Origin: Subtercola boreus
Lineage (GTDB): Bacteria; Actinomycetota; Actinomycetes; Actinomycetales; Microbacteriaceae
Direction: 5' to 3'
Assembly (NCBI RefSeq): GCF_003399635.1
Contig: NZ_NBXB01000015.1
Location: 1-64,000 of the forward strand
DNA: 64,000 nt
A program made the translations under genes and the position numbers. Under the pieces are notes generated by a model, which was not told where the DNA came from, did no database searches, and saw only the letters and a list, made by a program, of their open reading frames with translations. This document shows positions 1 through 64,000 of this stretch, piece after piece. The stretch's first letter is position 1. Each line of letters starts with the position of its first letter.

Positions 1-6
1 GACAGT

Positions 7-124
7 GTTTCGGCGGCCATAGCGAGAGGGAAACGCCCGGCAACATTCCGAACCCGGAAGCTAAGACTCTCAGCGCCGATGGTACTGCAAGGGAGACCTT
101 GTGGGAGAGTAGGACACCGCCGGA
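7..124 (+). rRNA. rrf: 5S ribosomal RNA
   Basis: The stretch has the conserved actinobacterial 5S sequence: the loop region around CCGAACCCGGAAGCTAAG, the CAGCGCCGATGGTACTGC segment, and a terminal stem pairing the 5' end (GTTTCGGCGG) with the 3' end (CCGCCGGAC). It is presumably the last gene of an rRNA operon whose 16S and 23S genes lie left of the window. The exact ends are uncertain by a few bases. Confidence 0.93.
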
Positions 125-135
125 CCCACATTAGA

Positions 136-178
136 CAGAATGCCCGACACCCCAACAGGTGCCGGGCATTCTGCATTT
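136..178 (+). terminator. rRNA operon terminator
   Basis: A 16-bp hairpin (arms 136-151 and 158-173, one mismatch) lies directly behind 5S rRNA and is followed by a short T-containing tail. It is the expected terminator of the rRNA operon. Confidence 0.85.
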
Positions 179-194
179 AATCAGCCAACCGACC

Positions 195-200
195 TACGGT
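195..200 (+). promoter_or_regulatory. -10 box TACGGT of a probable leaderless promoter
   Basis: TACGGT is separated by six G residues from the ATG at 207, the spacing seen at about ten other starts in this window. The G-run could instead act as a ribosome binding site, and no clear -35 is visible. Confidence 0.35.
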
Positions 201-206
201 GGGGGG

Positions 207-851
207 ATGGTACAGAAGCAGTCGATTCGTGTTATCGCGCTTGCGGGGGTGAGCGCTGTGGTGCTGGGCGGAGCCGTGCTCCTGGCGGCGGCGCGGAGCG
301 CTCCGGCGGACGTGCCGCCGCCGGCCGCCGTCGAGAGCCCGTTCCTGCCGGCTACGACTGCTGTCGGTGCTGTGAGTGCCGCGCCCTGGGCGCGTCCGGA
401 TGATCCCACGGGGCGGGCCGCCCTGGCGGGTCTCCGGATGCTGAAGATAGAGGGCACGGCGCTTCATCTGCATGCGCACCTGACGGTCACGGTCGACGGC
501 CAGGCCGAGACGGTGCCCGCCGAGATCGGGATCGACAACCCGTCGGGCACAGTGTCCCCAGTCCACACGCATGACACGACGGGAATCATCCACGTGGAGT
601 CGCCCGTGCAGGCGGACTTCACCCTCGGGCAGTTCTTCACCGAGTGGAACGTCGCGCTCGATGCGGCGATCATCGGGGCCTACCCGAGTACTCCCACAGA
701 CACGCTCACGGTGTTCGTGAACCAGCAGCCGTTCACCGGGAACCCGGCATCGATAGTGTTCACGAACAAGATGGACATCGACATCGTCGTTTCGCCGGTG
801 GGAGTGCCCGTGGAGCCGCAGGCTCCCTTCGACTGGCCGGCCCAGTACTAG
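207..851 (+). CDS. secreted or membrane-anchored His-rich hypothetical protein
   Basis: A 214-aa protein of unknown function. Residues 8-29 form a hydrophobic N-terminal segment (signal anchor or uncleaved signal), then an Ala/Pro-rich linker to about residue 70, then a compact soluble domain outside the membrane. Two His-rich motifs stand out: HLHAHL at 87-92 and HTHDTTGIIHVES from 120. They could form a metal site, but this is inference. I recall similar proteins in other Microbacteriaceae only as hypotheticals. The ATG at 207 is preferred over the upstream ATG at 159, which lies inside the rRNA terminator hairpin. The gene is monocistronic and convergent with the uricase gene, only 10 bp away. 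Confidence 0.75.
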   Translation: MVQKQSIRVIALAGVSAVVLGGAVLLAAARSAPADVPPPAAVESPFLPATTAVGAVSAAPWARPDDPTGRAALAGLRMLKIEGTALHLHAHLTVTVDGQAETVPAEIGIDNPSGTVSPVHTHDTTGIIHVESPVQADFTLGQFFTEWNVALDAAIIGAYPSTPTDTLTVFVNQQPFTGNPASIVFTNKMDIDIVVSPVGVPVEPQAPFDWPAQY

Positions 852-861
852 CACCCCCCTA

Positions 862-1770
862 CTAGACGAGGCCGGTGTAGCTGTCCCAGGCCTCGGCGGG
901 GGCGGGGGCGACGTCATCCCGCAGCACGGTCGCCTGAATGAGGCCGTACGGCCGGTCATCTGCGTTGAAGACCTCGTTGTTGTTCTCGATGCCGAAGGGC
1001 GCGAGGTTGTAGAGGAAGTGGTGCTTGTTGGGTGCAGAGAAGCGGATCTCGACGATGTCGTCGAACTCTTCGAGCACAGCCTTGCCCATTTCGTAGAGGG
1101 TCTGCTGCAGGGCCAGGGAGTGCACGGTGGCGAAGGTGGAGACGAGGATCTGTTTGACCCCTGCGTAAACCGACTCCCAGCTCGTGGGCGTCCCACTGAA
1201 ACGCCACTGCGCGACGAGCGAGGTCGCCATGATGCGGTCGTTCGTGGGTTCGAGCACGGTGTACGGGTCCTGGTAGAACCCGGCGAACTCCGAGCCGGTG
1301 GACTTCAGGATGGTCAGGTCCTTGAACCCTGCGATCACCGTCGTCTCCCGGGTCGCTCCACGGCCGGTGACCGTGATGGCTGCAGTGCGGGTCTCCTGGC
1401 CCTGCCGGATCCACGTGTGGTCATGTTCGGCGCCGTCGACCAGCACGCGCTGCCAGGCGAACTCCTCGATCTCGACGCGGGCGCTGTCGATGTGCTCGAC
1501 GGTGTCGACGAGATGGCTGCCGAGGGTCATCCCGTAGTCCTCGATCGAGACGAGCCCCTTCTCCTTCGCGAAGGCGTAGGCGGTCTGCTTCTGGCTGTCT
1601 GTCGGCAACACCTTCGACTGGTCGCCGAACAGGTGGGCGCCGGCGAAATCGCCACGGAGCGCGGTCGACACGTTGATGTCGCGGATCTCGTGGCGAGCTT
1701 CGTCGCGGTAGATGCGCACGACCCGGCTCTCTGCTTTGCCGTACCGGTTGGGGCCAAGAACGATGGACAC
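862..1770 (-). CDS. pucL: urate oxidase (factor-independent urate hydroxylase)
   Basis: A 302-aa cofactor-free uricase, which oxidises urate with O2 to 5-hydroxyisourate and H2O2 in purine breakdown. Family marks include the N-terminal GPNRYGKAESRVVRI, the PTDSQK loop (Lys12 and Thr57 match the known Lys-Thr catalytic dyad), the LKSTGSEFAGF stretch near 155-165 and SAPNKHHFLYNL around 245-256 with the active-site His. Length equals that of typical bacterial uricases. The GTG at 1770 is chosen because AAGGAG sits 11-16 nt upstream, and longer versions read back into allB. The gene lies 13 bp behind allB, so the two are one operon. The separate HIU hydrolase and OHCU decarboxylase that usually accompany uricase are not in the window. 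Confidence 0.96.
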   Translation of the reverse strand: MSIVLGPNRYGKAESRVVRIYRDEARHEIRDINVSTALRGDFAGAHLFGDQSKVLPTDSQKQTAYAFAKEKGLVSIEDYGMTLGSHLVDTVEHIDSARVEIEEFAWQRVLVDGAEHDHTWIRQGQETRTAAITVTGRGATRETTVIAGFKDLTILKSTGSEFAGFYQDPYTVLEPTNDRIMATSLVAQWRFSGTPTSWESVYAGVKQILVSTFATVHSLALQQTLYEMGKAVLEEFDDIVEIRFSAPNKHHFLYNLAPFGIENNNEVFNADDRPYGLIQATVLRDDVAPAPAEAWDSYTGLV

Positions 1771-1783
1771 GGGGTGGGTCTCC

Positions 1784-3196
1784 TTAGGAGTGGGTGAGGG
1801 GAGGGGTGAGCAGGGCGCCGCGGAGGGCACGGGCTGCGACAGCTGGTTCACGGGAGAAGACGGGCACACCGGCCAACCAGGTGGCATGGACCACGCCGTT
1901 GAGCTCGGAGCCCTCGAACGCGGTGAGCTTGTTCTTGTGCTCGAGTCGATCGGCCTCGACAATGAAGGTCTCGTCGGGGGCGAAGGCGACGAAGTCGGCT
2001 GCAGCTCCGGCCACCAGAGTTCCTTTTTGGGAGAGGCCGACGAGGCGGGAGGTGCCGATGCACATCCAGTCGAGAACCCGTTCGAGCGGGATGTCCAGGG
2101 CGCGGGCGGCGCTCCAGACGGCGGGGAGGCTCACCTGAAGGCCCGAGATTCCGCCCCAGGCCAGACCGAAGTCACCGTCGTGGGCGAGCTTCAGCTCGCG
2201 GGTGCTCGGTGAGTGGTCGGAGGCGATGAGGTCGATGTCGCCGTCGAGCAGTGCCTGCCAGAGTGCCTCACGGTTGCTCTCCTCACGGATGGGCGGGCAG
2301 CACTTGTACTGGGTCGCGCCGTCGGAGATGTGCTCGGCGGCGAAGCTCAGGTAGTGCGGGCAGGTCTCCACGGTCAGGCGCAGACCCTCAGCCTTTGCGG
2401 CGCGGATGGCCGGCAGGGCGGAGGCCGCAGAGAGGTGCAGGATGTGAGCGCGTGCGCCGGTCATCCGAAGGCCCTCGATGACATGCTCGATCGCCGAGCG
2501 TTCGGAGGATTGGGGGCGGCTGGCGACGAAGTCCTCGTAGCCGCGGCCGCCGTCGTTCTCGCTGGCCGCGAGCACCGCCGGATCCTCGGCGTGAACGATG
2601 AGCAGGCCGTCGAACTCGGCGAGCTCGGCGAGGGCCCGGTGGAGCTGCTCGGTGCTGAGGTGCGGGAACTCGTCGACGCCCGAAGGGGAGAGGAAGGCCT
2701 TGAATCCGAACACCCCGGCCTCGTGGAGTGCCCGGAGCTGACCGAGGCTCGACGGGATCGCGCCTCCCCAGAACCCGACGTCGACGGTGGCCTGCCGGGC
2801 GGCTGCCGCGCGCTTCTGCTGGAGTGCATCCGGTGTCGTCGTCGGGGGAATGCTGTTCAGCGGCATGTCGATGATCGTGGTGACACCTCCGGCGGCCGCG
2901 GCCTTCGTCGCGCTGGCGAACCCCTCCCAGTCGGTGCGGCCGGGCTCGTTCACGTGCACGTGGGTGTCGACGATTCCGGGGATGAGCACCTGGCCGGCGG
3001 GGAGGGTCAGGTCTTCAGCGCTGTCGAAGGGCGCCGCGAAGTCGGCGACGGCCTGGACGATGCCGTCTGTGACGACGAGGGCGGCGGGGCGGAACGATCC
3101 GTCGACGAAGACGCGTTCGGCGCGAACGACGAGGTCGTAGCGCTGGGGGTGAGCCGCCTGGCCGCTGGCAGAGGAGGATGTGGAGTGTGGTGCCAT
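1784..3196 (-). CDS. allB: allantoinase
   Basis: A 470-aa amidohydrolase (dihydroorotase/hydantoinase group) that opens the allantoin ring to allantoate. Metal and active-site motifs are in the usual order: DTHVHVNEPG (78-87), GFKAFL with the carbamylated Lys166, VHAED (His202), HILHLS (251-256), ETCPHYL (277-283) and ASDHSPS with Asp327. KCCPPIR near 298-304 is typical of allantoinases. An N-terminal Ser/Ala-rich extension of about 18 residues precedes the conserved domain. It is the first gene of an operon with uricase. The divergent MetV-MetF-like gene begins within 45 bp, so the two share a very short promoter region, and no good ribosome binding site is seen before the ATG. Confidence 0.95.
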   Translation of the reverse strand: MAPHSTSSSASGQAAHPQRYDLVVRAERVFVDGSFRPAALVVTDGIVQAVADFAAPFDSAEDLTLPAGQVLIPGIVDTHVHVNEPGRTDWEGFASATKAAAAGGVTTIIDMPLNSIPPTTTPDALQQKRAAAARQATVDVGFWGGAIPSSLGQLRALHEAGVFGFKAFLSPSGVDEFPHLSTEQLHRALAELAEFDGLLIVHAEDPAVLAASENDGGRGYEDFVASRPQSSERSAIEHVIEGLRMTGARAHILHLSAASALPAIRAAKAEGLRLTVETCPHYLSFAAEHISDGATQYKCCPPIREESNREALWQALLDGDIDLIASDHSPSTRELKLAHDGDFGLAWGGISGLQVSLPAVWSAARALDIPLERVLDWMCIGTSRLVGLSQKGTLVAGAAADFVAFAPDETFIVEADRLEHKNKLTAFEGSELNGVVHATWLAGVPVFSREPAVAARALRGALLTPPLTHS

Positions 3197-3238
3197 AATG
3201 CTGGTGTCTCAACCTGACTTTCGAGGGGAGTGCTGCGC

Positions 3239-4432
3239 GTGACGATACAGGCTCCTGCAGAGTTCACGTGTCCGAAGGACATGGAGTACGGCCCGTGCGG
3301 TGGGGTGGAGTTCGACGGCAGTTGCGAGGTGTCGGAGCACCGGTGCGTGTTCGTGGATGCGGCGACCGTGCGTTGGCGGGGGGATGCGCCGGGCGGCGGC
3401 GGTCGTGCAGGTGACGGTCGCGCGGATGACGGTGGTGCGGGCGGCGTCATTGGAGCGAGAGGCGGGGGCGGTGCAGGTGGCGGCGTCGGCCTGAGCGCGG
3501 GCGGTGTCGCGATGCGCGAACTGCTGGCCGAGCGGCAGATCGTGGTGGCCGACTTCCCCGCGCGTGCGCTCGATGTCGCGTCGCTCGAGGAATGCGCCGG
3601 GGTGCTGGCCGGCCGCGTCGATGCGGTTCTGGCGGGGGACTCCGGGGCGGAGCGCGTGCAGTTCTCGCCCACCTACCGTGCCGCGCTCATCCAGAACCTG
3701 GGGCTGGCGGTGTGGAGCGGACTGAACTGCCGGGACCGCAACCGCGTGGCGATCGAGGGCGAGCTGGCAGGGCTCGCCTCCGTCGTGGTGGCCGGGGTGC
3801 ACTGTGTGACCGGAGACCACACCCTGACGGGTGGACGACCGGATGCCCGGCCGGTGTTCGATCTGGATTCGACCCGGGTCGCGGCGCTCGCACGTGCGGC
3901 GGGGCATCTCGTCTCGGTGGGGGAATCGCCCGCCACCCCGCCGGTGGCCGAGCGTGCCGCGCGGCTGGTCGAGAAGGCGAGGGCGGGCGCGGAGATCGCG
4001 TTCGTCAACCACGCGGGTGGGGTGCTGCCGGTGGCTCGGTTCATCGCCGAGGTGCGGCGGCTCGAGGAAGAAGCGGGGCTGCGGGAGGCCGGTGCGGGAG
4101 TCGGTGTGTCGGCTGCCGGCGTGGGGCTCCGCTATATCGCGTGCGTACCCGTCGTGATCGACCGGGGGAGCGCCGAACTGCTGAAGACGTTCACGACGCT
4201 GGTGCTGCCAGACGGCTACCTCGACCGCATCCTGGGTGCGCGCGACGTGTACGCCGAGGGCATCGCCGCAGCGATCGAGCTCAGCCAGGGGCTGCTGGCC
4301 GTCGAAGGGATGGTCGGGGTGAACCTCTCGGGCGGACCCGAGCGGGGTCGCGAGGTGTTCTTCGCGGAGGCGCTGGCCAGCATCTCCGACGGTCTCGGCC
4401 TGAGGAGCAGCCGAGCCGGCACGCCCGATTAG
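3239..4432 (+). CDS. MetV-like zinc-Cys domain fused to a methylenetetrahydrofolate-reductase-like barrel
   Basis: A 397-aa fusion. Residues 10-40 hold the MTHFR C-terminal (MetV-type) signature CPKDMEYGPCGG...GSCEV...RCVF, with Cys11, 20, 29 and 36 as likely metal or cluster ligands. A Gly-rich linker (about 48-90) leads to a MetF-like TIM-barrel with LNCRDRNR, a motif of methylene-THF reductases, followed by GEL.GL and TGDH. It likely handles a folate-bound one-carbon unit. The GTG at 3239 is preferred because GAGGGGAG ends 9 nt upstream, and a GTG at 3230 would overlap that site. It is divergent from allB and overlaps the convergent PdxH-like gene by 4 bp: TTAG holds both stops. One-carbon chemistry beside purine genes suggests use of formyl or methyl groups from a substrate, which is inference. 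Confidence 0.8.
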   Translation: MTIQAPAEFTCPKDMEYGPCGGVEFDGSCEVSEHRCVFVDAATVRWRGDAPGGGGRAGDGRADDGGAGGVIGARGGGGAGGGVGLSAGGVAMRELLAERQIVVADFPARALDVASLEECAGVLAGRVDAVLAGDSGAERVQFSPTYRAALIQNLGLAVWSGLNCRDRNRVAIEGELAGLASVVVAGVHCVTGDHTLTGGRPDARPVFDLDSTRVAALARAAGHLVSVGESPATPPVAERAARLVEKARAGAEIAFVNHAGGVLPVARFIAEVRRLEEEAGLREAGAGVGVSAAGVGLRYIACVPVVIDRGSAELLKTFTTLVLPDGYLDRILGARDVYAEGIAAAIELSQGLLAVEGMVGVNLSGGPERGREVFFAEALASISDGLGLRSSRAGTPD

Positions 4433-4998
4433 CCCGGCAGGATGACGGTGGTCCATGAGCCGTCGGTCTCCCGGGTGTGTTCGGTACGCTGGCTCGCAGT
4501 GTCAGGGCGACCGTGCCAGAGGGTGACCCGCCGCGGGCGGAGGAGGATGCCCGCCCACGTCTCCGGGGGCGTGAGGGCGCCGGGTTCGTGCGAGGTCGTG
4601 AAGGCCGCCCAGCGGGTGAGCCGGTCATCCAGAGCCAGCTGGGCGAACGCGGGATCGTTCAGGTGGGCGAGCACCTGCAGGTAGGGGGAGCGTTTCGCGT
4701 AGACGCGGGCGAGCGACGGCCCATCGGCGGATTCGGTGTCTCCGGTGACGGTGAGCTGGCGACCGAGCTCCGGCCAGGCGACGGTGAAGGAGGCGTGAGG
4801 GATCGCGGTGAGTTCGGCGATCTTACGGGAGCGGGAGTCGGTGTGGAAGAAGAAACCGCTGTCGTCGAACTCGCTCAGGAGAACGTGACGCACATCGGGG
4901 TAACCGTCGAGACCGATGGTCGACAGGGCCACGAGCGGCCGGGCGGGATCATCGTTGGCGGGGAGCCACTCGGCCAGTTCGTCGCCGAACGGGCCCAT
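4429..4998 (-). CDS. pyridoxamine-5'-phosphate-oxidase-family flavoprotein
   Basis: A 189-aa FMN split-barrel protein. It shows the PdxH-like N-terminal strand pair (ALSTIGLDGYPDVRHVLL), a phosphate-binding RSRKIAEL segment, and a C-terminal RPRRVTLWHGRPD block resembling the PdxH tail, though the full RLHDR end of true PdxH is not preserved. It may therefore be a vitamin B6 oxidase or a flavin/F420-dependent relative acting on another substrate. It is the last gene of the leftward catabolic operon: its ATG overlaps the TGA of the FAD oxidase gene (TGATG), which implies translational coupling. Membership in that operon argues for a catabolic role rather than housekeeping B6 synthesis. Confidence 0.75.
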   Translation of the reverse strand: MGPFGDELAEWLPANDDPARPLVALSTIGLDGYPDVRHVLLSEFDDSGFFFHTDSRSRKIAELTAIPHASFTVAWPELGRQLTVTGDTESADGPSLARVYAKRSPYLQVLAHLNDPAFAQLALDDRLTRWAAFTTSHEPGALTPPETWAGILLRPRRVTLWHGRPDTASQRTEHTRETDGSWTTVILPG

Positions 4999-6323
4999 CA
5001 GGTGACCTTGCCGGCGCCTGCTACGGCTTCCGCGCCTTCGGCAGGCAGCTTGCCCGGGTTGAGAAGGCCCTCAGGATCGGTGTCGCGAGCGAGGCGGCGG
5101 GTGCGCTCGACCTCGTGGTCGACCTCCCAGTGGTGCGGGTTGTGCGAGCCGACACCGATCGCGTCGAGCGCGGCGAACCCGGCGTAGACTTGCTCGGGGC
5201 TCTCGTAGATGCCGGCGAGCATGCCGATCGGGCGGCCGTGCTGTGCTTCGATGTGGAGCATTCCCCCGTTGTACACCGCGTGCACCTCGTCGATGCGCTC
5301 GACGAGCGCGTGGCCGGCGACTTCGATGTGGAAGTACTTTCCCGGGTCGCTCTTCTGCAGCCACTCGATGGGGTGGTTGTAGGAGAGCATGCTGATCTTC
5401 ATCGAGGCCTGCGGGCCTTCGCGCACGTCCTCGATGCGTCCGCCGGCGCCGAAGATCAGAGCGGTCGCCGCCTCGACCGTGGACTCGTCGAGGATGGCGC
5501 GGAGGCTGGCGCGGTCCGTCGGGATCGCGGCATCGTCGGGAAGGGCGTTCGCGAGCACGGGCAGGTCGGCCGAGACGAGGCGGGGGGTGGGTTCGAGGTC
5601 GCCGATCTCGCGGATGACGCTCAGCGCATCCTCGAATGTGTCGAAACTGGCGTAGAGGCCGCGCCAGTTCTGCAGGGGCTCGAGCTGGAGGGTGGCCCGG
5701 GCGATGATGCCGAGGGTGCCGTAGGTGTGCACGTAGGGTTCGGCGGCCTCGCCTTCGACATGGATGAGCTGGGCATCCGGAACCGCGTGCACCACGTCGA
5801 GCGCGGTCACGAAGCCGGTGTGGTTCGATCCGTGCTTGATCGAGCCCGTGCCACCCGATCCACCCGACAGGAAGCCGCCGATGGAGGACTGGGCCGTCGA
5901 GGGGTACATCAGGATCTGCTGGCCGGCGGCATTCGCGGCCTGCTCGATCATGACCATGGGTGTACCGGCCTCGACGGTGATGAAGCCGTCACCGACCTCG
6001 ATGACCCCGCGGGCCTTCGACATGTCGAGCACGAGGCCGCCCTGCATCGGGATGCCCTGGCCGTAGTTGCCGGTGCCCTTGCCTCGCGGCGTGATCGGCA
6101 CGTGGTGGCGGACGGCGGCGCCGATGACTTGGGCGATCTGCTCAGCGCTGGTGGGGAACGCGACGAGGTCGGCGAGGCCGATGGGCAGCTGGGCCATCAG
6201 GATGGGGGAGAGGTAAGCGCCGTCGACGGAGGCCTTCTCCCGGGCGCGGAGTTCGACGGTGACAGCCTTGTCGCCGAGCAGTTCGCGGAGTTCGGCGGCG
6301 AGAGCGTCTGTGTTGTTCGTCAT
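4998..6323 (-). CDS. FAD-binding oxidoreductase (GlcD/VAO type)
   Basis: A 441-aa flavoenzyme of the PCMH/VAO family. The FAD-pyrophosphate loop PRGKGTGNYGQG (79-90) and the second FAD motif SGGSGGTGSIKHG (153-165) are clear. A C-terminal substrate cap follows, ending in NPGKLPAEG, the typical LNPGK terminus. Such enzymes oxidise hydroxy acids, aldehydes or C-N bonds, and the substrate cannot be read from sequence. A RBS (GAGGAC) precedes the ATG. It lies 25 bp behind the creatininase-family gene and is coupled to the PdxH-like gene, so it belongs to the leftward operon with the SDR and ABC importer. It most likely oxidises an intermediate of the imported compound. Confidence 0.85.
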   Translation of the reverse strand: MTNNTDALAAELRELLGDKAVTVELRAREKASVDGAYLSPILMAQLPIGLADLVAFPTSAEQIAQVIGAAVRHHVPITPRGKGTGNYGQGIPMQGGLVLDMSKARGVIEVGDGFITVEAGTPMVMIEQAANAAGQQILMYPSTAQSSIGGFLSGGSGGTGSIKHGSNHTGFVTALDVVHAVPDAQLIHVEGEAAEPYVHTYGTLGIIARATLQLEPLQNWRGLYASFDTFEDALSVIREIGDLEPTPRLVSADLPVLANALPDDAAIPTDRASLRAILDESTVEAATALIFGAGGRIEDVREGPQASMKISMLSYNHPIEWLQKSDPGKYFHIEVAGHALVERIDEVHAVYNGGMLHIEAQHGRPIGMLAGIYESPEQVYAGFAALDAIGVGSHNPHHWEVDHEVERTRRLARDTDPEGLLNPGKLPAEGAEAVAGAGKVT

Positions 6324-6348
6324 GCGGATGTCCTCAGGTGGGTTCTGA

Positions 6349-7152
6349 TCAGGATGCGGAGAAGCCGATGCGCTTCTGCGGTGCGGCAGGGCTGAAGCGG
6401 GCGATCTCGGCGAGGGCGGCGGCGGCCTGCGTGACGTTGTTCTCGAAGTGCGCCCTGCCGAATTCGGCCGTGGCTGTCGTCGGGTCGCCGATCACGCCGG
6501 AGGGCGCGAAGTCGTTGCTGACCCAGCCGAAGCTCACCGGTTTGCCGAAACCGACGTAATCGTAGTCGAGCAGGTGCTCGGGCACGCTCCGAACGGCCAG
6601 ACTCATGTCGACGAGGTCGGGGCGGAGGTGGAGCACGACGCTCGTCTCGACGTGTCCGCCGTGGATGCCGAGGCCCGATTCGGTCTCGCCGGACTTCGCC
6701 CCGCCGTTCGCGGGCATCTGTCCGCCGATGAGGAAGGTCTGCAGGCCGAACCGGCGGCGGAGCTCCCGGCAGGCGACCTGCAGCAGGGCGACGTTGCCGC
6801 CGTGGCCGTTATAGAAGACGAGCTTGGTGCAGGGCGTCTGGGCGATGGACTCGCCGATCTCGACGATCGTCTGCATGAGCGTCTCCCAGCTCAGCCAGAC
6901 GGTACCCGGCGCCCAGTGGTGCTCGTCGGATTTCGTGTAGGCCAGGCCCGGCAGCAACCACGCGTTGACGCCGTCGGCGGCGGCGAGTTCGACGGCGGCC
7001 TTCGCCGACTCTTCGGCGACGAGGAAGTCGGTCGAGAGCGGCAGGTGCGGTCCGTGGTGTTCGATCGCGCCCGTCGGCAGCACCACGATCGAATCCTGGC
7101 GGAGGGCTTCGACGGCGGCGAGACTGGAGAGTTCGACGAGGTTGCGGGGCAT
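6349..7152 (-). CDS. creatininase-family amidohydrolase
   Basis: A 267-aa metal-dependent hydrolase of the creatininase fold. The binuclear metal ligands are all present: GAIEHHGPHLPLSTD (28-42, with Glu31, His33 and Asp42), NGHGGN (115-120, His117) and the GIHGGHVETS block (162-171, with Glu169). The family includes creatinine amidohydrolase, an FAPy-type deformylase and the mycofactocin peptidase MftE, so opening of a cyclic amide is likely but the substrate is not proven. It sits between the SDR and the FAD oxidase in the operon and has an AAGGAC RBS. Together with the cytosine/creatinine-deaminase-like first gene, it points to a creatinine, hydantoin or similar ring compound. Confidence 0.85.
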   Translation of the reverse strand: MPRNLVELSSLAAVEALRQDSIVVLPTGAIEHHGPHLPLSTDFLVAEESAKAAVELAAADGVNAWLLPGLAYTKSDEHHWAPGTVWLSWETLMQTIVEIGESIAQTPCTKLVFYNGHGGNVALLQVACRELRRRFGLQTFLIGGQMPANGGAKSGETESGLGIHGGHVETSVVLHLRPDLVDMSLAVRSVPEHLLDYDYVGFGKPVSFGWVSNDFAPSGVIGDPTTATAEFGRAHFENNVTQAAAALAEIARFSPAAPQKRIGFSAS

Positions 7153-7219
7153 GTGGTGGTCCTTGCGGTGGTGATGCGGGGTGGTGGCGAGGGAGGGGAA
7201 CGAGCGGCGGGCGGACTGC

Positions 7220-8008
7220 TCAGTGCATGATCATGCCGCCGGTGACGTTGATGGCCTGCCCGGTGAGGTAGTCGGCATCCGAGCTCGCGAGGAAGGTGGC
7301 GACACCGGCGACATCCTCCGGCTGGGCGAGGCGGCCGAGCGGGGAGTAGCTCGACCATTCCGCGACATCCGCCTCTGTGCGGGTGGCCGCACCCATCTCG
7401 GTGAGCACATAGCCGGGGCAGATGCAGTTGGCGGTGATCGCCTCGGGGCCGAGTTCGAGGGCGGTGACGCGGGTGAGCGCGATGACGGCGGCTTTGGATG
7501 CGGCGTAGTGGGCCTGGCCCGCCCCACCGGTCTTGCCGCCCATGCTGGCCATGTTGACGATCTTGCCGGGAGCGGTACTCGCGTCAGCCTGGCCGCCCTG
7601 GCGCTGGGCGATCATCCGTTTCGCCGCCACCTGGGTGGTGACGAGCATGGCCCGGGTGTTGATCCGGAACATCGTGTCCCAGTCCTCGGTCGTGATCTCG
7701 AGAAGGGGAGCGAAACGCAGGATGCCCGCATTGTTGACGAGCACGTCGATGCCGCCGAGCGAGTCGATCGCCTCGGTGAGCACGGTGCGGGTGTCGGCCT
7801 CGTCGGAGAGGTCGACACGGAAGAAGGAGGCGCCGATCCGGGCGGCGGTTGCGGCACCCGGACCTTCGAGCAGGTCGAGGATCGCGACATCCGCGCCCTC
7901 CGCAGCAAAGCGGCTGGCGATGGATGCCCCGATCCCCCGGGCTCCGCCGGTGACCACGATGCGTCGTCCTTTCAGGCGCGCGGTGGGCACCAGCGAAGCG
8001 TCGGTCAT
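7220..8008 (-). CDS. short-chain dehydrogenase/reductase (SDR)
   Basis: A 262-aa classical SDR. The cofactor motif TGGARGIG (20-27), the NNAG element (92-95), catalytic Ser155 and the YAASK motif (Tyr168, Lys172) are all intact, and PGYVLTEM follows as usual. Asp45 in VAILDLL at the end of strand 2 favours NAD(H) over NADP(H). It starts 4 bp after the stop of the ABC substrate-binding protein gene and is followed 67 bp later by the creatininase-family gene, so it acts in the same catabolic operon, oxidising or reducing an intermediate that cannot be identified from sequence. Confidence 0.88.
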   Translation of the reverse strand: MTDASLVPTARLKGRRIVVTGGARGIGASIASRFAAEGADVAILDLLEGPGAATAARIGASFFRVDLSDEADTRTVLTEAIDSLGGIDVLVNNAGILRFAPLLEITTEDWDTMFRINTRAMLVTTQVAAKRMIAQRQGGQADASTAPGKIVNMASMGGKTGGAGQAHYAASKAAVIALTRVTALELGPEAITANCICPGYVLTEMGAATRTEADVAEWSSYSPLGRLAQPEDVAGVATFLASSDADYLTGQAINVTGGMIMH

Positions 8009-8012
8009 CGGA

Positions 8013-9182
8013 CTACTTCAGACCGATGGAGGTGTCGATGAACTCGTTCGTGAAGATGTCACTCGCGACGAGTCCGGTCCTCACGGCCTTGCCACCGGCG
8101 GCGTAGATCGGGGTGTCGACGTCGATGATCTTCTGCACGTTCGCCTCGTCCATGTCGCCGATGGTGCTGTTGTCGCCGTTGCCGACGATGCCGAGGTCCT
8201 TCTGGGTCTTGACCGAGTAGTCGGCCATGCCCTGCGAGTAGACCCAGCCGGTGTTGAACTGGGTGACCAGGTCGAGGATCAGCGTGTTGACCGCGTCGGG
8301 GCTGTCGAAGTAGTCGACCTCCGCCTGCTGCAGCACGGGCACGAGCGCCTTGAGGCAGCCCGAGAGCTTCTCCTTGTCACCCGTCTTGATCGAGACGGCG
8401 GATGCGTAGACCGGGTATCCGGCGTCACCGATCGTCTGGTAGTTCACGGCCTTGCCCCAGGCCGGCACCTCGTACTGGTACTGGTACGGCTCGGCGCTGG
8501 CGAAGCCCTGCTGGCCCGCCTTGCCCTGGTCGGCGACGAAGCTGGCGGGGGTGCCGTCGTAGCTGCCGTCGGTCTGGTCCTTCGAGAGGAGACCGGCACT
8601 GATCAGGTACTCCATGTAGGCCGAGCCGCCGAAGTAGCGAACGATCGCACCGGTCTTGCCGAGGTCGGCGATCGTCTTGACGTCGGGGTAGGTGGCCGGG
8701 TCCCACATGATCATCAGCGGGGTCTTGTCGAGCGGCGCGAAGACGGCCGTGGTGGGCTGGTCTGCCGAGAGCTGAACGGCCTCATCGGTGGTGACGTAGC
8801 CGAGGGTGATGCTCGGGTCTGCGTACAGCTGGCTGGTCACGGTCTGGAAACCGATGGCCGGGCCGCCCGAACGGATCTCGACGTTGACGCCGGTCGACGC
8901 GCCCTTGGAGTACAGCGGGCCGGAGACCGACTTCTTGTTGGCGTCGATGACCGGGTTCGGGCCGAGCAGTTCGTACAGGTGGCCGTGCTCGGCCTCCGGG
9001 TTCCAATCGGTCTGGATGACGACATTGGCGGGGCAACCGGCCGCGGCCAGGTCCACTCCGCCGGCGGCGGCGCTCGCCGCGGGGGTGCTTGCTGCGCCAC
9101 CTGAGCTGCAGGCCGCGAGGGCGGCCATGCTCAGAACGGCAAGGCCGCTGGCGAAAGCGACTCTCTTGGACTTCTTCAGCAT
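8013..9182 (-). CDS. ABC transporter substrate-binding lipoprotein (NMT1/nitrate-taurine-type family)
   Basis: A 389-aa lipoprotein. The signal peptide ends in the lipobox LAAC with Cys25, followed by SSGG, so the protein is tethered to the outer face of the membrane. The mature part resembles binding proteins of the NMT1/SsuA class, which capture small nitrogenous or sulfonated molecules, and pairs with the adjacent nitrate/sulfonate-type permease and ATPase. The ATG at 9182 is chosen for its AAGGAG RBS and because the signal peptide starts there; the open frame runs further upstream but looks non-coding. A hairpin in the gap to the permease gene may help adjust relative expression. The ligand is unknown; a purine, pyrimidine or cyclic amide fits the neighbours. 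Confidence 0.88.
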   Translation of the reverse strand: MLKKSKRVAFASGLAVLSMAALAACSSGGAASTPAASAAAGGVDLAAAGCPANVVIQTDWNPEAEHGHLYELLGPNPVIDANKKSVSGPLYSKGASTGVNVEIRSGGPAIGFQTVTSQLYADPSITLGYVTTDEAVQLSADQPTTAVFAPLDKTPLMIMWDPATYPDVKTIADLGKTGAIVRYFGGSAYMEYLISAGLLSKDQTDGSYDGTPASFVADQGKAGQQGFASAEPYQYQYEVPAWGKAVNYQTIGDAGYPVYASAVSIKTGDKEKLSGCLKALVPVLQQAEVDYFDSPDAVNTLILDLVTQFNTGWVYSQGMADYSVKTQKDLGIVGNGDNSTIGDMDEANVQKIIDVDTPIYAAGGKAVRTGLVASDIFTNEFIDTSIGLK

Positions 9183-9247
9183 GAGTTCTCCTTGGGATGG
9201 GTGCAGGTGCTGTGCTGTGCGGATGGTGCTGGTGGGACAGTTGTGGG

Positions 9248-9274
9248 CCGGATGACCGGGGGACGGCCATCCGG
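9248..9274 (-). other. intercistronic hairpin between permease and binding-protein genes
   Basis: CCGGATG and CATCCGG form a 7-bp stem with a 13-nt loop in the 106-bp gap of the ABC operon. There is no T-tract, so an mRNA-stability or processing element raising binding-protein expression is more likely than a terminator. Confidence 0.4.
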
Positions 9275-9288
9275 AGCCGCGCTCGGAA

Positions 9289-10176
9289 TCAGCTGAAGTC
9301 GTACCACGTGCCGACGGCGCGCCGGCCGAGGAGGCCGAAGAGCCAGAAGACGAGAACACCGAAGAGCGCCGCGGTGATGATCGTCGCGAAGAGTTGTTCA
9401 CCCTGCAGACGCGAGCTGTAGTTGCTGATCAGGATGCCGAGGCCCGGGGTGCCGCGGCGGAAGAACTGGTCGCCGACGATCGCACCGACGACCGCGAGGC
9501 CGGCGGAGATGCGCATGCCGGCGAAGATCGCGGGCAGGGCTGCCGGAAAGGAGAGCTTGGACAGTGTGGTGAAACGGCTCGCGCCCTGGAGCTTGAACAG
9601 CTCCCGGTGGCCCTTGTCGACGGACTGCAGGCCGAACAGGGTGTTGTTCACCATCGGGAAGAGGGCGATCATCACGCAGACGAGCACGCGCGACTGGAAC
9701 TCGTACCCGAACCAGAAACCGATCAGCGGAACGAGAGCCAGGATCGGGATGCACTGCAGGATGACGGCGTAGGGGAAGAGGGAGCGTTCGATCCATTTTG
9801 CCTGCGACATGGCGATGGCCCAGACCACACCGATCACGATGGCGATCGCGAGGCCGAGCATTGAGACGATGACCGTCTGCCAGAGCGCCACGATGAGGGC
9901 GTTGAAGGAGAGCGGGTCGATGAACCCCTTCAGCACGATGTCCTGGGGCAGGGGAAGCAGGAACCGCAGGTTCGGGTTCAGTACAAAGAGGCTGATCAGG
10001 TACCAGACGGCCACGATCACCAGGAAGACGATGAGCGGCGGCAGCCACGTGGTTCTGCGACGCTTCCTGCTCGTCGGCTTCGCGACGGTCGCGGTGACGG
10101 CGAGCCCGGGTGTCGGGTGCGCCTCGAGCTCGTCTGTTCCGTCGGTCACTGTCTTTTCGTTCGAGATGGTGGTCAT
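9289..10176 (-). CDS. ABC transporter permease (SsuC/TauC type)
   Basis: A 295-aa integral membrane protein with about six hydrophobic helices (the first near residues 46-66) and a charged N-terminal cytoplasmic extension of about 40 residues. The EAA-type loop that docks on the ATPase is visible as ELFKLQGASR...FPAALPAI near 195-215. It belongs to the BPD_transp_1 family of nitrate/sulfonate/taurine/pyrimidine-precursor importers. Its start overlaps the ATPase gene end by 4 bp (ATGA), so the two are translationally coupled, and the binding-protein gene follows after 106 bp. Confidence 0.9.
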   Translation of the reverse strand: MTTISNEKTVTDGTDELEAHPTPGLAVTATVAKPTSRKRRRTTWLPPLIVFLVIVAVWYLISLFVLNPNLRFLLPLPQDIVLKGFIDPLSFNALIVALWQTVIVSMLGLAIAIVIGVVWAIAMSQAKWIERSLFPYAVILQCIPILALVPLIGFWFGYEFQSRVLVCVMIALFPMVNNTLFGLQSVDKGHRELFKLQGASRFTTLSKLSFPAALPAIFAGMRISAGLAVVGAIVGDQFFRRGTPGLGILISNYSSRLQGEQLFATIITAALFGVLVFWLFGLLGRRAVGTWYDFS

Positions 10177-10958
10177 GAGTGGCCGTGTCCCTTCCGGAGT
10201 GCGTGAGCGACTTCGCCGACGAGCGCGGCGTATTCGGGGGTGAAGCGGATCTCGGGATCGCGGGGCTGGGGGAACGGCACGTCGAAGGTCTCGACGATCT
10301 TGCCGGGCCGACCCGACATGACGACGACCTTCGTCGACATGTAGACGGCCTCGGAGACGGAGTGGGTGATGAAGAGCCCGGCGAACTGCTTCGCGTTGAA
10401 CAGCCTGATGAGTTCGTCGTTGAGGCGCTCGCGGGTGATCTCGTCGAGCGCTCCGAACGGTTCGTCGAAGAGGAACAGCTCGGGGTCGAGGGTGAGAGAG
10501 CGTGCGAGGCTCGCGCGCATCTTCATACCGCCGGAAAGGGCTTTCGGCAGGTGCTTCTCGAAGCCCTTCAGGCCGACGAGGTCAATCGCGTCCTTCGCTT
10601 TCGCGGCGCGATCCTTCTTGCTCTCGCCGTGCAGCTCCGCGAGGAGTTCCACGTTCGCGGTGACGTTCCGCCAGGGCAGCAGTGTCGCATCCTGGAAGAC
10701 GTAGCCGATGCGATCGGTGCCGAGGGCCACGGTGCCGTCCGAGGCGGTCTCGAGCCCGGAGGCGATCCGGAGCAGGGTCGACTTGCCGCAGCCCGAGGGG
10801 CCGACAACGGTGACGAACTCGCCGCGCTTCACGACGAGATCGACACCCTGCAGGGCGATGGTGCCATCGGGGAACGTCATCTCGACGTTGGAGAAATCGA
10901 GGAGGGTGTCCGACTTCGCGTGGGTGGGGGCATTCGGTGCGGGTGCTGTGACAGTCAT
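10173..10958 (-). CDS. ABC transporter ATP-binding protein
   Basis: A 261-aa nucleotide-binding subunit. The Walker A GPSGCGKST (53-61), Q-loop in YVFQDATLLPWR, signature LSGGMKMR (a variant of LSGGQ), Walker B LFLFDEPFGALD and the switch His in FITHS are all present. The TLLPWRNV stretch is characteristic of SsuB/TauB/NrtD-like ATPases. It energises the permease encoded by the overlapping next gene. It starts 5 bp after the stop of the deaminase-like gene, with a GAGGTAG RBS, and so is cotranscribed with it. Confidence 0.92.
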   Translation of the reverse strand: MTVTAPAPNAPTHAKSDTLLDFSNVEMTFPDGTIALQGVDLVVKRGEFVTVVGPSGCGKSTLLRIASGLETASDGTVALGTDRIGYVFQDATLLPWRNVTANVELLAELHGESKKDRAAKAKDAIDLVGLKGFEKHLPKALSGGMKMRASLARSLTLDPELFLFDEPFGALDEITRERLNDELIRLFNAKQFAGLFITHSVSEAVYMSTKVVVMSGRPGKIVETFDVPFPQPRDPEIRFTPEYAALVGEVAHALRKGHGHS

Positions 10959-10963
10959 TTCAG

Positions 10964-12241
10964 CTACCTCGTTTCCACTAGTGACGGGTGGTGTGCGGGC
11001 GTGGGCTCGGCGACGTTGTAGCTCACCGTGCTCTGGGCGACAAGCATGCCGGCGTGGATGACGTATCGATCGGCGGAGGCGTTCGCGACGGCGTCGGAGA
11101 GGTTGGTGGCGCGCACGGCGAGGAATTCGGCGCGGGCACCCACGGCGACGCCGGCGACCGGGAGTGCCATGACGTCTCGGGCTCCGTCGGAGACAGCCGT
11201 GTAGGCCTCGTCGAGGGTGAGGTGGCCGGCGATCACCAGCAGGGAGGCCGTCTCCAACGCGTCGCTCCGGCCGACCGGATTGAAGGGGTCGCGCACGTTG
11301 TCTGCACCGGCGGCGAATCGGATGCCGCGCTCGAGCACGGCACGGGCCGCGGTCAGCCCGCGCGGAGTCGACACCGGGTGCTCCCAGCCCTGCAGGTAGA
11401 GGTTCGTGATCGGGTTGCTGATGATCCCCATGTTCGAGGCCTCGACCTCGTCGAGAACGTCGGCAAGTGCATCCGGTGCCAGCGTGCCGAGGCGCACGCA
11501 GTGGCCTGCGCTGCGGTTGCGCTCCGCGGGCCAGTCGCGAACCTCCCGGGCGAACTCGGCGAGGGTGAGGGCGCCTTCCAGATTCTCGTCGGTGTGGATG
11601 TCGACACCGACGCCCTTCCGTTCGGCGAGGCGCAACAGGCGCTGGAGGTCGGCGCTCGGGTCGAGGGCGAGGTGCGGGGAGCCACCGACGAGGTCGACAC
11701 CGAGATCGATGGCGGCTTCAATGTCGGCGTCGGGAACGTCGGAGCCGGCGAGAGCGACGAGTTCGATGTCCATCAGGCCACGGAGCTCTTGGCGCACCTG
11801 CACCAGTGCGCGCACACCCCGGAGCGGTTCGTCGCCCAGCAGGATGTCGACGTGACTCCGCACGGCGGTCGTTCCCTGGCGGAGCATGAGGAGGGCCGCG
11901 GTCTTGGCCCGTTCGGCGATGCTCTCGGTCGACATCGTCGCAGCGTAGGCGCGCCAGGCCAGGATGGCCGAGACCAAGTCGCCCATCGGCGGGTTGATGG
12001 CGTCCCAGGAGAGCGCCTTGTCGAGGTGGGCGTGCGGGTCGGCCGGGGCCGTGAGCAGCAGGAAGCCGGTCAGGTCGATCGTCGCGCCGGGTTCGGGCGA
12101 TGCCGCGTCTGACGTCACGTCGAACGAGTGGGCGGGTGCAACAGCGGCGACGGTGTCGCCATCCAGAAGCACATCGCAGGTGGATCCGTCGGGCAGGGTC
12201 GCGTTCTGCAACAGGGTGACCCTCAGCGGAAGAGTATTCAC
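10964..12241 (-). CDS. cytosine/creatinine-deaminase-like amidohydrolase
   Basis: A 425-aa metal-dependent hydrolase of the CodA group. Metal and active-site motifs are ADPHAHLDKAL, SHVDI, DIHTDEN, GHCVRLG and GADNVRDPF, matching the HxH, His-x-x-Glu, His and Asp positions of cytosine deaminase. Family members deaminate cytosine, creatinine (to N-methylhydantoin), isocytosine or related cyclic amidines. The GTG at 12241 has AGGAG 11 nt upstream; an in-frame GTG at 12265 is the alternative. It is the first gene of the eight-gene leftward operon and faces the divergent XRE-cupin regulator across a 181-bp region with a palindromic operator candidate. Neighbouring creatininase and oxidases suggest catabolism of an imported ring compound rather than pyrimidine salvage. 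Confidence 0.82.
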   Translation of the reverse strand: MNTLPLRVTLLQNATLPDGSTCDVLLDGDTVAAVAPAHSFDVTSDAASPEPGATIDLTGFLLLTAPADPHAHLDKALSWDAINPPMGDLVSAILAWRAYAATMSTESIAERAKTAALLMLRQGTTAVRSHVDILLGDEPLRGVRALVQVRQELRGLMDIELVALAGSDVPDADIEAAIDLGVDLVGGSPHLALDPSADLQRLLRLAERKGVGVDIHTDENLEGALTLAEFAREVRDWPAERNRSAGHCVRLGTLAPDALADVLDEVEASNMGIISNPITNLYLQGWEHPVSTPRGLTAARAVLERGIRFAAGADNVRDPFNPVGRSDALETASLLVIAGHLTLDEAYTAVSDGARDVMALPVAGVAVGARAEFLAVRATNLSDAVANASADRYVIHAGMLVAQSTVSYNVAEPTPAHHPSLVETR

Positions 12242-12269
12242 GGCTGCACAAACTCCTGACGGCACACGG

Positions 12270-12288
12270 ATGTTGATGTGTTCAACAT
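12270..12288. promoter_or_regulatory. palindromic operator candidate
   Basis: ATGTTGA-TGTGT-TCAACAT is a perfect 7-bp inverted repeat with a 5-bp spacer in the divergent promoter region between the deaminase-like operon and the XRE-cupin gene. It lies about 30 bp upstream of the operon start. A weaker related sequence (TTTGG...CCAACG) lies at 12302-12318. The likely binder is the adjacent XRE-cupin regulator, which is inference. Confidence 0.55.
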
Positions 12289-12422
12289 GAATGAACTTAC
12301 GTTTGGTGCGTTTCCAACGTGTAACGCGGGCATTTCGCCCTGATAAATACAGGGGAGTCCGATTGTCCTAACCCCGTCGCGGGCGGTTACTGTCTCTGCA
12401 GAGGCGTCGGAAGGAGGCCCAC

Positions 12423-13079
12423 ATGACACCCGTCACCGAGGCACTCGACACTCAGACCCGACAGCTGGGAGCGGCCATCCGTGCTGCCCGGCTTTCGAAG
12501 GCGTTGACGCTCGTCGAACTGGCCCGCCTGGCCCAGCTGTCGCACCCGTTCCTCTCGCAGCTCGAGCGCGGCCACGCCCGGCCGAGCATGGCATCGCTCG
12601 AGCGCATCGCCCGGGCTCTCGAGACCAGCCAGCTCGACCTGCTGGCCGGCGCGGCGGACCTCGCGACCGACGATCCGGAGCTGCTCTGGGGGCCCGTGAC
12701 CGTGACCGCCGGAGCCCTGGTGCCGCCGGTGCGTCTGCCGCGCCGCGCCGAGGTCGTACGGCGGGACGAGGGCACGACCGGCCCCTACGCCGAGGGCAGC
12801 GCGCGGTTGCTGGTGGGTGCCCGCGCCCGGTTCCAGCCGATGGAGTTCACCGGGGCGAATGTTCTGTTCGGGGATTTCTACCACCACGCGGAAGACGAAT
12901 TCGTCACCGTCGTCGAAGGTAGAGTCGTGGTCGACCTCTCCGGTGACGGCGAATTCGTGCTCGGCTGCGGCGACTCGGTGTACTTCGAGGGCGGCACTCT
13001 GCATCGTTGGCGTTCTGCAGGCGAGGGTACCTACCGGCTGCTGATCGTGAAGCAGCGTTTTCAGAAAGAGCAACCGTGA
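12423..13079 (+). CDS. XRE-family transcriptional regulator with cupin sensor domain
   Basis: A 218-aa regulator. An N-terminal helix-turn-helix of the XRE/SinR type spans about residues 15-70 (LGAAIRAARLSKALTLVELA, then LSHPFLSQLERG), and a C-terminal cupin domain spans about 145-213 (HHAEDEFVTVVEG, LGCGDSVYFEGG, LHRW). Such proteins sense a small ligand in the cupin pocket and usually repress adjacent catabolic genes. GGAAGGAGG sits just before the ATG. It is divergent from the eight-gene operon, with a palindrome between them, and its TGA overlaps the GTG of the ferredoxin-reductase gene (GTGA), coupling regulator and reductase. It is the prime candidate for controlling this island. Confidence 0.9.
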   Translation: MTPVTEALDTQTRQLGAAIRAARLSKALTLVELARLAQLSHPFLSQLERGHARPSMASLERIARALETSQLDLLAGAADLATDDPELLWGPVTVTAGALVPPVRLPRRAEVVRRDEGTTGPYAEGSARLLVGARARFQPMEFTGANVLFGDFYHHAEDEFVTVVEGRVVVDLSGDGEFVLGCGDSVYFEGGTLHRWRSAGEGTYRLLIVKQRFQKEQP

Positions 13080-14041
13080 ACGTTCATCCCCTGCCATCCG
13101 TCGATGTGATCGTGACCGACCGGCAGAGTGTCGCCGACGACATCCTGTTGCTGACCCTGGCCGCCGCGGACGGCGGCGACCTGCCGGAGTGGAGCCCGGG
13201 TGCGCACCTCGATCTGATGCTGCCGAACGGCATCGAACGACAGTATTCGCTGTGCTCCGACCCCGCCGACCGGAGCATCTGGCAGGTCGCGGTGCTCCGG
13301 GAGAGTGGGGGGCGGGGCGGATCCGAGTTCGTGCACGCGACCCTGGCCGTCGGTGAGACCCTGCGGGTACGGGGGCCGCTGAACCACTTCGCGTTCGAGG
13401 CGGCCTCCTCCTACGTCTTCGTGGCGGGCGGGATCGGGATCACACCGCTGCTGCCGATGATCCGCGCGGCCGCGGGGGCCGGTGCGCCCTGGACGCTGGC
13501 CTACGCGGGGCGGTCGGAGGGATCGATGGCCTTCGTGCGGGAGTTGGTGGGCGAGCATCCGGAGCACGTCAGTGTGTACGCGAGCGAGGCGGGCGAACGT
13601 CTCGCGCTCGACGACCTGTTCGCTGCGGCTCCCGCGGGCGAGCTGGTGTACTGCTGCGGTCCCGCCCGGCTGCTGGATGCGGCCACCGCCCGCTCGACGG
13701 AGCTCGGCTGGCCGGCGGGGCGACTTCACCTCGAGCGTTTCGAGGCCAAGGAGACGGGCGCACCCGTGCTCGCCGACGCGTTCGAGGTCGAACTGGAGTT
13801 CTCGGGGCTCACGCTGACGGTCCCGCCGGAACGGAGCATCCTCGATATGGTCGAAGAAGCCGGGGTGCTCGTGCTGTCGTCGTGCCGCGAGGGAACGTGC
13901 GGCACCTGCGAGACGCCTGTGGTCTCGGGTGAGGTCGACCACCGCGACTCGGTGCTGACGCCCGAGGAGCAGGCCGACAACGAGGTCATGATGATCTGCG
14001 TGTCGCGGGCGGCCTGTGCGAAGTTGGTGCTGGAGCTCTAG
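13076..14041 (+). CDS. phthalate-dioxygenase-reductase/VanB-type ferredoxin oxidoreductase
   Basis: A 321-aa electron-transfer protein with three modules: a flavin-binding barrel (RQYSLCS), an NAD(P)-binding domain (GGIGITPLLPM, CCGPARLL) and a C-terminal plant-type 2Fe-2S domain with CREGTCGTC and a final Cys in MICVSRA. It passes electrons from NAD(P)H to a Rieske non-heme oxygenase, typically a demethylase or ring hydroxylase. The GTG start at 13076 overlaps the regulator stop by 4 bp; the longer open frame reads back through the regulator. No Rieske oxygenase gene is in the window, so the partner is encoded elsewhere or this reductase serves another oxidase. The gene ends 168 bp before the convergent amidohydrolase gene. 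Confidence 0.9.
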   Translation: MNVHPLPSVDVIVTDRQSVADDILLLTLAAADGGDLPEWSPGAHLDLMLPNGIERQYSLCSDPADRSIWQVAVLRESGGRGGSEFVHATLAVGETLRVRGPLNHFAFEAASSYVFVAGGIGITPLLPMIRAAAGAGAPWTLAYAGRSEGSMAFVRELVGEHPEHVSVYASEAGERLALDDLFAAAPAGELVYCCGPARLLDAATARSTELGWPAGRLHLERFEAKETGAPVLADAFEVELEFSGLTLTVPPERSILDMVEEAGVLVLSSCREGTCGTCETPVVSGEVDHRDSVLTPEEQADNEVMMICVSRAACAKLVLEL

Positions 14042-14118
14042 CCGCGCCGGATCCTCCTTTCGCGTCGTGCCTCGTCTCCCTGCCCTCGCGCCCTCCGTCG
14101 CCCTCCGTCGCCCTGCCG

Positions 14119-14170
14119 GAGGGGCCCATATCGCGCCAAATGGCGGGCGCTGGCGCGATATGGGTCCCTT
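14119..14170. terminator. long hairpin between convergent genes
   Basis: Arms 14119-14138 and 14151-14170 form a 20-bp stem with two G-T wobbles; the inner 14 bp (CCCATATCGCGCCA) pair perfectly. It lies between the reductase and amidohydrolase genes, which end toward each other. It has no T-run, as is common for actinobacterial terminators, and could serve both strands. Confidence 0.6.
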
Positions 14171-14208
14171 CGGTCGCCTGCTGGCGGGTGCTCAGCGTTT
14201 TCCGCGGG

Positions 14209-15549
14209 TCAGAGGGCGTGGCGGGCTGCGAGGAGCGCCTCGAGGTCGGCCGCGATGGTGCGCTCGTCGTGGCCGACGAGCTGGTAGTCGCGCACGACCA
14301 CGCGGCCGGCCACGACGACGTGCTTCGGGCGCCGGCCGGGGTTCGCCCAGAGGAGGCCTGCGACCTTGTCGGCGACGGCTGCGTCGGCCACGCCCGAGAC
14401 GTCCCAGACGCAGAGATCGGCCGCGTCGCCCGGCGCAAGGGAGCCGAGTTCGGGCCGACCGAGGCCGAGGGCCGAGCCCTTGGTGGCCAGGCCGAGCACC
14501 TCGCGGGCGGGGATCGGCGCTCCCACCAGCGGCGCGATCTGCATCGCCAGCCGGGCGTCGGCGAGCAGGTTCGAGGCATCGTTGCTGCCGCCGCCACTCG
14601 TGCCGAGGCCGACGGCGATCCCGGATGCCCGGAGTGCCGCCACCGGCGCGATGCCCCAGCCCATCGGGAGGTCGCAGGCCGGGGCGTGCGTCGCCGTCAC
14701 GCCACTCGCTGCCAGGCGGGCGATCTCGTCGTCGGTCACCGCGCAGAGGTGAGCGAGAGTGACGTCGGGGGCGAGCCAGCCCCAGTCGTCGAGCAGGTCG
14801 ATCGGCCGCCGGCCGTACTTCTCGAGGGCGATCACCACGTCGACCTGTTCATTCGCCTGCGTGCGTCGTCGGAGCCCGTGGCGAGCGGCCACTTCGCCCA
14901 GCAGCCGGAACGTCTCCGGGCTGTCGCTGTGCACGCCCGCGGGGCCGACGGCCACCTGCAGCATGCCACCGTGCCGAATGCCGCCGCGCGCACCGGGCAC
15001 GAGGGCTGCCGCGATCGCCTCCGCGGAGAGGGCGGCCTGCTCCGCATCGTCGCGCGCCGACCCGCGCACGAAGACCAGCCGGGCTCCGAGGTCGACGGCG
15101 GCGCTCGCGGCGGCCCGCGCAATGCCGACGGTCAGGTCGATGTCGGTGTTGACGGGCCCGCCCGGCCAATTCAGGTGGTGGTCGGCGACGGTCGTCACGC
15201 CGCTGAGGAGGCTCTCGGCCAGCCCGGCGCGGGCCGCGGCATATTCCAGCTCGGGATCTATGCCCACACGCGCATATTCAGCGGCCATGGTGGGGAGCCA
15301 GGATGCCATCGGCACTCCCCGCGTGCCCGGCAGGGTGCGGAACGCGGTCTGCAGCAGGTGGTGGTGGGCGTTGACGAGACCGGGGGTGACGATGCATCCG
15401 GAGGCGTCGAGGGTGTCGAAGGTCTCTTCGTCGGTGCCGGCGTGGCGGGCATCCGGAGCCGAGACGACAGCGTTCTGCAGGAACAGGTCACCGCTCGATT
15501 CGGTTTCGTCGTCGACGAGGATGGCGAGGGCGTGGTGAACGGTGAGCAT
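14209..15549 (-). CDS. 8-oxoguanine-deaminase-like amidohydrolase with altered metal site
   Basis: A 446-aa protein of the guanine/8-oxoguanine deaminase and triazine hydrolase group. The N-terminal NAHHHLLQT (60-68) with two metal His, HL near 267, and the GWGIAP segment (297-302) are conserved. Two expected ligands differ: the usual HxHxxE reads RTQANE (Gln231 at the metal His, Glu234 kept), and the usual VDG Asp reads TSG (Ser318). A Thr at that Asp position is known in triazine hydrolase TrzN, so activity may persist. Context beside xdhC and xanthine dehydrogenase supports conversion of an oxidised or amino purine to urate or xanthine, but the reaction is uncertain. It is divergent from xdhC across 68 bp. 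Confidence 0.75.
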   Translation of the reverse strand: MLTVHHALAILVDDETESSGDLFLQNAVVSAPDARHAGTDEETFDTLDASGCIVTPGLVNAHHHLLQTAFRTLPGTRGVPMASWLPTMAAEYARVGIDPELEYAAARAGLAESLLSGVTTVADHHLNWPGGPVNTDIDLTVGIARAAASAAVDLGARLVFVRGSARDDAEQAALSAEAIAAALVPGARGGIRHGGMLQVAVGPAGVHSDSPETFRLLGEVAARHGLRRRTQANEQVDVVIALEKYGRRPIDLLDDWGWLAPDVTLAHLCAVTDDEIARLAASGVTATHAPACDLPMGWGIAPVAALRASGIAVGLGTSGGGSNDASNLLADARLAMQIAPLVGAPIPAREVLGLATKGSALGLGRPELGSLAPGDAADLCVWDVSGVADAAVADKVAGLLWANPGRRPKHVVVAGRVVVRDYQLVGHDERTIAADLEALLAARHAL

Positions 15550-15617
15550 GATTGAGTTCTAACATTCTTTTGTGTCACGCTGATGACGCGCTCGTTCCAG
15601 GCAGGGAAGGACTAGGG

Positions 15618-16727
15618 ATGCTCGAACTCTCTGGAGCCCTGCTCGAACTGCTCGAATGCGGGGAATCGGTGGCCGTGGCGACGGTCACCCGCATCGACGG
15701 CAGCGCGCCGCGAACCCTCGGAACGGCGATGTCGGTCGACGTGCGCGGGGCGGTGATCGGCAGCATCTCCGGTGGCTGTGTCGAGGGTGCCGTGTATGAA
15801 GCGTGCCAAGAGGTTCTCGATTCGGGTGTTCCGGCGCTGCAGGAGTTCGGCTACACCGACGACGACGCGTTCGCGGTGGGTCTCGCGTGCGGTGGTCGCC
15901 TTGAGGTGATCGTGCAGCGGCTGGACGCGGCGGGCGGCGGTGCTGCCCTGCTGGCCGAGCTGCGGGCCGCGGCGGCGGGACAGCCCGCGGGTGTCGTGCT
16001 GGTGACGCGGGGGGCCGCGCTCGGCACGCTGCTGACCGGCGGGAGCGACCTCACGGAGGTGCCGGGGCTCGGCGTCGACAGTGCGCGACGGCTGCTGGCC
16101 GAGCTCGCGGCTCGCATCGCCTCCGGGCGCTCGGGCGTGGCGGTGGTCGACTGCGAGGACGGTCCCATCGAGGCACTCTTCGTGGTCTCATCGGTGAAGC
16201 CGCGCATGATCGTGTTCGGTGCGGTCGACTTCTCGGCCGCGCTCGCGAATGCGGCAGTGCTTCTCGGCTACCGCGTGACGATCTGCGATGCCCGCCCGGT
16301 GTTCGCGACGGCGGACCGGTTCCCCGCAGCCGACGAGGTCATCGTCGAATGGCCGGCAGACTACCTCGCGCGAACCGACACGGACTCCCGCACGGCCGTT
16401 GTGGTGCTGACGCACGACGACAAATTCGATGTGCCGCTGTTGCAGGTCGCGCTGGGGCTGCCGCTCGGGTACGTAGGGGCCATGGGGTCGCGGCGCACGC
16501 ACGAACGTCGGCTGGATGCTCTCACCGCGCTCGTGCCTGAGGACGTGCTTTCACGGCTGCATTCTCCGATCGGGCTCGACATCGGGGCGAACACGCCGGA
16601 GGAGACCGCGGTGTCGATCCTGGCCGAGATCATCGCGACCCGGAACGCCGGTTCGGGCGCGCGTCTCAGCGCTCTGAGCGGGCCGATCCACCGCGCTGCG
16701 CCCGCTCATGCCGCCAGCGGAATATAG
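15618..16727 (+). CDS. xdhC: XdhC/CoxI-family molybdoenzyme maturation protein
   Basis: A 369-aa chaperone that binds molybdenum cofactor and delivers it, sulfurated, to xanthine-dehydrogenase-type enzymes. The N-terminal XdhC domain shows the conserved RIDGSAPRTLGTAM and GSISGGCVEGAV motifs. The C-terminal Rossmann-like domain carries VLTHDDKFDVPLL and YVGAMGSRRTHERRL. The ATG at 15618 is preferred (GGAAGG upstream) over an open-frame extension to 15552 that has no family similarity. It is transcribed toward the xanthine dehydrogenase operon, which is convergent, and divergently from the deaminase-like gene; all three belong to the purine oxidation module. Confidence 0.92.
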   Translation: MLELSGALLELLECGESVAVATVTRIDGSAPRTLGTAMSVDVRGAVIGSISGGCVEGAVYEACQEVLDSGVPALQEFGYTDDDAFAVGLACGGRLEVIVQRLDAAGGGAALLAELRAAAAGQPAGVVLVTRGAALGTLLTGGSDLTEVPGLGVDSARRLLAELAARIASGRSGVAVVDCEDGPIEALFVVSSVKPRMIVFGAVDFSAALANAAVLLGYRVTICDARPVFATADRFPAADEVIVEWPADYLARTDTDSRTAVVVLTHDDKFDVPLLQVALGLPLGYVGAMGSRRTHERRLDALTALVPEDVLSRLHSPIGLDIGANTPEETAVSILAEIIATRNAGSGARLSALSGPIHRAAPAHAASGI

Positions 16728-16742
16728 AGCCATGCCCGCCGA

Positions 16743-16860
16743 CCCTGCCTGGATTCGAGCTTGCGGCCCTGCGGGATCCGGCCGCCTGTGTCGATCCGTA
16801 ATTCAGGCAGGGGGAGGCGCTGAGCCTGACCGGTGGAGGGCGCCCCGCCCTGCCTGAATT
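16743..16860. repeat. palindromic intergenic repeat, copy 1
   Basis: AATTCAGGCAGGG (16800-16812) and its exact complement CCCTGCCTGAATT (16848-16860) form a 13-bp stem around a 35-nt loop. A third near-copy, CCCTGCCTGGATT, is at 16743-16755. The right arm shares TGCCTGAATTGC with a second element at 36035-36097. The repeat lies in the gap between the convergent xdhC and xanthine dehydrogenase genes, where it may also terminate transcription. Confidence 0.7.
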
Positions 16861-16967
16861 GCTGCACGCGGATCGCGGATCGCGGATCGGGGATGCCGGA
16901 AAGCGGGGGAGCGGGCGCAGCCGGGACAGGGGCGGCGGGGGAACTGGCGCAGGCGGGGCGACACGGT

Positions 16968-19844
16968 TCAGCCGTGCAGCAGGCGCCAGACCCGGTCGCG
17001 GGAGATCGGGAGTTCGTGGGGGCGCACGCCGATCGCGTCGCGCACGGCATTCGCCAGGGCGGCCGGCACCGGGTTGTAGGGGGATTCGCTCATCGACTTG
17101 GCGCCGAACGGACCGAGACCGTCCGTCGTTTCGGCGAAGTAGACCTCGGTGACCGGCAGATCGGCTATCGACGGCAGGTGGTAGTTGCGGAGCACCGACG
17201 TGAGCACCTCACCGTCGTCGCCGATGACCAGCTCCTCGAACATGGCGGTGCCGAGGCCCTGTGCGATGCCGCCCTCGACCTGGCCGCGGCACTGCTCGGG
17301 GTTGATCACGAAGCCGGCGTCCGCACCGTGCACGGACTGCAGGATGCGGATCTCACCCGTTCCGGTGTTCACCGCGACGCGGAACGCGTGCACGTTGAAG
17401 GCGAGCGACCGCTGGGCGCCGTCGTGCTCGCCCGTGGACGTGATGCCGTCGGGGGTGGCGACCACGCGGGCCCTGCCGCCGGGGATCGACACGGTCTCGG
17501 GCGTGAGCGCCGCCGTGGCCGCCGGAGCGGCGAACGCGGCCACCTCGGCGAGTGGCACGAAGCGGTCACTGGAACGCAGACCGTCTGATTCGAGCATCCA
17601 CTCCTCGACCGGGATGCCCGTGAGAGCAGCTACGGATTCCCGGAGCTTCAGGGCGAGCGCCGTTGCCGCGGCGAGCACCGCCTTGCCCGCCACGACGGTG
17701 CCGGCCGAGCCGAACGCCCCCGTGTCGTAGGGCACGACGTCGGTGTCGGACTGGCGGATGACCAGCAGGGCCGGCTCCGTGTTCAGGGCCGTCGCGGCGA
17801 GCTGCGAGTGCACCGTCGTGGTGCCGTTGCCGAACTCGGCCGTGCCGACGCTCAGGGTGTACACGCCGTCGGGACCGAGGGTGACCGACGCCTCGGCGAA
17901 GTGACCGCGCGGGGGGATCGTGGCGATCATCGCCGTGGCCATCCCCTCGCCGACCTTCCACGCGGAGCCTTCAGGGGCCGAGACTCCGTTGCCTCGTTCG
18001 AGTGCCGACTGGGCCAGGTCGAGCACTTGGTCGAGACCGTAGCTGCCGCCGAAGACGAGGTCGTCGCCCTCGACGTGGGTGATCACGAGGGGGTCGTTCG
18101 GCCCGACGGCGTTCAGGCGGCGCAGATCGAACGGGTTCATGCCGAGGGCGATGGCGAGATCATCCATCGCCGACTCGATGCCGAAGATCACCTGGCCGAG
18201 ACCGTAACCCCGGAAGGCGCCCGAGGGCATGTTGTTCGTGTAGACGGCTTCGGCATCGACCCGCTTGTTCGGCGAGTTGTAGAGGCTGACCGACTCGGCG
18301 CAGCCGTGGAACATCGTGCCCGGCCCGTGGTTTCCGTAGGCTCCGGTGTCGCTCAGCACCTCGACGTGCACCGCGGTGAGGCGGCCGTCGCGGGTCGCGC
18401 CGAGGGTGACGCTGGTGCGCATCGGGTGACGGCAGGGCACGACGGTGAGTTCGTCGGTGCGGGTCATCTCGTACTGCACGGGGCGGCCGGTGGCGAGTAC
18501 GGCGAGGGTCACGAGGTCTTCGGTCTGGATCTCCTGTTTGCCGCCGAAACCGCCGCCGACGCGGGTCGTGAAGACGCGCACCCGGTCGAGTTCGAGGTCG
18601 AAGATGCGCGCGATCTCGGTCTGCACGAGGAACGGCACCTGCGAGCTGGTGCGGAGCACGAGGCGTCCGTCGTCGTCCAGCCAGCCGACGGTTCCGTGGG
18701 TCTCCAGGGCGCTGGCCGAGATGCGGGCGGTCTGCCAGGTTCCGCTGACGGTGACGTCGGCAGCTGCCAGACCCTTCGCCAGATCGCCGTACTCTCCGTG
18801 GAGTTCGGCGACGAGGTTGCGGGCCGGGTCGGCGATGCGGGAAACGTGCGAGTCCTTGTCGGCGTGGAGAGCCGGGATGCCCGGCTCCTGCGCACGGGAC
18901 GGGTCGAAGTTCGCCGGCAGCACGTGGTAGGTCACGTCGAGCAGGCGACAGGCCTCCTCGGCGATGCTCAGCGATTCGGCGACGACGACCGCGACGCGCT
19001 GGCCGCGGAACCGCACGACGCTGTCGAGGATGAGCGTGTCGTCGGGGTCCTCGGTGCGGTTCTGGTGCCGGGCCGTCGAGAAAAGGGTCTGAGGCACGTT
19101 CTCGTGGGTGAAGACGGCCGCGACGCCCTCGAGGGCAACGGCAGCCGCGGTGTCGATCGAGGTGATGCGGGCGTGGGCGTGCGGGCTCCGCAGCACGACG
19201 AGGTGCAGTACGCCGGGCATCGCGAGGTCGAGGGTGTAGCGCTCCTGCCCGGTGACGATGCGGGCGCCGGCGGGGGCCCGCACCGAGGTGCCGACCGAGC
19301 GGATGACCGGGGTGGGGCCGAGGCATCCGGAGCCGTCGTGGCCGGCGCAACCGGCACCGGATGCAGCGGGGGAGCCCGCTCCGGCCGTGCGACCCGCGCA
19401 ACCGGGCTTAGCGACGTTGGCGACCCCGTGCAGGGCGTCGTTGATCGCCCGATAGCCGGTGCAGCGGCAGAGGTTGCCCTTCATCAGGCGCGGAAGATCG
19501 GCAGGGTCGGCGTCTGTGAGGGTGGACGCCGTGACGACCATGCCGGCCGTGCAGAAGCCGCACTGGAAACCGGCCGCGTCGACGAAGCGCTGCTGAACCG
19601 GGTGCAGGTCTTCCGGCGTGCCGAGCCCGGCGACGGTGGTGACGGCTCGGCCCGCGACGCGGTGCGCGGGGTAGACGCAGGAGTGGATCGGCGTTCCGTC
19701 GACGAGCACGGAGCACGCCCCGCAGTCGCCGGTGTCGCAGCCCTTCTTGACCTCGAAGTGCTCGTTGTCGCGAAGGAGCGTGCGAAGCGACTGCCCCGCG
19801 CGCGGGCTCACCTCGAGGGTTTCGCCGTTGACGTCGAACTTCAT
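16968..19844 (-). CDS. xanthine dehydrogenase, fused 2Fe-2S and molybdopterin subunit
   Basis: A 958-aa molybdoenzyme subunit oxidising hypoxanthine and xanthine to urate. Residues 1-145 hold two 2Fe-2S clusters: plant-type CDTGDCGAC...C (Cys36, 41, 44, 56) and CGFC...CRC (Cys95, 98, 126, 128). After an Ala/Gly/Cys-rich linker (about 146-175) comes the large molybdopterin domain with GGGFGGKQE, SGAFRGYG and the C-terminal GPFGAKSMSE, which carries the expected catalytic Glu. Fusion of the iron-sulfur and molybdenum parts, with FAD on a separate subunit, is unlike the classic three-gene layout. The start overlaps the FAD-subunit gene by 4 bp. A related substrate such as another purine or N-heterocycle is possible. 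Confidence 0.9.
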   Translation of the reverse strand: MKFDVNGETLEVSPRAGQSLRTLLRDNEHFEVKKGCDTGDCGACSVLVDGTPIHSCVYPAHRVAGRAVTTVAGLGTPEDLHPVQQRFVDAAGFQCGFCTAGMVVTASTLTDADPADLPRLMKGNLCRCTGYRAINDALHGVANVAKPGCAGRTAGAGSPAASGAGCAGHDGSGCLGPTPVIRSVGTSVRAPAGARIVTGQERYTLDLAMPGVLHLVVLRSPHAHARITSIDTAAAVALEGVAAVFTHENVPQTLFSTARHQNRTEDPDDTLILDSVVRFRGQRVAVVVAESLSIAEEACRLLDVTYHVLPANFDPSRAQEPGIPALHADKDSHVSRIADPARNLVAELHGEYGDLAKGLAAADVTVSGTWQTARISASALETHGTVGWLDDDGRLVLRTSSQVPFLVQTEIARIFDLELDRVRVFTTRVGGGFGGKQEIQTEDLVTLAVLATGRPVQYEMTRTDELTVVPCRHPMRTSVTLGATRDGRLTAVHVEVLSDTGAYGNHGPGTMFHGCAESVSLYNSPNKRVDAEAVYTNNMPSGAFRGYGLGQVIFGIESAMDDLAIALGMNPFDLRRLNAVGPNDPLVITHVEGDDLVFGGSYGLDQVLDLAQSALERGNGVSAPEGSAWKVGEGMATAMIATIPPRGHFAEASVTLGPDGVYTLSVGTAEFGNGTTTVHSQLAATALNTEPALLVIRQSDTDVVPYDTGAFGSAGTVVAGKAVLAAATALALKLRESVAALTGIPVEEWMLESDGLRSSDRFVPLAEVAAFAAPAATAALTPETVSIPGGRARVVATPDGITSTGEHDGAQRSLAFNVHAFRVAVNTGTGEIRILQSVHGADAGFVINPEQCRGQVEGGIAQGLGTAMFEELVIGDDGEVLTSVLRNYHLPSIADLPVTEVYFAETTDGLGPFGAKSMSESPYNPVPAALANAVRDAIGVRPHELPISRDRVWRLLHG

Positions 19845-20644
19845 GCGAGCTCCTCCAGGATCTCAGCGGCCAGCAGGGCGCTCACACTCCGGCGCCAGTC
19901 GGCGGCACCGTGCGCGTCCGTGAACCATTCGGTGATCGCCAGCACATCGGCAGCGAGCTGGGCGGCGGCGGGCAGGGTCTCGTAGCGCAGCTGGAGGGGG
20001 CGAACCGTGCCTGCGGTCACGGTGAGCACGAACGCACCGGCGGGGGAGCGCCGTCCGAGCAGTACGGCCCCGGAGCGGCCGAGGGGCGAGAGGGCGATCT
20101 TGCGGAACGCGACGCGGGAGAGCAGCGATTCGAGCGGCACGGTGATCGAGCGCAGAACGTCGCCGGGCTCCAACACGGTCGTCTTGTTGCCCGTGATGAA
20201 CCGGGTGACGGGCATCCGTTCGTCGCTCCCGTCGGCCCGCCAGACGAGCGCTTCACCGTCGAGGGCCGAGGTGAGGGAGGTCATCGGGCCGGCGGGAAGG
20301 GCGGCGGAGAGGTTGCCGCCGACGGTCGCGACGTTCCAGACCTTGAACGAACCATAGAGTGCCGTGCAGCATTCGAAGAAGGCGTGCTGGGCGGCCCAGC
20401 CCGGCTGCTGGGGGAGACGCGAGAGCTCGGCGAGCGTGCAGGTGGCAGCGATCTCGAGGCCGTCGGCGGTGACGGTGAGGGACGGCCAGCCCATCGTGAG
20501 CAGGTCGACGATGGCGGTGAGGTGGTGCTGCGGCTCGCCGTAGAGAGCGGAGCCGCCGGCCAGGGGGGCGACCGTCGGCCCGAGAACGGCGAGGTCGGCG
20601 CGGGTGCGGGCGGGAATGACGTCGGCGACGGTGTTGAGATCCAC
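19841..20644 (-). CDS. xanthine dehydrogenase FAD-binding subunit
   Basis: A 267-aa subunit of the CoxM/XdhB family that transfers electrons from the iron-sulfur clusters to FAD. FAD-contact motifs are APLAGGSALYG (about 26-36) and TVGGNLSAALPAGP (about 107-120); the C-terminal CO-dehydrogenase flavoprotein domain follows. The start is GTG at 20644 with AGAAGGGG upstream. The stop overlaps the start of the large subunit (ATGA), so the two form one operon. The 157-bp gap upstream, behind moaE, should hold the promoter. Confidence 0.9.
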   Translation of the reverse strand: MDLNTVADVIPARTRADLAVLGPTVAPLAGGSALYGEPQHHLTAIVDLLTMGWPSLTVTADGLEIAATCTLAELSRLPQQPGWAAQHAFFECCTALYGSFKVWNVATVGGNLSAALPAGPMTSLTSALDGEALVWRADGSDERMPVTRFITGNKTTVLEPGDVLRSITVPLESLLSRVAFRKIALSPLGRSGAVLLGRRSPAGAFVLTVTAGTVRPLQLRYETLPAAAQLAADVLAITEWFTDAHGAADWRRSVSALLAAEILEELA

Positions 20645-20801
20645 GGTGGCCCCTTCTGCGGGTCGTACGCGCCCGCTCCGCGAGGGAAGGCGGGCGGGAC
20701 CGGCCCAGCGTAGCGCGGGCCTTGGGTTCCAGTGAACAGCAGAAAGATGACGAATGTGTAAACCGCGCCGCGCGGACGGGAGCGTGCGGCGCGGGCGGGC
20801 G

Positions 20802-21347
20802 TCAGCCGATCGACCCGACCCATTCGGCGCTGCCGTCGGTGAAGAACTGCTCCTTCCAGATCGGCACGCGTGCCTTCACCTCGTCGACCAGGGCCGCGCA
20901 GGCCGCGAAGGCGGCGCCCCGGTGCGCGGCGGAGACGGCGCAGGCGAGGGCGACGTCGCCGATGTCGAGGTCGCCGACGCGATGCGCGACTGCCAGCCGC
21001 GTGCCCGGATGGGCTGCGGCGACGTCATCGGCCACCTGCCGCATGACCTCGGGGGCCGACGGATGCCCCGAGTAGCTCAGCCGGCTGACGCCTCGACCGT
21101 CGTCGTGGTCGCGCACGATCCCGCTGAACGTGACGACCGCACCGTCGGAGGACGTCGTGACGTTGTCGACGCACCATTCCACGCTGATGGCCTGCTCGCT
21201 GACCATCGCGAAGGCCACCCGGCCGGGCGCGCTCCGGTCGTCGAGGTCGAAAGCGCCGGACTCGGTACTGCCGGGCAGCTCGGCAGCATCTGGCGCGCGG
21301 CCGCCGCTCCCGGTGGGCTCAGTCGGTGCGTCGATGGTCGCCTCCAT
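20802..21347 (-). CDS. moaE: molybdopterin synthase catalytic subunit
   Basis: A 181-aa large subunit of molybdopterin synthase, which uses MoaD thiocarboxylate to sulfurate precursor Z. Conserved features are GAVVTFSGIVRDHDDGR, the YSGHPSAPEVM region, AVAHRVGDLDIGD and the catalytic KARVPIWKEQ. The first 45 or so residues are a low-complexity extension overlapping mogA by 29 bp, so a start nearer MVSEQAIS (21206) is possible. Last gene of the leftward moeA-moaC-mogA-moaE operon, immediately upstream of xanthine dehydrogenase. Confidence 0.93.
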   Translation of the reverse strand: MEATIDAPTEPTGSGGRAPDAAELPGSTESGAFDLDDRSAPGRVAFAMVSEQAISVEWCVDNVTTSSDGAVVTFSGIVRDHDDGRGVSRLSYSGHPSAPEVMRQVADDVAAAHPGTRLAVAHRVGDLDIGDVALACAVSAAHRGAAFAACAALVDEVKARVPIWKEQFFTDGSAEWVGSIG

Positions 21348-21801
21348 GCAGTTGGTCGACCATGTGGTCGAGAACGTCGTCGAGCAGGCCCAGGCCGTCC
21401 TTCACCCCGCCGCTCGAACCGGGCAGGTTCACGACGATCGTGGATCCCGCAACGCCGGCCACCCCGCGGGAGAGCAGGGCGCTCGCGACCTTCAGGCCGC
21501 CGCGCCGCCGCAGTTCCTCAGAGAAGCCCGGGATCTCGTAGTCCAGCAGCTCGCGGGTCTGGTCGGGGGTGCGGTCGTGGGGGTGGATGCCCGTTCCCCC
21601 GCTCGTCACGACCAGATCGGGCCGCGACTCCAGCAGCGACGCAATCGCGGGGCCGACCCCGGTGCCGTCGGGTTCGACGCGGCGCTCGAGCACCGACCAT
21701 CCGCGGTTTGTCGCCCACCGTTCGATCAGCGGACCGGTCACGTCTTCGTAGGTGCCCGCGGCGGCGCGCGTCGACACGATGAGGATGCTCACGGTGCTCA
21801 C
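21319..21801 (-). CDS. mog: molybdopterin adenylyltransferase (MogA/MoaB family)
   Basis: A 160-aa MogA/MoaB-fold protein that adenylylates molybdopterin before metal insertion. The MPT-binding motif [15 protein letters not shown] (about 65-79) and [13 protein letters not shown] near the C terminus are both typical. It overlaps the moaC stop by 4 bp and the predicted moaE start by 29 bp, which shows tight translational coupling. Confidence 0.92.
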
Positions 21802-22346
21802 GAGGCTTCCCCGCCTGCCTGGGAACCGGGCCGCGCCCAGTCCCCGCTCTTACCGCCGCTCTTCGAGACCACCCGGATGTCGGTGATCGTGGCGAGCTTG
21901 TCGACCGCCTTGATCATGTCGTAGAGGGTGAGGGCTGCGACGCTGGCCGCGGTGAGCGCCTCCATCTCGACGCCGGTCACGCCCGTCGTCTTCACCGAGG
22001 TGTGGATGATCACCCTGTCGCTCTGCGGCGTGAAGTCGACCGTCGCACCCGAGAGGGGCAGAGGATGGCAGAGCGGAATCAGCGCCGACGTCTGCTTCGC
22101 ACCCATGATGCCGGCGATCCGTGCCGTGGCGAGCGCCTCGCCCTTCGGCAGCTCACCCGCCACCAGCAACGCGATGACATCGGGTCGGGTGATGAGGGTC
22201 GCCTCGGCGTGCGCGATGCGTTTGGTGACGGCCTTGTCGGTGACGTCGACCATCAGCACGGCGCCGTCGGGGCGCACGTGGGTGAGGGCGGGTTCGCCTG
22301 CGTCGGTTGTAAGGCCAGCGTCGGTCGTGCGGGGGCCGTCAGTCAT
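21798..22346 (-). CDS. moaC: cyclic pyranopterin monophosphate synthase accessory protein
   Basis: A 182-aa MoaC, which acts with MoaA to convert GTP to cyclic pyranopterin monophosphate. Typical blocks are [18 protein letters not shown], the [13 protein letters not shown] active-site loop, [21 protein letters not shown] and [12 protein letters not shown] at the end. It overlaps the end of moeA by 8 bp. The N-terminal 25 residues are an acidic and polar extension. Confidence 0.95.
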
Positions 22347-23808
22347 CGATCCTCCAGATCATCACCGGGTCGCCGGCGTCGAGGTGCTCCACGTCAGCGG
22401 GAAGATGCACGAGGGCGTTCGACGTGGCGTACGAGTGCAGCAGGTGCGAGCTCGGGCCGCCGACGAGGGCGACCGTGCCGTCGTCGGCGACGAAACCGCG
22501 CCTGACCTGGTAGGTCGCCGCGGGCGAGTCGACGGCGTCGGCGAGCATCGCGACTTCGCGGATGCGTTCCGCCGGTTCGAGCTGGGCTGTGCGCCGGAGG
22601 ATGGGGCGTACGAACATCTCGAACGAGACCAGGGCGCTCACCGGGTTGCCGGGAAGGCAGAGCGTCGGGCGCGACAGCGGAGTGCTGGGGGCCGAGGACG
22701 GGATGACGGCGAGACCGAGCCCCTGCGGGCCTCCCGGCTGCATCGCGATCGAACCGAACTGCACCCCGAGGGGAGCGAGCGCGTCGCGAACGACCTCTCG
22801 CGCACCCGCGCTCACTCCTCCGACGGTGATGATGAGATCGGCCGTCGGACCGTGCTGGTTCAGGATGCCGAGCAGCACAGGAGCGTCATCCGAGCGGCAG
22901 GCGACAGCCGTCACCTCGCAGCCGGCGTCGATGAGGGCGATGCTGAGAGCCACACTGTTCGAGTCGTAGATCTGGCCGACGCCGAGAGTTGAGCCGGCCT
23001 CCCTGATCTCGTGCCCCGTCGAGACGAGCAGCACGCGCAGTCTTTTCACGACGGCCACCTCGGTGAGGCCGGTGCCGGCGATCACACCGAACTGGGCAGG
23101 GCCGAGGGTGCTGCCGGCGGGAAGGAGCACGTCACCGGCCGCGACATCGCTGCCGGTGCGGCGGATGAAGGCTCCGGGCGTGACTGGCGAGGTGAAGGCG
23201 ACGGTCGGGCCCGCGAACGTGTCGGGAGCGGCAGGCGGAGACGCCGCGCCGGCCGCGTCGGAAGGCACGGCAGACCGGGAGGACCCGGCGGCCCCACCGG
23301 CTCCGCCCGTCTCGGAAAAACCTGCCGGCGGCACCTCGTCACCGCTCAGCTCTGCGCCGAGGATCAGATCGGGCTCGAACGCGAGCCGCAGCGCCTCCGC
23401 GTCGGGGAAGACCGGCGGCACGGCCGACTCGATCGGGACGATCGCATCCGCTCCGAGAGGCACCGGAGCGCCCGTCATGATGGGCGCGGCCGTGCCGGAG
23501 ACCAGCGGCAACCCGCCGTCGCCCGCCGCGATCTGGCGCGCGACCCGCACCGACACCGGATGCTCGGGCGAGGCCGTCACGAGGTCGAACCACGACACGG
23601 CGTAGCCGTCCATCTGGGAATTGTCGAACGACGGCAGGTCGGTCGGGGACACCACATCGACCGCAAGCACCCGGCCGCGGTAATCCCCGGGGCGCGCCGC
23701 CATGCGGGACGGCGACACCACGAGCGCCTCGCTGGCGCGGTTCTCCGCGAGCGGGGCGAGCAGCAGCTCGACGGCAGCACGGTGTTCTTCGAGGGGGCGG
23801 CGTTTCAC
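22339..23808 (-). CDS. moeA: molybdopterin molybdenumtransferase
   Basis: A 489-aa MoeA that inserts molybdate into adenylylated molybdopterin. Diagnostic motifs are [11 protein letters not shown] near 55-65, DAIVPIE, the [11 protein letters not shown] domain with [12 protein letters not shown], and [21 protein letters not shown] low-complexity Ala/Gly/Ser/Pro insertion of about 50 residues lies in the middle (around [13 protein letters not shown]), which explains the length above the usual 400-420. The GTG at 23808 fits the family N terminus (KRRPLEEH). It is the first gene of the leftward Moco operon, divergent from moaA. Confidence 0.94.
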
Positions 23809-23894
23809 GGTTCCATCCTGCCGCACTCCTCCGACACTCCGGGAGCGGGCTCTCAATCTGTGGTGCGGGGGACTCCGGCACCCGGATGCCCTTC

Positions 23895-23900
23895 TACACT
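23895..23900 (+). promoter_or_regulatory. -10 box TACACT upstream of moaA
   Basis: TACACT lies 9 nt before the ATG at 23910, the same spacing as the TAAACT and TAGACT boxes before ffh and the DUF2469 gene. No ribosome binding site is visible, so moaA is probably read from a leaderless or nearly leaderless mRNA. No -35 was recognised. Confidence 0.4.
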
Positions 23901-23909
23901 GGAATGACT

Positions 23910-25019
23910 ATGACCGTCATGCTGGGTGTACCCGAGGTGCGAGCGGCCCACCGTGCCGTGCCGGGCGGCCCTGTGACATCCGGAGCCGCCTCGCGGCCCG
24001 CGGTGCCCGGCCTCCTCGACACGTTCGGGCGCACGGCGACAGACCTGCGTATCTCGCTCACCGACCGCTGCAACCTCCGCTGCACCTACTGCATGCCGGC
24101 CGAGGGTCTGCCCTTCCAGCCTCCCTCGACGCTCATGCAGCGCGACGAGATCGTGCGGCTCGCTCGCCTCGCCACCGAGGTGCTGGGCGTCCGCCAGGTG
24201 CGTTTCACGGGTGGCGAGCCGCTGCTTCGCAAAGACCTGGTCGAGATCATCCGCGATGTGGCTGCTCTGGATGCCCGCCCCGAGATCTCGCTCACCACCA
24301 ACGCCATCGGGCTCTCCGGTCGCGCGGTCGCTCTCGCCGAAGCGGGTCTCGACCGAGTGAACGTGTCGCTGGACACCATCTGCCCGGAGACGTTCGCCAT
24401 CATCACCCGCCGCCCGTTCCTCGAACGGGTGCTGAAGGGGATCGACGCGCTCGGTCTGGCGGGTATCCGGCACACGAAGATCAACGCGGTGCTGCTGCCG
24501 GGCATCAACGACACCCACGGCCCCGACCTGCTCGAATGGGCGCTCGCCGGAGGGCACCAGCTGCGGTTCATCGAACAGATGGCGCTCGACGCCGACCACG
24601 TCTGGGACCGCGCTGCGATGATCACGGCCGAGCAGATCCGCGAGCGGCTCTCGGAACGCTTCGAACTGACTCCGGATGCCGCTCCCCGCGACGGCGCACC
24701 CGCCGAGCTCTACCGGGTGAAGCGCCGGGGCGCATCCGTCGACGACCCGGAGCTCGGAACGGTCGGCATCATCGCCTCGGTCACCGAAGCGTTCTGCGAC
24801 GACTGCCGCCGCACCCGGCTCACCGCAGAGGGCGGAGTGCGCAGCTGCCTCTTCTCGCACACCGAGACCGACCTGCTCGGGCCGATGCGTGCGGGTGCCG
24901 GTGACGATGAGATCGCGGACCTCTGGCGCCAGGCGATGTGGGCGAAGCCCGCAGGGCACGAGATGAACCTCATCGGGTTCCAGCAGCCCGACAGGCCGAT
25001 GAGCGCGATCGGCGGCTGA
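23910..25019 (+). CDS. moaA: GTP 3',8-cyclase (radical SAM)
   Basis: A 369-aa radical SAM enzyme for the first step of molybdenum cofactor synthesis. The SAM cluster motif CNLRCTYC follows ISLTDR; the second cluster uses CDDCRRTRLTAEG...SC in the C-terminal part; the protein ends in Gly-Gly, which is needed for catalysis in this family. FTGGEPLLR and LTTNAIGL are typical. Several ATGs are possible (23886, 23904, 23910, 23919); 23910 fits the -10 box spacing. moaD follows 5 bp after the stop. Confidence 0.95.
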   Translation: MTVMLGVPEVRAAHRAVPGGPVTSGAASRPAVPGLLDTFGRTATDLRISLTDRCNLRCTYCMPAEGLPFQPPSTLMQRDEIVRLARLATEVLGVRQVRFTGGEPLLRKDLVEIIRDVAALDARPEISLTTNAIGLSGRAVALAEAGLDRVNVSLDTICPETFAIITRRPFLERVLKGIDALGLAGIRHTKINAVLLPGINDTHGPDLLEWALAGGHQLRFIEQMALDADHVWDRAAMITAEQIRERLSERFELTPDAAPRDGAPAELYRVKRRGASVDDPELGTVGIIASVTEAFCDDCRRTRLTAEGGVRSCLFSHTETDLLGPMRAGAGDDEIADLWRQAMWAKPAGHEMNLIGFQQPDRPMSAIGG

Positions 25020-25024
25020 GGCGG

Positions 25025-25270
25025 GTGCAGGTTCGAGTGCGGTACTTCGCCGCGGCCAAGGCCGCGGCCGGCGTGGCGGAAGACGTGCACGACCTGCCGG
25101 GCGGGAGCACGATCGAGGGCCTGCTGGTCGCGGCAGGGCTGGGCGGGCATCCCGTGATCGGGCGCAGCAGTTTTCTCGTCAACGGTGTCACGGTGCCCGG
25201 TCCGGCACCCACCCGGGTGCTCGTCGACGGCGACACGCTCGACGTTCTGCCTCCGTTTGCGGGAGGCTGA
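25025..25270 (+). CDS. moaD: molybdopterin synthase sulfur carrier subunit
   Basis: An 81-aa ubiquitin-fold protein: VRYFAAAKAAAGV at the N terminus, a central ILVDGDTL-like strand, and PPFAGG at the end. The C-terminal Gly-Gly is adenylylated by MoeB and thiocarboxylated to supply sulfur to MoaE. The GTG at 25025 follows the moaA stop by 5 bp, so the pair is cotranscribed. The longer open frame overlapping moaA is not used. Confidence 0.92.
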   Translation: MQVRVRYFAAAKAAAGVAEDVHDLPGGSTIEGLLVAAGLGGHPVIGRSSFLVNGVTVPGPAPTRVLVDGDTLDVLPPFAGG

Positions 25271-25278
25271 GTCCGCGC

Positions 25279-25992
25279 GTGATCCAGGCAAGCCTGAACG
25301 GGCCGTTCTCGAAAGACGACCACCCCGCTGTTCCCCTGACGAGCGCCGAGCTGGCGGCGGATGCTCGGGCGTGTGCCGCCGCCGGTGCGCGCGGCTTCCA
25401 CGTGCATCCGAGGTCTGCTTCGGGAGCCGAGACGCTCGAGCACACCGTCGTCGACGAGGTGGTGCGCGCCGTGAAAGCCGCGCAGCCCCATCCGGTGGGG
25501 GTCGGGTCCGGGGCGTGGATCGCGGGCGACGCCTTGCGCCGGTTCGAGTTCGTCTCACAGTGGACGCAGCCCGACTTCGCGTCGGTGAACCTCAGCGAGG
25601 AGGGTGCCGTCGCGCTCATCCGTCGTCTCACCGAACGAGGGATCGCCGTCGAGGCTGGCGTCTGGACGGTGGACGACGCCGAATTCCTGGTGGCACACGA
25701 CCTGGCGTCGAGCCTGCTTCGAGTGCTCATCGAGCCGGTGGAGCTCGACCTGACCGTGGCGCTCGAGATCGTGGCGGAGATCCACCGGGTGCTCGACCGC
25801 GGGCGAGTCGAGGTTCCGAGGCTCCAGCACGGCGACGGCGAGGCGACCTGGGTGCTGCTCGAAGACGCCGCCCGGCGGGGCATCGACACACGCATCGGGT
25901 TCGAGGACACCTTCCACCTGCCCGACGGGCGGATCGCGGCGTCGAACGCGGAACTGGTGCGCGCGGCGGTTGCGATCGTGGGGGAGCCCTGA
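25279..25992 (+). CDS. BKACE-family (DUF849) beta-keto acid cleavage enzyme
   Basis: A 237-aa protein resembling 3-keto-5-aminohexanoate cleavage enzymes: N-terminal QASLNGPF and VPLTSAEL, and the metal motif GFHVHPRS with His41 and His43 in a TIM-barrel setting. It is shorter than characterised BKACE enzymes (270-310 aa), so it may be a divergent subfamily. BKACE enzymes exchange acetyl-CoA with a beta-keto acid; the substrate here cannot be assigned. The GTG start lies 8 bp after moaD, so it is cotranscribed with moaA-moaD although no known Moco step needs it. It is convergent with the MoeB gene, 13 bp away. Confidence 0.78.
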   Translation: MIQASLNGPFSKDDHPAVPLTSAELAADARACAAAGARGFHVHPRSASGAETLEHTVVDEVVRAVKAAQPHPVGVGSGAWIAGDALRRFEFVSQWTQPDFASVNLSEEGAVALIRRLTERGIAVEAGVWTVDDAEFLVAHDLASSLLRVLIEPVELDLTVALEIVAEIHRVLDRGRVEVPRLQHGDGEATWVLLEDAARRGIDTRIGFEDTFHLPDGRIAASNAELVRAAVAIVGEP

Positions 25993-26005
25993 GCGGGCCC
26001 GTCGC

Positions 26006-27247
26006 TCAGTAGCGGGCGACCTCCGGGTCGATCTCGACCGACCACGCTTCGATGCCGCCCTCGACGAAGCTCACCTGCTGCCAGCCCGACTGGAGCATCA
26101 CCTCCCGCGCATACTGCGACCGCGTGTCGTGGTGGCAGTGCACGAGGATCTCGGCGTCCTTCGGCAGAACCTCGTCCGCGGCGGCCGAGAGCAGAGACTG
26201 CAGGGGCACGAGCACCGATCCGTCGATCCCGGCGAACTCGCGTTCCCACGGCTCCCTCACATCGAGCAGCACGAAGTCGTCGACTCCGGATGCCCGGGCC
26301 CGGAGCCGCACGGCGAGTTCCGTGACGCTGAGGGAGGCGGGTGCGCGTGCCGGGACGGGGGCGGCAATGGTGTCGGGGCGGGGGCCGGGGCCGGCGGGGC
26401 GGGAGTTCGGGGTGGCGGGGTTCGGCGAGGCCCCGGCGGCGGCGGCGGGGGCGGCGTCGGCGGCCGGCGCGGCGAACGGCACCTCGGTGTAACTGCCTTC
26501 GAACGCATCGATCACGAGGATGCGGCCGAGCAACGGTTCGCCGAACCCCACGATGAGCTTCATCGCCTCCGTCGCCATCGCCGATCCGACCGTTCCGCAG
26601 AGCGGCCCGAGCACGCCTGCGACCGAGCACGACTCGGCCTCGTCGTCCTTGGCCTGGCGCGGAAACAGGTCGCGGAGCGTGAGACCTTCGCCCGCGCCAC
26701 CCGATCCACTCGCCGCCGGCCGGTGCCAGAACGTCGAGACCTGGCCGTCGAAGCGCAGCACGGAGCCCCAGACGTACGGTATGCCGAGGGCGGCGGCCGT
26801 GTCATTTGCCAGGTAGCGGGTGGCGAAATTGTCGGTTCCGTCGATGACGAGGTCGTACTGGCCGAAGATCTGCACTGCGTTGCCGTCGTCGAGTCGCAGT
26901 TCGTGCAGGTTGACCCGCACCAGCGGGTTCAGCTGGCCGATCGCCTCGCGCGCAGACCGTGCCTTCGACGTGCCGAGCACGTCGGACGAGTGGATGATCT
27001 GCCGCTGCAGATTCGACTCGTCGACCGTGTCGTCGTCGACGATGCCGAGGGTGCCGACCCCCGCTGCCGCGAGGTAGAGCAGCACGGGGGATCCGAGGCC
27101 TCCCGCACCGAGCACGAGCACCCGGGCCGCCTTGAGGCGCTGTTGGCCCTCGACGCCGATCTGCGGCATCCGGAGCTGCCGGGAGTACCGTCGCAGCTCC
27201 TGCTCGTCGAGGTCGTCGCCCGGCTCGACTAGGGGAATGCGTGCCAT
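26006..27247 (-). CDS. moeB: MoeB/ThiF-type adenylyltransferase with C-terminal rhodanese domain
   Basis: A 413-aa sulfur-carrier activating protein (MoeZ/R-like). The ThiF fold covers about residues 15-256: YSRQLRMPQIG, nucleotide loop GAGGLGSP (47-54), DGTDNFATRY and ESCSVAGVLGPL. An Ala/Pro linker (about 258-305) joins a rhodanese domain whose active loop HCHHDTRSQ keeps Cys371. It should adenylylate MoaD and pass sulfur to it. The zinc Cys pairs of E. coli MoeB are missing: the CYRCLFP equivalent reads LTLRDLFP. The gene is single and faces smc across a 280-bp region containing a 25-bp inverted repeat. TAAGCT lies 6 nt before its ATG. Confidence 0.9.
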   Translation of the reverse strand: MARIPLVEPGDDLDEQELRRYSRQLRMPQIGVEGQQRLKAARVLVLGAGGLGSPVLLYLAAAGVGTLGIVDDDTVDESNLQRQIIHSSDVLGTSKARSAREAIGQLNPLVRVNLHELRLDDGNAVQIFGQYDLVIDGTDNFATRYLANDTAAALGIPYVWGSVLRFDGQVSTFWHRPAASGSGGAGEGLTLRDLFPRQAKDDEAESCSVAGVLGPLCGTVGSAMATEAMKLIVGFGEPLLGRILVIDAFEGSYTEVPFAAPAADAAPAAAAGASPNPATPNSRPAGPGPRPDTIAAPVPARAPASLSVTELAVRLRARASGVDDFVLLDVREPWEREFAGIDGSVLVPLQSLLSAAADEVLPKDAEILVHCHHDTRSQYAREVMLQSGWQQVSFVEGGIEAWSVEIDPEVARY

Positions 27248-27253
27248 GCCCCG

Positions 27254-27259
27254 AGCTTA
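27254..27259 (-). promoter_or_regulatory. -10 box TAAGCT, leaderless start of moeB
   Basis: On the minus strand TAAGCT is followed by six bases (CGGGGC) and then the moeB ATG at 27247. This is the spacing expected when transcription starts at the first base of the start codon. Confidence 0.5.
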
Positions 27260-27306
27260 CGCGCGCCCCGCCCCCCGCCCCCTTGCGCTCCCTCGCCCGT
27301 GGCATC

Positions 27307-27366
27307 CGCGCCCCTCTGTCGCTTCCGCGCCCCGGCGCGCAGGCGCGGAAGCGACAGAGGGGCGCG
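27307..27366. repeat. perfect 25-bp inverted repeat
   Basis: Arms 27307-27331 and 27342-27366 are exact reverse complements around a 10-base loop (CCGGCGCGCA). It lies in the divergent promoter region between moeB and smc, where a terminator is not expected. It could be a regulator site, a cruciform, or a mobile intergenic repeat. Confidence 0.8.
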
Positions 27367-27527
27367 CTGAGCGAGAGGGGCGGCCGTGGCTGCGCGGAGC
27401 GGGGCGCGGGGAGCGGGCCGGCGCAGCGCGGCACTCGGGGTGCGGGCATCCGGTTCGGTAGCGTAGAGCAACGCCGGAGGGCGCGCCGATGCTGCGGCGA
27501 TCATTCAGAACCTGAGAGGGGCGAGCC

Positions 27528-30500
27528 ATGCACCTGAAGAGCCTCACCCTCAAAGGGTTCAAATCGTTCGCGCAGCCGACCACGTTCGCCTTCGAGACCG
27601 GCGTGACCTGCGTCGTGGGGCCGAACGGCTCCGGCAAGAGCAACGTCGTCGATGCCCTCGCCTGGGTGATGGGGGAACAGGGCGTGAAGACGCTCCGCGG
27701 CGGAAAGATGGAGGATGTCATCTTCGCCGGCACCTCGACGCGCGGGCCTCTCGGCCGGGCCGAGGTGATCCTGACGATCGACAACGCCGACGGGGCGCTG
27801 CCGATCGACTACTCCGAGGTGACGATCAGCCGAACCCTGTTCCGGAACGGGGGCAGCGAGTACGCGATCAACGGCGACCAGTGCCGGCTGCTCGATGTTC
27901 AGGAGCTCCTCAGCGACTCCGGTCTCGGGCGGGAGATGCACGTCATCGTCGGGCAGGGCCAGCTCGACGCGGTTCTGCACGCCACCCCCGAGGGTCGTCG
28001 CGGGTTCATCGAGGAGGCCGCGGGCATCCTGAAGCACCGTCGCCGCAAGGAGAAGACCGAGCGGAAGCTCGAGGCCATGCAGGCGAACCTCACCCGGCTG
28101 AGCGACCTGGCGGGTGAACTCCGTCGGCAGCTGAAGCCTCTCGGTCGGCAGGCCGAGGTCGCGAAAGAGGCCCAGACGATCGCCTCGGTGGTGCGGGATG
28201 CCCGGGCACGCCTGCTCGCCGACGAGGTCGTGGCCCTCCGCACAGCGCTCGACGACCACTCCCGGAGCGAGAACGAACGGCGCACCGAACGCATCGTGCT
28301 GCAGGAGCGGCTCGAGCAGAACCAGTTGCGCATCAACCGCATCCTCGAGGCGCAGGACGGCGACGCCGTCGACCTCGCCCGCCGCACCGCCTTCGGGCTC
28401 GAGTCGGTGCAGGAGCGGCTCCGCGGCCTCTACACGCTCGCGAACCAACGTCTCGCGCTGCTCGGCAGCGCGCCGAACAACGGGCTCGACTCAGGCCCCG
28501 GGGTGACGCCGACGATGGTTGCGGACTCGCGCGCGGAGGCGGCGCGGCTGGCCAGCGGCGTGGTCACCGCCGAGCAGGCGTGGCTGGCCGCCCAGCAGGT
28601 GACCGCCGCGGCCAGGCGTTCACTCGATGACGCCGACGAGCAGATCGCGGCGCAGAGCGCTCTCGTCTCCCGCCACGACCTCGAGATCTCGAAGCTCAGC
28701 GGTCAGCTGGAGTCCGCCAACTCGCGGCTCGCGGCGGTCCGGGGCGAGGATCTCCGGCAAGCCAACGCGCTGGACGCCGCCGCCGAGCGCCGGGAACGCC
28801 TGCAGATCGAATTCGTCGCCCTCGAAGCGCAGGCCGCGACCGCCGATGCGGGTGAGACCGACCTCGACGAGGGCTACGAGTTCGCCCAGGCCGCGGTGTT
28901 CGAGGCCGAGGCCGAGATCGAGAAGCTGCGGGATGCCCTGCACGCGCACGAGCGTGAACGTGACGCCCTCGCGGGCAAGACCAGCGCGCTCTCGATGGCG
29001 CTCGGCCAGAAGGACGGTTCGAGCGAACTCGCCGCGTCCGGTGTGCCCGGGGTGCGCGGGCTGGTCGCTGACCACGTGCAGGTCGAGCCGGGCTTCGAGG
29101 TGGCCATCGCGGCCGCGCTCGGGTCGCTCGCCGACGGAGTGTTGGCCGAGACGACGGACGACGCGTTCGAGGCTCTCGCGCGGGCCCGCGGCGGCGACAT
29201 GGGCCGGGTCGAGGTAATCGTGGCGGGCGGTGGCGGCGCGAGCGTGGCTGGCGGTGGTCGCGGCGACACGGTTGCTTCGCACGACGGGCGGATCGCGCCG
29301 CTGTTCGAGGGCGACGGGCTGCGGGCGGCCGTCGACGTCATCACCGCGCCCGCCGGGGTGCACGCGCTGCTCGCGGCGACCCTCATCGCCGATGACCTCG
29401 ACGCAGCGCGGGCGGCCTGGCCGGGCATCCGGAGCCTGCTGCCGGATGCGGAGTCAGCGCCGGGCGATGATGCCAAGGGCCCTGCGGGCTCCGGCCCCAC
29501 CATCATCACCCGCGCGGGCGACGTTCTCACCGCGTACGTGCTGCGGGGTGGCTCGGGCGCCAAGAGGTCACGCCTCGAACTGGTCGCCGAGCGGGACTCC
29601 GCCGTTCGGCGACTCGAAGTCGTCACCGCCGAGATCGACAGGGCCAAATTCGCCCTCGCCGAGCAACGTGGCATCCTGCAGAACGCCAAGCAGCAGTCCA
29701 CGACCGCGCTCGCCGCGCTCCGGGAGTTCGACTCCCGTCTGGCCGCCCAGACGGAGCGCCTCTCCCGGCTGAGGGCACAGGTCGACGCGAGCCAGGGCGA
29801 GTACGAGCGCCTCGAACGGAGCCGTGCGCTCGCCGGTGAGACCGTCGCCACTGCTCTCGGGGCCGTAGAGAAGGCCCGGGCCGAGCTCGAAACCGCCCGT
29901 TCCCGGCCCCGGCCCATCCTCGACGTCAGTTCCCGTGACGATCTGCTCGGCACGCTCGAAGGAGCACGCGACGGCGAACTGGATGCCCGACTGCAGCTCG
30001 AGACCGTTCGCGAACGCGTGCGAGCCGAACAGGCCCGCGTGCAGGAGCTCGAGCGCCAGCTGATTGCAGAACGGGCGGCGGCGGAGGAGGCCGCCCGACG
30101 GGAGGTGCTCCGCCGACGGCAGGTCGATCGTGCGAACGCCGTCGCGGGGAGCCTTCCTGGCGTGCTCGACTCCGTCGACCGCTCGATCGCTGCGGCGCGC
30201 CTCGAACTCGCCCAGCGCGAAGCGGAACGGAGCGAACAGAACGCCGAGCTCGGGGAGCTCCGCCGCGAGGAGGCGGCCCTCCGCGACAGGCTGCAGGGCA
30301 TCACTGAGAACGTGCACGGCCTCGAGTTGCAGATCTACGAGAAGAAGCTGCACCTCTCGAGTGTGCTCGAGCGGGTCGGATCGGAGCTCGGGCTGGTCGA
30401 AGACGACCTGGTCGCCGAATACGGGCCCGACCAGCTGATACCGCCCGACGGGCCGCGTGCCGACGGGCCGCGCGCCGCCGACGGTTCCGACGAGACCCCT

Positions 30501-31166
30501 ACGGGCATCCCGTTCGACCGCGACGACCAGAAGCGCCGACTGGCCAAGGCCGAACGGACGCTCGCGGAGCTGGGACGCGTGAACCCTCTCGCCCTCGAGG
30601 AGTTCGAGGCCCTCGAGCAGCGGCACCGGTTCCTGACCGAGCAGCTCACCGACCTCACGAACACCCGGAAAGACCTGCTGACGATCATCGACGAGATCGA
30701 CGACAAGATGAAATTCATCTTCGAGAGCGCCTTCCTCGACACTCAGGCCGCGTTCGCGGAGGTCTTCCCGGTGCTGTTCCCGGGAGGAACCGGATCCATC
30801 ACCCTCACCGACCCCGGCGACCTGCTGACCACCGGCGTCGAGGTGTCGGTGAAGCCGGCCGGCAAGAAAATCGAGAGGCTGTCGCTGCTCTCGGGTGGGG
30901 AGCGGTCGCTCGCCGCGGTCGCCCTGCTGATCGCGATCTTCAAGGCCCGGCCGAGCCCGTTCTACATCATGGACGAGGTCGAGGCTGCCCTCGACGACGC
31001 GAACCTCGGGCGCCTGCTCACCATCTTCCAGGACCTCCGGCAGACGTCGCAGCTGATCGTGATCACCCACCAGAAACGCACGATGGAGATCGCAGACGCG
31101 CTGTACGGAGTGTCGATGCGACAGGACGGCGTGTCGGCGGTGATCGGCCAGCGGGTGTCGGCCTGA
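27528..31166 (+). CDS. smc: chromosome segregation ATPase SMC
   Basis: A 1212-aa SMC protein of the condensin complex, organising and segregating the chromosome. The N-terminal head has Walker A GPNGSGKSN (31-39). A long coiled coil leads to the hinge near residues 505-640 (GVRGLVADHV, ALGSLADGV). A second coiled coil follows, and the C-terminal head has signature LSGGERSL and Walker B FYIMDEVEAALDD. Two low-complexity stretches occur, in the hinge (GGGGASVAGGGR) and before the second head (PDGPRADGPRAADG). GAGAGGGGC precedes the ATG. It heads the conserved smc-ftsY-ffh order, here interrupted by two extra genes. An 8-nt tandem repeat follows its stop. Confidence 0.96.
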   Translation: MHLKSLTLKGFKSFAQPTTFAFETGVTCVVGPNGSGKSNVVDALAWVMGEQGVKTLRGGKMEDVIFAGTSTRGPLGRAEVILTIDNADGALPIDYSEVTISRTLFRNGGSEYAINGDQCRLLDVQELLSDSGLGREMHVIVGQGQLDAVLHATPEGRRGFIEEAAGILKHRRRKEKTERKLEAMQANLTRLSDLAGELRRQLKPLGRQAEVAKEAQTIASVVRDARARLLADEVVALRTALDDHSRSENERRTERIVLQERLEQNQLRINRILEAQDGDAVDLARRTAFGLESVQERLRGLYTLANQRLALLGSAPNNGLDSGPGVTPTMVADSRAEAARLASGVVTAEQAWLAAQQVTAAARRSLDDADEQIAAQSALVSRHDLEISKLSGQLESANSRLAAVRGEDLRQANALDAAAERRERLQIEFVALEAQAATADAGETDLDEGYEFAQAAVFEAEAEIEKLRDALHAHERERDALAGKTSALSMALGQKDGSSELAASGVPGVRGLVADHVQVEPGFEVAIAAALGSLADGVLAETTDDAFEALARARGGDMGRVEVIVAGGGGASVAGGGRGDTVASHDGRIAPLFEGDGLRAAVDVITAPAGVHALLAATLIADDLDAARAAWPGIRSLLPDAESAPGDDAKGPAGSGPTIITRAGDVLTAYVLRGGSGAKRSRLELVAERDSAVRRLEVVTAEIDRAKFALAEQRGILQNAKQQSTTALAALREFDSRLAAQTERLSRLRAQVDASQGEYERLERSRALAGETVATALGAVEKARAELETARSRPRPILDVSSRDDLLGTLEGARDGELDARLQLETVRERVRAEQARVQELERQLIAERAAAEEAARREVLRRRQVDRANAVAGSLPGVLDSVDRSIAAARLELAQREAERSEQNAELGELRREEAALRDRLQGITENVHGLELQIYEKKLHLSSVLERVGSELGLVEDDLVAEYGPDQLIPPDGPRADGPRAADGSDETPTGIPFDRDDQKRRLAKAERTLAELGRVNPLALEEFEALEQRHRFLTEQLTDLTNTRKDLLTIIDEIDDKMKFIFESAFLDTQAAFAEVFPVLFPGGTGSITLTDPGDLLTTGVEVSVKPAGKKIERLSLLSGGERSLAAVALLIAIFKARPSPFYIMDEVEAALDDANLGRLLTIFQDLRQTSQLIVITHQKRTMEIADALYGVSMRQDGVSAVIGQRVSA

Positions 31167-31168
31167 TC

Positions 31169-31240
31169 GACTGCCCGGTTGACCGGTTGACCGGTTGCCC
31201 GACTGCCCGACTGACCGACTGCCCGGTTGACCGGTTGACC
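31169..31240. repeat. nine tandem 8-nt repeats downstream of smc
   Basis: Nine contiguous copies of the degenerate octamer GRYTGMCC begin 3 bases after the smc stop (for example GACTGCCC, GGTTGACC). Decayed copies continue to about 31280. The unit is not a multiple of three and no gene spans it, so it is a non-coding tandem repeat that could vary in copy number. Confidence 0.8.
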
Positions 31241-31285
31241 GCCAGTCAGCCTGCCCGCCTGACCGGTTGCCCGGCCTGACCGGGC

Positions 31286-31591
31286 TCACCGCCCGCTGAG
31301 CACCCGCTCCCGGGCCCGAACGTACTCCTCGGGGGAGATGACCCGGCGGTGCTGCAATTCGTCGAGTTCACCCAGGCGCTCCTCGGTGGTCTTCGACGGA
31401 TCGAGCAGAGCACTCTCCATCGCGCGGGTGGCGAGATCTGTCTGAAGCGTGAACGGGTTGTATCCCGCTTCCCGCACGCGTCGGGCGTTCCGGATGATCA
31501 GGGCGATTGTGATCACGAATCCGACGGCGACGACGACGAAGGCGGTGAACAGAATCGGAACGATGTTGAATGAAGTGGATGTTGCGGGCAT
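31286..31591 (-). CDS. small single-span membrane protein with SHOCT-like C terminus
   Basis: A 101-aa protein of unknown role. Residues 9-32 form one transmembrane helix (ILFTAFVVVAVGFVITIALI), followed by a basic cytoplasmic segment and a C-terminal helical pair, RLGELDELQHRRVISPEEY, that looks like a SHOCT (short C-terminal) oligomerisation domain. The ATG at 31591 has a GGAAGGGGG RBS; a longer frame to 31645 is less likely. It runs opposite to its neighbours and interrupts the smc-ftsY order. Confidence 0.75.
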   Translation of the reverse strand: MPATSTSFNIVPILFTAFVVVAVGFVITIALIIRNARRVREAGYNPFTLQTDLATRAMESALLDPSKTTEERLGELDELQHRRVISPEEYVRARERVLSGR

Positions 31592-31682
31592 CGGATGCCC
31601 CCTTCCTTGCTCTCCCACACAACTCCGATACTCAGCAGGAGTCAATCACCCATTCAGCCCACACTCAGGGTCGGCCGGCGGA

Positions 31683-31688
31683 TAAGCT
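31683..31688 (+). promoter_or_regulatory. -10 box TAAGCT upstream of the barstar-domain gene
   Basis: TAAGCT is followed by six bases and an ATG at 31695 that opens an 11-codon reading frame. The geometry matches other leaderless starts in this window. Confidence 0.4.
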
Positions 31689-31694
31689 GAGCCT

Positions 31695-31730
31695 ATGTCA
31701 GTGCGTCTCTGCAGCTTCGTATGCCGGTGA
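31695..31730 (+). CDS. possible leaderless 11-aa leader peptide (MSVRLCSFVCR)
   Basis: The frame ATG to TGA encodes MSVRLCSFVCR and starts 6 nt after a TAAGCT -10 box. Its stop lies 5 nt before the ATG at 31736 of the barstar-domain gene. It contains two Cys codons. Leaderless Cys-rich leader peptides that act as attenuators are known in mycobacteria, but two separated Cys codons are weak support. It may simply couple translation to the next gene, or be chance. Confidence 0.3.
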   Translation: MSVRLCSFVCR

Positions 31731-31735
31731 GCGGC

Positions 31736-32518
31736 ATGGATCATGACCGGAGGGTTCACGAACGGATCGCTCTCGAAGAGTTCCTGCGCTTCATGGCCGG
31801 GTCTCCCGACGTCATCAGCGTGAACCATCGACCGCTCGAGATCGTCGTCGCCCTCACCGAGTCCAGAAGCCAGACGGCGACCGTGCCGATCGATCCTGCG
31901 ACACTCTTCACCGCTCACCCCGACCTCCTCGGCGATCGCGCCGCCTTCCTCCCCGCGACCGCAGACCTGATGGTCGCGCTGTTCGAGGCGATCCGTCTCC
32001 GGGCGACGCCAGGCTCGACGATCACCCTGGACGCCGCTGGCCCAGGGTTCCTGGTCGATCCCGTGCGGGATGACGGTCGGCCCCCGTGGTTGACGGTGCC
32101 GCCGACCGCCTCACGCTCTGACGTTCGCGTGCCGCCCGGCGCCCGGCTCTACGAGATCGACGGAAACCGGATCGACTCGTGGGAGTCGTTCTTCACCGTG
32201 GTCGGCGAGGCCGTCAACGGCCCGGGTGGATACTTCGGCCGGGGCCTCGACGCTCTGTACGACTGCCTGCGCGGCGGTTTCGGCACGCCCGACGACGACT
32301 TCGGTTTCCGGTGGGGCTCGTCGGCGACCAGTCGGAGGGCGCTCGGATACGCCGAGGGGCGGCGCCTGCTGCGGCATCGATTGCAGACGGGAGCCCTCGT
32401 CAACCGACGGTATGTGCGCGAAGACCTCCTTGCGGCGGAGCACGACCGCGGCGCGACGCCGTTCGACTGGATCGTGGAGGTCTTCGACGACTCGGGCATT
32501 CCACTCGAACTCGCGTAG
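31736..32518 (+). CDS. barstar-domain protein with unknown N-terminal domain
   Basis: A 260-aa protein. The C-terminal half contains a barstar (barnase-inhibitor) fold signature: LYEIDGNRIDSWESFFTVVG, then GGYFGRGLDALYDCLRGGFG. Barstar proteins block a cognate ribonuclease. The first 120 residues (EEFLRFMAGSPDVISVNHR onward) match nothing I recognise. No barnase-like RNase is visible nearby, so this is an orphan immunity-like gene. The ATG at 31736 has GGTGAG in front and follows the leader-peptide stop; ATG 31721 is the alternative. It is inserted between smc and ftsY. Confidence 0.72.
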   Translation: MDHDRRVHERIALEEFLRFMAGSPDVISVNHRPLEIVVALTESRSQTATVPIDPATLFTAHPDLLGDRAAFLPATADLMVALFEAIRLRATPGSTITLDAAGPGFLVDPVRDDGRPPWLTVPPTASRSDVRVPPGARLYEIDGNRIDSWESFFTVVGEAVNGPGGYFGRGLDALYDCLRGGFGTPDDDFGFRWGSSATSRRALGYAEGRRLLRHRLQTGALVNRRYVREDLLAAEHDRGATPFDWIVEVFDDSGIPLELA

Positions 32519-32582
32519 GGCGTCCGTGCGACTGCTTCGCGCCGGCTCACTCGCGCGGCTCACGCCGCCTGCCTCCGGGGAA

Positions 32583-32588
32583 TAGTCT
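32583..32588 (+). promoter_or_regulatory. -10 box TAGTCT, leaderless start of ftsY
   Basis: TAGTCT is followed by six bases (GGGGTC) and the ftsY ATG at 32595. There is no separate Shine-Dalgarno site, consistent with a leaderless transcript. Confidence 0.5.
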
Positions 32589-32594
32589 GGGGTC

Positions 32595-33470
32595 ATGGCT
32601 GAACGTACCCCGTGGTCCCTCTCCGGCGCCCTCCGCGGCATGTTCGCGAAGCGCACCATCGACCAGGACACCTGGGACGACCTCGAGACAGCGCTGATCA
32701 CGGGCGACTTCGGCATCGATGTCACCGACGAGATCGTCGGCGACCTCCGCTCGAAGGTCGCCCGGTACAACACGACCGATCCGAAGGACCTGCAGCGAAT
32801 GCTGAGGGAGACGCTCGAGGAGCGCTTCTCGAAGCTCGACTCCACGCTGAAGCTCACCGAACGGCCCGCAATCGTTCTGGTCGTGGGGGTCAACGGGGTA
32901 GGCAAGACGACCACGATCGGCAAGTTCGCGAAGTTCCTCGCCAACTACAACCGCACGGTCGTCGTCGGCGCGGCGGACACCTTCCGCGCGGCCGCCGTCG
33001 AGCAGGTCGCCACCTGGGCCGAACGGGCCGGGGCCCACATCGTGCGCCCGCAGCAGGAGGGGCAGGATCCGGCGTCCGTCGCGTTCCAGACCGTCGAGTA
33101 CGCCAAGCGTAACAACATCGAGATCGCCATCATCGACACGGCTGGCCGCCTGCAGACCAAGGGCGGGCTGATGGATGAACTCACCAAGATCAGGCGTGTC
33201 ATCGAGAAGCAGGCACCGGTCTCCGAGGTGCTGCTCGTTCTGGATGCGACCACGGGCCAGAACGGGCTGCTGCAGGCCGAGGCGTTCATCGAGCACGCTG
33301 GCGTGACGGGGCTGGTGCTCACGAAGCTCGACGGATCGGCGAAGGCCGGTTTCGTCCTCGCGGTGCAGGAGCGCACGGGCATCCCGATCAAACTGATCGG
33401 CCAGGGTGAGGGCATCAACGACCTCACCGGATTCACCCCGCACGTGTTCGTGCAGAACCTGATCGGTTAA
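32595..33470 (+). CDS. ftsY: signal recognition particle receptor FtsY
   Basis: A 291-aa SRP GTPase receptor that docks ribosome-SRP complexes at the membrane. The N domain (residues 1-88) leads to the G domain with GVNGVGKTTT (98-107), DTFRAAAVEQ, DTAGRLQTKGGLM, TKLDGSAKAG and GQGEGINDL. The protein is short: it lacks the long acidic A domain of E. coli FtsY and has only a brief basic N-terminal stretch (SGALRGMFAKR) that may bind lipid. It is followed 12 bp later by ffh, its partner GTPase. Confidence 0.95.
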   Translation: MAERTPWSLSGALRGMFAKRTIDQDTWDDLETALITGDFGIDVTDEIVGDLRSKVARYNTTDPKDLQRMLRETLEERFSKLDSTLKLTERPAIVLVVGVNGVGKTTTIGKFAKFLANYNRTVVVGAADTFRAAAVEQVATWAERAGAHIVRPQQEGQDPASVAFQTVEYAKRNNIEIAIIDTAGRLQTKGGLMDELTKIRRVIEKQAPVSEVLLVLDATTGQNGLLQAEAFIEHAGVTGLVLTKLDGSAKAGFVLAVQERTGIPIKLIGQGEGINDLTGFTPHVFVQNLIG

Positions 33471-33473
33471 ACT
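33468..33473 (+). promoter_or_regulatory. -10 box TAAACT upstream of ffh
   Basis: TAAACT overlaps the ftsY stop codon and ends 9 nt before the ffh ATG at 33483. No Shine-Dalgarno site lies in the 12-bp gap, so ffh may have its own near-leaderless start in addition to readthrough from ftsY. Confidence 0.4.
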
Positions 33474-33482
33474 CTTCACACC

Positions 33483-35075
33483 ATGGCAACTTTTGGAAAC
33501 CTGTCTGACCGCTTGGCGGAGACGTTCAGAAACCTCCGCACCAAGGGCAAGCTCAGCCCCGCCGACGTCGACACGACAGTACGCGAGATCCGTCGGGCCC
33601 TGCTCGACGCCGACGTCGCGCTCGAAGTCGTCAAGGACTTCACGGGCAAGGTGCGGGAGCGCGCCCTCGGAGACGAGGTCAACAAGGCGCTGAACCCGGC
33701 CCAGCAGGTGGTGCAGATCGTCAACGAGGAGCTCATCGCCATCCTCGGTGGCGAGGCCCGCAAGATCCAGTTCGCCAAGAAGCCGCCGACCATCATCATG
33801 CTCGCCGGCCTCCAGGGTGCGGGCAAGACGACCCTGGCAGGCAAGCTGGCCAAGTGGCTCGCGAAGCAGCAGCACACGCCGCTGCTGGTGGCCGCCGACC
33901 TCCAGCGCCCGAATGCCGTGCAGCAGCTGCAGGTCGTCGCCGGCCAGGCGGGCGTCGCGGTCTATGCGCCCGAGCCCGGCAACGGCGTCGGCAACCCCGT
34001 CACGGTCGCCAGGGACTCCATCAAGTGGGCGATCGACAAGCAGTACGACGTGGTCATCGTCGACACGGCGGGCCGCCTCGGCGTCGACGCCGACATGATG
34101 AAGCAGGCCGCCGACATCCGTAAGGCGGTGCAGCCCGACGAGGTGCTGTTCGTCATCGACGCCATGATCGGCCAGGACGCGGTCGCGACAGCGAAGGCCT
34201 TCCAGGACGGCGTCGACTTCACCGGCGTCGTTCTCACCAAGCTCGACGGTGATGCGCGCGGTGGTGCGGCGCTCTCTGTGGCGTCGGTCACGGGCCGCCC
34301 GATCATCTTCGCGTCGACAGGGGAGTCGCTCGACGACTTCGAGCCGTTCCACCCCGACCGGATGGCGTCGCGGATCCTCGACCTCGGTGACATCCTCACC
34401 CTCATCGAGCAGGCGCAGGGCGCGTTCGACGAGGAGGAGGCGGCGAAGGTCGCGGAGAAGTTCCGCACCGACTCGTTCACGCTCGACGACTTCCTCGGCC
34501 AGATGCAGCAGCTGCGGGGTGCCGGTTCGCTCAAGAAGATGATCGGCATGCTCCCCGGCGCCGGCGCGATGAAGGAGCAGCTGAACAACTTCGACGAGCG
34601 CGAGATCGTGCGCACCGAGGCCATCATCCAGTCGATGACCAAGGCTGAGCGCACGAATCCGAAGCTGCTGAACGGATCGCGTCGCGTGCGCATCGCCCGC
34701 GGATCGGGCATGACCGTCACCGACGTCAACCAGCTCGTGCAGCGCTTCGAGCAGGCCTCGAAGATGATGAAGACCGTCGCCAAGGGAGGTGTGCCGCAGA
34801 TCCCCGGCATGGGGCCGATGGTCGGAGCGGGCTTCGCGGGCGGCCGCGGCAAGAAGGTGCAGGCGAAGAAGGGCTCGAAGTCGGGCAACCCGGCGAAGCG
34901 GGCGGCCCAGAACGCGGCGATCGCCTCGGGAGAGAAACTGCCGGGTGCGGGCGGCGCCGAGGCGGGCGCCCCTGCCGGTTCGGGCTTCGGCCTGGGCGGC
35001 GGGCGCGGATCGGCTCCGGCCGGTGGTCCGAGCGAGAAGGAACTCGAGTCGCTGCAGAAGTTCCTCGGGCGCTGA
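33483..35075 (+). CDS. ffh: signal recognition particle protein Ffh
   Basis: A 530-aa SRP54 GTPase that binds signal peptides and 4.5S RNA. The NG domain (1-295) has GLQGAGKTT (109-117), DLQRPNAVQQL, DTAGRLGVD and TKLDGDARGG. The Met-rich M domain (about 325-440) includes the RNA-binding motif GSRRVRIARGSGMTVTDVN. A Gly/Ala/Lys-rich tail of roughly 85 residues ends the protein, longer than in E. coli Ffh. The rpsP operon normally follows in this gene order; here two unrelated genes intervene. Confidence 0.96.
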   Translation: MATFGNLSDRLAETFRNLRTKGKLSPADVDTTVREIRRALLDADVALEVVKDFTGKVRERALGDEVNKALNPAQQVVQIVNEELIAILGGEARKIQFAKKPPTIIMLAGLQGAGKTTLAGKLAKWLAKQQHTPLLVAADLQRPNAVQQLQVVAGQAGVAVYAPEPGNGVGNPVTVARDSIKWAIDKQYDVVIVDTAGRLGVDADMMKQAADIRKAVQPDEVLFVIDAMIGQDAVATAKAFQDGVDFTGVVLTKLDGDARGGAALSVASVTGRPIIFASTGESLDDFEPFHPDRMASRILDLGDILTLIEQAQGAFDEEEAAKVAEKFRTDSFTLDDFLGQMQQLRGAGSLKKMIGMLPGAGAMKEQLNNFDEREIVRTEAIIQSMTKAERTNPKLLNGSRRVRIARGSGMTVTDVNQLVQRFEQASKMMKTVAKGGVPQIPGMGPMVGAGFAGGRGKKVQAKKGSKSGNPAKRAAQNAAIASGEKLPGAGGAEAGAPAGSGFGLGGGRGSAPAGGPSEKELESLQKFLGR

Positions 35076-35132
35076 CGCCGCGTAGCGGTCGCTGACCTGG
35101 GTCGCTGATGCGCTTCGTGGTGGTGGTCGTGG

Positions 35133-35160
35133 TTGTGCTCACGATCGACGGTCGTAGGAT
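35133..35160 (+). promoter_or_regulatory. promoter TTGTGC-16-TAGGAT of the LLM oxidoreductase gene
   Basis: TTGTGC (35133-35138) and TAGGAT (35155-35160) are 16 bp apart, and the ATG at 35167 lies 6 nt after the -10 box. It is the clearest complete leaderless promoter in the window. Confidence 0.6.
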
Positions 35161-35166
35161 CGAAGC

Positions 35167-35991
35167 ATGACTTCCTCGAGCAACCGTCCCGTACGCATCG
35201 GCGTGCAGATCGCCCCGCAGCACTCCACCTACACCGAGATCCGCGACACCCTGACGACGCTCGAAGAGCTCGGGGTCGACGTCGCCTTCAACTGGGATCA
35301 CTTCTACCCCCTCTCGGGCGACCCCGAGGGAACCCACTTCGAGGGCTGGAGCATGCTCGCCGCCTGGGCGGAGCAGACCACGACGATCGAGTTCGGGCCG
35401 CTGGTGACCTGCAACACGTACCGGAACCCCGACCTGCTTGCAGACATGGCCCGCACCGTCGACCACATCAGCGCGAAGAACGGTGCCTCCGGGCGCCTGG
35501 TCTTCGGCATCGGCTCGGGCTGGTTCGAGCGCGACTACGACGAGTACGGCTACGAGTTCGGCACCGTCGGCCAGCGACTGGATGCCCTCGCAGAGGCCAT
35601 GCCGCGGATCGAGTCACGCTGGTCGAAGCTGACCCCGCCCCCGACGCGCAAGATCCCCGTGCTTATCGGCGGTGGCGGCGAGAAGAAGACGTTGCGCATC
35701 GTCGCGAAGCACGCGGACATCTGGCACAGCTTCGCCGACACTGAGACGCTCGAACGTAAGCTCGGCATCCTCCGCTCGCACTGCGACGAGATCGGGCGCG
35801 ACTTCAGCGAGATCGAGATCTCCACCGGGGCCAGCGTGCGTGCGGGCGTCGGCTCCTCCGACACCGATGCCCTCGACGCGCAGCACGCGCTCGGCGCAAC
35901 CCTCTTCACCCTGGGCATTTCGGGCCCGGGCCTCGACGCATCGCAGGTCTCCGACCTGCTCGCCTGGCGCGACGCCAAGAACGCCGCCTGA
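35167..35991 (+). CDS. LLM-class F420-dependent oxidoreductase
   Basis: A 274-aa luciferase-like TIM-barrel flavin/F420-dependent enzyme. Family features are the N-terminal RIGVQIAPQHSTYTEI, a FNWDHFYPL segment, the TIEFGPLVTCNTYRNPDLLADMA-type core and FGIGSGWFERDYDEYG. Such actinobacterial enzymes usually use coenzyme F420; the physiological substrate is unknown. The leaderless promoter directly upstream suggests it is transcribed alone. It is inserted between ffh and the rpsP operon and ends 183 bp before a convergent ligase gene. Confidence 0.86.
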   Translation: MTSSSNRPVRIGVQIAPQHSTYTEIRDTLTTLEELGVDVAFNWDHFYPLSGDPEGTHFEGWSMLAAWAEQTTTIEFGPLVTCNTYRNPDLLADMARTVDHISAKNGASGRLVFGIGSGWFERDYDEYGYEFGTVGQRLDALAEAMPRIESRWSKLTPPPTRKIPVLIGGGGEKKTLRIVAKHADIWHSFADTETLERKLGILRSHCDEIGRDFSEIEISTGASVRAGVGSSDTDALDAQHALGATLFTLGISGPGLDASQVSDLLAWRDAKNAA

Positions 35992-36034
35992 CCCGCCCCG
36001 CCCCCGCCCCGCCCCGCCCCGCTCGCCCGTGCAT

Positions 36035-36097
36035 CAATTCAGGTAGCACGCGTCGCCATCCACCATTCGCGCGTCGCAGGCCGCGGTGCCTGAATTG
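36035..36097. repeat. palindromic intergenic repeat, copy 2
   Basis: CAATTCAGG (36035-36043) and CCTGAATTG (36089-36097) are exact complements bounding a 63-nt element with partly paired interior. The right arm shares TGCCTGAATTGC with the element at 16800-16860. Like copy 1 it lies between two convergent genes. Confidence 0.65.
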
Positions 36098-36174
36098 CGG
36101 AGGCGGGCGGCGGGCGGCAGGCGGCGGGCGGGTGACAGGGGCGTGTGGGATGACCCGCGGGGCTGGCGGGGGCG

Positions 36175-37311
36175 TCAGTGGCCGAGGCCGTGCCGGAGCT
36201 CGTGCGTCAGCGACGAGACAACGGCCTGAAGGCTGCCGCCGTTCTGCTCGGCGACATGCAACTGCCGCTGGTAACTCGCCCCCTTCTCGAGGATGAGGTT
36301 CACCTGCTCGAGTTCCGCGGCGCATCCGAGCCTCGACGCCGTCGGCGCCAGGGTCACCAGCAGGTCTCGGATCTCGTCGGTCACGAGACGCTCGTCTCCC
36401 GCCGGGTTCAGGATGATCTCGGCGTCGAGCCCGTAGCGCGCGGCGCGCCACTTGTTCTCTCGCACGAACCAGGGTTGGAGGGTCACGAGATCCTCGCCCG
36501 CATCGAGCCTCTCCGACATGTGCTCCACCAGGCACTGGATGAGCGCCGCGACCGCACCGATCTCCTCGGGGCTCGACAGCCCGTCGCACGCTCGCATCTC
36601 CACGGTGCCCCACTGCGGAGACGGGCGGATGTCCCAGCGCACCTCGGTGTGGTCGTCGATGATTCCCGTGGTCGTCAGGTCGGCCACGTACTGCTCGTAG
36701 TCCGCCCAGCTGGCGAACTGGTACGGGAGCCCGGCGGTCGGCAGTTGCTGGAACATCAGCGCCCGGTTGGAGGCGTACCCCGTGTTGACGCCGCCCCAGA
36801 ACGGGCTCGACGCGCTCAGCGCCTGCAGGTGCGGGTAATACGTCAGCAGGCCGTTCACCAGGGGGAGCACCTTGTCGCGGCTCTCCACCCCCACGTGCAC
36901 GTGGATGCCCCAGATGAGCATGTTGCGGCCCCACCACTGGGTGCGGTCGACGAGGCGGTGGTAGCGCTCCTTGTCGGTCACTTCCTGGTCGAACCACTGG
37001 GCGAACGGATGACTGCCGGCACACATCAACTCCACATCGAGCGGGTCTGTGATGGCCCGCACTTCATCCAACATGCCGAGCAGGTCGGCCACGGCATCCG
37101 GAACCGATCTGTGGACAGTCGTGACGAGTTCGACGGTGTTGAGGAGGAGTTCGCCCGTGATCTGCGGATGCTCGGAGCCGTCACTCTGGCGGAGCGCGTC
37201 GAGCACCTCCCCGGCCACAGAGACCAGATCGCCGCTCACCCGGTCGACCAGGGCGATCTCCCACTCGATGCCGAGAGTGGAACGCTCTGAGTGCGCGAAG
37301 GTGATCTCCAA
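36175..37311 (-). CDS. glutamate-cysteine ligase family 2 (YbdK-type) protein
   Basis: A 378-aa carboxylate-amine ligase of the GCS2 family. Conserved parts are LGIEWEIALVD at the N terminus, the HPFAQW region, GIHVHVGV, and VRWDIRPSPQWGTVEMRACD. YbdK-type enzymes have weak glutamate-cysteine ligase activity; in actinobacteria the true role is unclear, since mycothiol rather than glutathione is the usual thiol. The start appears to be TTG at 37311 with AGGCAGGG upstream. It runs opposite to the ribosomal genes; the rpsP promoter region is on its far side. Confidence 0.85.
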   Translation of the reverse strand: MEITFAHSERSTLGIEWEIALVDRVSGDLVSVAGEVLDALRQSDGSEHPQITGELLLNTVELVTTVHRSVPDAVADLLGMLDEVRAITDPLDVELMCAGSHPFAQWFDQEVTDKERYHRLVDRTQWWGRNMLIWGIHVHVGVESRDKVLPLVNGLLTYYPHLQALSASSPFWGGVNTGYASNRALMFQQLPTAGLPYQFASWADYEQYVADLTTTGIIDDHTEVRWDIRPSPQWGTVEMRACDGLSSPEEIGAVAALIQCLVEHMSERLDAGEDLVTLQPWFVRENKWRAARYGLDAEIILNPAGDERLVTDEIRDLLVTLAPTASRLGCAAELEQVNLILEKGASYQRQLHVAEQNGGSLQAVVSSLTHELRHGLGH

Positions 37312-37374
37312 CGGCTTGCCCTGCCTCTGTCTGTGCCTGCGAAACGGGTACGCGGTGCGGATTTGCGAATGTGA

Positions 37375-37404
37375 TTACTCTATGGCGTATTTTTCTGACA
37401 GAAT
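37375..37404 (+). promoter_or_regulatory. candidate rpsP promoter (TTACTC-18-CAGAAT)
   Basis: TTACTC at 37375-37380 and CAGAAT at 37399-37404 are 18 bp apart. The rplS promoter candidate has the same -10 box and the same spacing, which supports both. The implied 5' leader is about 125 nt. Confidence 0.45.
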
Positions 37405-37472
37405 GGTCAGTCGAGTCTGCCCCCGCCCGACCCTCTAATCAGGCGTCGCGCAGAACCTTAGAACTTATTCTT

Positions 37473-37502
37473 GGCCGAGTGTGCGTCCCCACGCTCACGG
37501 CC
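37473..37502 (+). other. hairpin in the rpsP leader
   Basis: GGCC/GTG/GCGT pair with ACGC/CAC/GGCC around a CCCC loop, with a two-base bulge and one T-T mismatch. It lies in the untranslated leader, 34 nt before the rpsP start. A regulatory role is possible but not shown. Confidence 0.35.
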
Positions 37503-37536
37503 GGCAGTTCGCCCCATAAAAATACTCAGGAGAATT

Positions 37537-37965
37537 GTGGCTGTAAAAATCCGTTTGAAGCGCATGGGCAAGATCCGCGCTCCTTACTACCGTATTGTCG
37601 TCGCCGACTCGCGCACCAAGCGCGATGGTCGTGTCATCGAGGAGATCGGCAAGTACCACCCGACCGAAGAGCCGTCGTTCATCCAGATCGAGAGCGACCG
37701 TGCGCAGTACTGGCTCGGTGTCGGCGCACAGCCGACCGAGCAGGTCGCCGCTCTGCTGAAGCTCACCGGTGACTGGGGAATCTTCAAGAAGGATGCCGCC
37801 ACGTCGGTGTCGACCGTTCGCGTCAAGGCTCCGAAAGAGGCCTTCGTCGCCGACGAGAAGAAGAAGCCCGTGCTCCGTCCGAAGGCTGAGGCTCCCGCAG
37901 CCCCCGCCGCTCCGGTTGCCGACGCGGCTGCTGCCGACGGCGACGCGGCGTCGACCGAGGCGTAG
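37537..37965 (+). CDS. rpsP: 30S ribosomal protein S16
   Basis: A 142-aa S16. The first 85 residues are the canonical domain ([33 protein letters not shown]). The rest is a Lys then Ala/Pro-rich tail as in other actinobacteria. Start GTG at 37537 with AGGAG 4 nt upstream. khpA begins 3 bp after its stop, so rpsP, khpA and rimM form one operon driven by the promoter upstream. Confidence 0.96.
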
Positions 37966-37968
37966 GTC

Positions 37969-38205
37969 TTGCTCGCACCGGCTCTCGAGCACCTCGTCAA
38001 AGGGATTGTCGACAATCCCGGCGATGTGCACGTCGTGGCAAAGAACTCTCCCCGCGGCGAGGTCCTCGAGGTTCGTGTGAACCCCGACGACCTCGGTCGC
38101 GTGATCGGTCGCTCGGGCCGCACCGCCAAGGCGTTGCGCACGCTCGTAGCCGCTCTTGCCGATGGCAAGCGCGTACGTGTTGACGTGGTTGATACAGATT
38201 TCTAA
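37969..38205 (+). CDS. khpA: KH-domain RNA-binding protein KhpA
   Basis: A 78-aa single type-II KH-domain protein. The GxxG RNA-binding loop is visible in GRVIGRSGRTAKALRTL (about 42-58). KhpA proteins bind RNA and influence cell division or small-RNA function in Gram-positive bacteria. TTG start at 37969, directly after rpsP. The rimM reading frame begins inside its end. Confidence 0.93.
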   Translation: MLAPALEHLVKGIVDNPGDVHVVAKNSPRGEVLEVRVNPDDLGRVIGRSGRTAKALRTLVAALADGKRVRVDVVDTDF

Positions 38206-38854
38206 GAACGAAACGCAACTGAGAGTCGGTCGTCTCACCAAAGCCCACGGGCTGAAAGGTGCGATCAAACTCGAGATGTTCACCGACGACCCGGAACGAC
38301 GCTTCGTTCCGGGCTCGGTGTTCACGCTCCAAGTCCCCACCACCTCGCCTTGGCACGGAAAGACCCTCGAGCTGGCGGAACTCCGCTGGTACAACGGGCA
38401 TCCGGTCGGCTTCTTCGTCGGCGTTCCCGATCGGACCGCTGCCGAGTCCCTCGCCAAGGCCATCCTCTGGATCGACCACGACCTCACCGAGGTCACCGAC
38501 GAAGAGGATGCGTGGTTCGACCACCAGCTCGTCGGTCTCGCGGTCGTCCGCGATGGCGTGCGCATCGGCACGATGACGCAGATCGACCACCTCCCCGCTC
38601 AAGACCTCCTGCACGTCTCGACCGTCTCGGGCGAGGTGCTCGTGCCGTTCGTCAAGGCGATCGTTCCGTCGGTGGATGTCGCGGGCGGCACCATCACGGT
38701 GACCCCGCCCCCCGGGCTCTTCGAAGATCTCCCGGAGTCGGCCATCGCCGACGAAGCGGCGCTCGCTGCCGCAGTGCTGCCGACCGGCGTCTCGACGGAC
38801 TCCTCCGACGACGCCGACGCGGTCCGCGCCGGCGATCGTCTCGACTCGAACTAG
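38189..38854 (+). CDS. rimM: ribosome maturation factor RimM
   Basis: About 221 aa; a 16S rRNA processing factor that acts on the 30S head near S19. The N-terminal domain starts with QLRVGRLTKAHGLKGAIKLE; the PRC-barrel domain contains EDAWFDHQLVGLAVV and HVSTVSGEVLVPFV. There is no ATG in the right place: TTG 38189, TTG 38180 or GTG 38177 are all possible, each overlapping the end of khpA, so the start is uncertain. It normally directly precedes trmD; here a broken DUF559 gene intervenes. Confidence 0.92.
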   Translation: MIQISKNETQLRVGRLTKAHGLKGAIKLEMFTDDPERRFVPGSVFTLQVPTTSPWHGKTLELAELRWYNGHPVGFFVGVPDRTAAESLAKAILWIDHDLTEVTDEEDAWFDHQLVGLAVVRDGVRIGTMTQIDHLPAQDLLHVSTVSGEVLVPFVKAIVPSVDVAGGTITVTPPPGLFEDLPESAIADEAALAAAVLPTGVSTDSSDDADAVRAGDRLDSN

Positions 38855-38986
38855 TCGCACAACCGACGGCTCTGCACTTATTCTCCGGGCTATCCGCGAC
38901 GGATTCGAGCAGGGCCGCCGATTGCGTTCTCCACAGATCGTTCGTCAGACCCCTATGGCGACAATCACGCCGCCACACTGGTCGTC

Positions 38987-39934
38987 ATGAACGATCCTCG
39001 ACGAATTGACGACCTGCTCGCCTCCACCAGTGGGATTGCCAGCATCCGCCACCTCACCGCGGCCGGCATCTCGGCGCATCACGTCCGGGCAGCCATTGCC
39101 GACGGCCGGGCGGAGCGGGTGCGTCAGGGCTGGATCGCCGGCCCCACAGCCCCCGCCGAAGCTGTGCGGGCCGTGCGCGTCGGCGGCTGGCTCACCTGCC
39201 TGTCGGCGCTCCGGATGCACGGTGTCTGGTGCGCAGACGACGACCGGCTGCACGTGCGGGTCGACTAGCACACCACCCACCTGGCGTCGCCCGCTGACCG
39301 TACGCTGCCACTCGAGCGCGGCCCGGATGCGCGGACGATCATCCATCGCTCCTTTGCATCCGACACGGTCAGCACCAGCCTGCCGATCGATTCTGTCGAG
39401 ACCGCCCTGCTGCATGCGGCCGCCTGCGCGACAAGGGACAATGCAGTCGTTCTGTTCGATTCGGCACTCAATCTGAAGCTGACGACCGTCCGTCGGCTCC
39501 GAGGGTTGGCGTCAGGCCTGACGGCTCGGCACAGGGAGGTAATGCGACTGGCCGATGGTTCTGCGCAGTCGGGGCTTGAGTCGAAGGCCCGGCTGCGGCT
39601 CTACGCCCTCGGGATTCCGCATCGCAGTCAGGTGTATTTCGGTGGTGTCGGGAAGGTCGACCTCGTCATCGGCGACCGGATCGTGCTCGAACTCGACGGG
39701 AGGGAGTGGCATTCGACACCGGCAGCGTTCGCCGAGGACAGGCGGCGCGACCTCATCCTGACCGAGCGCGGGCGCCACGTGATCCGCCTGACCTATGCCC
39801 AGGTGATGTTCGAGTGGCCGCGCATCGAGGGGCTGCTCCGCGAACTCGTCGCCCGGCGGGAGCACCGGTGGGGTGCGCGGCACCGTCGCGCCGGACTCGC
39901 TCCGCCGATCACGCAATCGGCGGCCCTGCCCTGA
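38987..39934 (+). pseudogene. AbiEi-like/DUF559 protein gene interrupted by one in-frame TAG
   Basis: One open frame of 316 codons is broken only by TAG at 39266-39268. The first part (93 codons) reads as an N-terminal antitoxin-like helix-turn-helix (IDDLLASTSGIASIRHLTAAG). After the stop the same frame continues with VVLFDSALNLKL and then a DUF559/Vsr-like endonuclease domain (KVDLVIGDRIVLELDGREWH, then RDLILTERGRHVIRLT). Related intact proteins are common and variable in actinobacteria. The two halves may be expressed separately (a TTG at 39506 exists), but simple inactivation by one point mutation is most likely. It sits between rimM and trmD, which are adjacent in relatives. Confidence 0.75.
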
Positions 39935-40034
39935 TCCTCCCGCTCTTCGCGCCGGATCCGGCCGGGGCCGCCCGTTCGGTGCCGTGTATCCGGGCGGGGT
40001 GCGCCGGCGGGGCAGCGGCACTGCAGGGCCGCGT

Positions 40035-40040
40035 TAGGGT
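40035..40040 (+). promoter_or_regulatory. -10 box TAGGGT, leaderless start of trmD
   Basis: TAGGGT is followed by six bases (TTGGGG) and the trmD ATG at 40047. The separate promoter fits the loss of the usual rimM-trmD linkage. Confidence 0.5.
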
Positions 40041-40046
40041 TTGGGG

Positions 40047-40757
40047 ATGCGTATCGACATCGTCACGATCTTCCCCACCTTCTTCGATGCGCTCGACATC
40101 TCCCTGCTGGGGCGGGCGAGGGAAGACGGCATACTCGAGGTCGATGTGCATGACCTCCGCACCTTCACGCACGACCGGCATCGCACCGTGGACGACAAGC
40201 CCTACGGCGGTGGTGCTGGCATGGTGATGAAACCGGAGCCGTGGGGGGAGGCGCTCGACGCGATCCTGCCGGGTGCGGTTCCGGATGTCGCGGGCGAGAC
40301 CGGCCCCCTCGTCATCTTCCCCTCACCCGCCGGCGAGGTGTTCACCCAGGCGATGGCGCGCGAACTGAGCGGCGCGAGCCACCTCGTCTTCGGCTGCGGG
40401 CGTTATGAAGGCATCGACCAGAGGGTGTTCGACTATGCCGGCAGCCGGGCATCCATTCGCCTCGTGAGCCTCGGCGATTACGTGCTGAACGGGGGAGAGG
40501 TGGCCGTGATGGCCATGATCGAGGCGATCGGGCGGCTGATTCCGGGTGTCATCGGCAACCCGGAGAGTCTCGTCGAAGAGTCTCACGAAGACGGGCTGCT
40601 CGAATATCCGAGCTACACCAAGCCGTCGAGCTGGCGGGGACTGGATGTACCGCCGGTGCTGATCGGCGGCAACCACGGTGCCATCGCCAGCTGGCGCCGC
40701 AATGCGCAACTGGAGCGCACTCGGCGCGTGCGACCGGACCTGCTGCCGCCCGAGTGA
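40047..40757 (+). CDS. trmD: tRNA (guanine-N1)-methyltransferase
   Basis: A 236-aa SPOUT methyltransferase that makes m1G37 in tRNAs and prevents frameshifting. Core motifs are [27 protein letters not shown], the trefoil-knot SAM site [13 protein letters not shown] and [13 protein letters not shown], and [19 protein letters not shown]. The ATG at 40047 is supported by the -10 box 6 nt upstream, rather than TTG at 40041. The C-terminal domain is complete. Confidence 0.96.
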
Positions 40758-40795
40758 ATGAGCCACGGGCTCTGTGTTCAAAAACTGAGGAATGC

Positions 40796-40801
40796 TAGGG
40801 T
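40796..40801 (+). promoter_or_regulatory. -10 box TAGGGT, leaderless start of the Sel1-like gene
   Basis: TAGGGT lies exactly 6 nt before the ATG at 40808, the same box and spacing as at trmD 760 bp upstream. Confidence 0.45.
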
Positions 40802-40807
40802 TGCGAG

Positions 40808-41080
40808 ATGGACCACAGCCCCGATCTCGAAAGCACCCTGCTGGTTCTCCTCGTGGCCGACGATCGCGGTTCGCCCTGCGCCGAACAGGCGCTCGTCGAG
40901 TTCGCGAAGTCACATCCGGCAGCCTGCGCGAGCCTGGGGGCCGCCGAATACGCTCTCGGCCTCCGCTACCTGAACGGTGAAGGCATCGACGTCGACCTGG
41001 CGCTGGCCCGACACCACTTCGAGAGCGCGGCGGTCTTCGGGCATCCCTTCCCCGACGCCCTCCGCTGGGTGGACTGCTAG
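40808..41080 (+). CDS. small Sel1/TPR-repeat-like protein
   Basis: A 90-aa protein. The second half contains one Sel1-type repeat, AEYALGLRYLNGEGIDVD and then ALARHHFESAAVFGHP. The function is unknown; such repeats mediate protein contacts. No signal peptide is visible, so it is probably cytoplasmic. Its stop overlaps that of the convergent map gene. Confidence 0.72.
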   Translation: MDHSPDLESTLLVLLVADDRGSPCAEQALVEFAKSHPAACASLGAAEYALGLRYLNGEGIDVDLALARHHFESAAVFGHPFPDALRWVDC

Positions 41081-41844
41081 ACGCGGGCGCTCAGGATGAG
41101 GGGGCCCTCGGGGGTGATGGCGATGGTGTGCTCCATGTGGGCGCCGCGGGAGCCGTCGGCGCTCCGAAGGGTCCAGCCGTCGCGGTCGGTGACGATCTTG
41201 TCGGTGCTCTCGAGGAACCACGGCTCGATCGCGATGACGAGGCCGGGGTCGAGGTGCACTCCGCGCCCGGGGCGGCCGTTGTTCGGGATGTGGGGGTCGC
41301 CGTGCATCGTGCGGCCGACGCCGTGCCCGCCGAAGTCTGTGTTGATCGAGTAGCCGTCGGCGAGGGCGACAGCCGCGATCGCGGCCGAGATGTCGCCGAC
41401 GCGGCCTCCGGGCTGGGCAGCGGCGATGCCCGCGTTAAGTGCTCGTGTCGTGGTGTCGATGAGGCGGGCATCCTGCGGCCGCGGCGTGCCGACGATCACG
41501 GTGATCGCGGAGTCGGCCACCCAGCCGTCGACCGAGGCCGCGAAGTCGAGGGTGAGCATGTCGCCGTCGCGGAGGCGATAGTCGTGGGGCAGGCCGTGCA
41601 GCACGGCGTCGTTGACCGACGTGCAGAGCACCTTGCCGAACGGGCTGGCGCCGAATGAAGGGTGGTAGGTGATGTAGCAGGACTCGGCACCGCGTGCCCG
41701 GATCATCTCGTGTGCGATGGCGTCGAGCTTCAGCAGGTTCATGCCGACCGCGGCCCGGGCGGCCAGAGCGGTGAGCACCTCGCCGACGAAGGCGCCGGCG
41801 GGCCGCATCTGCTCGATTTCGGCAGGCGTTCTGAGTTCGATCAT
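41077..41844 (-). CDS. map: methionine aminopeptidase, type I
   Basis: A 255-aa metalloprotease that removes N-terminal Met from new proteins. The metal ligands Asp100 and Asp111 (TLDFAASVDGWVADSA), His174 (GGHGVGRTMH), Glu207 (IEPWF) and Glu238 (HMEHT) are all present, and His83 is the conserved active-site His. ATG 41844 has an AAAGGGA RBS; the longer frame to 41883 is unlikely. It is read against the ribosomal genes and is divergent from a small membrane protein gene. Confidence 0.95.
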   Translation of the reverse strand: MIELRTPAEIEQMRPAGAFVGEVLTALAARAAVGMNLLKLDAIAHEMIRARGAESCYITYHPSFGASPFGKVLCTSVNDAVLHGLPHDYRLRDGDMLTLDFAASVDGWVADSAITVIVGTPRPQDARLIDTTTRALNAGIAAAQPGGRVGDISAAIAAVALADGYSINTDFGGHGVGRTMHGDPHIPNNGRPGRGVHLDPGLVIAIEPWFLESTDKIVTDRDGWTLRSADGSRGAHMEHTIAITPEGPLILSARV

Positions 41845-41908
41845 GGTGATTCCCTTTGATTTGCCTGTGTTTCCGAACCACACACGGCACGGTCCACGTT
41901 ACCCGCCG

Positions 41909-41914
41909 TACTCT
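41909..41914 (+). promoter_or_regulatory. -10 box TACTCT, leaderless start of the 165-aa membrane protein gene
   Basis: TACTCT is followed by six bases (TGAGGC) and the ATG at 41921. Confidence 0.5.
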
Positions 41915-41920
41915 TGAGGC

Positions 41921-42418
41921 ATGTTCGTTCGCCGGGCTTTCTACTACTGGCAGGTCGCTGCTGTCGTCGTGCTGCCACTGTGGGTGCTGATCGGCTGGTC
42001 CGTCTTCGGCGGCCAGGTCTGGCAGTTCCTCATCGTGATGCTCTCGTGCGGGGTACTGGCGCTTGCGATGGCCGCCGTCGCGCTGATCATCTTTGCGCGA
42101 AAGCAGGTCCGGTTGACCCGGGCCGTCACCTGGCAGGATGTCCTGCTGGTCGCCCTCTGGCATGTGTCGATCATCGCGGTGGGCTTCTTCCTCCCCGCAG
42201 GATCGTTCATCGCGGTCGCCTCGGTGGTGCTCGGATTGGTCGCTTTCTGGAGTTCGATCGCCCAGTTGCTCGGCGAGACGAAGCGGCGGGTGCAGGGTGT
42301 GTTCGACACGTTCCAGTACGCGGCGCAGATGGGTGAGGCCCCGCAGGCGGTGCGTGAACCGATCGTGGCCGATGGCGAATACATCGTCATCGAGACCGGC
42401 CGCAACCACCAGAAGTAG
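41921..42418 (+). CDS. four-helix membrane protein, function unknown
   Basis: A 165-aa protein with about four hydrophobic helices (near residues 10-29, 34-58, 73-92 and 94-115) and a polar C-terminal tail of about 45 residues ending in IVIETGRNHQK. I do not recognise the family. It is divergent from map across 76 bp and precedes the rplS promoter region. A leaderless start is indicated. Confidence 0.7.
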   Translation: MFVRRAFYYWQVAAVVVLPLWVLIGWSVFGGQVWQFLIVMLSCGVLALAMAAVALIIFARKQVRLTRAVTWQDVLLVALWHVSIIAVGFFLPAGSFIAVASVVLGLVAFWSSIAQLLGETKRRVQGVFDTFQYAAQMGEAPQAVREPIVADGEYIVIETGRNHQK

Positions 42419-42470
42419 GGCTCGGGCATCCGGAGCCTGCACCGTACTCCGGATGTCGGCGCGACTCTCT

Positions 42471-42500
42471 TTGCTATTGATACGCATGTCGTGGCAGAAT
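42471..42500 (+). promoter_or_regulatory. candidate rplS promoter (TTGCTA-18-CAGAAT)
   Basis: TTGCTA (42471-42476) and CAGAAT (42495-42500) are 18 bp apart. The -10 box and spacing are shared with the rpsP promoter candidate. The implied leader is about 127 nt, similar in length to that of rpsP. Confidence 0.45.
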
Positions 42501-42633
42501 GTTCGATTGTGCCACCGCCAGACTCTGCCACAGGGGAGTTCTGCACTCACGATCGCACACCCCTTCACTGAATGGCCCTGATCGGGCCTCAAGAACGTAG
42601 TCGACCTGTGGCGGTTGCAGAGAGCGATACACC

Positions 42634-42981
42634 ATGCACATTCTCGACAGCGTCGATGCAGCATCACTGCGGAGCGACGTTCCCGACTTCCGCGCCGGCG
42701 ACACCGTTCGCGTGCACGTGAACATCATCGAAGGCACGCGCTCCCGCGTGCAGGTCTTCCAGGGCATCGTCATCGGCCGTTCGGGCGAGGGCATCCGCGA
42801 GACGTTCTGCGTGCGCAAGGTCAGCTTCCAGGTCGGCGTCGAGCGTACCTTCCCGGTTCACTCCCCGGTCATCGACCACATCGAGATCGTCACCCGCGGC
42901 GATGTGCGCCGCGCGAAGCTCTACTACCTCCGCGCTCTTCGCGGCAAGAAGGCGAAGATCAAAGAGAAGCGCGACGCGTAA
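42634..42981 (+). CDS. rplS: 50S ribosomal protein L19
   Basis: A 115-aa L19 at the subunit interface. Typical blocks are [55 protein letters not shown] and [20 protein letters not shown]. It has its own promoter upstream rather than being cotranscribed with trmD, as three genes of mixed orientation separate them. A hairpin between rplS and lepB may end or modulate the transcript. Confidence 0.97.
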
Positions 42982-43086
42982 CTCGTCGCCTTCGCCGGCA
43001 ACTGGCACGTTTTCCTGAGCGTCGTCCTAACATTTGGATAACGCGTCTGGGAATACGCCGGTTTCGACTCGCGCGTTGAACGTCTC

Positions 43087-43125
43087 CCTGAGCTCCTGCC
43101 CCATAAAATGGGTCGGGAGCTCAGG
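43087..43125 (+). other. hairpin overlapping the lepB ribosome-binding region
   Basis: Arms 43087-43103 and 43109-43125 form a 17-bp stem with one mismatch and one G-T pair around TAAAA. It ends 7 nt before the lepB ATG and includes part of the likely Shine-Dalgarno AGGCGG (43123-43128). It could terminate rplS transcription, attenuate lepB or mask its translation start. Confidence 0.6.
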
Positions 43126-43132
43126 CGGTTAA

Positions 43133-43912
43133 ATGACAGAAACATCGTTGCGGCCACGATCGGATCGTGGCGGCAGACGCACGGGGCGACGCCAGAAGAG
43201 CGCCGCCCTTTTCATTCGTGACATCGTCGTCATCTTTCTGATCGCACTCCTAGCGTCTGTGCTCATCAAGACGTTCCTGGTGCGCTCGTTCTACATCCCT
43301 TCGGGGTCGATGGAGAACACGCTGCAGATTGGCGACCGCATCCTCGTCAACGAGCTCGAGCCGAACGTCATCCCCATCGAGCGCGGCGACGTCGTCGTCT
43401 TCAAAGACCCGGGCGGTTGGCTGCCTGCCCATGTCGACCCGCCCACGACGCCGATCGTCGGGGCGATCAACTGGGTGCTCGATGCCGTGGGTCTGGCCGC
43501 GACCGACAGCAACGACCATCTGATCAAGCGCGTGATCGGGCTGCCGGGCGACCACGTGGAGTGTTGCAACGCGCTCGGGCAGATGATGGTCAACGGCGTG
43601 CCGCTCAACGAGCCGTACCTGAAGCTCCCCGACGGCATCACGAAGGTCTCCGACCTCGCGTTCGACGTGACGGTGCCCGAGGGATCGCTCTGGGTGATGG
43701 GGGACAACCGTTACAACTCGGCGGATTCTCGTTACAACCAGACCAATCCCGGTGGTGGTTTCGTGCCCGAAAGCGATGTTGTCGGCCGTGCTCTCTGGAT
43801 CACATTCCCGGTGACCCGGTGGACCTTCCTCGACAACTATTCGTCAGTGTTCAGAGGGGCAGCGGATGCCGCGCCCTCTTCGGCTTCAGGCTCGTCGGGT
43901 GGATCCGGGTGA
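43133..43912 (+). CDS. lepB: signal peptidase I
   Basis: A 259-aa type I signal peptidase with one N-terminal membrane helix (about 28-47) and the catalytic domain outside. Catalytic Ser59 is in YIPSGSMENTL, Lys132 in HLIKRVIGLPGD, and the GDNRYNSADSR box is conserved. It cleaves Sec and Tat signal peptides, including those of the exported proteins in this window. A Ser/Gly/Ala-rich tail ends the protein. Its TGA overlaps the GTG of rnhB. Confidence 0.96.
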   Translation: MTETSLRPRSDRGGRRTGRRQKSAALFIRDIVVIFLIALLASVLIKTFLVRSFYIPSGSMENTLQIGDRILVNELEPNVIPIERGDVVVFKDPGGWLPAHVDPPTTPIVGAINWVLDAVGLAATDSNDHLIKRVIGLPGDHVECCNALGQMMVNGVPLNEPYLKLPDGITKVSDLAFDVTVPEGSLWVMGDNRYNSADSRYNQTNPGGGFVPESDVVGRALWITFPVTRWTFLDNYSSVFRGAADAAPSSASGSSGGSG

Positions 43913-44583
43913 CGCCGGTCAGCGACCCGACCCTCCGGCACGAGCGCACTCTCGGGCGCGCCGGAGCCCAGCTCGTCATCGGAGTCGATGAGGTGGGTCG
44001 TGGCGCGCTCGCCGGGCCCGTCGCCGTGGGAATGTGCGTCATAGATCCCGCCAGTCGCCGCACGTTTCCCGCGGGGCTCCGCGATTCGAAGCTGCTGTCC
44101 GAGGCGCGGCGGGAGCAACTCGCACCCCTCGCCACTAAATGGGCGTGGGCATCCGCTGTCGGGCTTGCAAGCGCCGACGAGGTCGATCGCCTCGGAATCA
44201 TCGCGTGCCTGGGCATCGCAGGTGCCCGTGCGCTCACACAACTGCGGGCCGTCGGCGTCGACACTTCCCAGGCGATTCTGCTGCTGGATGGCAACCACAA
44301 CTATCTCGCGGCCCAGATCGGCGACGAGGTGCAGGTGACGACGAAGATCAAGGCCGACCGCGACTGTGCGTCTGTCGCGGCAGCGTCGGTGGTTGCGAAG
44401 GTGCACCGAGACCGGCTGATGATCTCGTTGCACGAGGAGCACCCGGGGTACGCATGGGCGAGCAACAAGGGCTACGGCAGCTCCGCGCACTTCGATGGGC
44501 TGCAGTTGCTCGGGCCGACCGTGCATCACCGTCACAGCTGGCTGAAGGCCGAGCGGATGATCGACGGCAGCGTTCCGGCATAG
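43909..44583 (+). CDS. rnhB: ribonuclease HII
   Basis: A 224-aa enzyme removing ribonucleotides from DNA and RNA-DNA hybrids. The active-site motif GVDEVGRGALAGPVAVG, the DSKLLSEARRE block and SVAAASVVAKVHRDRLM are conserved. The GTG at 43909 overlaps the lepB stop by 4 bp, so the two genes are translationally coupled; the longer open frame through lepB is not used. Confidence 0.95.
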   Translation: MTPVSDPTLRHERTLGRAGAQLVIGVDEVGRGALAGPVAVGMCVIDPASRRTFPAGLRDSKLLSEARREQLAPLATKWAWASAVGLASADEVDRLGIIACLGIAGARALTQLRAVGVDTSQAILLLDGNHNYLAAQIGDEVQVTTKIKADRDCASVAAASVVAKVHRDRLMISLHEEHPGYAWASNKGYGSSAHFDGLQLLGPTVHHRHSWLKAERMIDGSVPA

Positions 44584-44586
44584 ACT
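44581..44586 (+). promoter_or_regulatory. -10 box TAGACT upstream of the DUF2469 gene
   Basis: TAGACT includes the rnhB stop codon and ends 9 nt before the ATG at 44596, the same layout as TAAACT before ffh. Confidence 0.4.
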
Positions 44587-44595
44587 TGCAACACC

Positions 44596-44919
44596 ATGGA
44601 AGAAGACGAATTCGAGGACTACGACCGCGAGGTTGAGCTGGCGCTCTACCGCGAATACCGCGACGTCGTATCGCAGTTCAAGTACGTGATCGAGACCGAG
44701 CGCCGGTTCTATCTGGCGAACGACGTCGATCTTGTGCGCCGCGACACCGAACACGACTTCTACTTCGAGCTCACGATGAGCGATGTGTGGGTGTGGGACG
44801 TCTACCGTTCCGACCGGTTCGTGAAGTCGGTGCGCGTGCTGACTTTCAAGGATGTGAACATCGAGGAGCTCTCGTCGAAGGACTTCGAGCTGCCCAAGGA
44901 ACTCGCACTCGACGAGTAG
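44596..44919 (+). CDS. DUF2469 family protein
   Basis: A 107-aa acidic protein conserved throughout Actinobacteria, starting MEEDEFEDYDREVELALYRE and containing FKYVIETERRFYLAND and MSDVWVWDVYR. The function is unknown; it nearly always lies between rnhB and yraN, as here. It was one of the marks used to place this window in Actinobacteria. Confidence 0.93.
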   Translation: MEEDEFEDYDREVELALYREYRDVVSQFKYVIETERRFYLANDVDLVRRDTEHDFYFELTMSDVWVWDVYRSDRFVKSVRVLTFKDVNIEELSSKDFELPKELALDE

Positions 44920-45023
44920 CTCCTGTTCTCCACAGGCAGTTGATTCACGGATCTCTCCACAGATCCTGTTGCAACCCCACTCGCCACTGAGCCTTCTTGC
45001 CACTCTGGTGGCGGAGGCACACG

Positions 45024-45380
45024 ATGAAGGCAAAAGACGAACTGGGCCGGCGCGGCGAAGAGCTTGCGGCCCAGTATCTGGTTCAACAGGGATACGGGAT
45101 CCTCGAACGCAACTGGCGGTGTCGCCAGGGTGAGATCGATGTGGTGGCCGAGCACGAGGGCGTGACGGTCTTCGTCGAGGTGAAGACCCGCTCGGGGCTT
45201 CGCTACGGTCATCCGTTCGAGGCGATCACCATCGCGAAGATGGCACGGCTGCGAAGGCTCGCCGGCGCATGGTGTGACGCGGCGGAGTCGGGCCGCCGGC
45301 AGATCCGAATCGATGCCATCGGCGTGTTGGCGCCGCCTCGGCAGGATGCTGTCATCGAACATCTCGTCGGGATCTTCTGA
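45024..45380 (+). CDS. UPF0102 (YraN) family nuclease-fold protein
   Basis: A 118-aa protein with the restriction-endonuclease-like fold. [33 protein letters not shown] and [10 protein letters not shown] give the Glu, Asp and ExK residues of the PD-(D/E)XK site. The role is not established; it accompanies DNA uptake and recombination genes here. The ATG at 45024 has GGAGG in front. Its TGA overlaps the comM ATG (TGATG). Confidence 0.92.
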
Positions 45381-46912
45381 TGGTGGCCCGCACGCACTCT
45401 GTTGCTCTGCTCGGGATGACCGGTTCCATGGTCGAGGTCGAAGCCGACATCGGGAACGGCCTGCCGACCCTGATGATCATCGGGCTGCCCGACACGGCGC
45501 TCTCGGATGCCCGGGATCGCGTTCGCGCGGCGGCCACCAACTCCGGCTGCCCTCTGCCGACGAGCAAGATCACCGTCAACCTCTCGCCCGCGGCCCTGCC
45601 CAAACACGGGTCGACCTTCGACCTCGGCATCGCCATGGCAATCCTCGCTGCCGATGGCACCGTCTCGGCTGAGTCGGTCGAGCTGGTCGTGCACCTCGGA
45701 GAGGTCAGTCTGGATGGTCGGCTCCGCCCGATGAACGGCGTGCTGCCGGCCATTGCGGCGGCAGCACGTGCGGGGTTCCGCACCTTCGTCGTGCCGGCGG
45801 GGAACCGCCACGAGGCATCCCTCGTGCCGGGCGTGACGATCGTTCCGGTCGTCTCGCTTCGCGATGCCGCGATCCACCACGGAGCGAGGCTCGACCCGAT
45901 ACCGCTCGACGTCATCGAGGGCGCCCGGGCGCTCGACACGGAGCCTCCCGAGCATGAACTCTCCGATGTGATCGGCAACGCCGACGCGGTGCTGGCCCTC
46001 ATTGCGGCGGCCGCGGGCGGGCACCACATCTTCATGCTCGGCCCGCCCGGTGCCGGCAAGACCATGCTCGCTATGAGGCTCCCGGGTCTGCTGCCTGACC
46101 TCGACGCCGAATCGGCCCTCGAAGTGAGCTCGGTCCGCTCGCTCGCCGGGGCCTCAGTGCCGCGCACTCTCGCCACCCGGCCACCGTTCGAGAGCCCGCA
46201 CCACTCCGCGTCGGCCGGGGCGCTCATCGGTGGCGGCTCGAAACAGATCCGGCCCGGGGCTGCCGCCCGAGCATCGCACGGCGTGCTCTTTCTCGACGAA
46301 GCTCCCGAGTTCGCGAGTACCGTTCTCGACACGCTCCGCCAGCCGCTCGAGTCCGGGGTGATCAGCATCCATCGTGCGAACGCGATCGCCCGATTCCCGG
46401 GTCGGTTCCAGCTGGTGATGGCGGCGAATCCCTGCCCCTGCGGGCAGTACGGAACCGCCGACCTGAACTGCCTCTGCACACCCAACACGCGCAGGCGCTA
46501 CCTGGGGAGGCTTTCCGGGCCACTTCTGGATCGAATCGACATCCAGGTGCAGGTGCGGCGAGTGTCTGCCGCCGAGCTCAGGATCGACGAATCAGGTGAT
46601 CGGCTCACGACGGCCAAAGCGCGCGTCCAAGTCGAGGAGGCTCGCGCTCGGATGGCCGCGAGACTAAGTGGCACGCCGTGGAAGCTGAATGGTGAGGTGC
46701 TCGGTACCTGGCTCCGAAGCGGACCGGAGAAGTTGGCCCGGGACACCACCGTCTCCCTCGACCGCGCGCTCGAGCGAGGCCTCATCACCATGCGCGGTTA
46801 CGACCGCATCCTGCGGGTCGCCTGGACTCTTGCAGACCTCGATGGTGCCCCGCGGCCGGGTACCGACCAGATCGGCCGCGCCCTCTATCTCAGAAAGTCG
46901 CTGACACTGTGA
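45380..46912 (+). CDS. comM: YifB/ComM-family Mg-chelatase-like AAA ATPase
   Basis: A 510-aa AAA+ protein. The N-terminal Lon-like domain (VEVEADIGNGLPTLMIIGLPD, then FDLGIAMAILAADG) precedes the AAA domain with Walker A GPPGAGKTM and Walker B VLFLDEAPEF, and a C-terminal Mg-chelatase segment. In competent bacteria ComM is a helicase promoting branch migration during transformation. It is translationally coupled to yraN before it and dprA after it (GTGA overlap). Confidence 0.95.
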   Translation: MVARTHSVALLGMTGSMVEVEADIGNGLPTLMIIGLPDTALSDARDRVRAAATNSGCPLPTSKITVNLSPAALPKHGSTFDLGIAMAILAADGTVSAESVELVVHLGEVSLDGRLRPMNGVLPAIAAAARAGFRTFVVPAGNRHEASLVPGVTIVPVVSLRDAAIHHGARLDPIPLDVIEGARALDTEPPEHELSDVIGNADAVLALIAAAAGGHHIFMLGPPGAGKTMLAMRLPGLLPDLDAESALEVSSVRSLAGASVPRTLATRPPFESPHHSASAGALIGGGSKQIRPGAAARASHGVLFLDEAPEFASTVLDTLRQPLESGVISIHRANAIARFPGRFQLVMAANPCPCGQYGTADLNCLCTPNTRRRYLGRLSGPLLDRIDIQVQVRRVSAAELRIDESGDRLTTAKARVQVEEARARMAARLSGTPWKLNGEVLGTWLRSGPEKLARDTTVSLDRALERGLITMRGYDRILRVAWTLADLDGAPRPGTDQIGRALYLRKSLTL

Positions 46913-48330
46913 ACATCTTCCTGTTGGACGAAAGACTCGTAATCGACGCCGTCTCCTCCGTCAGCCCCCTGTGGCCCGCCGGGCGAGCTGGGGATGCCGT
47001 CAGCGCCGATTCGGATGATCCTGCTGAGCTGGCTGAGTCGGCTGTGTCGGCTGTGTCGGCCGCGGAGCGTTTCGCGCGCGCCGCGTGGAGTGGCATCGCC
47101 GAACCGGGGGACGCCACTGCCGGTCGGCTGGTTGCGGCGCTCGGATCGGCCGCCGCCCTGGAATGCGTCGTCGCCCGCCAGTCGCCGGCGACGATTCTCG
47201 GGCTGGCCCGTGATGCGGGTGCCACTGTGGGAACGGCCGCCGAGGTGGAGGCCGCGCTCGAACGGTGGAAGCCTCGGCTGACGACATCGACAGTTCTGAC
47301 ATCGATGAGGCAGGCCGAGAGGTGCGGCGCGAGACTGATCGTGCCGACGGATCACGAGTGGCCGGAGGGCCTCGGAGGCCTCGGTCCACACCAGCCCGTG
47401 GCGCTCTGGGCCCGGGGAAGGCCGAACGCTGTTCTCGGGCTCCGCTCAGCCATCGCCGTCGTCGGAGCGCGGGCGGCGAGCGGTTACGGCGAACACATGG
47501 CGATGGAGCTGTCGGCTGGTCTCGCCGACCGGGGCTTCGGCATCGTGTCGGGTGCGGCCTACGGCATCGACGGGATGGCCCATCGGTCCGCCCTTGCGAG
47601 CTCCGGCCAGACATTCGCGTTCCTCGCCGGGGGAGTCGACCGCTTCTACCCGACGGGGCATGATGCGCTTCTCACCAGGATCGCCGAAGTGGGTGTTGTC
47701 CTCTCCGAACTGCCGTGCGGCTCCGCGCCGACGAAGTGGCGCTTTCTGCAACGCAACCGCCTCATCGCAGCCGCAGCGCTGGCCACCGTGGTCGTCGAGG
47801 CGGGGGTGCGGAGCGGATCCCTCAACACTGCGGCGCACGCCGCGGCGCTGGGCCGGCCGCTCGGTGCTGTTCCGGGGCCGGTGACGTCTCCGTCGTCGGC
47901 TGGCTGTCACCGGCTCCTCCGCGAATTCGATGCGGTCTGTGTGACGACGCCCGACGAAGTCGTGCAGCTGGTCGGGGAGGTGCAGCACGCGTCGCCGCAG
48001 CCGGTTCTCCGGGGTCTTGAGGCGCTCGAAAAGCCGCGGAACGGGGCTTCTCCGGCCAGTGGAGCCCCGCCGGGTGGAGCCGCGCCCGGTGAAGCCCCGG
48101 CCGGTGGAGCCCCGCCGGGTGGGACGCCGCCCTCCACCCAGAGCCGCCGGCCCGCTGAACAGGTGCGGGTGCTCGATGCTCTGGGTCGCCGCACTCCGCG
48201 TTCGGTCAACGAAGTTGCGCGGCGGGCGGGGCTGGGGGTTGCTGCCGCGCAGTCGGCGCTCGGTGCGCTCGGGCTGGAGGGCGTCGTCGAGGAACAGCGT
48301 GGCGGGTGGCGCAGCGTGCCGTCCGGGTGA
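46909..48330 (+). CDS. dprA: DNA-processing protein DprA
   Basis: A 473-aa DprA that loads RecA on incoming single-stranded DNA. The Rossmann core has VGARAASGYGEHMAMELSAG, SGAAYGIDGMAHRSAL, GGVDRFYPTGHDAL and RFLQRNRLIAAAALATVVVE. A winged-helix domain ends the protein (VNEVARRAGLGVAAAQSALG). It is longer than usual because of an Ala/Ser/Asp-rich N-terminal part and a Pro/Gly-rich repetitive linker (GAPPGG units) before the winged helix. The GTG start overlaps the comM stop. Confidence 0.95.
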   Translation: MNIFLLDERLVIDAVSSVSPLWPAGRAGDAVSADSDDPAELAESAVSAVSAAERFARAAWSGIAEPGDATAGRLVAALGSAAALECVVARQSPATILGLARDAGATVGTAAEVEAALERWKPRLTTSTVLTSMRQAERCGARLIVPTDHEWPEGLGGLGPHQPVALWARGRPNAVLGLRSAIAVVGARAASGYGEHMAMELSAGLADRGFGIVSGAAYGIDGMAHRSALASSGQTFAFLAGGVDRFYPTGHDALLTRIAEVGVVLSELPCGSAPTKWRFLQRNRLIAAAALATVVVEAGVRSGSLNTAAHAAALGRPLGAVPGPVTSPSSAGCHRLLREFDAVCVTTPDEVVQLVGEVQHASPQPVLRGLEALEKPRNGASPASGAPPGGAAPGEAPAGGAPPGGTPPSTQSRRPAEQVRVLDALGRRTPRSVNEVARRAGLGVAAAQSALGALGLEGVVEEQRGGWRSVPSG

Positions 48331-48425
48331 GGCGTGCGGGCCAGGCGCCGCCTGAGTAAGGCATGCGCGCACCCGGCGCCCGCCGACAGGTGGCGGCGGG
48401 CGCCCGCGGCGTCGGAGGGGTTTGG

Positions 48426-48431
48426 CAGGAT
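48426..48431 (+). promoter_or_regulatory. -10 box CAGGAT, possible leaderless start of the phosphoesterase gene
   Basis: CAGGAT lies 6 nt (six G residues) before the ATG at 48438. The G-run could also serve as a ribosome binding site. Confidence 0.3.
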
Positions 48432-48437
48432 GGGGGG

Positions 48438-49334
48438 ATGGCCACGACGAATGCACCCACTCATGTCATCGCCCATCTCAGCGACACGCATTTCCTGCAG
48501 GGGCGGGCGAAGCTCTACGGCACGGTCGACACCGACTCCACGCTGGCTCGTGCGCTCCTGCAGCTCGAGCGGTCGGAGATCAGGCCGAACGCGCTGGTCT
48601 TCACGGGGGATCTCACCGATCTGGGCGAGACCGATGCGTACAGGCGGATCCGCGCGCTGGTCGAGCCTGCTGCGGAACGGATGGGCGCAGAGCTGGTGTG
48701 GGTGATGGGCAACCACGACGTGCGGGGCCGGATGTGGGTCGAGCTGCTCGACCAGGCCGCGAGCGACGACCCCGTCGACCGGGTCTTCGACCTCGATGGG
48801 CTCCGGCTGATCGCTCTCGACACGTCGGTGCCGGGCTTCCACCACGGAGAACTGGGCAGCGGGCAGCTGGAGTGGTTGCGGGAGGAGCTCCGCGCGCCGG
48901 CTGCCCACGGCACGCTCATCGCGCTTCACCATCCGCCGATCCCGACGACGCTCCCGCTCATGCCCATCCTGGAACTGCAGGAGCAGGAGCTGTTCGCCGA
49001 CGTCATCAGGGGCACGGATGTGCGGGGCATCCTCGGAGGGCACCTGCACTACTCGACGACGTCGCTGTTCGCCGGAATCCCCATCTCTGTGGCGGCGGCG
49101 ACCTGCTACACGATGGACCTCTCGGCGGGGCCCGATCAGCTCAGTGGGGTGGGCGGAGGGCAGTCGTTCACCCTGGTGCACGTCTACCCGGAGCAGGTCG
49201 TGCACTCGATCATGCCGATCGGCGACTACGGGGTCATCAACAGTTTCCCGACCGACGTCGTGCGACGGATCGAGGCGCTCAGCCCGGCCGAGCAGCGCGA
49301 CGCGTTCTCGCGCCACGCACCCCGGGCCGGCTGA
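48438..49334 (+). CDS. calcineurin-like metallophosphoesterase (class III cyclic nucleotide phosphodiesterase-like)
   Basis: A 298-aa binuclear-metal phosphoesterase. Motifs in order are HLSDTHF, FTGDLTDLGETDAYR, MGNHDVRGRM, ALHHPP and GGHLHYS. The order and length resemble CpdA-type phosphodiesterases and phosphohydrolases; the real substrate is unknown. It lies between dprA and xerC and is probably transcribed from its own start. No signal peptide is present. Confidence 0.88.
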   Translation: MATTNAPTHVIAHLSDTHFLQGRAKLYGTVDTDSTLARALLQLERSEIRPNALVFTGDLTDLGETDAYRRIRALVEPAAERMGAELVWVMGNHDVRGRMWVELLDQAASDDPVDRVFDLDGLRLIALDTSVPGFHHGELGSGQLEWLREELRAPAAHGTLIALHHPPIPTTLPLMPILELQEQELFADVIRGTDVRGILGGHLHYSTTSLFAGIPISVAAATCYTMDLSAGPDQLSGVGGGQSFTLVHVYPEQVVHSIMPIGDYGVINSFPTDVVRRIEALSPAEQRDAFSRHAPRAG

Positions 49335-49363
49335 TCCACCGATCTGTCCGGCATCCTAGGAGC

Positions 49364-50317
49364 ATGAGCCTCGAGCAGAACGCCGACGACTTCCTGTCGC
49401 ACCTGGCTCTCGAACGCGGCTACTCGCCGAACACGGTTCGCGCCTATCGCTCCGACCTCGCGAATCTCCTGGCGTTCCGTGCTGATCGTCACCGCGCGTC
49501 GACAGCGGGACCGGCCGGCGAAGAGGCCGACGTGACATTGGAGCTGTTGCGGGACTGGTTGTGGGCGGCATCCAACCAGGGGCTCTCGAAGGCGACGATG
49601 GCCAGGCGTTCCGCGACAGCCAAGAGCTTCTCCGCGTGGCTGACGCGAACGGGGCGACAGAGCGGCGACGCCGCGGTGCGTCTTCGCGCGCCCCGGCCCG
49701 AGAGGGCTTTGCCGAGGGTGCTCAGCCGGTCATCCATGCAGTCCATCTTCGATCTGCTCGACGAACGGGCGGTCGGCGGCGACCCGGTGGCCGAACGCAA
49801 CCGGGCGATCGTCGAACTCCTCTACGCGTCGGCTCTCCGTGTGTCGGAGATCGTGGGCATCGACGTCGACGATCTCGACGATGAGCGGCGCACGGTGCTG
49901 GTGACAGGCAAGGGCTCGAAGCAGCGGGTGGTTCCCTTCGGCGCCCCCGCGCTCGCGGCCCTGACCCAGTACCGGGAGAACGGCAGGCGGGAACTGCTGA
50001 TCGACGCGGAGTCGGGCCAGGCGTCGCAGGTGCACGTGTCGAGTGCACTGTTCCTGAACAGCCGCGGGGAGAGGCTCGGCACGAGGGCGGTCTATGCGGT
50101 GGTCTCCGAGTTGCTCTCGCGGGTGCCTGGAAGCGGACCGGAGGGCCCGCACGCCTTTCGGCACACGGCGGCGACCCATCTTCTCGACGGGGGAGCCGAC
50201 CTGCGTGCCGTGCAGGAGATGCTCGGTCACTCGAGCCTCGGCACCACCCAGATCTACACCCACGTGACTACAGAGCGGCTGCGGAGCGCCTACCTTGCGG
50301 CTCACCCCCGCGCCTGA
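49364..50317 (+). CDS. xerC: tyrosine recombinase XerC
   Basis: A 317-aa site-specific recombinase for resolving chromosome dimers at dif. Catalytic residues are complete: Arg159 (ASALRVSEI), Lys183 (TGKGSK), His263 and Arg266 (HAFRHTAATHL), His289 (LGHSSLG) and Tyr298 (IYTHV). The N-terminal SAM-like domain (FLSHLALERGYSPNTVRAY) is typical of Xer rather than phage integrases. The location after comM-dprA is the standard actinobacterial place for xerC. A weak -10 (CATCCT) lies 6 nt before the ATG. Confidence 0.93.
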   Translation: MSLEQNADDFLSHLALERGYSPNTVRAYRSDLANLLAFRADRHRASTAGPAGEEADVTLELLRDWLWAASNQGLSKATMARRSATAKSFSAWLTRTGRQSGDAAVRLRAPRPERALPRVLSRSSMQSIFDLLDERAVGGDPVAERNRAIVELLYASALRVSEIVGIDVDDLDDERRTVLVTGKGSKQRVVPFGAPALAALTQYRENGRRELLIDAESGQASQVHVSSALFLNSRGERLGTRAVYAVVSELLSRVPGSGPEGPHAFRHTAATHLLDGGADLRAVQEMLGHSSLGTTQIYTHVTTERLRSAYLAAHPRA

Positions 50318-50333
50318 GTGCAGCGGGCGCGCC

Positions 50334-50876
50334 TCAGCCCGGCCTAGTCGGCCCCGGAAGGAGCACCGCGCGAGGGATGCCGCCGAAGAGGAGCAACGGG
50401 GACACGTACTCCCCGTTGCGGCGGAGTCCGAGGTGCACACACCCGAGCTCGCAGTGCGACGAGGTCGCCACCACTCCGATCTGCTGGCCGACGGCCACCG
50501 TCTCTCCGAGGGCGACGGTCGGGGTGACGGGTTCAACGCTCGAGAGCAGCCCGTCGCCGTGGGTGAGGGAGACGAGGGGCCGGTCGACCACCACTCCGGC
50601 AAACGAGACGGTGCCGGCGAGAACGGCGTAGACCGGTTGGCCGGGGCTGGCGGAGATGTCGATTCCGCGGTGACCGGCGGAGTAGCGGGTAGCGGGGGCC
50701 GCAAAGGGCCGTAGCACGATGTGCGGGGCATCCGTCGGCCAGGAGCCGACAGCGCCCGCAGAACCAGCAGCGCCGACAGAACCGACAGAACCCGCTGAGC
50801 CGGGCTCGCCCCCGCCGACGACCCCCAGCAGTATCAGACAGACGGCCACGGCCTTGCCCACACGTATTTCGTACAT
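50334..50876 (-). CDS. secreted M23-family peptidoglycan hydrolase (LytM-like)
   Basis: A 180-aa exported protein. Residues 8-20 are a hydrophobic signal or anchor, then a Gly/Ser/Ala-rich linker, then an M23 domain with HRGIDISASPGQPVYAV (zinc His and Asp), SLTHGDGL and SHCELGCVHLGLR (the distal His region). It should cleave peptide cross-links in the cell wall or bind them. The ATG at 50876 is chosen because the signal segment starts there; the longer frame to 51002 looks non-coding. In relatives an M23 gene occupies this place before rpsB. It is divergent from the MFS gene. Confidence 0.87.
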   Translation of the reverse strand: MYEIRVGKAVAVCLILLGVVGGGEPGSAGSVGSVGAAGSAGAVGSWPTDAPHIVLRPFAAPATRYSAGHRGIDISASPGQPVYAVLAGTVSFAGVVVDRPLVSLTHGDGLLSSVEPVTPTVALGETVAVGQQIGVVATSSHCELGCVHLGLRRNGEYVSPLLLFGGIPRAVLLPGPTRPG

Positions 50877-51029
50877 GACAACAGCCTCGGCCCGTGAGCG
50901 CAAGTCCGGGGCGCGATTTCTGCCATCGGTGGAACATCGTGGCAAGATCGAAGATGTGGGCGAGAAGAGCCCGGGCAGAGTCGCCCCTCCCCTCGCTCCC
51001 ATAGGAACACATCACCAGAGGGGCAGGCC

Positions 51030-52550
51030 ATGGCCGGGAGCACGAGCAACACCACATCCACGAACGCACAGCAGTCGGAAAAGGACCTGCAGAAACGGCT
51101 GAACCGCAAGGTGCTCGCCCTATCGATCGCAGCGGCGCTCGGCGGATTCCTGTTCGGCTTCGACTCCTCCGTGATCAACGGCGCCGTCGATGCGATCAAG
51201 ACCGACTTCGGGCTCGACACCCTGCCTTTCCTCAGCGGTTTCGCCGTTGCATCCGCTCTGCTCGGCTGCGCCGTCGGCGCCTACTTCGCCGGCCGCATCG
51301 CCGATCGTCTCGGCCGCGTGCCGGTGATGCTCATCGGCGCGGCCCTCTTCCTCATCAGCTCGGTCGGCTCGGCCTTCGCCTTCAGCGTCACCGACCTGAT
51401 CCTCTGGCGGGTGCTCGGCGGGCTCGGAATCGGCATTGCGAGCGTCATCGCGCCGGCCTACATCGCTGAGATCGCACCGAAGGCCGTGCGCGGCAGCCTC
51501 GGCTCGCTGCAGCAGCTCGCCATCACGCTCGGCATCTTTGCGGCCCTGCTCTCCGACGCCATCCTCGCGAACGCTGCGGGGGATGCGAACAGCCCGCTCT
51601 TCTTCGGAGTGGATGCCTGGCGCTGGATGTTCGTGGTCTGCGCCATCCCGGCGATCGTCTACGGGCTCCTCGCCTGGCGGCTGCCCGAGTCTCCCCGCTA
51701 CCTCGCGGGAAAGGGCCGCCACGACGACGCGAAGAACGTACTTGCCAGTGTGATGCCGAAGGCGCAGGTGGACGATGCGCTCGCCGAGATCGAAGAGTCG
51801 CTGAAGCAGGACACGGAGAACGCCCGCACCGCGAGCCTCCGCGGCAAGCTGTTCGGCCTCCTGCCCGTGGTCTGGGTGGGCATCCTGCTGTCGATGTTCC
51901 AGCAGCTGGTGGGCATCAACGTGATCTTCTACTACTCGACGTCCCTGTGGTCCTCGGTCGGTTTCGACACGGGCAACGCGGGGACGAGCCTGACGATCTC
52001 GGTCGTCACTGCCGTGGTCAACGTGCTCGTCACGTTCGTCGCCATCTTCACCGCAGACAAGACGGGGCGTCGTCCGCTGCTGCTGATCGGATCGATCGGG
52101 ATGGTCGTCTCGCTGGCCTTCATGGCGATCTCGTTCGCGCAGTCGGTGCAGGTCGACGGCAACCCGTCGCTGCCCGGGGCCTGGGGCCCGGTCGCCCTTG
52201 TCGCGGCGAACCTGTTCGTCATCTCGTTCGGTGCGACCTGGGGCCCGCTCGTCTGGGTGCTTCTCGGCGAGATCTTCCCGAACCGCATCCGCGGCAAGGC
52301 GCTCGGCATCGCCGCCGCGGCCCAGTGGCTCACGAACTTCGCCGTCACCGAGACGTTCCCCGCGCTATCGGCGTTCTCGCTCCCGTTCACCTACGGGATG
52401 TACGCGTTCTTCGCCCTGCTCTCCTTCATCTTCGTGTTCTTCGCGGTGCCTGAGACGAAGGGCCGGTCGTTGGAGAGCATGGATGACCTGAAGGTCGATC
52501 GCGGCGGGCGGGCGGCCAAGGCGGCGGCGGCCCTGAAGGCGTCGGCCTGA
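51030..52550 (+). CDS. sugar-porter MFS transporter
   Basis: A 506-aa 12-helix transporter of the sugar porter family. Diagnostic motifs are GGFLFGFDSSVINGA in helix 1, GRIADRLGR after helix 2, RVLGGLGIGIAS, LPESPRYL, QQLVGINVIFYYS in helix 7, GRRPLL and PETKGRSLE at the end. It is close to glucose/xylose proton symporters. GAGGGGC is the RBS. Not part of the conserved ribosomal region; it is an insertion between the peptidase gene and rpsB. Confidence 0.93.
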   Translation: MAGSTSNTTSTNAQQSEKDLQKRLNRKVLALSIAAALGGFLFGFDSSVINGAVDAIKTDFGLDTLPFLSGFAVASALLGCAVGAYFAGRIADRLGRVPVMLIGAALFLISSVGSAFAFSVTDLILWRVLGGLGIGIASVIAPAYIAEIAPKAVRGSLGSLQQLAITLGIFAALLSDAILANAAGDANSPLFFGVDAWRWMFVVCAIPAIVYGLLAWRLPESPRYLAGKGRHDDAKNVLASVMPKAQVDDALAEIEESLKQDTENARTASLRGKLFGLLPVVWVGILLSMFQQLVGINVIFYYSTSLWSSVGFDTGNAGTSLTISVVTAVVNVLVTFVAIFTADKTGRRPLLLIGSIGMVVSLAFMAISFAQSVQVDGNPSLPGAWGPVALVAANLFVISFGATWGPLVWVLLGEIFPNRIRGKALGIAAAAQWLTNFAVTETFPALSAFSLPFTYGMYAFFALLSFIFVFFAVPETKGRSLESMDDLKVDRGGRAAKAAAALKASA

Positions 52551-52603
52551 CGCCTGGCGCCGGATGCTCTCCCGCACCGGCGCGCCCGTTCGCCCACTTC
52601 GGT

Positions 52604-52611
52604 GCTATTCT
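52604..52611 (+). promoter_or_regulatory. rpsB: extended -10 promoter candidate of rpsB (GCTATTCT)
   Basis: TATTCT at 52606-52611 is preceded by TGC, giving an extended -10 element; no good -35 is seen. The implied leader to the rpsB start is about 195 nt and contains two hairpins. Confidence 0.4.
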
Positions 52612-52619
52612 GGACGCAG

Positions 52620-52705
52620 CACCGCGCTCGTCGCGGTGACTACGCGTGCCCAATCGGCCGCCATTCCCCTTCGGTCCCCTGACTCGTCACGAGTCTGAGG
52701 CGGGG
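52620..52705 (+). other. structured leader of rpsB
   Basis: Two hairpins lie in the long leader: CACCGCG/CGCGGTG at 52620-52638, and GACTCG/CGAGTC at 52681-52695 with outer CCCC/GGGG pairing (52676-52679 with 52702-52705). They could be an autoregulatory S2 leader or an attenuator; the second is followed only by TTT. Confidence 0.4.
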
Positions 52706-52812
52706 TTTCGGCCGGGCACCAGGAGAGGCGATCATCCGGTCGCCGCTAGCAACCGATTCGGCTCTTCCGTGCATCCGTGTGGGAAGACGCCGGGAGAACA
52801 GGAGAACGGCTC

Positions 52813-53826
52813 ATGGCCGTCGTAACCATCCGCCAGCTGCTCGACAGCGGCGTGCACTTCGGGCACCAGACCCGCCGTTGGAACCCGAAGATGAAGCGAT
52901 TCATCTTCACCGAGCGTTCCGGCATCTACATCATCGACCTGCAGCAGTCGCTCGGCTTCATCGACAAGGCCTACGACTTCGTCAAGGAGACGGTCGCCCA
53001 CGGAGGCACCATCCTCTTTGTCGGCACCAAGAAGCAGGCGCAGGAATCGATCGCCGAGCAGGCGACCCGCGTGGGCCAGCCCTACGTGAACCAGCGCTGG
53101 CTCGGTGGCCTCCTGACCAACTTCCAGACGGTCTCGAAGCGCCTCGCCCGCATGAAGGAGCTCGAGGAGCTCGACTTCGAAGACACCGCGAAGAGCGGTT
53201 TCACGAAGAAAGAGCTGCTCATCAAGAAGCGCGAGCTCGACAAGCTGCACAAGAGCCTCGGTGGTATCCGCAACCTCGCGAAGACCCCGTCGGCCCTGTG
53301 GGTCGTCGACACAAAGAAGGAGCACCTCGCGATCGACGAGGCGCGAAAGCTCGGCATCCCGGTCATCGGCATCCTCGACACGAACTGCGACCCCGACGAA
53401 GTGCAGTACCCGATCCCGGGCAACGACGACGCGATCCGTTCGGTGGGCCTGCTGACCCGCATCATCGCCGACGCCGCCGCTGAGGGCCTCATCCAGCGTC
53501 ACCAGAAGCCCGAGGAGACCGGCAACGTGTCGGCCGTCGAACCCCTGGCCGAGTGGGAGCGCGAGCTCCTCGGTGCGTCGACCGACGCGCTCGCCGCTGA
53601 CGAGACCGCCGTTGCCGAGACGCTCGCCACTGAGGGTGCTGACGCTGCCGTGGTCGAGTCCGCCCAGGCCGACGCCGCCGTCATCGACGCCGACGCGGCC
53701 GAGCTGGTCGAAGAGCCGACCGAGGAGAACGACGCTGACGCGCAGCTCATCGGCAAGAACATCGGCGACCCGGTCGAGCACCCCGTCGCCGAGGCACGCA
53801 CCGTCGACCCCGAGCAGGAAGTTTAA
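52813..53826 (+). CDS. rpsB: 30S ribosomal protein S2
   Basis: A 337-aa S2. The conserved part (1-235) has [45 protein letters not shown] and [23 protein letters not shown] in order. The last 100 residues are an acidic Ala/Asp/Glu/Val-rich tail, longer than in E. coli (about 240 aa total). ATG 52813 with GGAG upstream; the frame to 52777 is in the leader. tsf follows after a 96-bp gap with a hairpin. Confidence 0.96.
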
Positions 53827-53851
53827 CCTTCCCGCCCAGTCGTACATCTAT

Positions 53852-53897
53852 GCTGTGCCCGGGACTGCATCCATCGATTGCGGGCCCCGGGCACAGC
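53852..53897 (+). other. hairpin between rpsB and tsf
   Basis: GCTGTGCCCGGG (53852-53863) and CCCGGGCACAGC (53886-53897) pair perfectly over 12 bp with a 22-nt loop. There is no T-tract, so partial termination or RNA processing within the rpsB-tsf operon is more likely than full termination. Confidence 0.6.
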
Positions 53898-53922
53898 CAG
53901 TGAACAAGGAGTAAGAAGCACT

Positions 53923-54750
53923 ATGGCAAACTTCAACGTTGCCGACGTCAAGATCCTGCGCGACCGTCTCGGCGCCGGAATGGTAGACAGCAAGAACGCT
54001 CTCGTCGAGGCCGATGGTGACATCGAGAAGGCCATCGAGATCCTGCGCCTCAAGGGCCAGAAGGGTGTCGCGAAGCGCGAGGGCCGCGCGACCAGCGAAG
54101 GCCTCGTTGCCGCGAAGGAGAACGGCGACACCGCCACCCTCATCGAGCTGGCCAGCGAGACCGACTTCGTCGCGAAGAACCAGAAGTTCATCGACCTGAG
54201 CGAGAAGGTCCTGGATGCGGTCACCGCATCCGGAGCTTCGACTCTCGAGGAGGCCCTGGCGGCCGACGCAGGCTCGCAGACGGTCGCCGCGACCATCTCC
54301 GACGAGGCCGCGATCCTCGGTGAGAAGCTGGAACTCCGCCGTGTCGCGAAGGTCAGTGGCGAGCACTTCGCCATCTACCTACACCGCACCAGCAAGGACC
54401 TGCCCCCGCAGGTCGGCGTGGTCGTCGGCTACAGCGGCGATGATGCCGACACGGCGCGGAGCATCGCGCAGCACATCTCCTTCGCGAACCCGGAGTACCT
54501 CAGCCGCGACGACGTCCCCGCCGACGCTGTCGACGCCGAGCGGAAGATCGTGACCGAGATCGCCGAGAACGAGGGCAAGCCAGCAGCGGCGCTGCCCAAG
54601 ATCATCGAAGGCCGTCTCACCGGCTACTTCAAGCAGGTCGCCCTGCTCGACCAGGACTACGCGAAGGACAACAAGCTGTCCGTGGCGAAGGTGCTGGCCG
54701 AGGCCGGTCTGACCGTTACCGGTTTCGCCCGTTTCAAGGTCGGCGCGTAA
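53923..54750 (+). CDS. tsf: elongation factor Ts
   Basis: A 275-aa nucleotide exchange factor for EF-Tu. The UBA-like N terminus (VKILRDRLGAGMVDSKNALVEA), KAIEILRLKGQKGVAKREGR and the EF-Tu contact region ELASETDFVAKNQKF are canonical. ATG 53923 with AAGGAG upstream; the extension to 53878 lies in the intercistronic hairpin. A strong terminator follows, so rpsB-tsf is a closed unit. Confidence 0.97.
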   Translation: MANFNVADVKILRDRLGAGMVDSKNALVEADGDIEKAIEILRLKGQKGVAKREGRATSEGLVAAKENGDTATLIELASETDFVAKNQKFIDLSEKVLDAVTASGASTLEEALAADAGSQTVAATISDEAAILGEKLELRRVAKVSGEHFAIYLHRTSKDLPPQVGVVVGYSGDDADTARSIAQHISFANPEYLSRDDVPADAVDAERKIVTEIAENEGKPAAALPKIIEGRLTGYFKQVALLDQDYAKDNKLSVAKVLAEAGLTVTGFARFKVGA

Positions 54751-54763
54751 GCTCCAACACCTC

Positions 54764-54803
54764 AAAGCCCCGACGCCCGTAACGGCGTCGGGGCTTTTTG
54801 TTT
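54764..54803 (+). terminator. rho-independent terminator after tsf
   Basis: A perfect 12-bp stem (54766-54777 with 54784-54795, loop CGTAAC) is followed by a run of T. It is the clearest intrinsic terminator in the window. Confidence 0.95.
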
Positions 54804-54844
54804 ACCGGTAGCCTGAACAGCGAACGAACGAAGGGACAACCACC

Positions 54845-55570
54845 ATGTCTGAAGCAACAGGACGCCGACGGGTTCTGCTGAAGCTCTCCGGTGAAGCCTT
54901 CGGCGGCGGCTCCCTGGGTGTCAACCCCGACGTGGTCGGTGAGCTGGCCCGCGAGATCGCGGAGGCCGCCAAGCAGGTCGAAATCGCGATCGTCGTGGGT
55001 GGTGGCAACTTCTTCCGCGGCGCGGAACTCTCCCAGCGCGGAATGGACCGGGGCCGCGCCGACTACATGGGCATGCTCGGCACCGTGATGAACGCCCTCG
55101 CGCTGCAGGACTTCCTCGAGCAGGCCGGCGCTGCGACGCGCGTGCAGTCGGCCATCTCCATGACCCAGGTCGCCGAGCCGTACATCCCGCGCCGCGCCGA
55201 GCGGCACCTCGAGAAGGGCCGTGTCGTCATCTTCGGCGCCGGAGCAGGCTTGCCCTACTTCTCGACCGACACCGTTGCCGCTCAGCGCGCGCTCGAGATC
55301 GGCGCAGACGTCGTGCTGGTCGCGAAGAACGGCGTCGACGGCGTGTACGACGCCGACCCGCGGTCGAACCCCGACGCGAAGAAGATCGACCGCCTCACCT
55401 ACCTCGATGCCCTGCAGCGTGAGCTGAAGGTCGTCGACTCGACTGCCTTCAGCCTCTGCATGGACAACAACATGCCGATGATGGTCTTCGGCATGGAGCC
55501 GATGGGCAACGTCACGAAGGCGATCCTCGGCGAGCAGATCGGCACGCTCGTGCACACCTCGCACCAGTGA
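54845..55570 (+). CDS. pyrH: UMP kinase
   Basis: A 241-aa amino-acid-kinase-fold UMP kinase of pyrimidine nucleotide synthesis. [62 protein letters not shown] and [13 protein letters not shown] are all family marks. GAAGGG precedes the ATG. TAGCCT about 30 nt upstream is a possible -10. frr follows 48 bp later. Confidence 0.97.
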
Positions 55571-55618
55571 CGCAGGCATCCGAACTAAACTGGCCCAGAG
55601 ATTTCTGAAGGAGTTACC

Positions 55619-56173
55619 GTGATTGCCGATGTACTGACCGATTCCGCCGAGCGGATGCGAAAAGCGCTCGAGTCGACGAAAGACGACTTCGCGACCGTCC
55701 GCACCGGGCGCGCGAACCCGGCGCTGTTCCAGAAGCTGCTGGTCGATTACTACGGGTCGCCGACGCCTCTCGAGCAGCTCGCGTCGCTGCAGAACCCCGA
55801 AGCCCGCACGATCCTCGTGACGCCCTACGACAAGGGTGCGCTCCGCGACATCGAGCAGGCGCTCCGCGACATGCCGAACCTGGGTGCGAACCCGACGAAC
55901 GACGGTTCGATCATCCGCGTCACGCTGCCCGACCTCACCGAGGAACGCCGCAAGGAGTTCGTCAAGGTCGTGAAGGGCAAGGCCGAAGACGGCAAGGTCT
56001 CCGTGCGAAACATTCGCCGGAAGGCGAAGGACGATCTGGATGCCCTCAAGAGCGAAGTCGGCGACGACGAGGTCGCACGCGCTGAGAAAGAGCTGGAGGC
56101 GAGCACGAAGGCGACAGTCGACGCCATCGACGACGCTTTGAAGCGCAAAGAAGCCGAGCTCCTGGAAATCTAG
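55619..56173 (+). CDS. frr: ribosome recycling factor
   Basis: A 184-aa RRF that splits post-termination ribosomes with [59 protein letters not shown] and [20 protein letters not shown] are canonical. GTG start at 55619 with AAGGAG 6 nt in front. It is followed 12 bp later by cdsA in the same operon. Confidence 0.97.
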
Positions 56174-56185
56174 GCACGGCTTTTC

Positions 56186-57142
56186 GTGACAGTCGATCCG
56201 GGTGGGCGACGCCCGTCGAAGCAGAGGCGTCCGACGGGTATCTCCCGGGCGGAGCTCGAAGAGCGCGTGAGAGCGCGCCGTGAGCAGTTCGAAGAGGCCA
56301 ACGACAAGATCACGGCGCGCTCTGGCCGGAATCTGTTGAGCGCTGTCGCCATCGGGGTGACGCTGGCCGCCCTGATGGTGGTCAGCCTGCTGTTCATCAC
56401 GGAGCTCTTCCTGATCTTCGTCGGGCTGATCGCCTGTGTCGGCAGTGTCGAACTGGTGGCGGCCCTCAGAAAGTCGGGACGCTATGTTCCGGTGGTGCCC
56501 TCGGTCATCTCGGCCGCCGCGGTGTCTGTCGCGGCGTTCTACGGTGGCGCATCCGGCCAGTGGCTGACCCTGCTCGCCGGTATCGGGCTCGTCATCGTGT
56601 GGCGGCTCGTGATGCTGGTGCGCCCCGCCCACCGGGTCGGCGGCAGCCGCCAACTCGCCCGGGATGTCGCCGCTGCCATCGTCGTGCAGGCCTACGTCGT
56701 CTTTCTCGGCAGCATCTCGATCCTGCTCGTGGCCCAGCCGGACGGCCGGTGGTGGGTGCTCTCGTTCATGGTCGTGGTGATCTGCGTGGATACCGGTGCC
56801 TACGCTGCCGGTCTCAACTTCGGCAAGCACCCGATGGCCCCGCGGATCAGCCCGAAGAAGACGTGGGAGGGCTTCGCGGGCGCCCTGCTCGTCGCCCTGG
56901 TCGCGGGCGTACTGCTCTCGGTGCTGCTGTTGCAGGAGCCGTGGTGGTTCGGGCTTCTCTTCGGCGCGGTGCTCACGCTGACGGCGACGTTCGGCGACCT
57001 GGCGGAGTCGCTTCTGAAGCGCGACATGGGCATCAAGGACATGAGCACCTGGCTTCCGGGCCACGGCGGGTTCCTCGACCGGCTCGATTCGATGCTGCCC
57101 TCGGCCGCAGCCGCGTATGTGCTGTACATCGTCTTCGCGTAG
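56186..57142 (+). CDS. cdsA: phosphatidate cytidylyltransferase
   Basis: A 318-aa membrane enzyme making CDP-diacylglycerol for phospholipid synthesis. About eight hydrophobic helices follow a basic cytoplasmic N terminus of 45 residues. The catalytic signature is complete: ISPKKTWEGFAGA, FGDLAESLLKRDMGIKD and LPGHGGFLDRLDS near the C terminus. GTG start at 56186. The order frr-cdsA is conserved. A DivIVA-like gene follows 29 bp later. Confidence 0.95.
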   Translation: MTVDPGGRRPSKQRRPTGISRAELEERVRARREQFEEANDKITARSGRNLLSAVAIGVTLAALMVVSLLFITELFLIFVGLIACVGSVELVAALRKSGRYVPVVPSVISAAAVSVAAFYGGASGQWLTLLAGIGLVIVWRLVMLVRPAHRVGGSRQLARDVAAAIVVQAYVVFLGSISILLVAQPDGRWWVLSFMVVVICVDTGAYAAGLNFGKHPMAPRISPKKTWEGFAGALLVALVAGVLLSVLLLQEPWWFGLLFGAVLTLTATFGDLAESLLKRDMGIKDMSTWLPGHGGFLDRLDSMLPSAAAAYVLYIVFA

Positions 57143-57159
57143 CGCACAGCCCGCAATGG

Positions 57160-57165
57160 CAGAAT
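57160..57165 (+). promoter_or_regulatory. -10 box CAGAAT, leaderless start of the DivIVA-like gene
   Basis: CAGAAT is followed by six bases (GACCGT) and the GTG at 57172. The same -10 hexamer occurs at the rpsP and rplS promoter candidates. Confidence 0.45.
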
Positions 57166-57171
57166 GACCGT

Positions 57172-57756
57172 GTGAGCCAAACATTTCCCCTCAGCCGGAA
57201 GTCCGAGCTGGGCTACAGCGTCGACGACGTCGAGAAGTTCCTGGTGGATGCCCGGCTGGCCTACGAGGCGCGGGCCGACGTCGGTGCTGGAGGCGCCGCC
57301 GATGCCGGTTCACCTGCCGTCATCGATTCGCGGAGCATCCGGAGCACCTCCTTCGACCTGCAGAAGGGCGGATACTCGACGCTGCACGTCGACGCAGCCC
57401 TCGATCGACTGGAAGAGGCCTTCGCCGCGCGCGAACGCGCCACCGGCAAGCGTGACCTCGGCGACGCCCAGTGGTACGACGTGAACAGGGATCGCGCTCG
57501 CGAGATCCTCGCCCGGCTCGAGCGCGAGGCAGGTCACAAGTTCCGGCGTGCCGGGGCGCTCAGCGGCGGCTACGACCGCCGGGAGGTGGATGCGTTCTGC
57601 GCCCGGCTCGTCGCGTACTTCCGGAACGGTGCCCCCATGCCGATCGAGACGGTGCGGGGTGCCCTCTTCATGCCGAAGCTGGGCGGGTACAACGAGACCC
57701 AGGTCGACCTCGTGCTCGACGCCGTCGTCGACGTGATGGTCGCGGTCAGGCCGTAA
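57172..57756 (+). CDS. DivIVA-domain-like repeat protein
   Basis: A 194-aa protein built from about four copies of the short DivIVA N-terminal motif (F...GY...DVD.FL..A): FPLSRKSELGYSVDDVEKFL, FDLQKGGYSTLHVDAALDRL, then AGALSGGYDRREVDAFCARL, and MPKLGGYNETQVDLVLDAVV. Unlike true DivIVA/Wag31 it has no long coiled coil. It may bind curved membranes or cell-pole partners, but that is inference. The GTG at 57172 has no RBS and fits a leaderless start; the gene overlaps the next one by 1 bp. Confidence 0.8.
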   Translation: MSQTFPLSRKSELGYSVDDVEKFLVDARLAYEARADVGAGGAADAGSPAVIDSRSIRSTSFDLQKGGYSTLHVDAALDRLEEAFAARERATGKRDLGDAQWYDVNRDRAREILARLEREAGHKFRRAGALSGGYDRREVDAFCARLVAYFRNGAPMPIETVRGALFMPKLGGYNETQVDLVLDAVVDVMVAVRP

Positions 57757-58058
57757 TGCCCCGCAGCAACCGGCCGCGCCGCGCGAAGGGGCAAGGCGAC
57801 GAGGCGGGCTCCGACATCGAACGCATGATGACGGGCTCACGCATGGTCGAGTGGCGCCGCGGCCACGACTGGAACGTGCAGCCGATCACGGCGAATCAGG
57901 CGACGAAAGACTACGTGTGCCCCGGATGCTCGTTGCCGGTGACTGCCGGAACCGCCCACCTCGTGGCGTGGCGGGCCGACGGCGTTCTCGGAGACGCGAG
58001 CGACCTCGCCGCCCGACGGCACTGGCACATCCACTGTTGGAGGATCGGACTGTCATGA
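57756..58058 (+). CDS. small Cys/His zinc-finger-like protein
   Basis: A 100-aa basic protein of unknown function. A CPGC pair near residue 55 and HWHIHC near the C terminus could form a zinc site. The N-terminal 20 residues are Arg/Lys-rich. I recall similar actinobacterial proteins only as hypotheticals. Its ATG overlaps the preceding stop (TAATG) and its TGA overlaps the next ATG (ATGA), so it is tightly coupled within a three-gene unit. Confidence 0.75.
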   Translation: MPRSNRPRRAKGQGDEAGSDIERMMTGSRMVEWRRGHDWNVQPITANQATKDYVCPGCSLPVTAGTAHLVAWRADGVLGDASDLAARRHWHIHCWRIGLS

Positions 58059-58777
58059 CCACCATCGAGATCCGCTCCACGGTCGTGCTGCCGGCTGTGC
58101 GCGAAGACATCGAGCTGCACACCTCCGACGGACTGACGCTGGTGGGCGAGTTGGCCCTGCCGGTCGGGCGCCCGCCGGTCGCAACCTTGGTGACGCTTCA
58201 TCCCCTGCCCACGGCGGGCGGGTTCATGGACTCACACATCCTGCGGAAGGCCGCCTGGCGGCTTCCCGAACTCGCCGATCTCGCCGTTCTGCGCTTCAAC
58301 ACCCGCGGCACGTCCTCTCCGCGCGGCACGAGCGACGGGGCGTTCGGTGAGGGAGTGGAGGAGCGGCTCGACGTCGATGCGGCAATGCGCTTCGTCAACG
58401 AACGCGGACTGCCGCATCCGTGGCTCGTCGGCTGGTCGTTCGGCACGGAATTGGCTCTGAAGTACGGGCTGTCGCACCAGATCGATGGGGCGATCCTGCT
58501 GTCGCCGCCGCTTCACAGGGCGACCGACGCGGATCTCACCGCCTGGGCGCACGCGGGCGTGCCGCTGGTGGCGCTGGTTCCCGAGCTCGACGACTTTCTG
58601 CGGCCGGCCGAGGCGCGGGAGAGGTTCGTGCTGGTGCCGGGGGCCGACCTCGTGGCCGTCGACGGCGCGAAGCACCTCTGGGTGGGAGAGACGCAGACCC
58701 GCCGCGTGCTGAACGAGATCGTGGAGCGCGTGAATCCGTCGAGTGCGCCGCTCCCCACGACCTATGAGGGCGACTAG
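58055..58777 (+). CDS. alpha/beta-hydrolase
   Basis: A 240-aa serine hydrolase. Features are an early HPLPTAGG loop (oxyanion region), FNTRGTSSPRG, the nucleophile elbow GWSFGTE, LVPELDDFLRP with the likely acid residue, and GAKHLW with the catalytic His. It resembles the KANL3/Tex30 type dienelactone-hydrolase-like group with HPHP-like loops. Substrate unknown. It overlaps the zinc-finger-like gene by 4 bp. Confidence 0.85.
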   Translation: MTTIEIRSTVVLPAVREDIELHTSDGLTLVGELALPVGRPPVATLVTLHPLPTAGGFMDSHILRKAAWRLPELADLAVLRFNTRGTSSPRGTSDGAFGEGVEERLDVDAAMRFVNERGLPHPWLVGWSFGTELALKYGLSHQIDGAILLSPPLHRATDADLTAWAHAGVPLVALVPELDDFLRPAEARERFVLVPGADLVAVDGAKHLWVGETQTRRVLNEIVERVNPSSAPLPTTYEGD

Positions 58778-58803
58778 ACACCCACGGCCGCGACCGTCGG
58801 TCT

Positions 58804-59859
58804 TCAGCGCTCGTTCTGCGCCGGGATCACGACCTGCTTGACGATCAGCATGATCGATGCCGCCACGGGGATGGCGACGAGCGCACCGAGCACGCCGAGA
58901 AGCGAACCGCCGGCCAGAGCGGCGATGACCACGATCGACCCCGGCACCGACACGGCCCGGCGCATGATGTTGGGGCTGAGGAGATATGCCTCGACCTGCA
59001 TGTAGACGAGGTAGTAGATGGCGGCGACGAGCGCCGTCAGGGGCGAACCGATGGTCGGGATCAGGCAGATGCCCACGATGATGACGGAGCCCGAGATCGT
59101 TCCGACCAGCGGGATGAGCGAGAGGATGCCCGCGATGAACGCCAGCACGGCGGCGTACGGCGCCTGGATGATCGACAGGAAGATGAAGCTCAGCACGCCG
59201 TTGCACGCCGCCAGCGCCACCTGCCCGACGACATAGCGGCCGACCGCGTCGGTGATCTGTTCTCCGAGGTCGGCGAACCGCTCCCGCTTGGTGGCCGGCA
59301 CGAGCAGATACACCGTGCGCTTCATCATGCCGAGATTCGCAGTGAAGAACAGGGTCAGGATGATCACAATCACCATGCCGAAGACACCGTTCGCGATGCC
59401 GATGCCGACCTGCAGCGCACCGCCGGCGATGGTCGTGATGTTGCCCGGATCCCGCAGGTACTTGGTCACCGCATCCACGACCGCCTGCACATCGATGTAG
59501 CCGCCGAGCTGCTGGGTGAGATTGGACGCGAAGTCGGACGACGTGAGTTGCGCGAAGAGCAGCGGGACCTGGTCGAACAGCTGGCTCAGCTGCTGGATGA
59601 TGATCGGCAGTACAGCGAAGACGAGACCGGTGATCACCCCGGCCACAGCGACCACGACGATCAGGATGGCGAGGGCACGGGGCACCTTCTTGCGCTGCAA
59701 CCACGAGACGAGCGGATCGAGGCCGAGCGACAGGAAGATCGCGATGCCGACATAGGTGAGCACGGTGGCGAGGCTGCCCACCATGAAGAGGATGAGCAGG
59801 CCGAGGCCTACTCCGAGCGTGCCGACCAGACCGAACACGAAGGCGTTCTGAATCTTCAC
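58804..59859 (-). CDS. AI-2E family transporter, paralogue 1
   Basis: A 351-aa membrane protein of the AI-2E (TqsA/PerM) family with about eight helices. Conserved segments include YVGIAIFLSLGLDPLV, ATKRERFADLGEQITDAVGRY, VVGQVALAACNGVLSFI and YYLVYMQVEAYLLSP. The family exports autoinducer-2 or acts as a sodium/proton antiporter; the substrate here is unknown. GTG start with GAGGAG; a TAGAAT -10 box lies about 42 bp upstream. A close paralogue begins at 62977. Confidence 0.9.
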   Translation of the reverse strand: MKIQNAFVFGLVGTLGVGLGLLILFMVGSLATVLTYVGIAIFLSLGLDPLVSWLQRKKVPRALAILIVVVAVAGVITGLVFAVLPIIIQQLSQLFDQVPLLFAQLTSSDFASNLTQQLGGYIDVQAVVDAVTKYLRDPGNITTIAGGALQVGIGIANGVFGMVIVIILTLFFTANLGMMKRTVYLLVPATKRERFADLGEQITDAVGRYVVGQVALAACNGVLSFIFLSIIQAPYAAVLAFIAGILSLIPLVGTISGSVIIVGICLIPTIGSPLTALVAAIYYLVYMQVEAYLLSPNIMRRAVSVPGSIVVIAALAGGSLLGVLGALVAIPVAASIMLIVKQVVIPAQNER

Positions 59860-59900
59860 AGTTTCTCCTCTGAGCCCCCGGGATCTCGGGGCGCAGAGAC

Positions 59901-59906
59901 ATTCTA
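59901..59906 (-). promoter_or_regulatory. -10 box TAGAAT of AI-2E paralogue 1
   Basis: On the minus strand TAGAAT lies 41 bp before the GTG at 59859, leaving a short leader with the GAGGAG site. The -35 region is not recognisable. Confidence 0.4.
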
Positions 59907-60018
59907 GGGCCAGCTCCCGGAGCCCCGGCGGGCCGACGATTACCGGCGCACAGCGAAGTCTGGGAGCATACCCAAGGAGGATCAGCTATCTTTTAATGTC
60001 CTTGTCTGGAGTTCTCAC

Positions 60019-61851
60019 GTGCGATTCATACTTGCCATCTTCGCCTTCGTCGTTGCGACGGCGCTCATCGGCATCGGTATCGCCGAGCGCACGGTGCTGC
60101 TGCCCCCCTCGTCGCTGACCGTCTCCACCACCACGAGCGACGGGTCTCCCTACCTCTATATCGACGGCGATGTGCTCCAGGCGGAGAGCGGCAACCAGAC
60201 CGTGAGCCTCGGCGGCACCCCGACGGTCTTCGCCGCCTACGGCCGCACCGACGATGTGAAGGCCTGGCTGAACGGGTCGTCGTACGACAGCGTCGGATTC
60301 GACGCCAGCGACACCAGCGGGCGCACCCTCACCGCAACGACCGTCGCCGCAACGCCGGACGGCGAGGCGAACGTGGCGAGCGGCTCGGCCAACCCGGCGG
60401 GCTCCGACCTGTGGCTCGAACAGTTCACCAGCGACGGCGCGATGAACCGCACGTTCAACCTCCCCGCCGGCTACTCGCTCATCGTCGCGACCGACGGCAC
60501 CGCTCCCGCACCGAACTCCGTGCAGATCTCGTGGCCGCTCGACGACAGTACGCCGCTCGCGGTGCCCTTCCTGCTGGCGGGGGCCTTCTTCCTGATCGCC
60601 GGTCTTGTGCTGTTGCTGCTTGGCCTCCATCACCTGCGAAAGTCCCAGGGTCCGAGGCGGAAGCCCCCGGCGCTGCCGAAGGGCAAGCGCTTCTCCTCGT
60701 CACGCACGAATGCGATCGAGTCCGGTGTCGGACGTCGAGGGCGCCGGTCGATCTCCCGGTCTGTCGCTGTCGCTGTGCCGGGCGTGCTGCTGGCAAGCCT
60801 CGCGTTCAGTGGACAGGCCTACGCCGCGACGGCCCCCGCCCCCACTCCCGGGCCGACCGTCAGCACCCAGACCAGCGTGCCAGCCACCGATGCGCCCGAC
60901 GTGTCGACTGCCACGCCGACCCCGGTGGCGACGGATGCGACGACCGGCCCGCCGCCTGCGGTGACCGAAGCGCAGCTGAACGGCATCCTCGCGAAGATCT
61001 CCGCGTCGACCACGGCCGCCGACGCCGCCTCAGACGCGACGGCGCTCTCAGCGCGGATGACAGGCCCGGCGCTCGACCTCCGCACCGAGACCTACGCCAT
61101 CCGGAAGACCTTCCCGTCGTACGCGGCGCCGCAGGCGATCCCGGCCGGGCCCTCGTCGGTCATCCTTCCGCAGGCGACCGACTCGTGGCCACGCACCGTG
61201 TTCACCATCGTCGAGAATCCCGACGACAAGACGGTGGCGCCCCTCTCGTTGATGCTCATCCAGGACACTCCGCGGAGCGTCTACAAGGTGTACTACGCGA
61301 TCGCGCTCGAGCCGAACACGACGCTTCCGCCGGTGGCACCTGTCACCATCGGAACCTCGAAGCTCGCGAACGACACCAAGCTCCTCGCCGAGACGCCTGC
61401 CGATGTGGCTGCCGGCTACGCCGACATCCTCGCCGTCGGTGAAGCGAGCCCGTACTTCAGCCAGTTCGATGCGACGGGTGACACCCTCCGCACGAGTGTC
61501 GGTGCTGCCTTCAAGGCCGACAAGAAGGCCAATCTGAAGAACACGGCGTCGCTCGATTACGCGAAGGTCGCGGGTGCCGGTGAGAGCATCGCTCTGGCGA
61601 CGAACCAGTCTGGCGCGCTCGTCGCCCTGAACATCCGGGAGTCCGAGACCGCCAAGGTCGTCGAGGCCGGAGCGACCGTGACGGCGCAGGGCGCGGTTGC
61701 GGCGGCGTCGGGAGTCACCGTCTCCACCAAGGGCACCGAAGCGATCTACGACTACCAGTTGCTGTTCTACATCCCGCCGTCGGGCGACACGTCGAAGGTC
61801 ATCCTTCTCGGTTTCGCCCAGGGCCTACTGTCTGCCAAGGAGTTGCCGTGA
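60019..61851 (+). CDS. large membrane-anchored exported protein, function unknown
   Basis: A 610-aa protein. An N-terminal membrane helix (4-22) is followed by an extracytoplasmic beta-rich domain to about 175, a second helix (about 179-203), a short basic cytoplasmic loop with RRGRRSISR, and a third hydrophobic stretch ending AYAAT near 270 that looks like an internal signal segment. A Thr/Pro/Ala-rich stalk (about 270-320) then leads to a large C-terminal domain. I do not recognise the family. GTG at 60019 with TGGAG upstream. It is coupled (GTGA) to the thioredoxin-TPR gene, which suggests a joint role in envelope or redox quality control. Confidence 0.72.
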   Translation: MRFILAIFAFVVATALIGIGIAERTVLLPPSSLTVSTTTSDGSPYLYIDGDVLQAESGNQTVSLGGTPTVFAAYGRTDDVKAWLNGSSYDSVGFDASDTSGRTLTATTVAATPDGEANVASGSANPAGSDLWLEQFTSDGAMNRTFNLPAGYSLIVATDGTAPAPNSVQISWPLDDSTPLAVPFLLAGAFFLIAGLVLLLLGLHHLRKSQGPRRKPPALPKGKRFSSSRTNAIESGVGRRGRRSISRSVAVAVPGVLLASLAFSGQAYAATAPAPTPGPTVSTQTSVPATDAPDVSTATPTPVATDATTGPPPAVTEAQLNGILAKISASTTAADAASDATALSARMTGPALDLRTETYAIRKTFPSYAAPQAIPAGPSSVILPQATDSWPRTVFTIVENPDDKTVAPLSLMLIQDTPRSVYKVYYAIALEPNTTLPPVAPVTIGTSKLANDTKLLAETPADVAAGYADILAVGEASPYFSQFDATGDTLRTSVGAAFKADKKANLKNTASLDYAKVAGAGESIALATNQSGALVALNIRESETAKVVEAGATVTAQGAVAAASGVTVSTKGTEAIYDYQLLFYIPPSGDTSKVILLGFAQGLLSAKELP

Positions 61852-62849
61852 GCCAGATTCCCCCCTCTGCCGCAAGCCTGAGAGGTGCTGTCGACCTCTC
61901 GTCGCTCGTGAACCGGGCGGCTGCCCCTGCGGGCACGCCCGCCGCCGGGGGAGCGGCGATCCCTGCGGCCGGGGGCCCGCCCGGGCCGGGCGTCAGTGTT
62001 CCGAGCCTGCTGCTCGATGCGACGGATGCGACCATCTCGCAGGTGCTCGACCTCTCCAACGCGGTTCCGGTCATCGTGGAGCTGTGGGCGTCGTACGCCG
62101 ACGCGTCACGGGTGCTCGCACCGATCATGCAGAAGGTGGTGCTCGAGTACGGCGGACGTTTCGTGCTGGTGCGCGTCGACACGGAGTCGAATCCGCAACT
62201 CACGTCCGCCTTCCAGGCCCAGACGGTTCCGACGGTCGCTGCGATCCTCGCCGGACGGCCCGTTGCGCTCTTCGAGGGCGCTCAGCCCGAGGAGGCCGTG
62301 CGCGAGGTTCTCGAGCAGGTGCTGCAGCTCGCCGCGCAGAACGGGGTCACCGGTTCGGCGATCCCGGCCGACGGCCGCACGGGAGCCGCAGACGGGGCCG
62401 ACGCGGCAGACGACGCCGAACCGGTCGAGGAGCCGCTGCCGCCGCACCACGCGGAGGCGTTCGACGCCATCTCCCGCGGCGACTACAAGGGCGCCATCGC
62501 GGAATACGAGAAAGCTATCGCGCAGAGCCCCCGAGACCAGCTGGCCATCGCCGGCCTCGCACAGGTGAGACTGCTCGACCGGCTCGACGGAAAGTCGCTC
62601 GACGAGATCCGCAGTGCCGGAGCCGTTTCGCCTGGCGATCTGGAGGCCCAACTGCTGGTGGCCGACCTCGACGTCTCGGGCGGGCATGTCGAGGATGCGT
62701 TCGACCGCATCCTGCTGCTTTTCCCCACGTCGGACCAGCCCACGAAGGATGCGCTCCGAACCCGTCTGCTCGAGCTGTTCGAAGTGGTTGGAACCGACGA
62801 TGTGCGGGTGACGGCCGCGCGCCGCAGACTCACGATGCTGCTGTACTGA
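61848..62849 (+). CDS. thioredoxin-fold/TPR protein (CnoX/YbbN-like) without active-site cysteines
   Basis: A 333-aa protein with an Ala/Pro/Gly-rich N terminus (about 1-50), a thioredoxin fold (about 55-165) and C-terminal TPR-like helices (about 205-330, including HHAEAFDAISRGDYKGAIAE). In place of the WCGPC active site it reads WASYADAS, so it has no redox cysteines. CnoX/YbbN-type proteins act as holdases for unfolded proteins. No signal peptide is visible. It overlaps the preceding membrane-protein gene by 4 bp. Confidence 0.85.
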   Translation: MSQIPPSAASLRGAVDLSSLVNRAAAPAGTPAAGGAAIPAAGGPPGPGVSVPSLLLDATDATISQVLDLSNAVPVIVELWASYADASRVLAPIMQKVVLEYGGRFVLVRVDTESNPQLTSAFQAQTVPTVAAILAGRPVALFEGAQPEEAVREVLEQVLQLAAQNGVTGSAIPADGRTGAADGADAADDAEPVEEPLPPHHAEAFDAISRGDYKGAIAEYEKAIAQSPRDQLAIAGLAQVRLLDRLDGKSLDEIRSAGAVSPGDLEAQLLVADLDVSGGHVEDAFDRILLLFPTSDQPTKDALRTRLLELFEVVGTDDVRVTAARRRLTMLLY

Positions 62850-62964
62850 CCCGGGGCGTACTGCCCCCCCGACTCGGTCGTACCGGGCCAAGCGCGGGCG
62901 GGCCGGATGCTCGTCACACGACGGCCCTCGCTGTCAATGACCCATCCCGGGCATCCGGCTGCAA

Positions 62965-62970
62965 TACAGT
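62965..62970 (+). promoter_or_regulatory. -10 box TACAGT, leaderless start of AI-2E paralogue 2
   Basis: TACAGT is followed by six bases (CGACCT) and the ATG at 62977. Confidence 0.5.
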
Positions 62971-62976
62971 CGACCT

Positions 62977-64000
62977 ATGATGTTTCGACGCTCCCGCCCC
63001 GCCCCCGTTCCGTCGCAGGCGAAGATCGCGCCTGAGGTCACGGTCGCCACAGAGGGTCGGCAGTCCTTCGCGCAGATCAATGCCTTCAAGATCGGCCTGC
63101 TCGGCGCGCTGGGCGTGCTGGTCGCGCTCGTCATCGGGGGAATCGTCTCCCAGCTGGGCACCGTGCTGGTCTACGTGGGCGTCGCCCTCTTCATCGCTCT
63201 CGGGCTCGACCCGCTGGTCTCACGGCTCTCGAAGCGGATGCCACGGGGCCTTGCCATCGGTGTCGTGTTCGGCATCGTGGTCGCCGTGCTGGCAGGGCTG
63301 CTGTTGACGATCATCCCGATCATCGTGGGGCAGACCTCCAACCTCATCACCGATCTGCCGGGCTACTTCACGAGTCTGCAGAACGCCGAGTGGGTGAAGA
63401 ACCTCGAGCAGCAGCTCTCGGGAGTGGTGAGCGTCGACGACATCATCAAGAACGTGCAGTCGTTCTTCAGCCCTGACAAGATCCTCGGGATCGGCGGCGG
63501 CCTGCTTGCTGTGGGCGCCGGGGTCGCGAGCGGGATCACCGGCACCGTCATCGTGCTGATCCTGACGCTGTACTTCCTCGCGTCGCTCCGGTCGATGAAG
63601 CGCATCGTGTACCGGTTCGTGCCGGCCACCAAGCGTTCGGGGTTCGCGGAGATCACGGAACAGATCACGCAGGCGGTCGGCCGCTACGTGGTCGGGCAGA
63701 TCGCGCTGGCGCTAGTGAACGGTGTGCTGAGCTTCATCTTCCTCACGATCATCCAAGCGCCGTTGCCGGTGCTGCTGGCGTTCATCGCGTTCCTGCTTTC
63801 GCTCGTGCCGCTCGTCGGTACGGTCACCGGATCGGCGATCATCGTACTGATCAGCCTCTTCGCCTCGCCGCTCACGGCGCTGGTCGCGGCGATCTACTAC
63901 CTCGTCTACATGCAGGTCGAGGCATACATCCTCAGCCCGCGCATCATGAACCGGGCCGTCTCCGTGCCCGGGGCGGTCGTCGTGATCGGTGCCGTCGCGG
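62977..64000 (+). CDS. AI-2E family transporter, paralogue 2 (partial, runs off the window)
   Basis: At least 341 codons remain open to the window end. After a basic 35-residue N terminus come helices matching paralogue 1, including YVGVALFIALGLDPLVSRL, ATKRSGFAEITEQITQAVGRY and YYLVYMQVEAYILSPRIMNR. It belongs to the AI-2E (TqsA/PerM) family; the substrate is unknown. A leaderless start is indicated. The C-terminal end lies beyond base 64000. The two paralogues flank the 610-aa protein and the thioredoxin-TPR gene. Confidence 0.9.
   Translation, partial: MMFRRSRPAPVPSQAKIAPEVTVATEGRQSFAQINAFKIGLLGALGVLVALVIGGIVSQLGTVLVYVGVALFIALGLDPLVSRLSKRMPRGLAIGVVFGIVVAVLAGLLLTIIPIIVGQTSNLITDLPGYFTSLQNAEWVKNLEQQLSGVVSVDDIIKNVQSFFSPDKILGIGGGLLAVGAGVASGITGTVIVLILTLYFLASLRSMKRIVYRFVPATKRSGFAEITEQITQAVGRYVVGQIALALVNGVLSFIFLTIIQAPLPVLLAFIAFLLSLVPLVGTVTGSAIIVLISLFASPLTALVAAIYYLVYMQVEAYILSPRIMNRAVSVPGAVVVIGAVA

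Follow-up and report, generated by a model that had tools for sequence, protein, structure and literature searches.

Folates and pterins are shed by all kinds of cells, and in the literature searched we found no account of pteridine-ring opening by bacteria. A pterin deaminase, Arad3529 (CodAch2), was reportedly described by Fan et al. in 2013 as a CodA homologue that starts off a pterin pathway, itself undescribed, in an Agrobacterium. The structure 6v42 (with 6v43) was deposited in the PDB under the title "flavin oxygenase ... involved in folate catabolism"; its role rests on that title, and no paper on 6v42 was found in the literature searched. For uracil, the Rut pathway combines an importer, a flavin oxygenase with a separate reductase, a hydrolase and RidA, and formylaminopyrimidine is imported by the ThiY/ThiXYZ system. 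Purine-oxidation operons with xanthine riboswitches are described in the excerpt of PMC7373994 that was available.

We analysed a window of 64,000 nucleotides of Subtercola boreus DNA, in which eight closely spaced genes with coding-like codon composition were located on the minus strand at 4429-12241. In transcription order they encode a CodA-like amidohydrolase, a candidate pterin-type deaminase (10964-12241; Amidohydro_3), the ATPase of a taurine/nitrate-type ABC importer (10173-10958; ABC_tran; best NCBIfam match TauB-like, 187 bits and under the cut-off of 357), the importer permease (9289-10176; BPD_transp_1), an NMT1/ThiY-type substrate-binding lipoprotein (8013-9182, with the ATG start at 9182), an SDR oxidoreductase (7220-8008; adh_short_C2), a creatininase-family metal hydrolase that is not creatininase proper (6349-7152), an FAD enzyme of the 6v42 family (4998-6323; FAD_binding_4), and a PdxH-like split-barrel flavoprotein, a candidate flavin reductase or side-chain oxidase (4429-4998; PNPOx_N and PNP_phzG_C). 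The intergenic distances were 5, -4, 106, 4, 67, 25 and -1, and for the amidohydrolase a GTG start at 12241 matched relatives better than a start at 12265. The first-pass annotation had described eight contiguous same-strand genes with short gaps or overlaps, and all were present; Pfam supported seven of them, the binding protein alone having no Pfam match. No operon protein exceeded an NCBIfam equivalog cut-off among the matches listed, and only the SDR passed a broad NCBIfam subfamily (PRK07231, 220.8 versus 215). The PdxH-like protein, for example, scored 92.3 bits against 180 for the PdxH equivalog.

Divergent from the operon on the plus strand, an XRE-cupin regulator (12423-13079; HTH_3 and Cupin_2) was followed by a PDR/VanB-type NADH-[2Fe-2S] reductase (13076-14041, start approximate; Fer2 plus a flavin-binding domain). 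A conserved neighbour on the minus strand encodes an amidohydrolase resembling 8-oxoguanine deaminase and triazine hydrolase (14209-15549; PRK08203 at 261, under the cut-off of 532), and XdhC-like and Xdh-like genes lie beyond it. On the far flank, a gene for a MetV-MetF-like protein (3230-4432, plus strand; DUF5981) converged with the operon, and behind it were the conserved neighbours allantoinase and urate oxidase (862-3196, minus strand; TIGR03178 at 542 against 358 and TIGR03383 at 339 against 168, in that order, both over the cut-off).

Sixty relatives were searched with the creatininase-family protein, and 19 had any match. Close copies (89-99% identity) were found in 10 of the 11 same-genus genomes. 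Elsewhere in the family, 3 of 25 genomes had copies of 62-67%, and among 23 of the order there was one of 55%; the best match in the remaining genomes did not exceed 42%. A search for the same eight-gene order in other genomes had been proposed in the first-pass annotation, and this order was found unchanged, with all eight genes and protein identities of 63-99%, in 9 of the 11 same-genus genomes. Since the order recurs in this way the block is not due to chance, and the eight-gene set is a real conserved operon. One same-genus genome (G003) had no close copy of the operon, and one same-genus locus (L033) was cut by a contig end. In four further genera the order was rearranged; the creatininase-like and FAD genes were swapped at L036, L037, L038 and L039, and the SDR was not constant, none being seen at L037 and L038. 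The position of the XRE-cupin regulator was conserved among relatives.

The FAD enzyme matched 6v42 in sequence over its full length and in fold, and belongs to its family with 27% identity. Across 32 aligned rows, the window protein included, TGNYGQ (84-89), H317, H357-x-E359 and P396-H397 were invariant, and the 6v42 row carried the same GTGNYGQ, NH, HLE and NPH stretches. A long branch, of 1.45 changes per column, led to the actinobacterial clade, and given this and the low identity the substrate may have shifted. The crystallised protein was about 65% (63-67%) identical to alphaproteobacterial members, and most of those compared come from modules that share the core genes. Unlike the window, which has the PDR, PdxH-like, SDR and MetV-MetF-like proteins, their modules have RidA and mostly flavin/quinone reductases. 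Among the 12 loci nearest 6v42, four were without a creatininase-like gene, and three of these were also without an importer within the stretch. The resemblance to the Rut pathway is one of logic; RidA was present in part of the proteobacterial modules, none of the operon proteins matched a Rut family in the NCBIfam results listed, and RutA presumably has another flavoprotein fold than the window FAD enzyme.

To follow the family further, an alignment of the FAD enzyme was scanned against one genome per species and the best 80 of 496 loci were kept; they came from Actinomycetota, Bacillota, Pseudomonadota, Acidobacteriota, Verrucomicrobiota and Cyanobacteriota. A partner was counted if it scored 45 bits or more and lay no further than 10 kb from the FAD gene; the counts are lower bounds, some contigs being short. 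Of these best 80 loci, at least 51 had a creatininase-like gene, at least 44 an amidohydrolase, and at least 48 a complete three-part importer, with all three jointly in at least 32; RidA was found in at least 17, and at least 36 had some reductase-like protein, whether a flavin/quinone reductase, a PDR or a PdxH-like one. The FAD enzyme, the creatininase-like hydrolase, the NMT1-type importer and the CodA-like amidohydrolase co-occurred in Actinomycetota, Bacillota and Pseudomonadota. In the same set, the FAD gene of the 18 cyanobacterial loci was mostly without partners, a creatininase-like gene being present at 3 and an amidohydrolase gene at 2, no amidohydrolase of the CodA-like type was found in the Acidobacteriota and Verrucomicrobiota loci, and a CocE-type hydrolase lay inside the Acidobacteriota cluster L062, with relatives in 13 loci by sequence clustering. 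In annotated plasmid records of Salipiger, Palleronia, Sulfitobacter, Klebsiella, Rahnella, a Comamonadaceae and Rhizobium, the importer genes were accompanied by those for the creatininase-like protein, the FAD enzyme and the amidohydrolase; the amidohydrolase was not listed beside the module in the Agrobacterium plasmid record (L126).

The FAD family was rare in the phylum of the window (1 of 296 genomes in an even sample at E 1e-60). The actinobacterial form had PDR and PdxH-like proteins, sometimes the SDR and the MetV-MetF-like protein, and purine-oxidation neighbours; no creatininase-like gene was found in the Klenkia locus L046. The locus is an actinobacterial variant of a widespread module, and a relative of its FAD enzyme has been crystallised. 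The first-pass annotation knew of no described operon of this composition; as to rarity this did not hold, the core being present in several phyla and 6v42 having been named, and it stood in that the literature searched contained no paper on this set of genes. Likewise, the pathway in its actinobacterial form was not found in the literature searched.

We next considered what the operon takes up. The binding protein aligned with a set in which 23 of 34 members match NMT1, and both sequence and fold placed it in the NMT1/ThiY type. Its identity to ThiY was 18% in the model alignment, and the genes around its own look catabolic. Its best solved relatives were ThiY and a thiamin-bound protein, and putative thiM, thiD and thiE genes lay upstream in two Paenibacillus loci (thiD of L069 over the cut-off), which would fit the breakdown of a thiamin-type pyrimidine (HMP or formylaminopyrimidine) or another modified pyrimidine, as would the PreA-like, PreT-like and dihydropyrimidinase genes of L062. 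This reading is nevertheless distinctly unlikely. Cohnella L058, the third of three Bacillota loci inspected by eye, was without thi genes, and no TPP riboswitch reached the gathering score in the 27 loci scanned or in window positions 1-25000. Moreover, NMT1-type genes near xanthine riboswitches are set apart from thiamin ones in the available excerpt of PMC7373994. The relatives of the binding protein and of the FAD enzyme suggest pyrimidine- and pterin-type rings.

The creatininase-family hydrolase was examined for its own specificity. Family membership was clear (PF02633, 220 bits), and the metal ligands E31, H33, D42, H117 and E169 were kept. It scored 91.3 bits against the 235 of the creatininase equivalog and 131.4 against the 172 of the MftE equivalog (NCBIfam). 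Equivalents of E122, W154 and W174 of Pseudomonas creatininase were absent; the window reads NGHGGN where creatininase reads NGHYEN, and neither loop has a Trp. The residues mutated in the creatininase crystal series, which differ between the chains of the 3a6 entries, were thus not kept. For these comparisons we take the ligand roles and the E122/W154/W174 numbering as known for creatininase. The first-pass annotation had proposed that a nitrogen heterocycle is imported and then deaminated, ring-opened and oxidised, with creatinine, a methylhydantoin or a related ring as substrate. The general class held, the parts fitting it and the module being conserved. The choice of creatinine, N-methylhydantoin or a related five-membered ring, a tempting one given a creatininase family member beside a CodA-type deaminase, is corrected here as highly improbable: besides the missing score and residues, it disagrees with a binding protein of the pyrimidine-binding type and an FAD enzyme related to 6v42.

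The amidohydrolase was closest to the cytosine deaminase/amidohydrolase subfamilies of NCBIfam, all of them under the cut-off (56-176 bits versus 340-483). It kept H78, H80, H224, E227, H255 and D322, which we take to be the metal ligands and catalytic Glu of CodA. The substrate loop of CodA was not kept, in that the glutamine of AFPQEG is missing and the loop reads ALAGSD, and the second Asp of the CodA HDD is Asn323. Nearly all module rows carried an HLDK motif (26 of 28); the 7 CodA-type rows were without it, and one further paralogue shared it. A tree of 28 module sequences plus 8 more, selected from those available, did not establish the module amidohydrolases as a clade distinct from cytosine deaminases (p-AU 0.474). 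In at least three genomes (L097, L099 and L113) a paralogue elsewhere outscored the module's own copy against the window amidohydrolase. Arad3529/CodAch2, itself named as a CodA homologue, may be a relative.

Purine genes around the module were considered as a further guide to the substrate. With uricase, AllB, Xdh-like, XdhC-like and 8-oxoguanine-deaminase-like genes flanking the operon, an oxidised purine (a urate-, 8-oxoguanine- or allantoin-like ring) could be imported and broken down, feeding the adjacent uricase and allantoinase. Such a purine-oxidation operon with a xanthine riboswitch adjoins the module in Klebsiella (L025, 63.4 bits) and Rahnella (L125, 61.8 bits), against a threshold of 36; the riboswitch heads a gene for a binding protein, behind which lies one for an amidohydrolase, and a PDR homologue was listed within both modules. 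Since the L125 riboswitch operon lists no ATPase or permease, it may share the transporter of the module. However, the riboswitch heads the neighbouring operon, which is divergent from the module, and was found at only 2 of the 27 loci scanned, being absent from the 25 others; window positions 1-25000 gave no riboswitch match. Uricase was present in just 16 of the 50 genomes with the FAD gene, and the FAD relative 6v42 was deposited as folate catabolism. A purine substrate is thus unlikely.

The Acidobacteriota module L062 adjoins genes for dihydropyrimidinase (497/393 bits), PreA (653/335), PreT-like and XdhC-like proteins and a hydantoinase/carbamoylase-family protein (298/204), with urate oxidase (300/168) on its other side. 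A substituted pyrimidine ring is common to pteridines, to purines and to the pyrimidines of thiamin, and because of this the purine, pyrimidine and thiamin contexts are compatible with a pteridine substrate.

Taken as a whole, the operon is very likely catabolic for a pyrimidine-containing heterocycle. The substrate is most likely a pterin or folate fragment, taken up and broken down aerobically, a reading that we favour somewhat and that reaches across 27% identity. Counting against it are that low identity and the long branch of the actinobacterial clade, the amidohydrolase tree and paralogue scores, the absence of a creatininase-like gene from four of the 12 loci nearest 6v42 and from L046, the Paenibacillus thi genes, and the presence of uricase in just 16 of 50 genomes with the FAD gene. 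For S. boreus we infer the following steps and their order. The ThiY-like importer would bring in a pterin, for instance pterin-6-carboxylate, hydroxymethylpterin or another oxidised fragment of folate, and the CodA-like amidohydrolase would strip the 2-amino group to leave a lumazine-type dione. The SDR and the PdxH-like protein may act on the side chain or provide reduced flavin. The FAD enzyme would then oxygenate the ring with electrons from the PDR reductase or from reduced flavin, and the creatininase-like metal hydrolase would open the resulting cyclic amide, the fragments possibly flowing into the neighbouring purine/allantoin genes. With a module in several phyla, one crystallised member and a defined enzyme set, pteridine-ring opening becomes directly testable, and scattered annotations of 'cytosine deaminase', 'creatininase' and 'FAD-binding oxidoreductase' could be renamed jointly.

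The MetV-MetF-like gene was convergent with the operon in the genus, immediately followed pdxH in the same orientation in L039, and was not seen at the L037 and L038 loci. In the Klenkia locus L046 it was flanked by the PDR gene and, with an overlap, by the amidohydrolase gene, all three on one strand. For some of the actinobacteria, the L039 and L046 placements tie the protein to the function of the module; the first-pass annotation had suggested that a C1 unit may be passed on to it. The window protein gave no PF02219 match up to E 5, and the source genome was without any Pfam MTHFR match; some relatives passed PF02219 (L046 at 33.0 and L036 at 28.6, versus 24), and four other genomes had both a strong MTHFR and the MetV-MetF-like copy of the locus. 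Compared to E. coli MetF, the Glu of FEFFPP was lost and the GD motif (D196) was kept, residues that we take to have a role in MetF. With the Pfam MTHFR score and the FEFFPP Glu both missing, the window protein does not classify as a methylenetetrahydrofolate reductase. It is conceivable, if doubtful, that the locus encodes a complete actinobacterial pathway of pteridine-ring opening, in which the MetF-like protein without the MTHFR catalytic glutamate would ready reduced or C1-bearing folates for breakdown and the products would enter the uricase, allantoinase and xanthine dehydrogenase genes; if true, folate recycling and purine oxidation would be joined within one locus. For the 8-oxoguanine-deaminase-like neighbour, the nearest solved structure was the triazine hydrolase 3ls9, and in Nocardioides (L057) its gene was located directly behind crn.

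The operon led by the xanthine riboswitch was located at 806-4404 in the Rahnella locus L125 and at 1-1383 in the Klebsiella locus L025, and it encoded a binding protein together with an amidohydrolase of the PRK12393 type (804 versus 543 bits in L125). A 2OG-Fe(II) oxygenase was also part of this operon in Rahnella, and no ATPase or permease of its own was found among the features listed for L125.

Another module-like set was carried by L166, a second locus of the same Variovorax genome as L097, where an amidohydrolase, RidA, PDR, a flavin reductase, a binding protein, the FAD enzyme and a permease were present. At cyanobacterial loci (such as L061, L086, L093, and L122), a member of the FAD family was present, and an adjoining importer or amidohydrolase was not found.

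The Pfam methylenetetrahydrofolate reductase family (MTHFR) had no match in the genome from which the window derives (completeness rating 99.97%), and 12 of 40 relatives likewise had no match at E 0.001.

Within 16968-25019 of the window, the small and large parts of an Xdh-like protein were encoded by one fused gene, with the FAD subunit encoded separately. These genes were followed by a molybdenum-cofactor set comprising MoaE, a MoCF_biosynth protein, MoaC, and MoeA, with MoaA in the same interval on the strand opposite to the rest of the set. A 5S rRNA gene (9-125) was located at the very beginning of the window.
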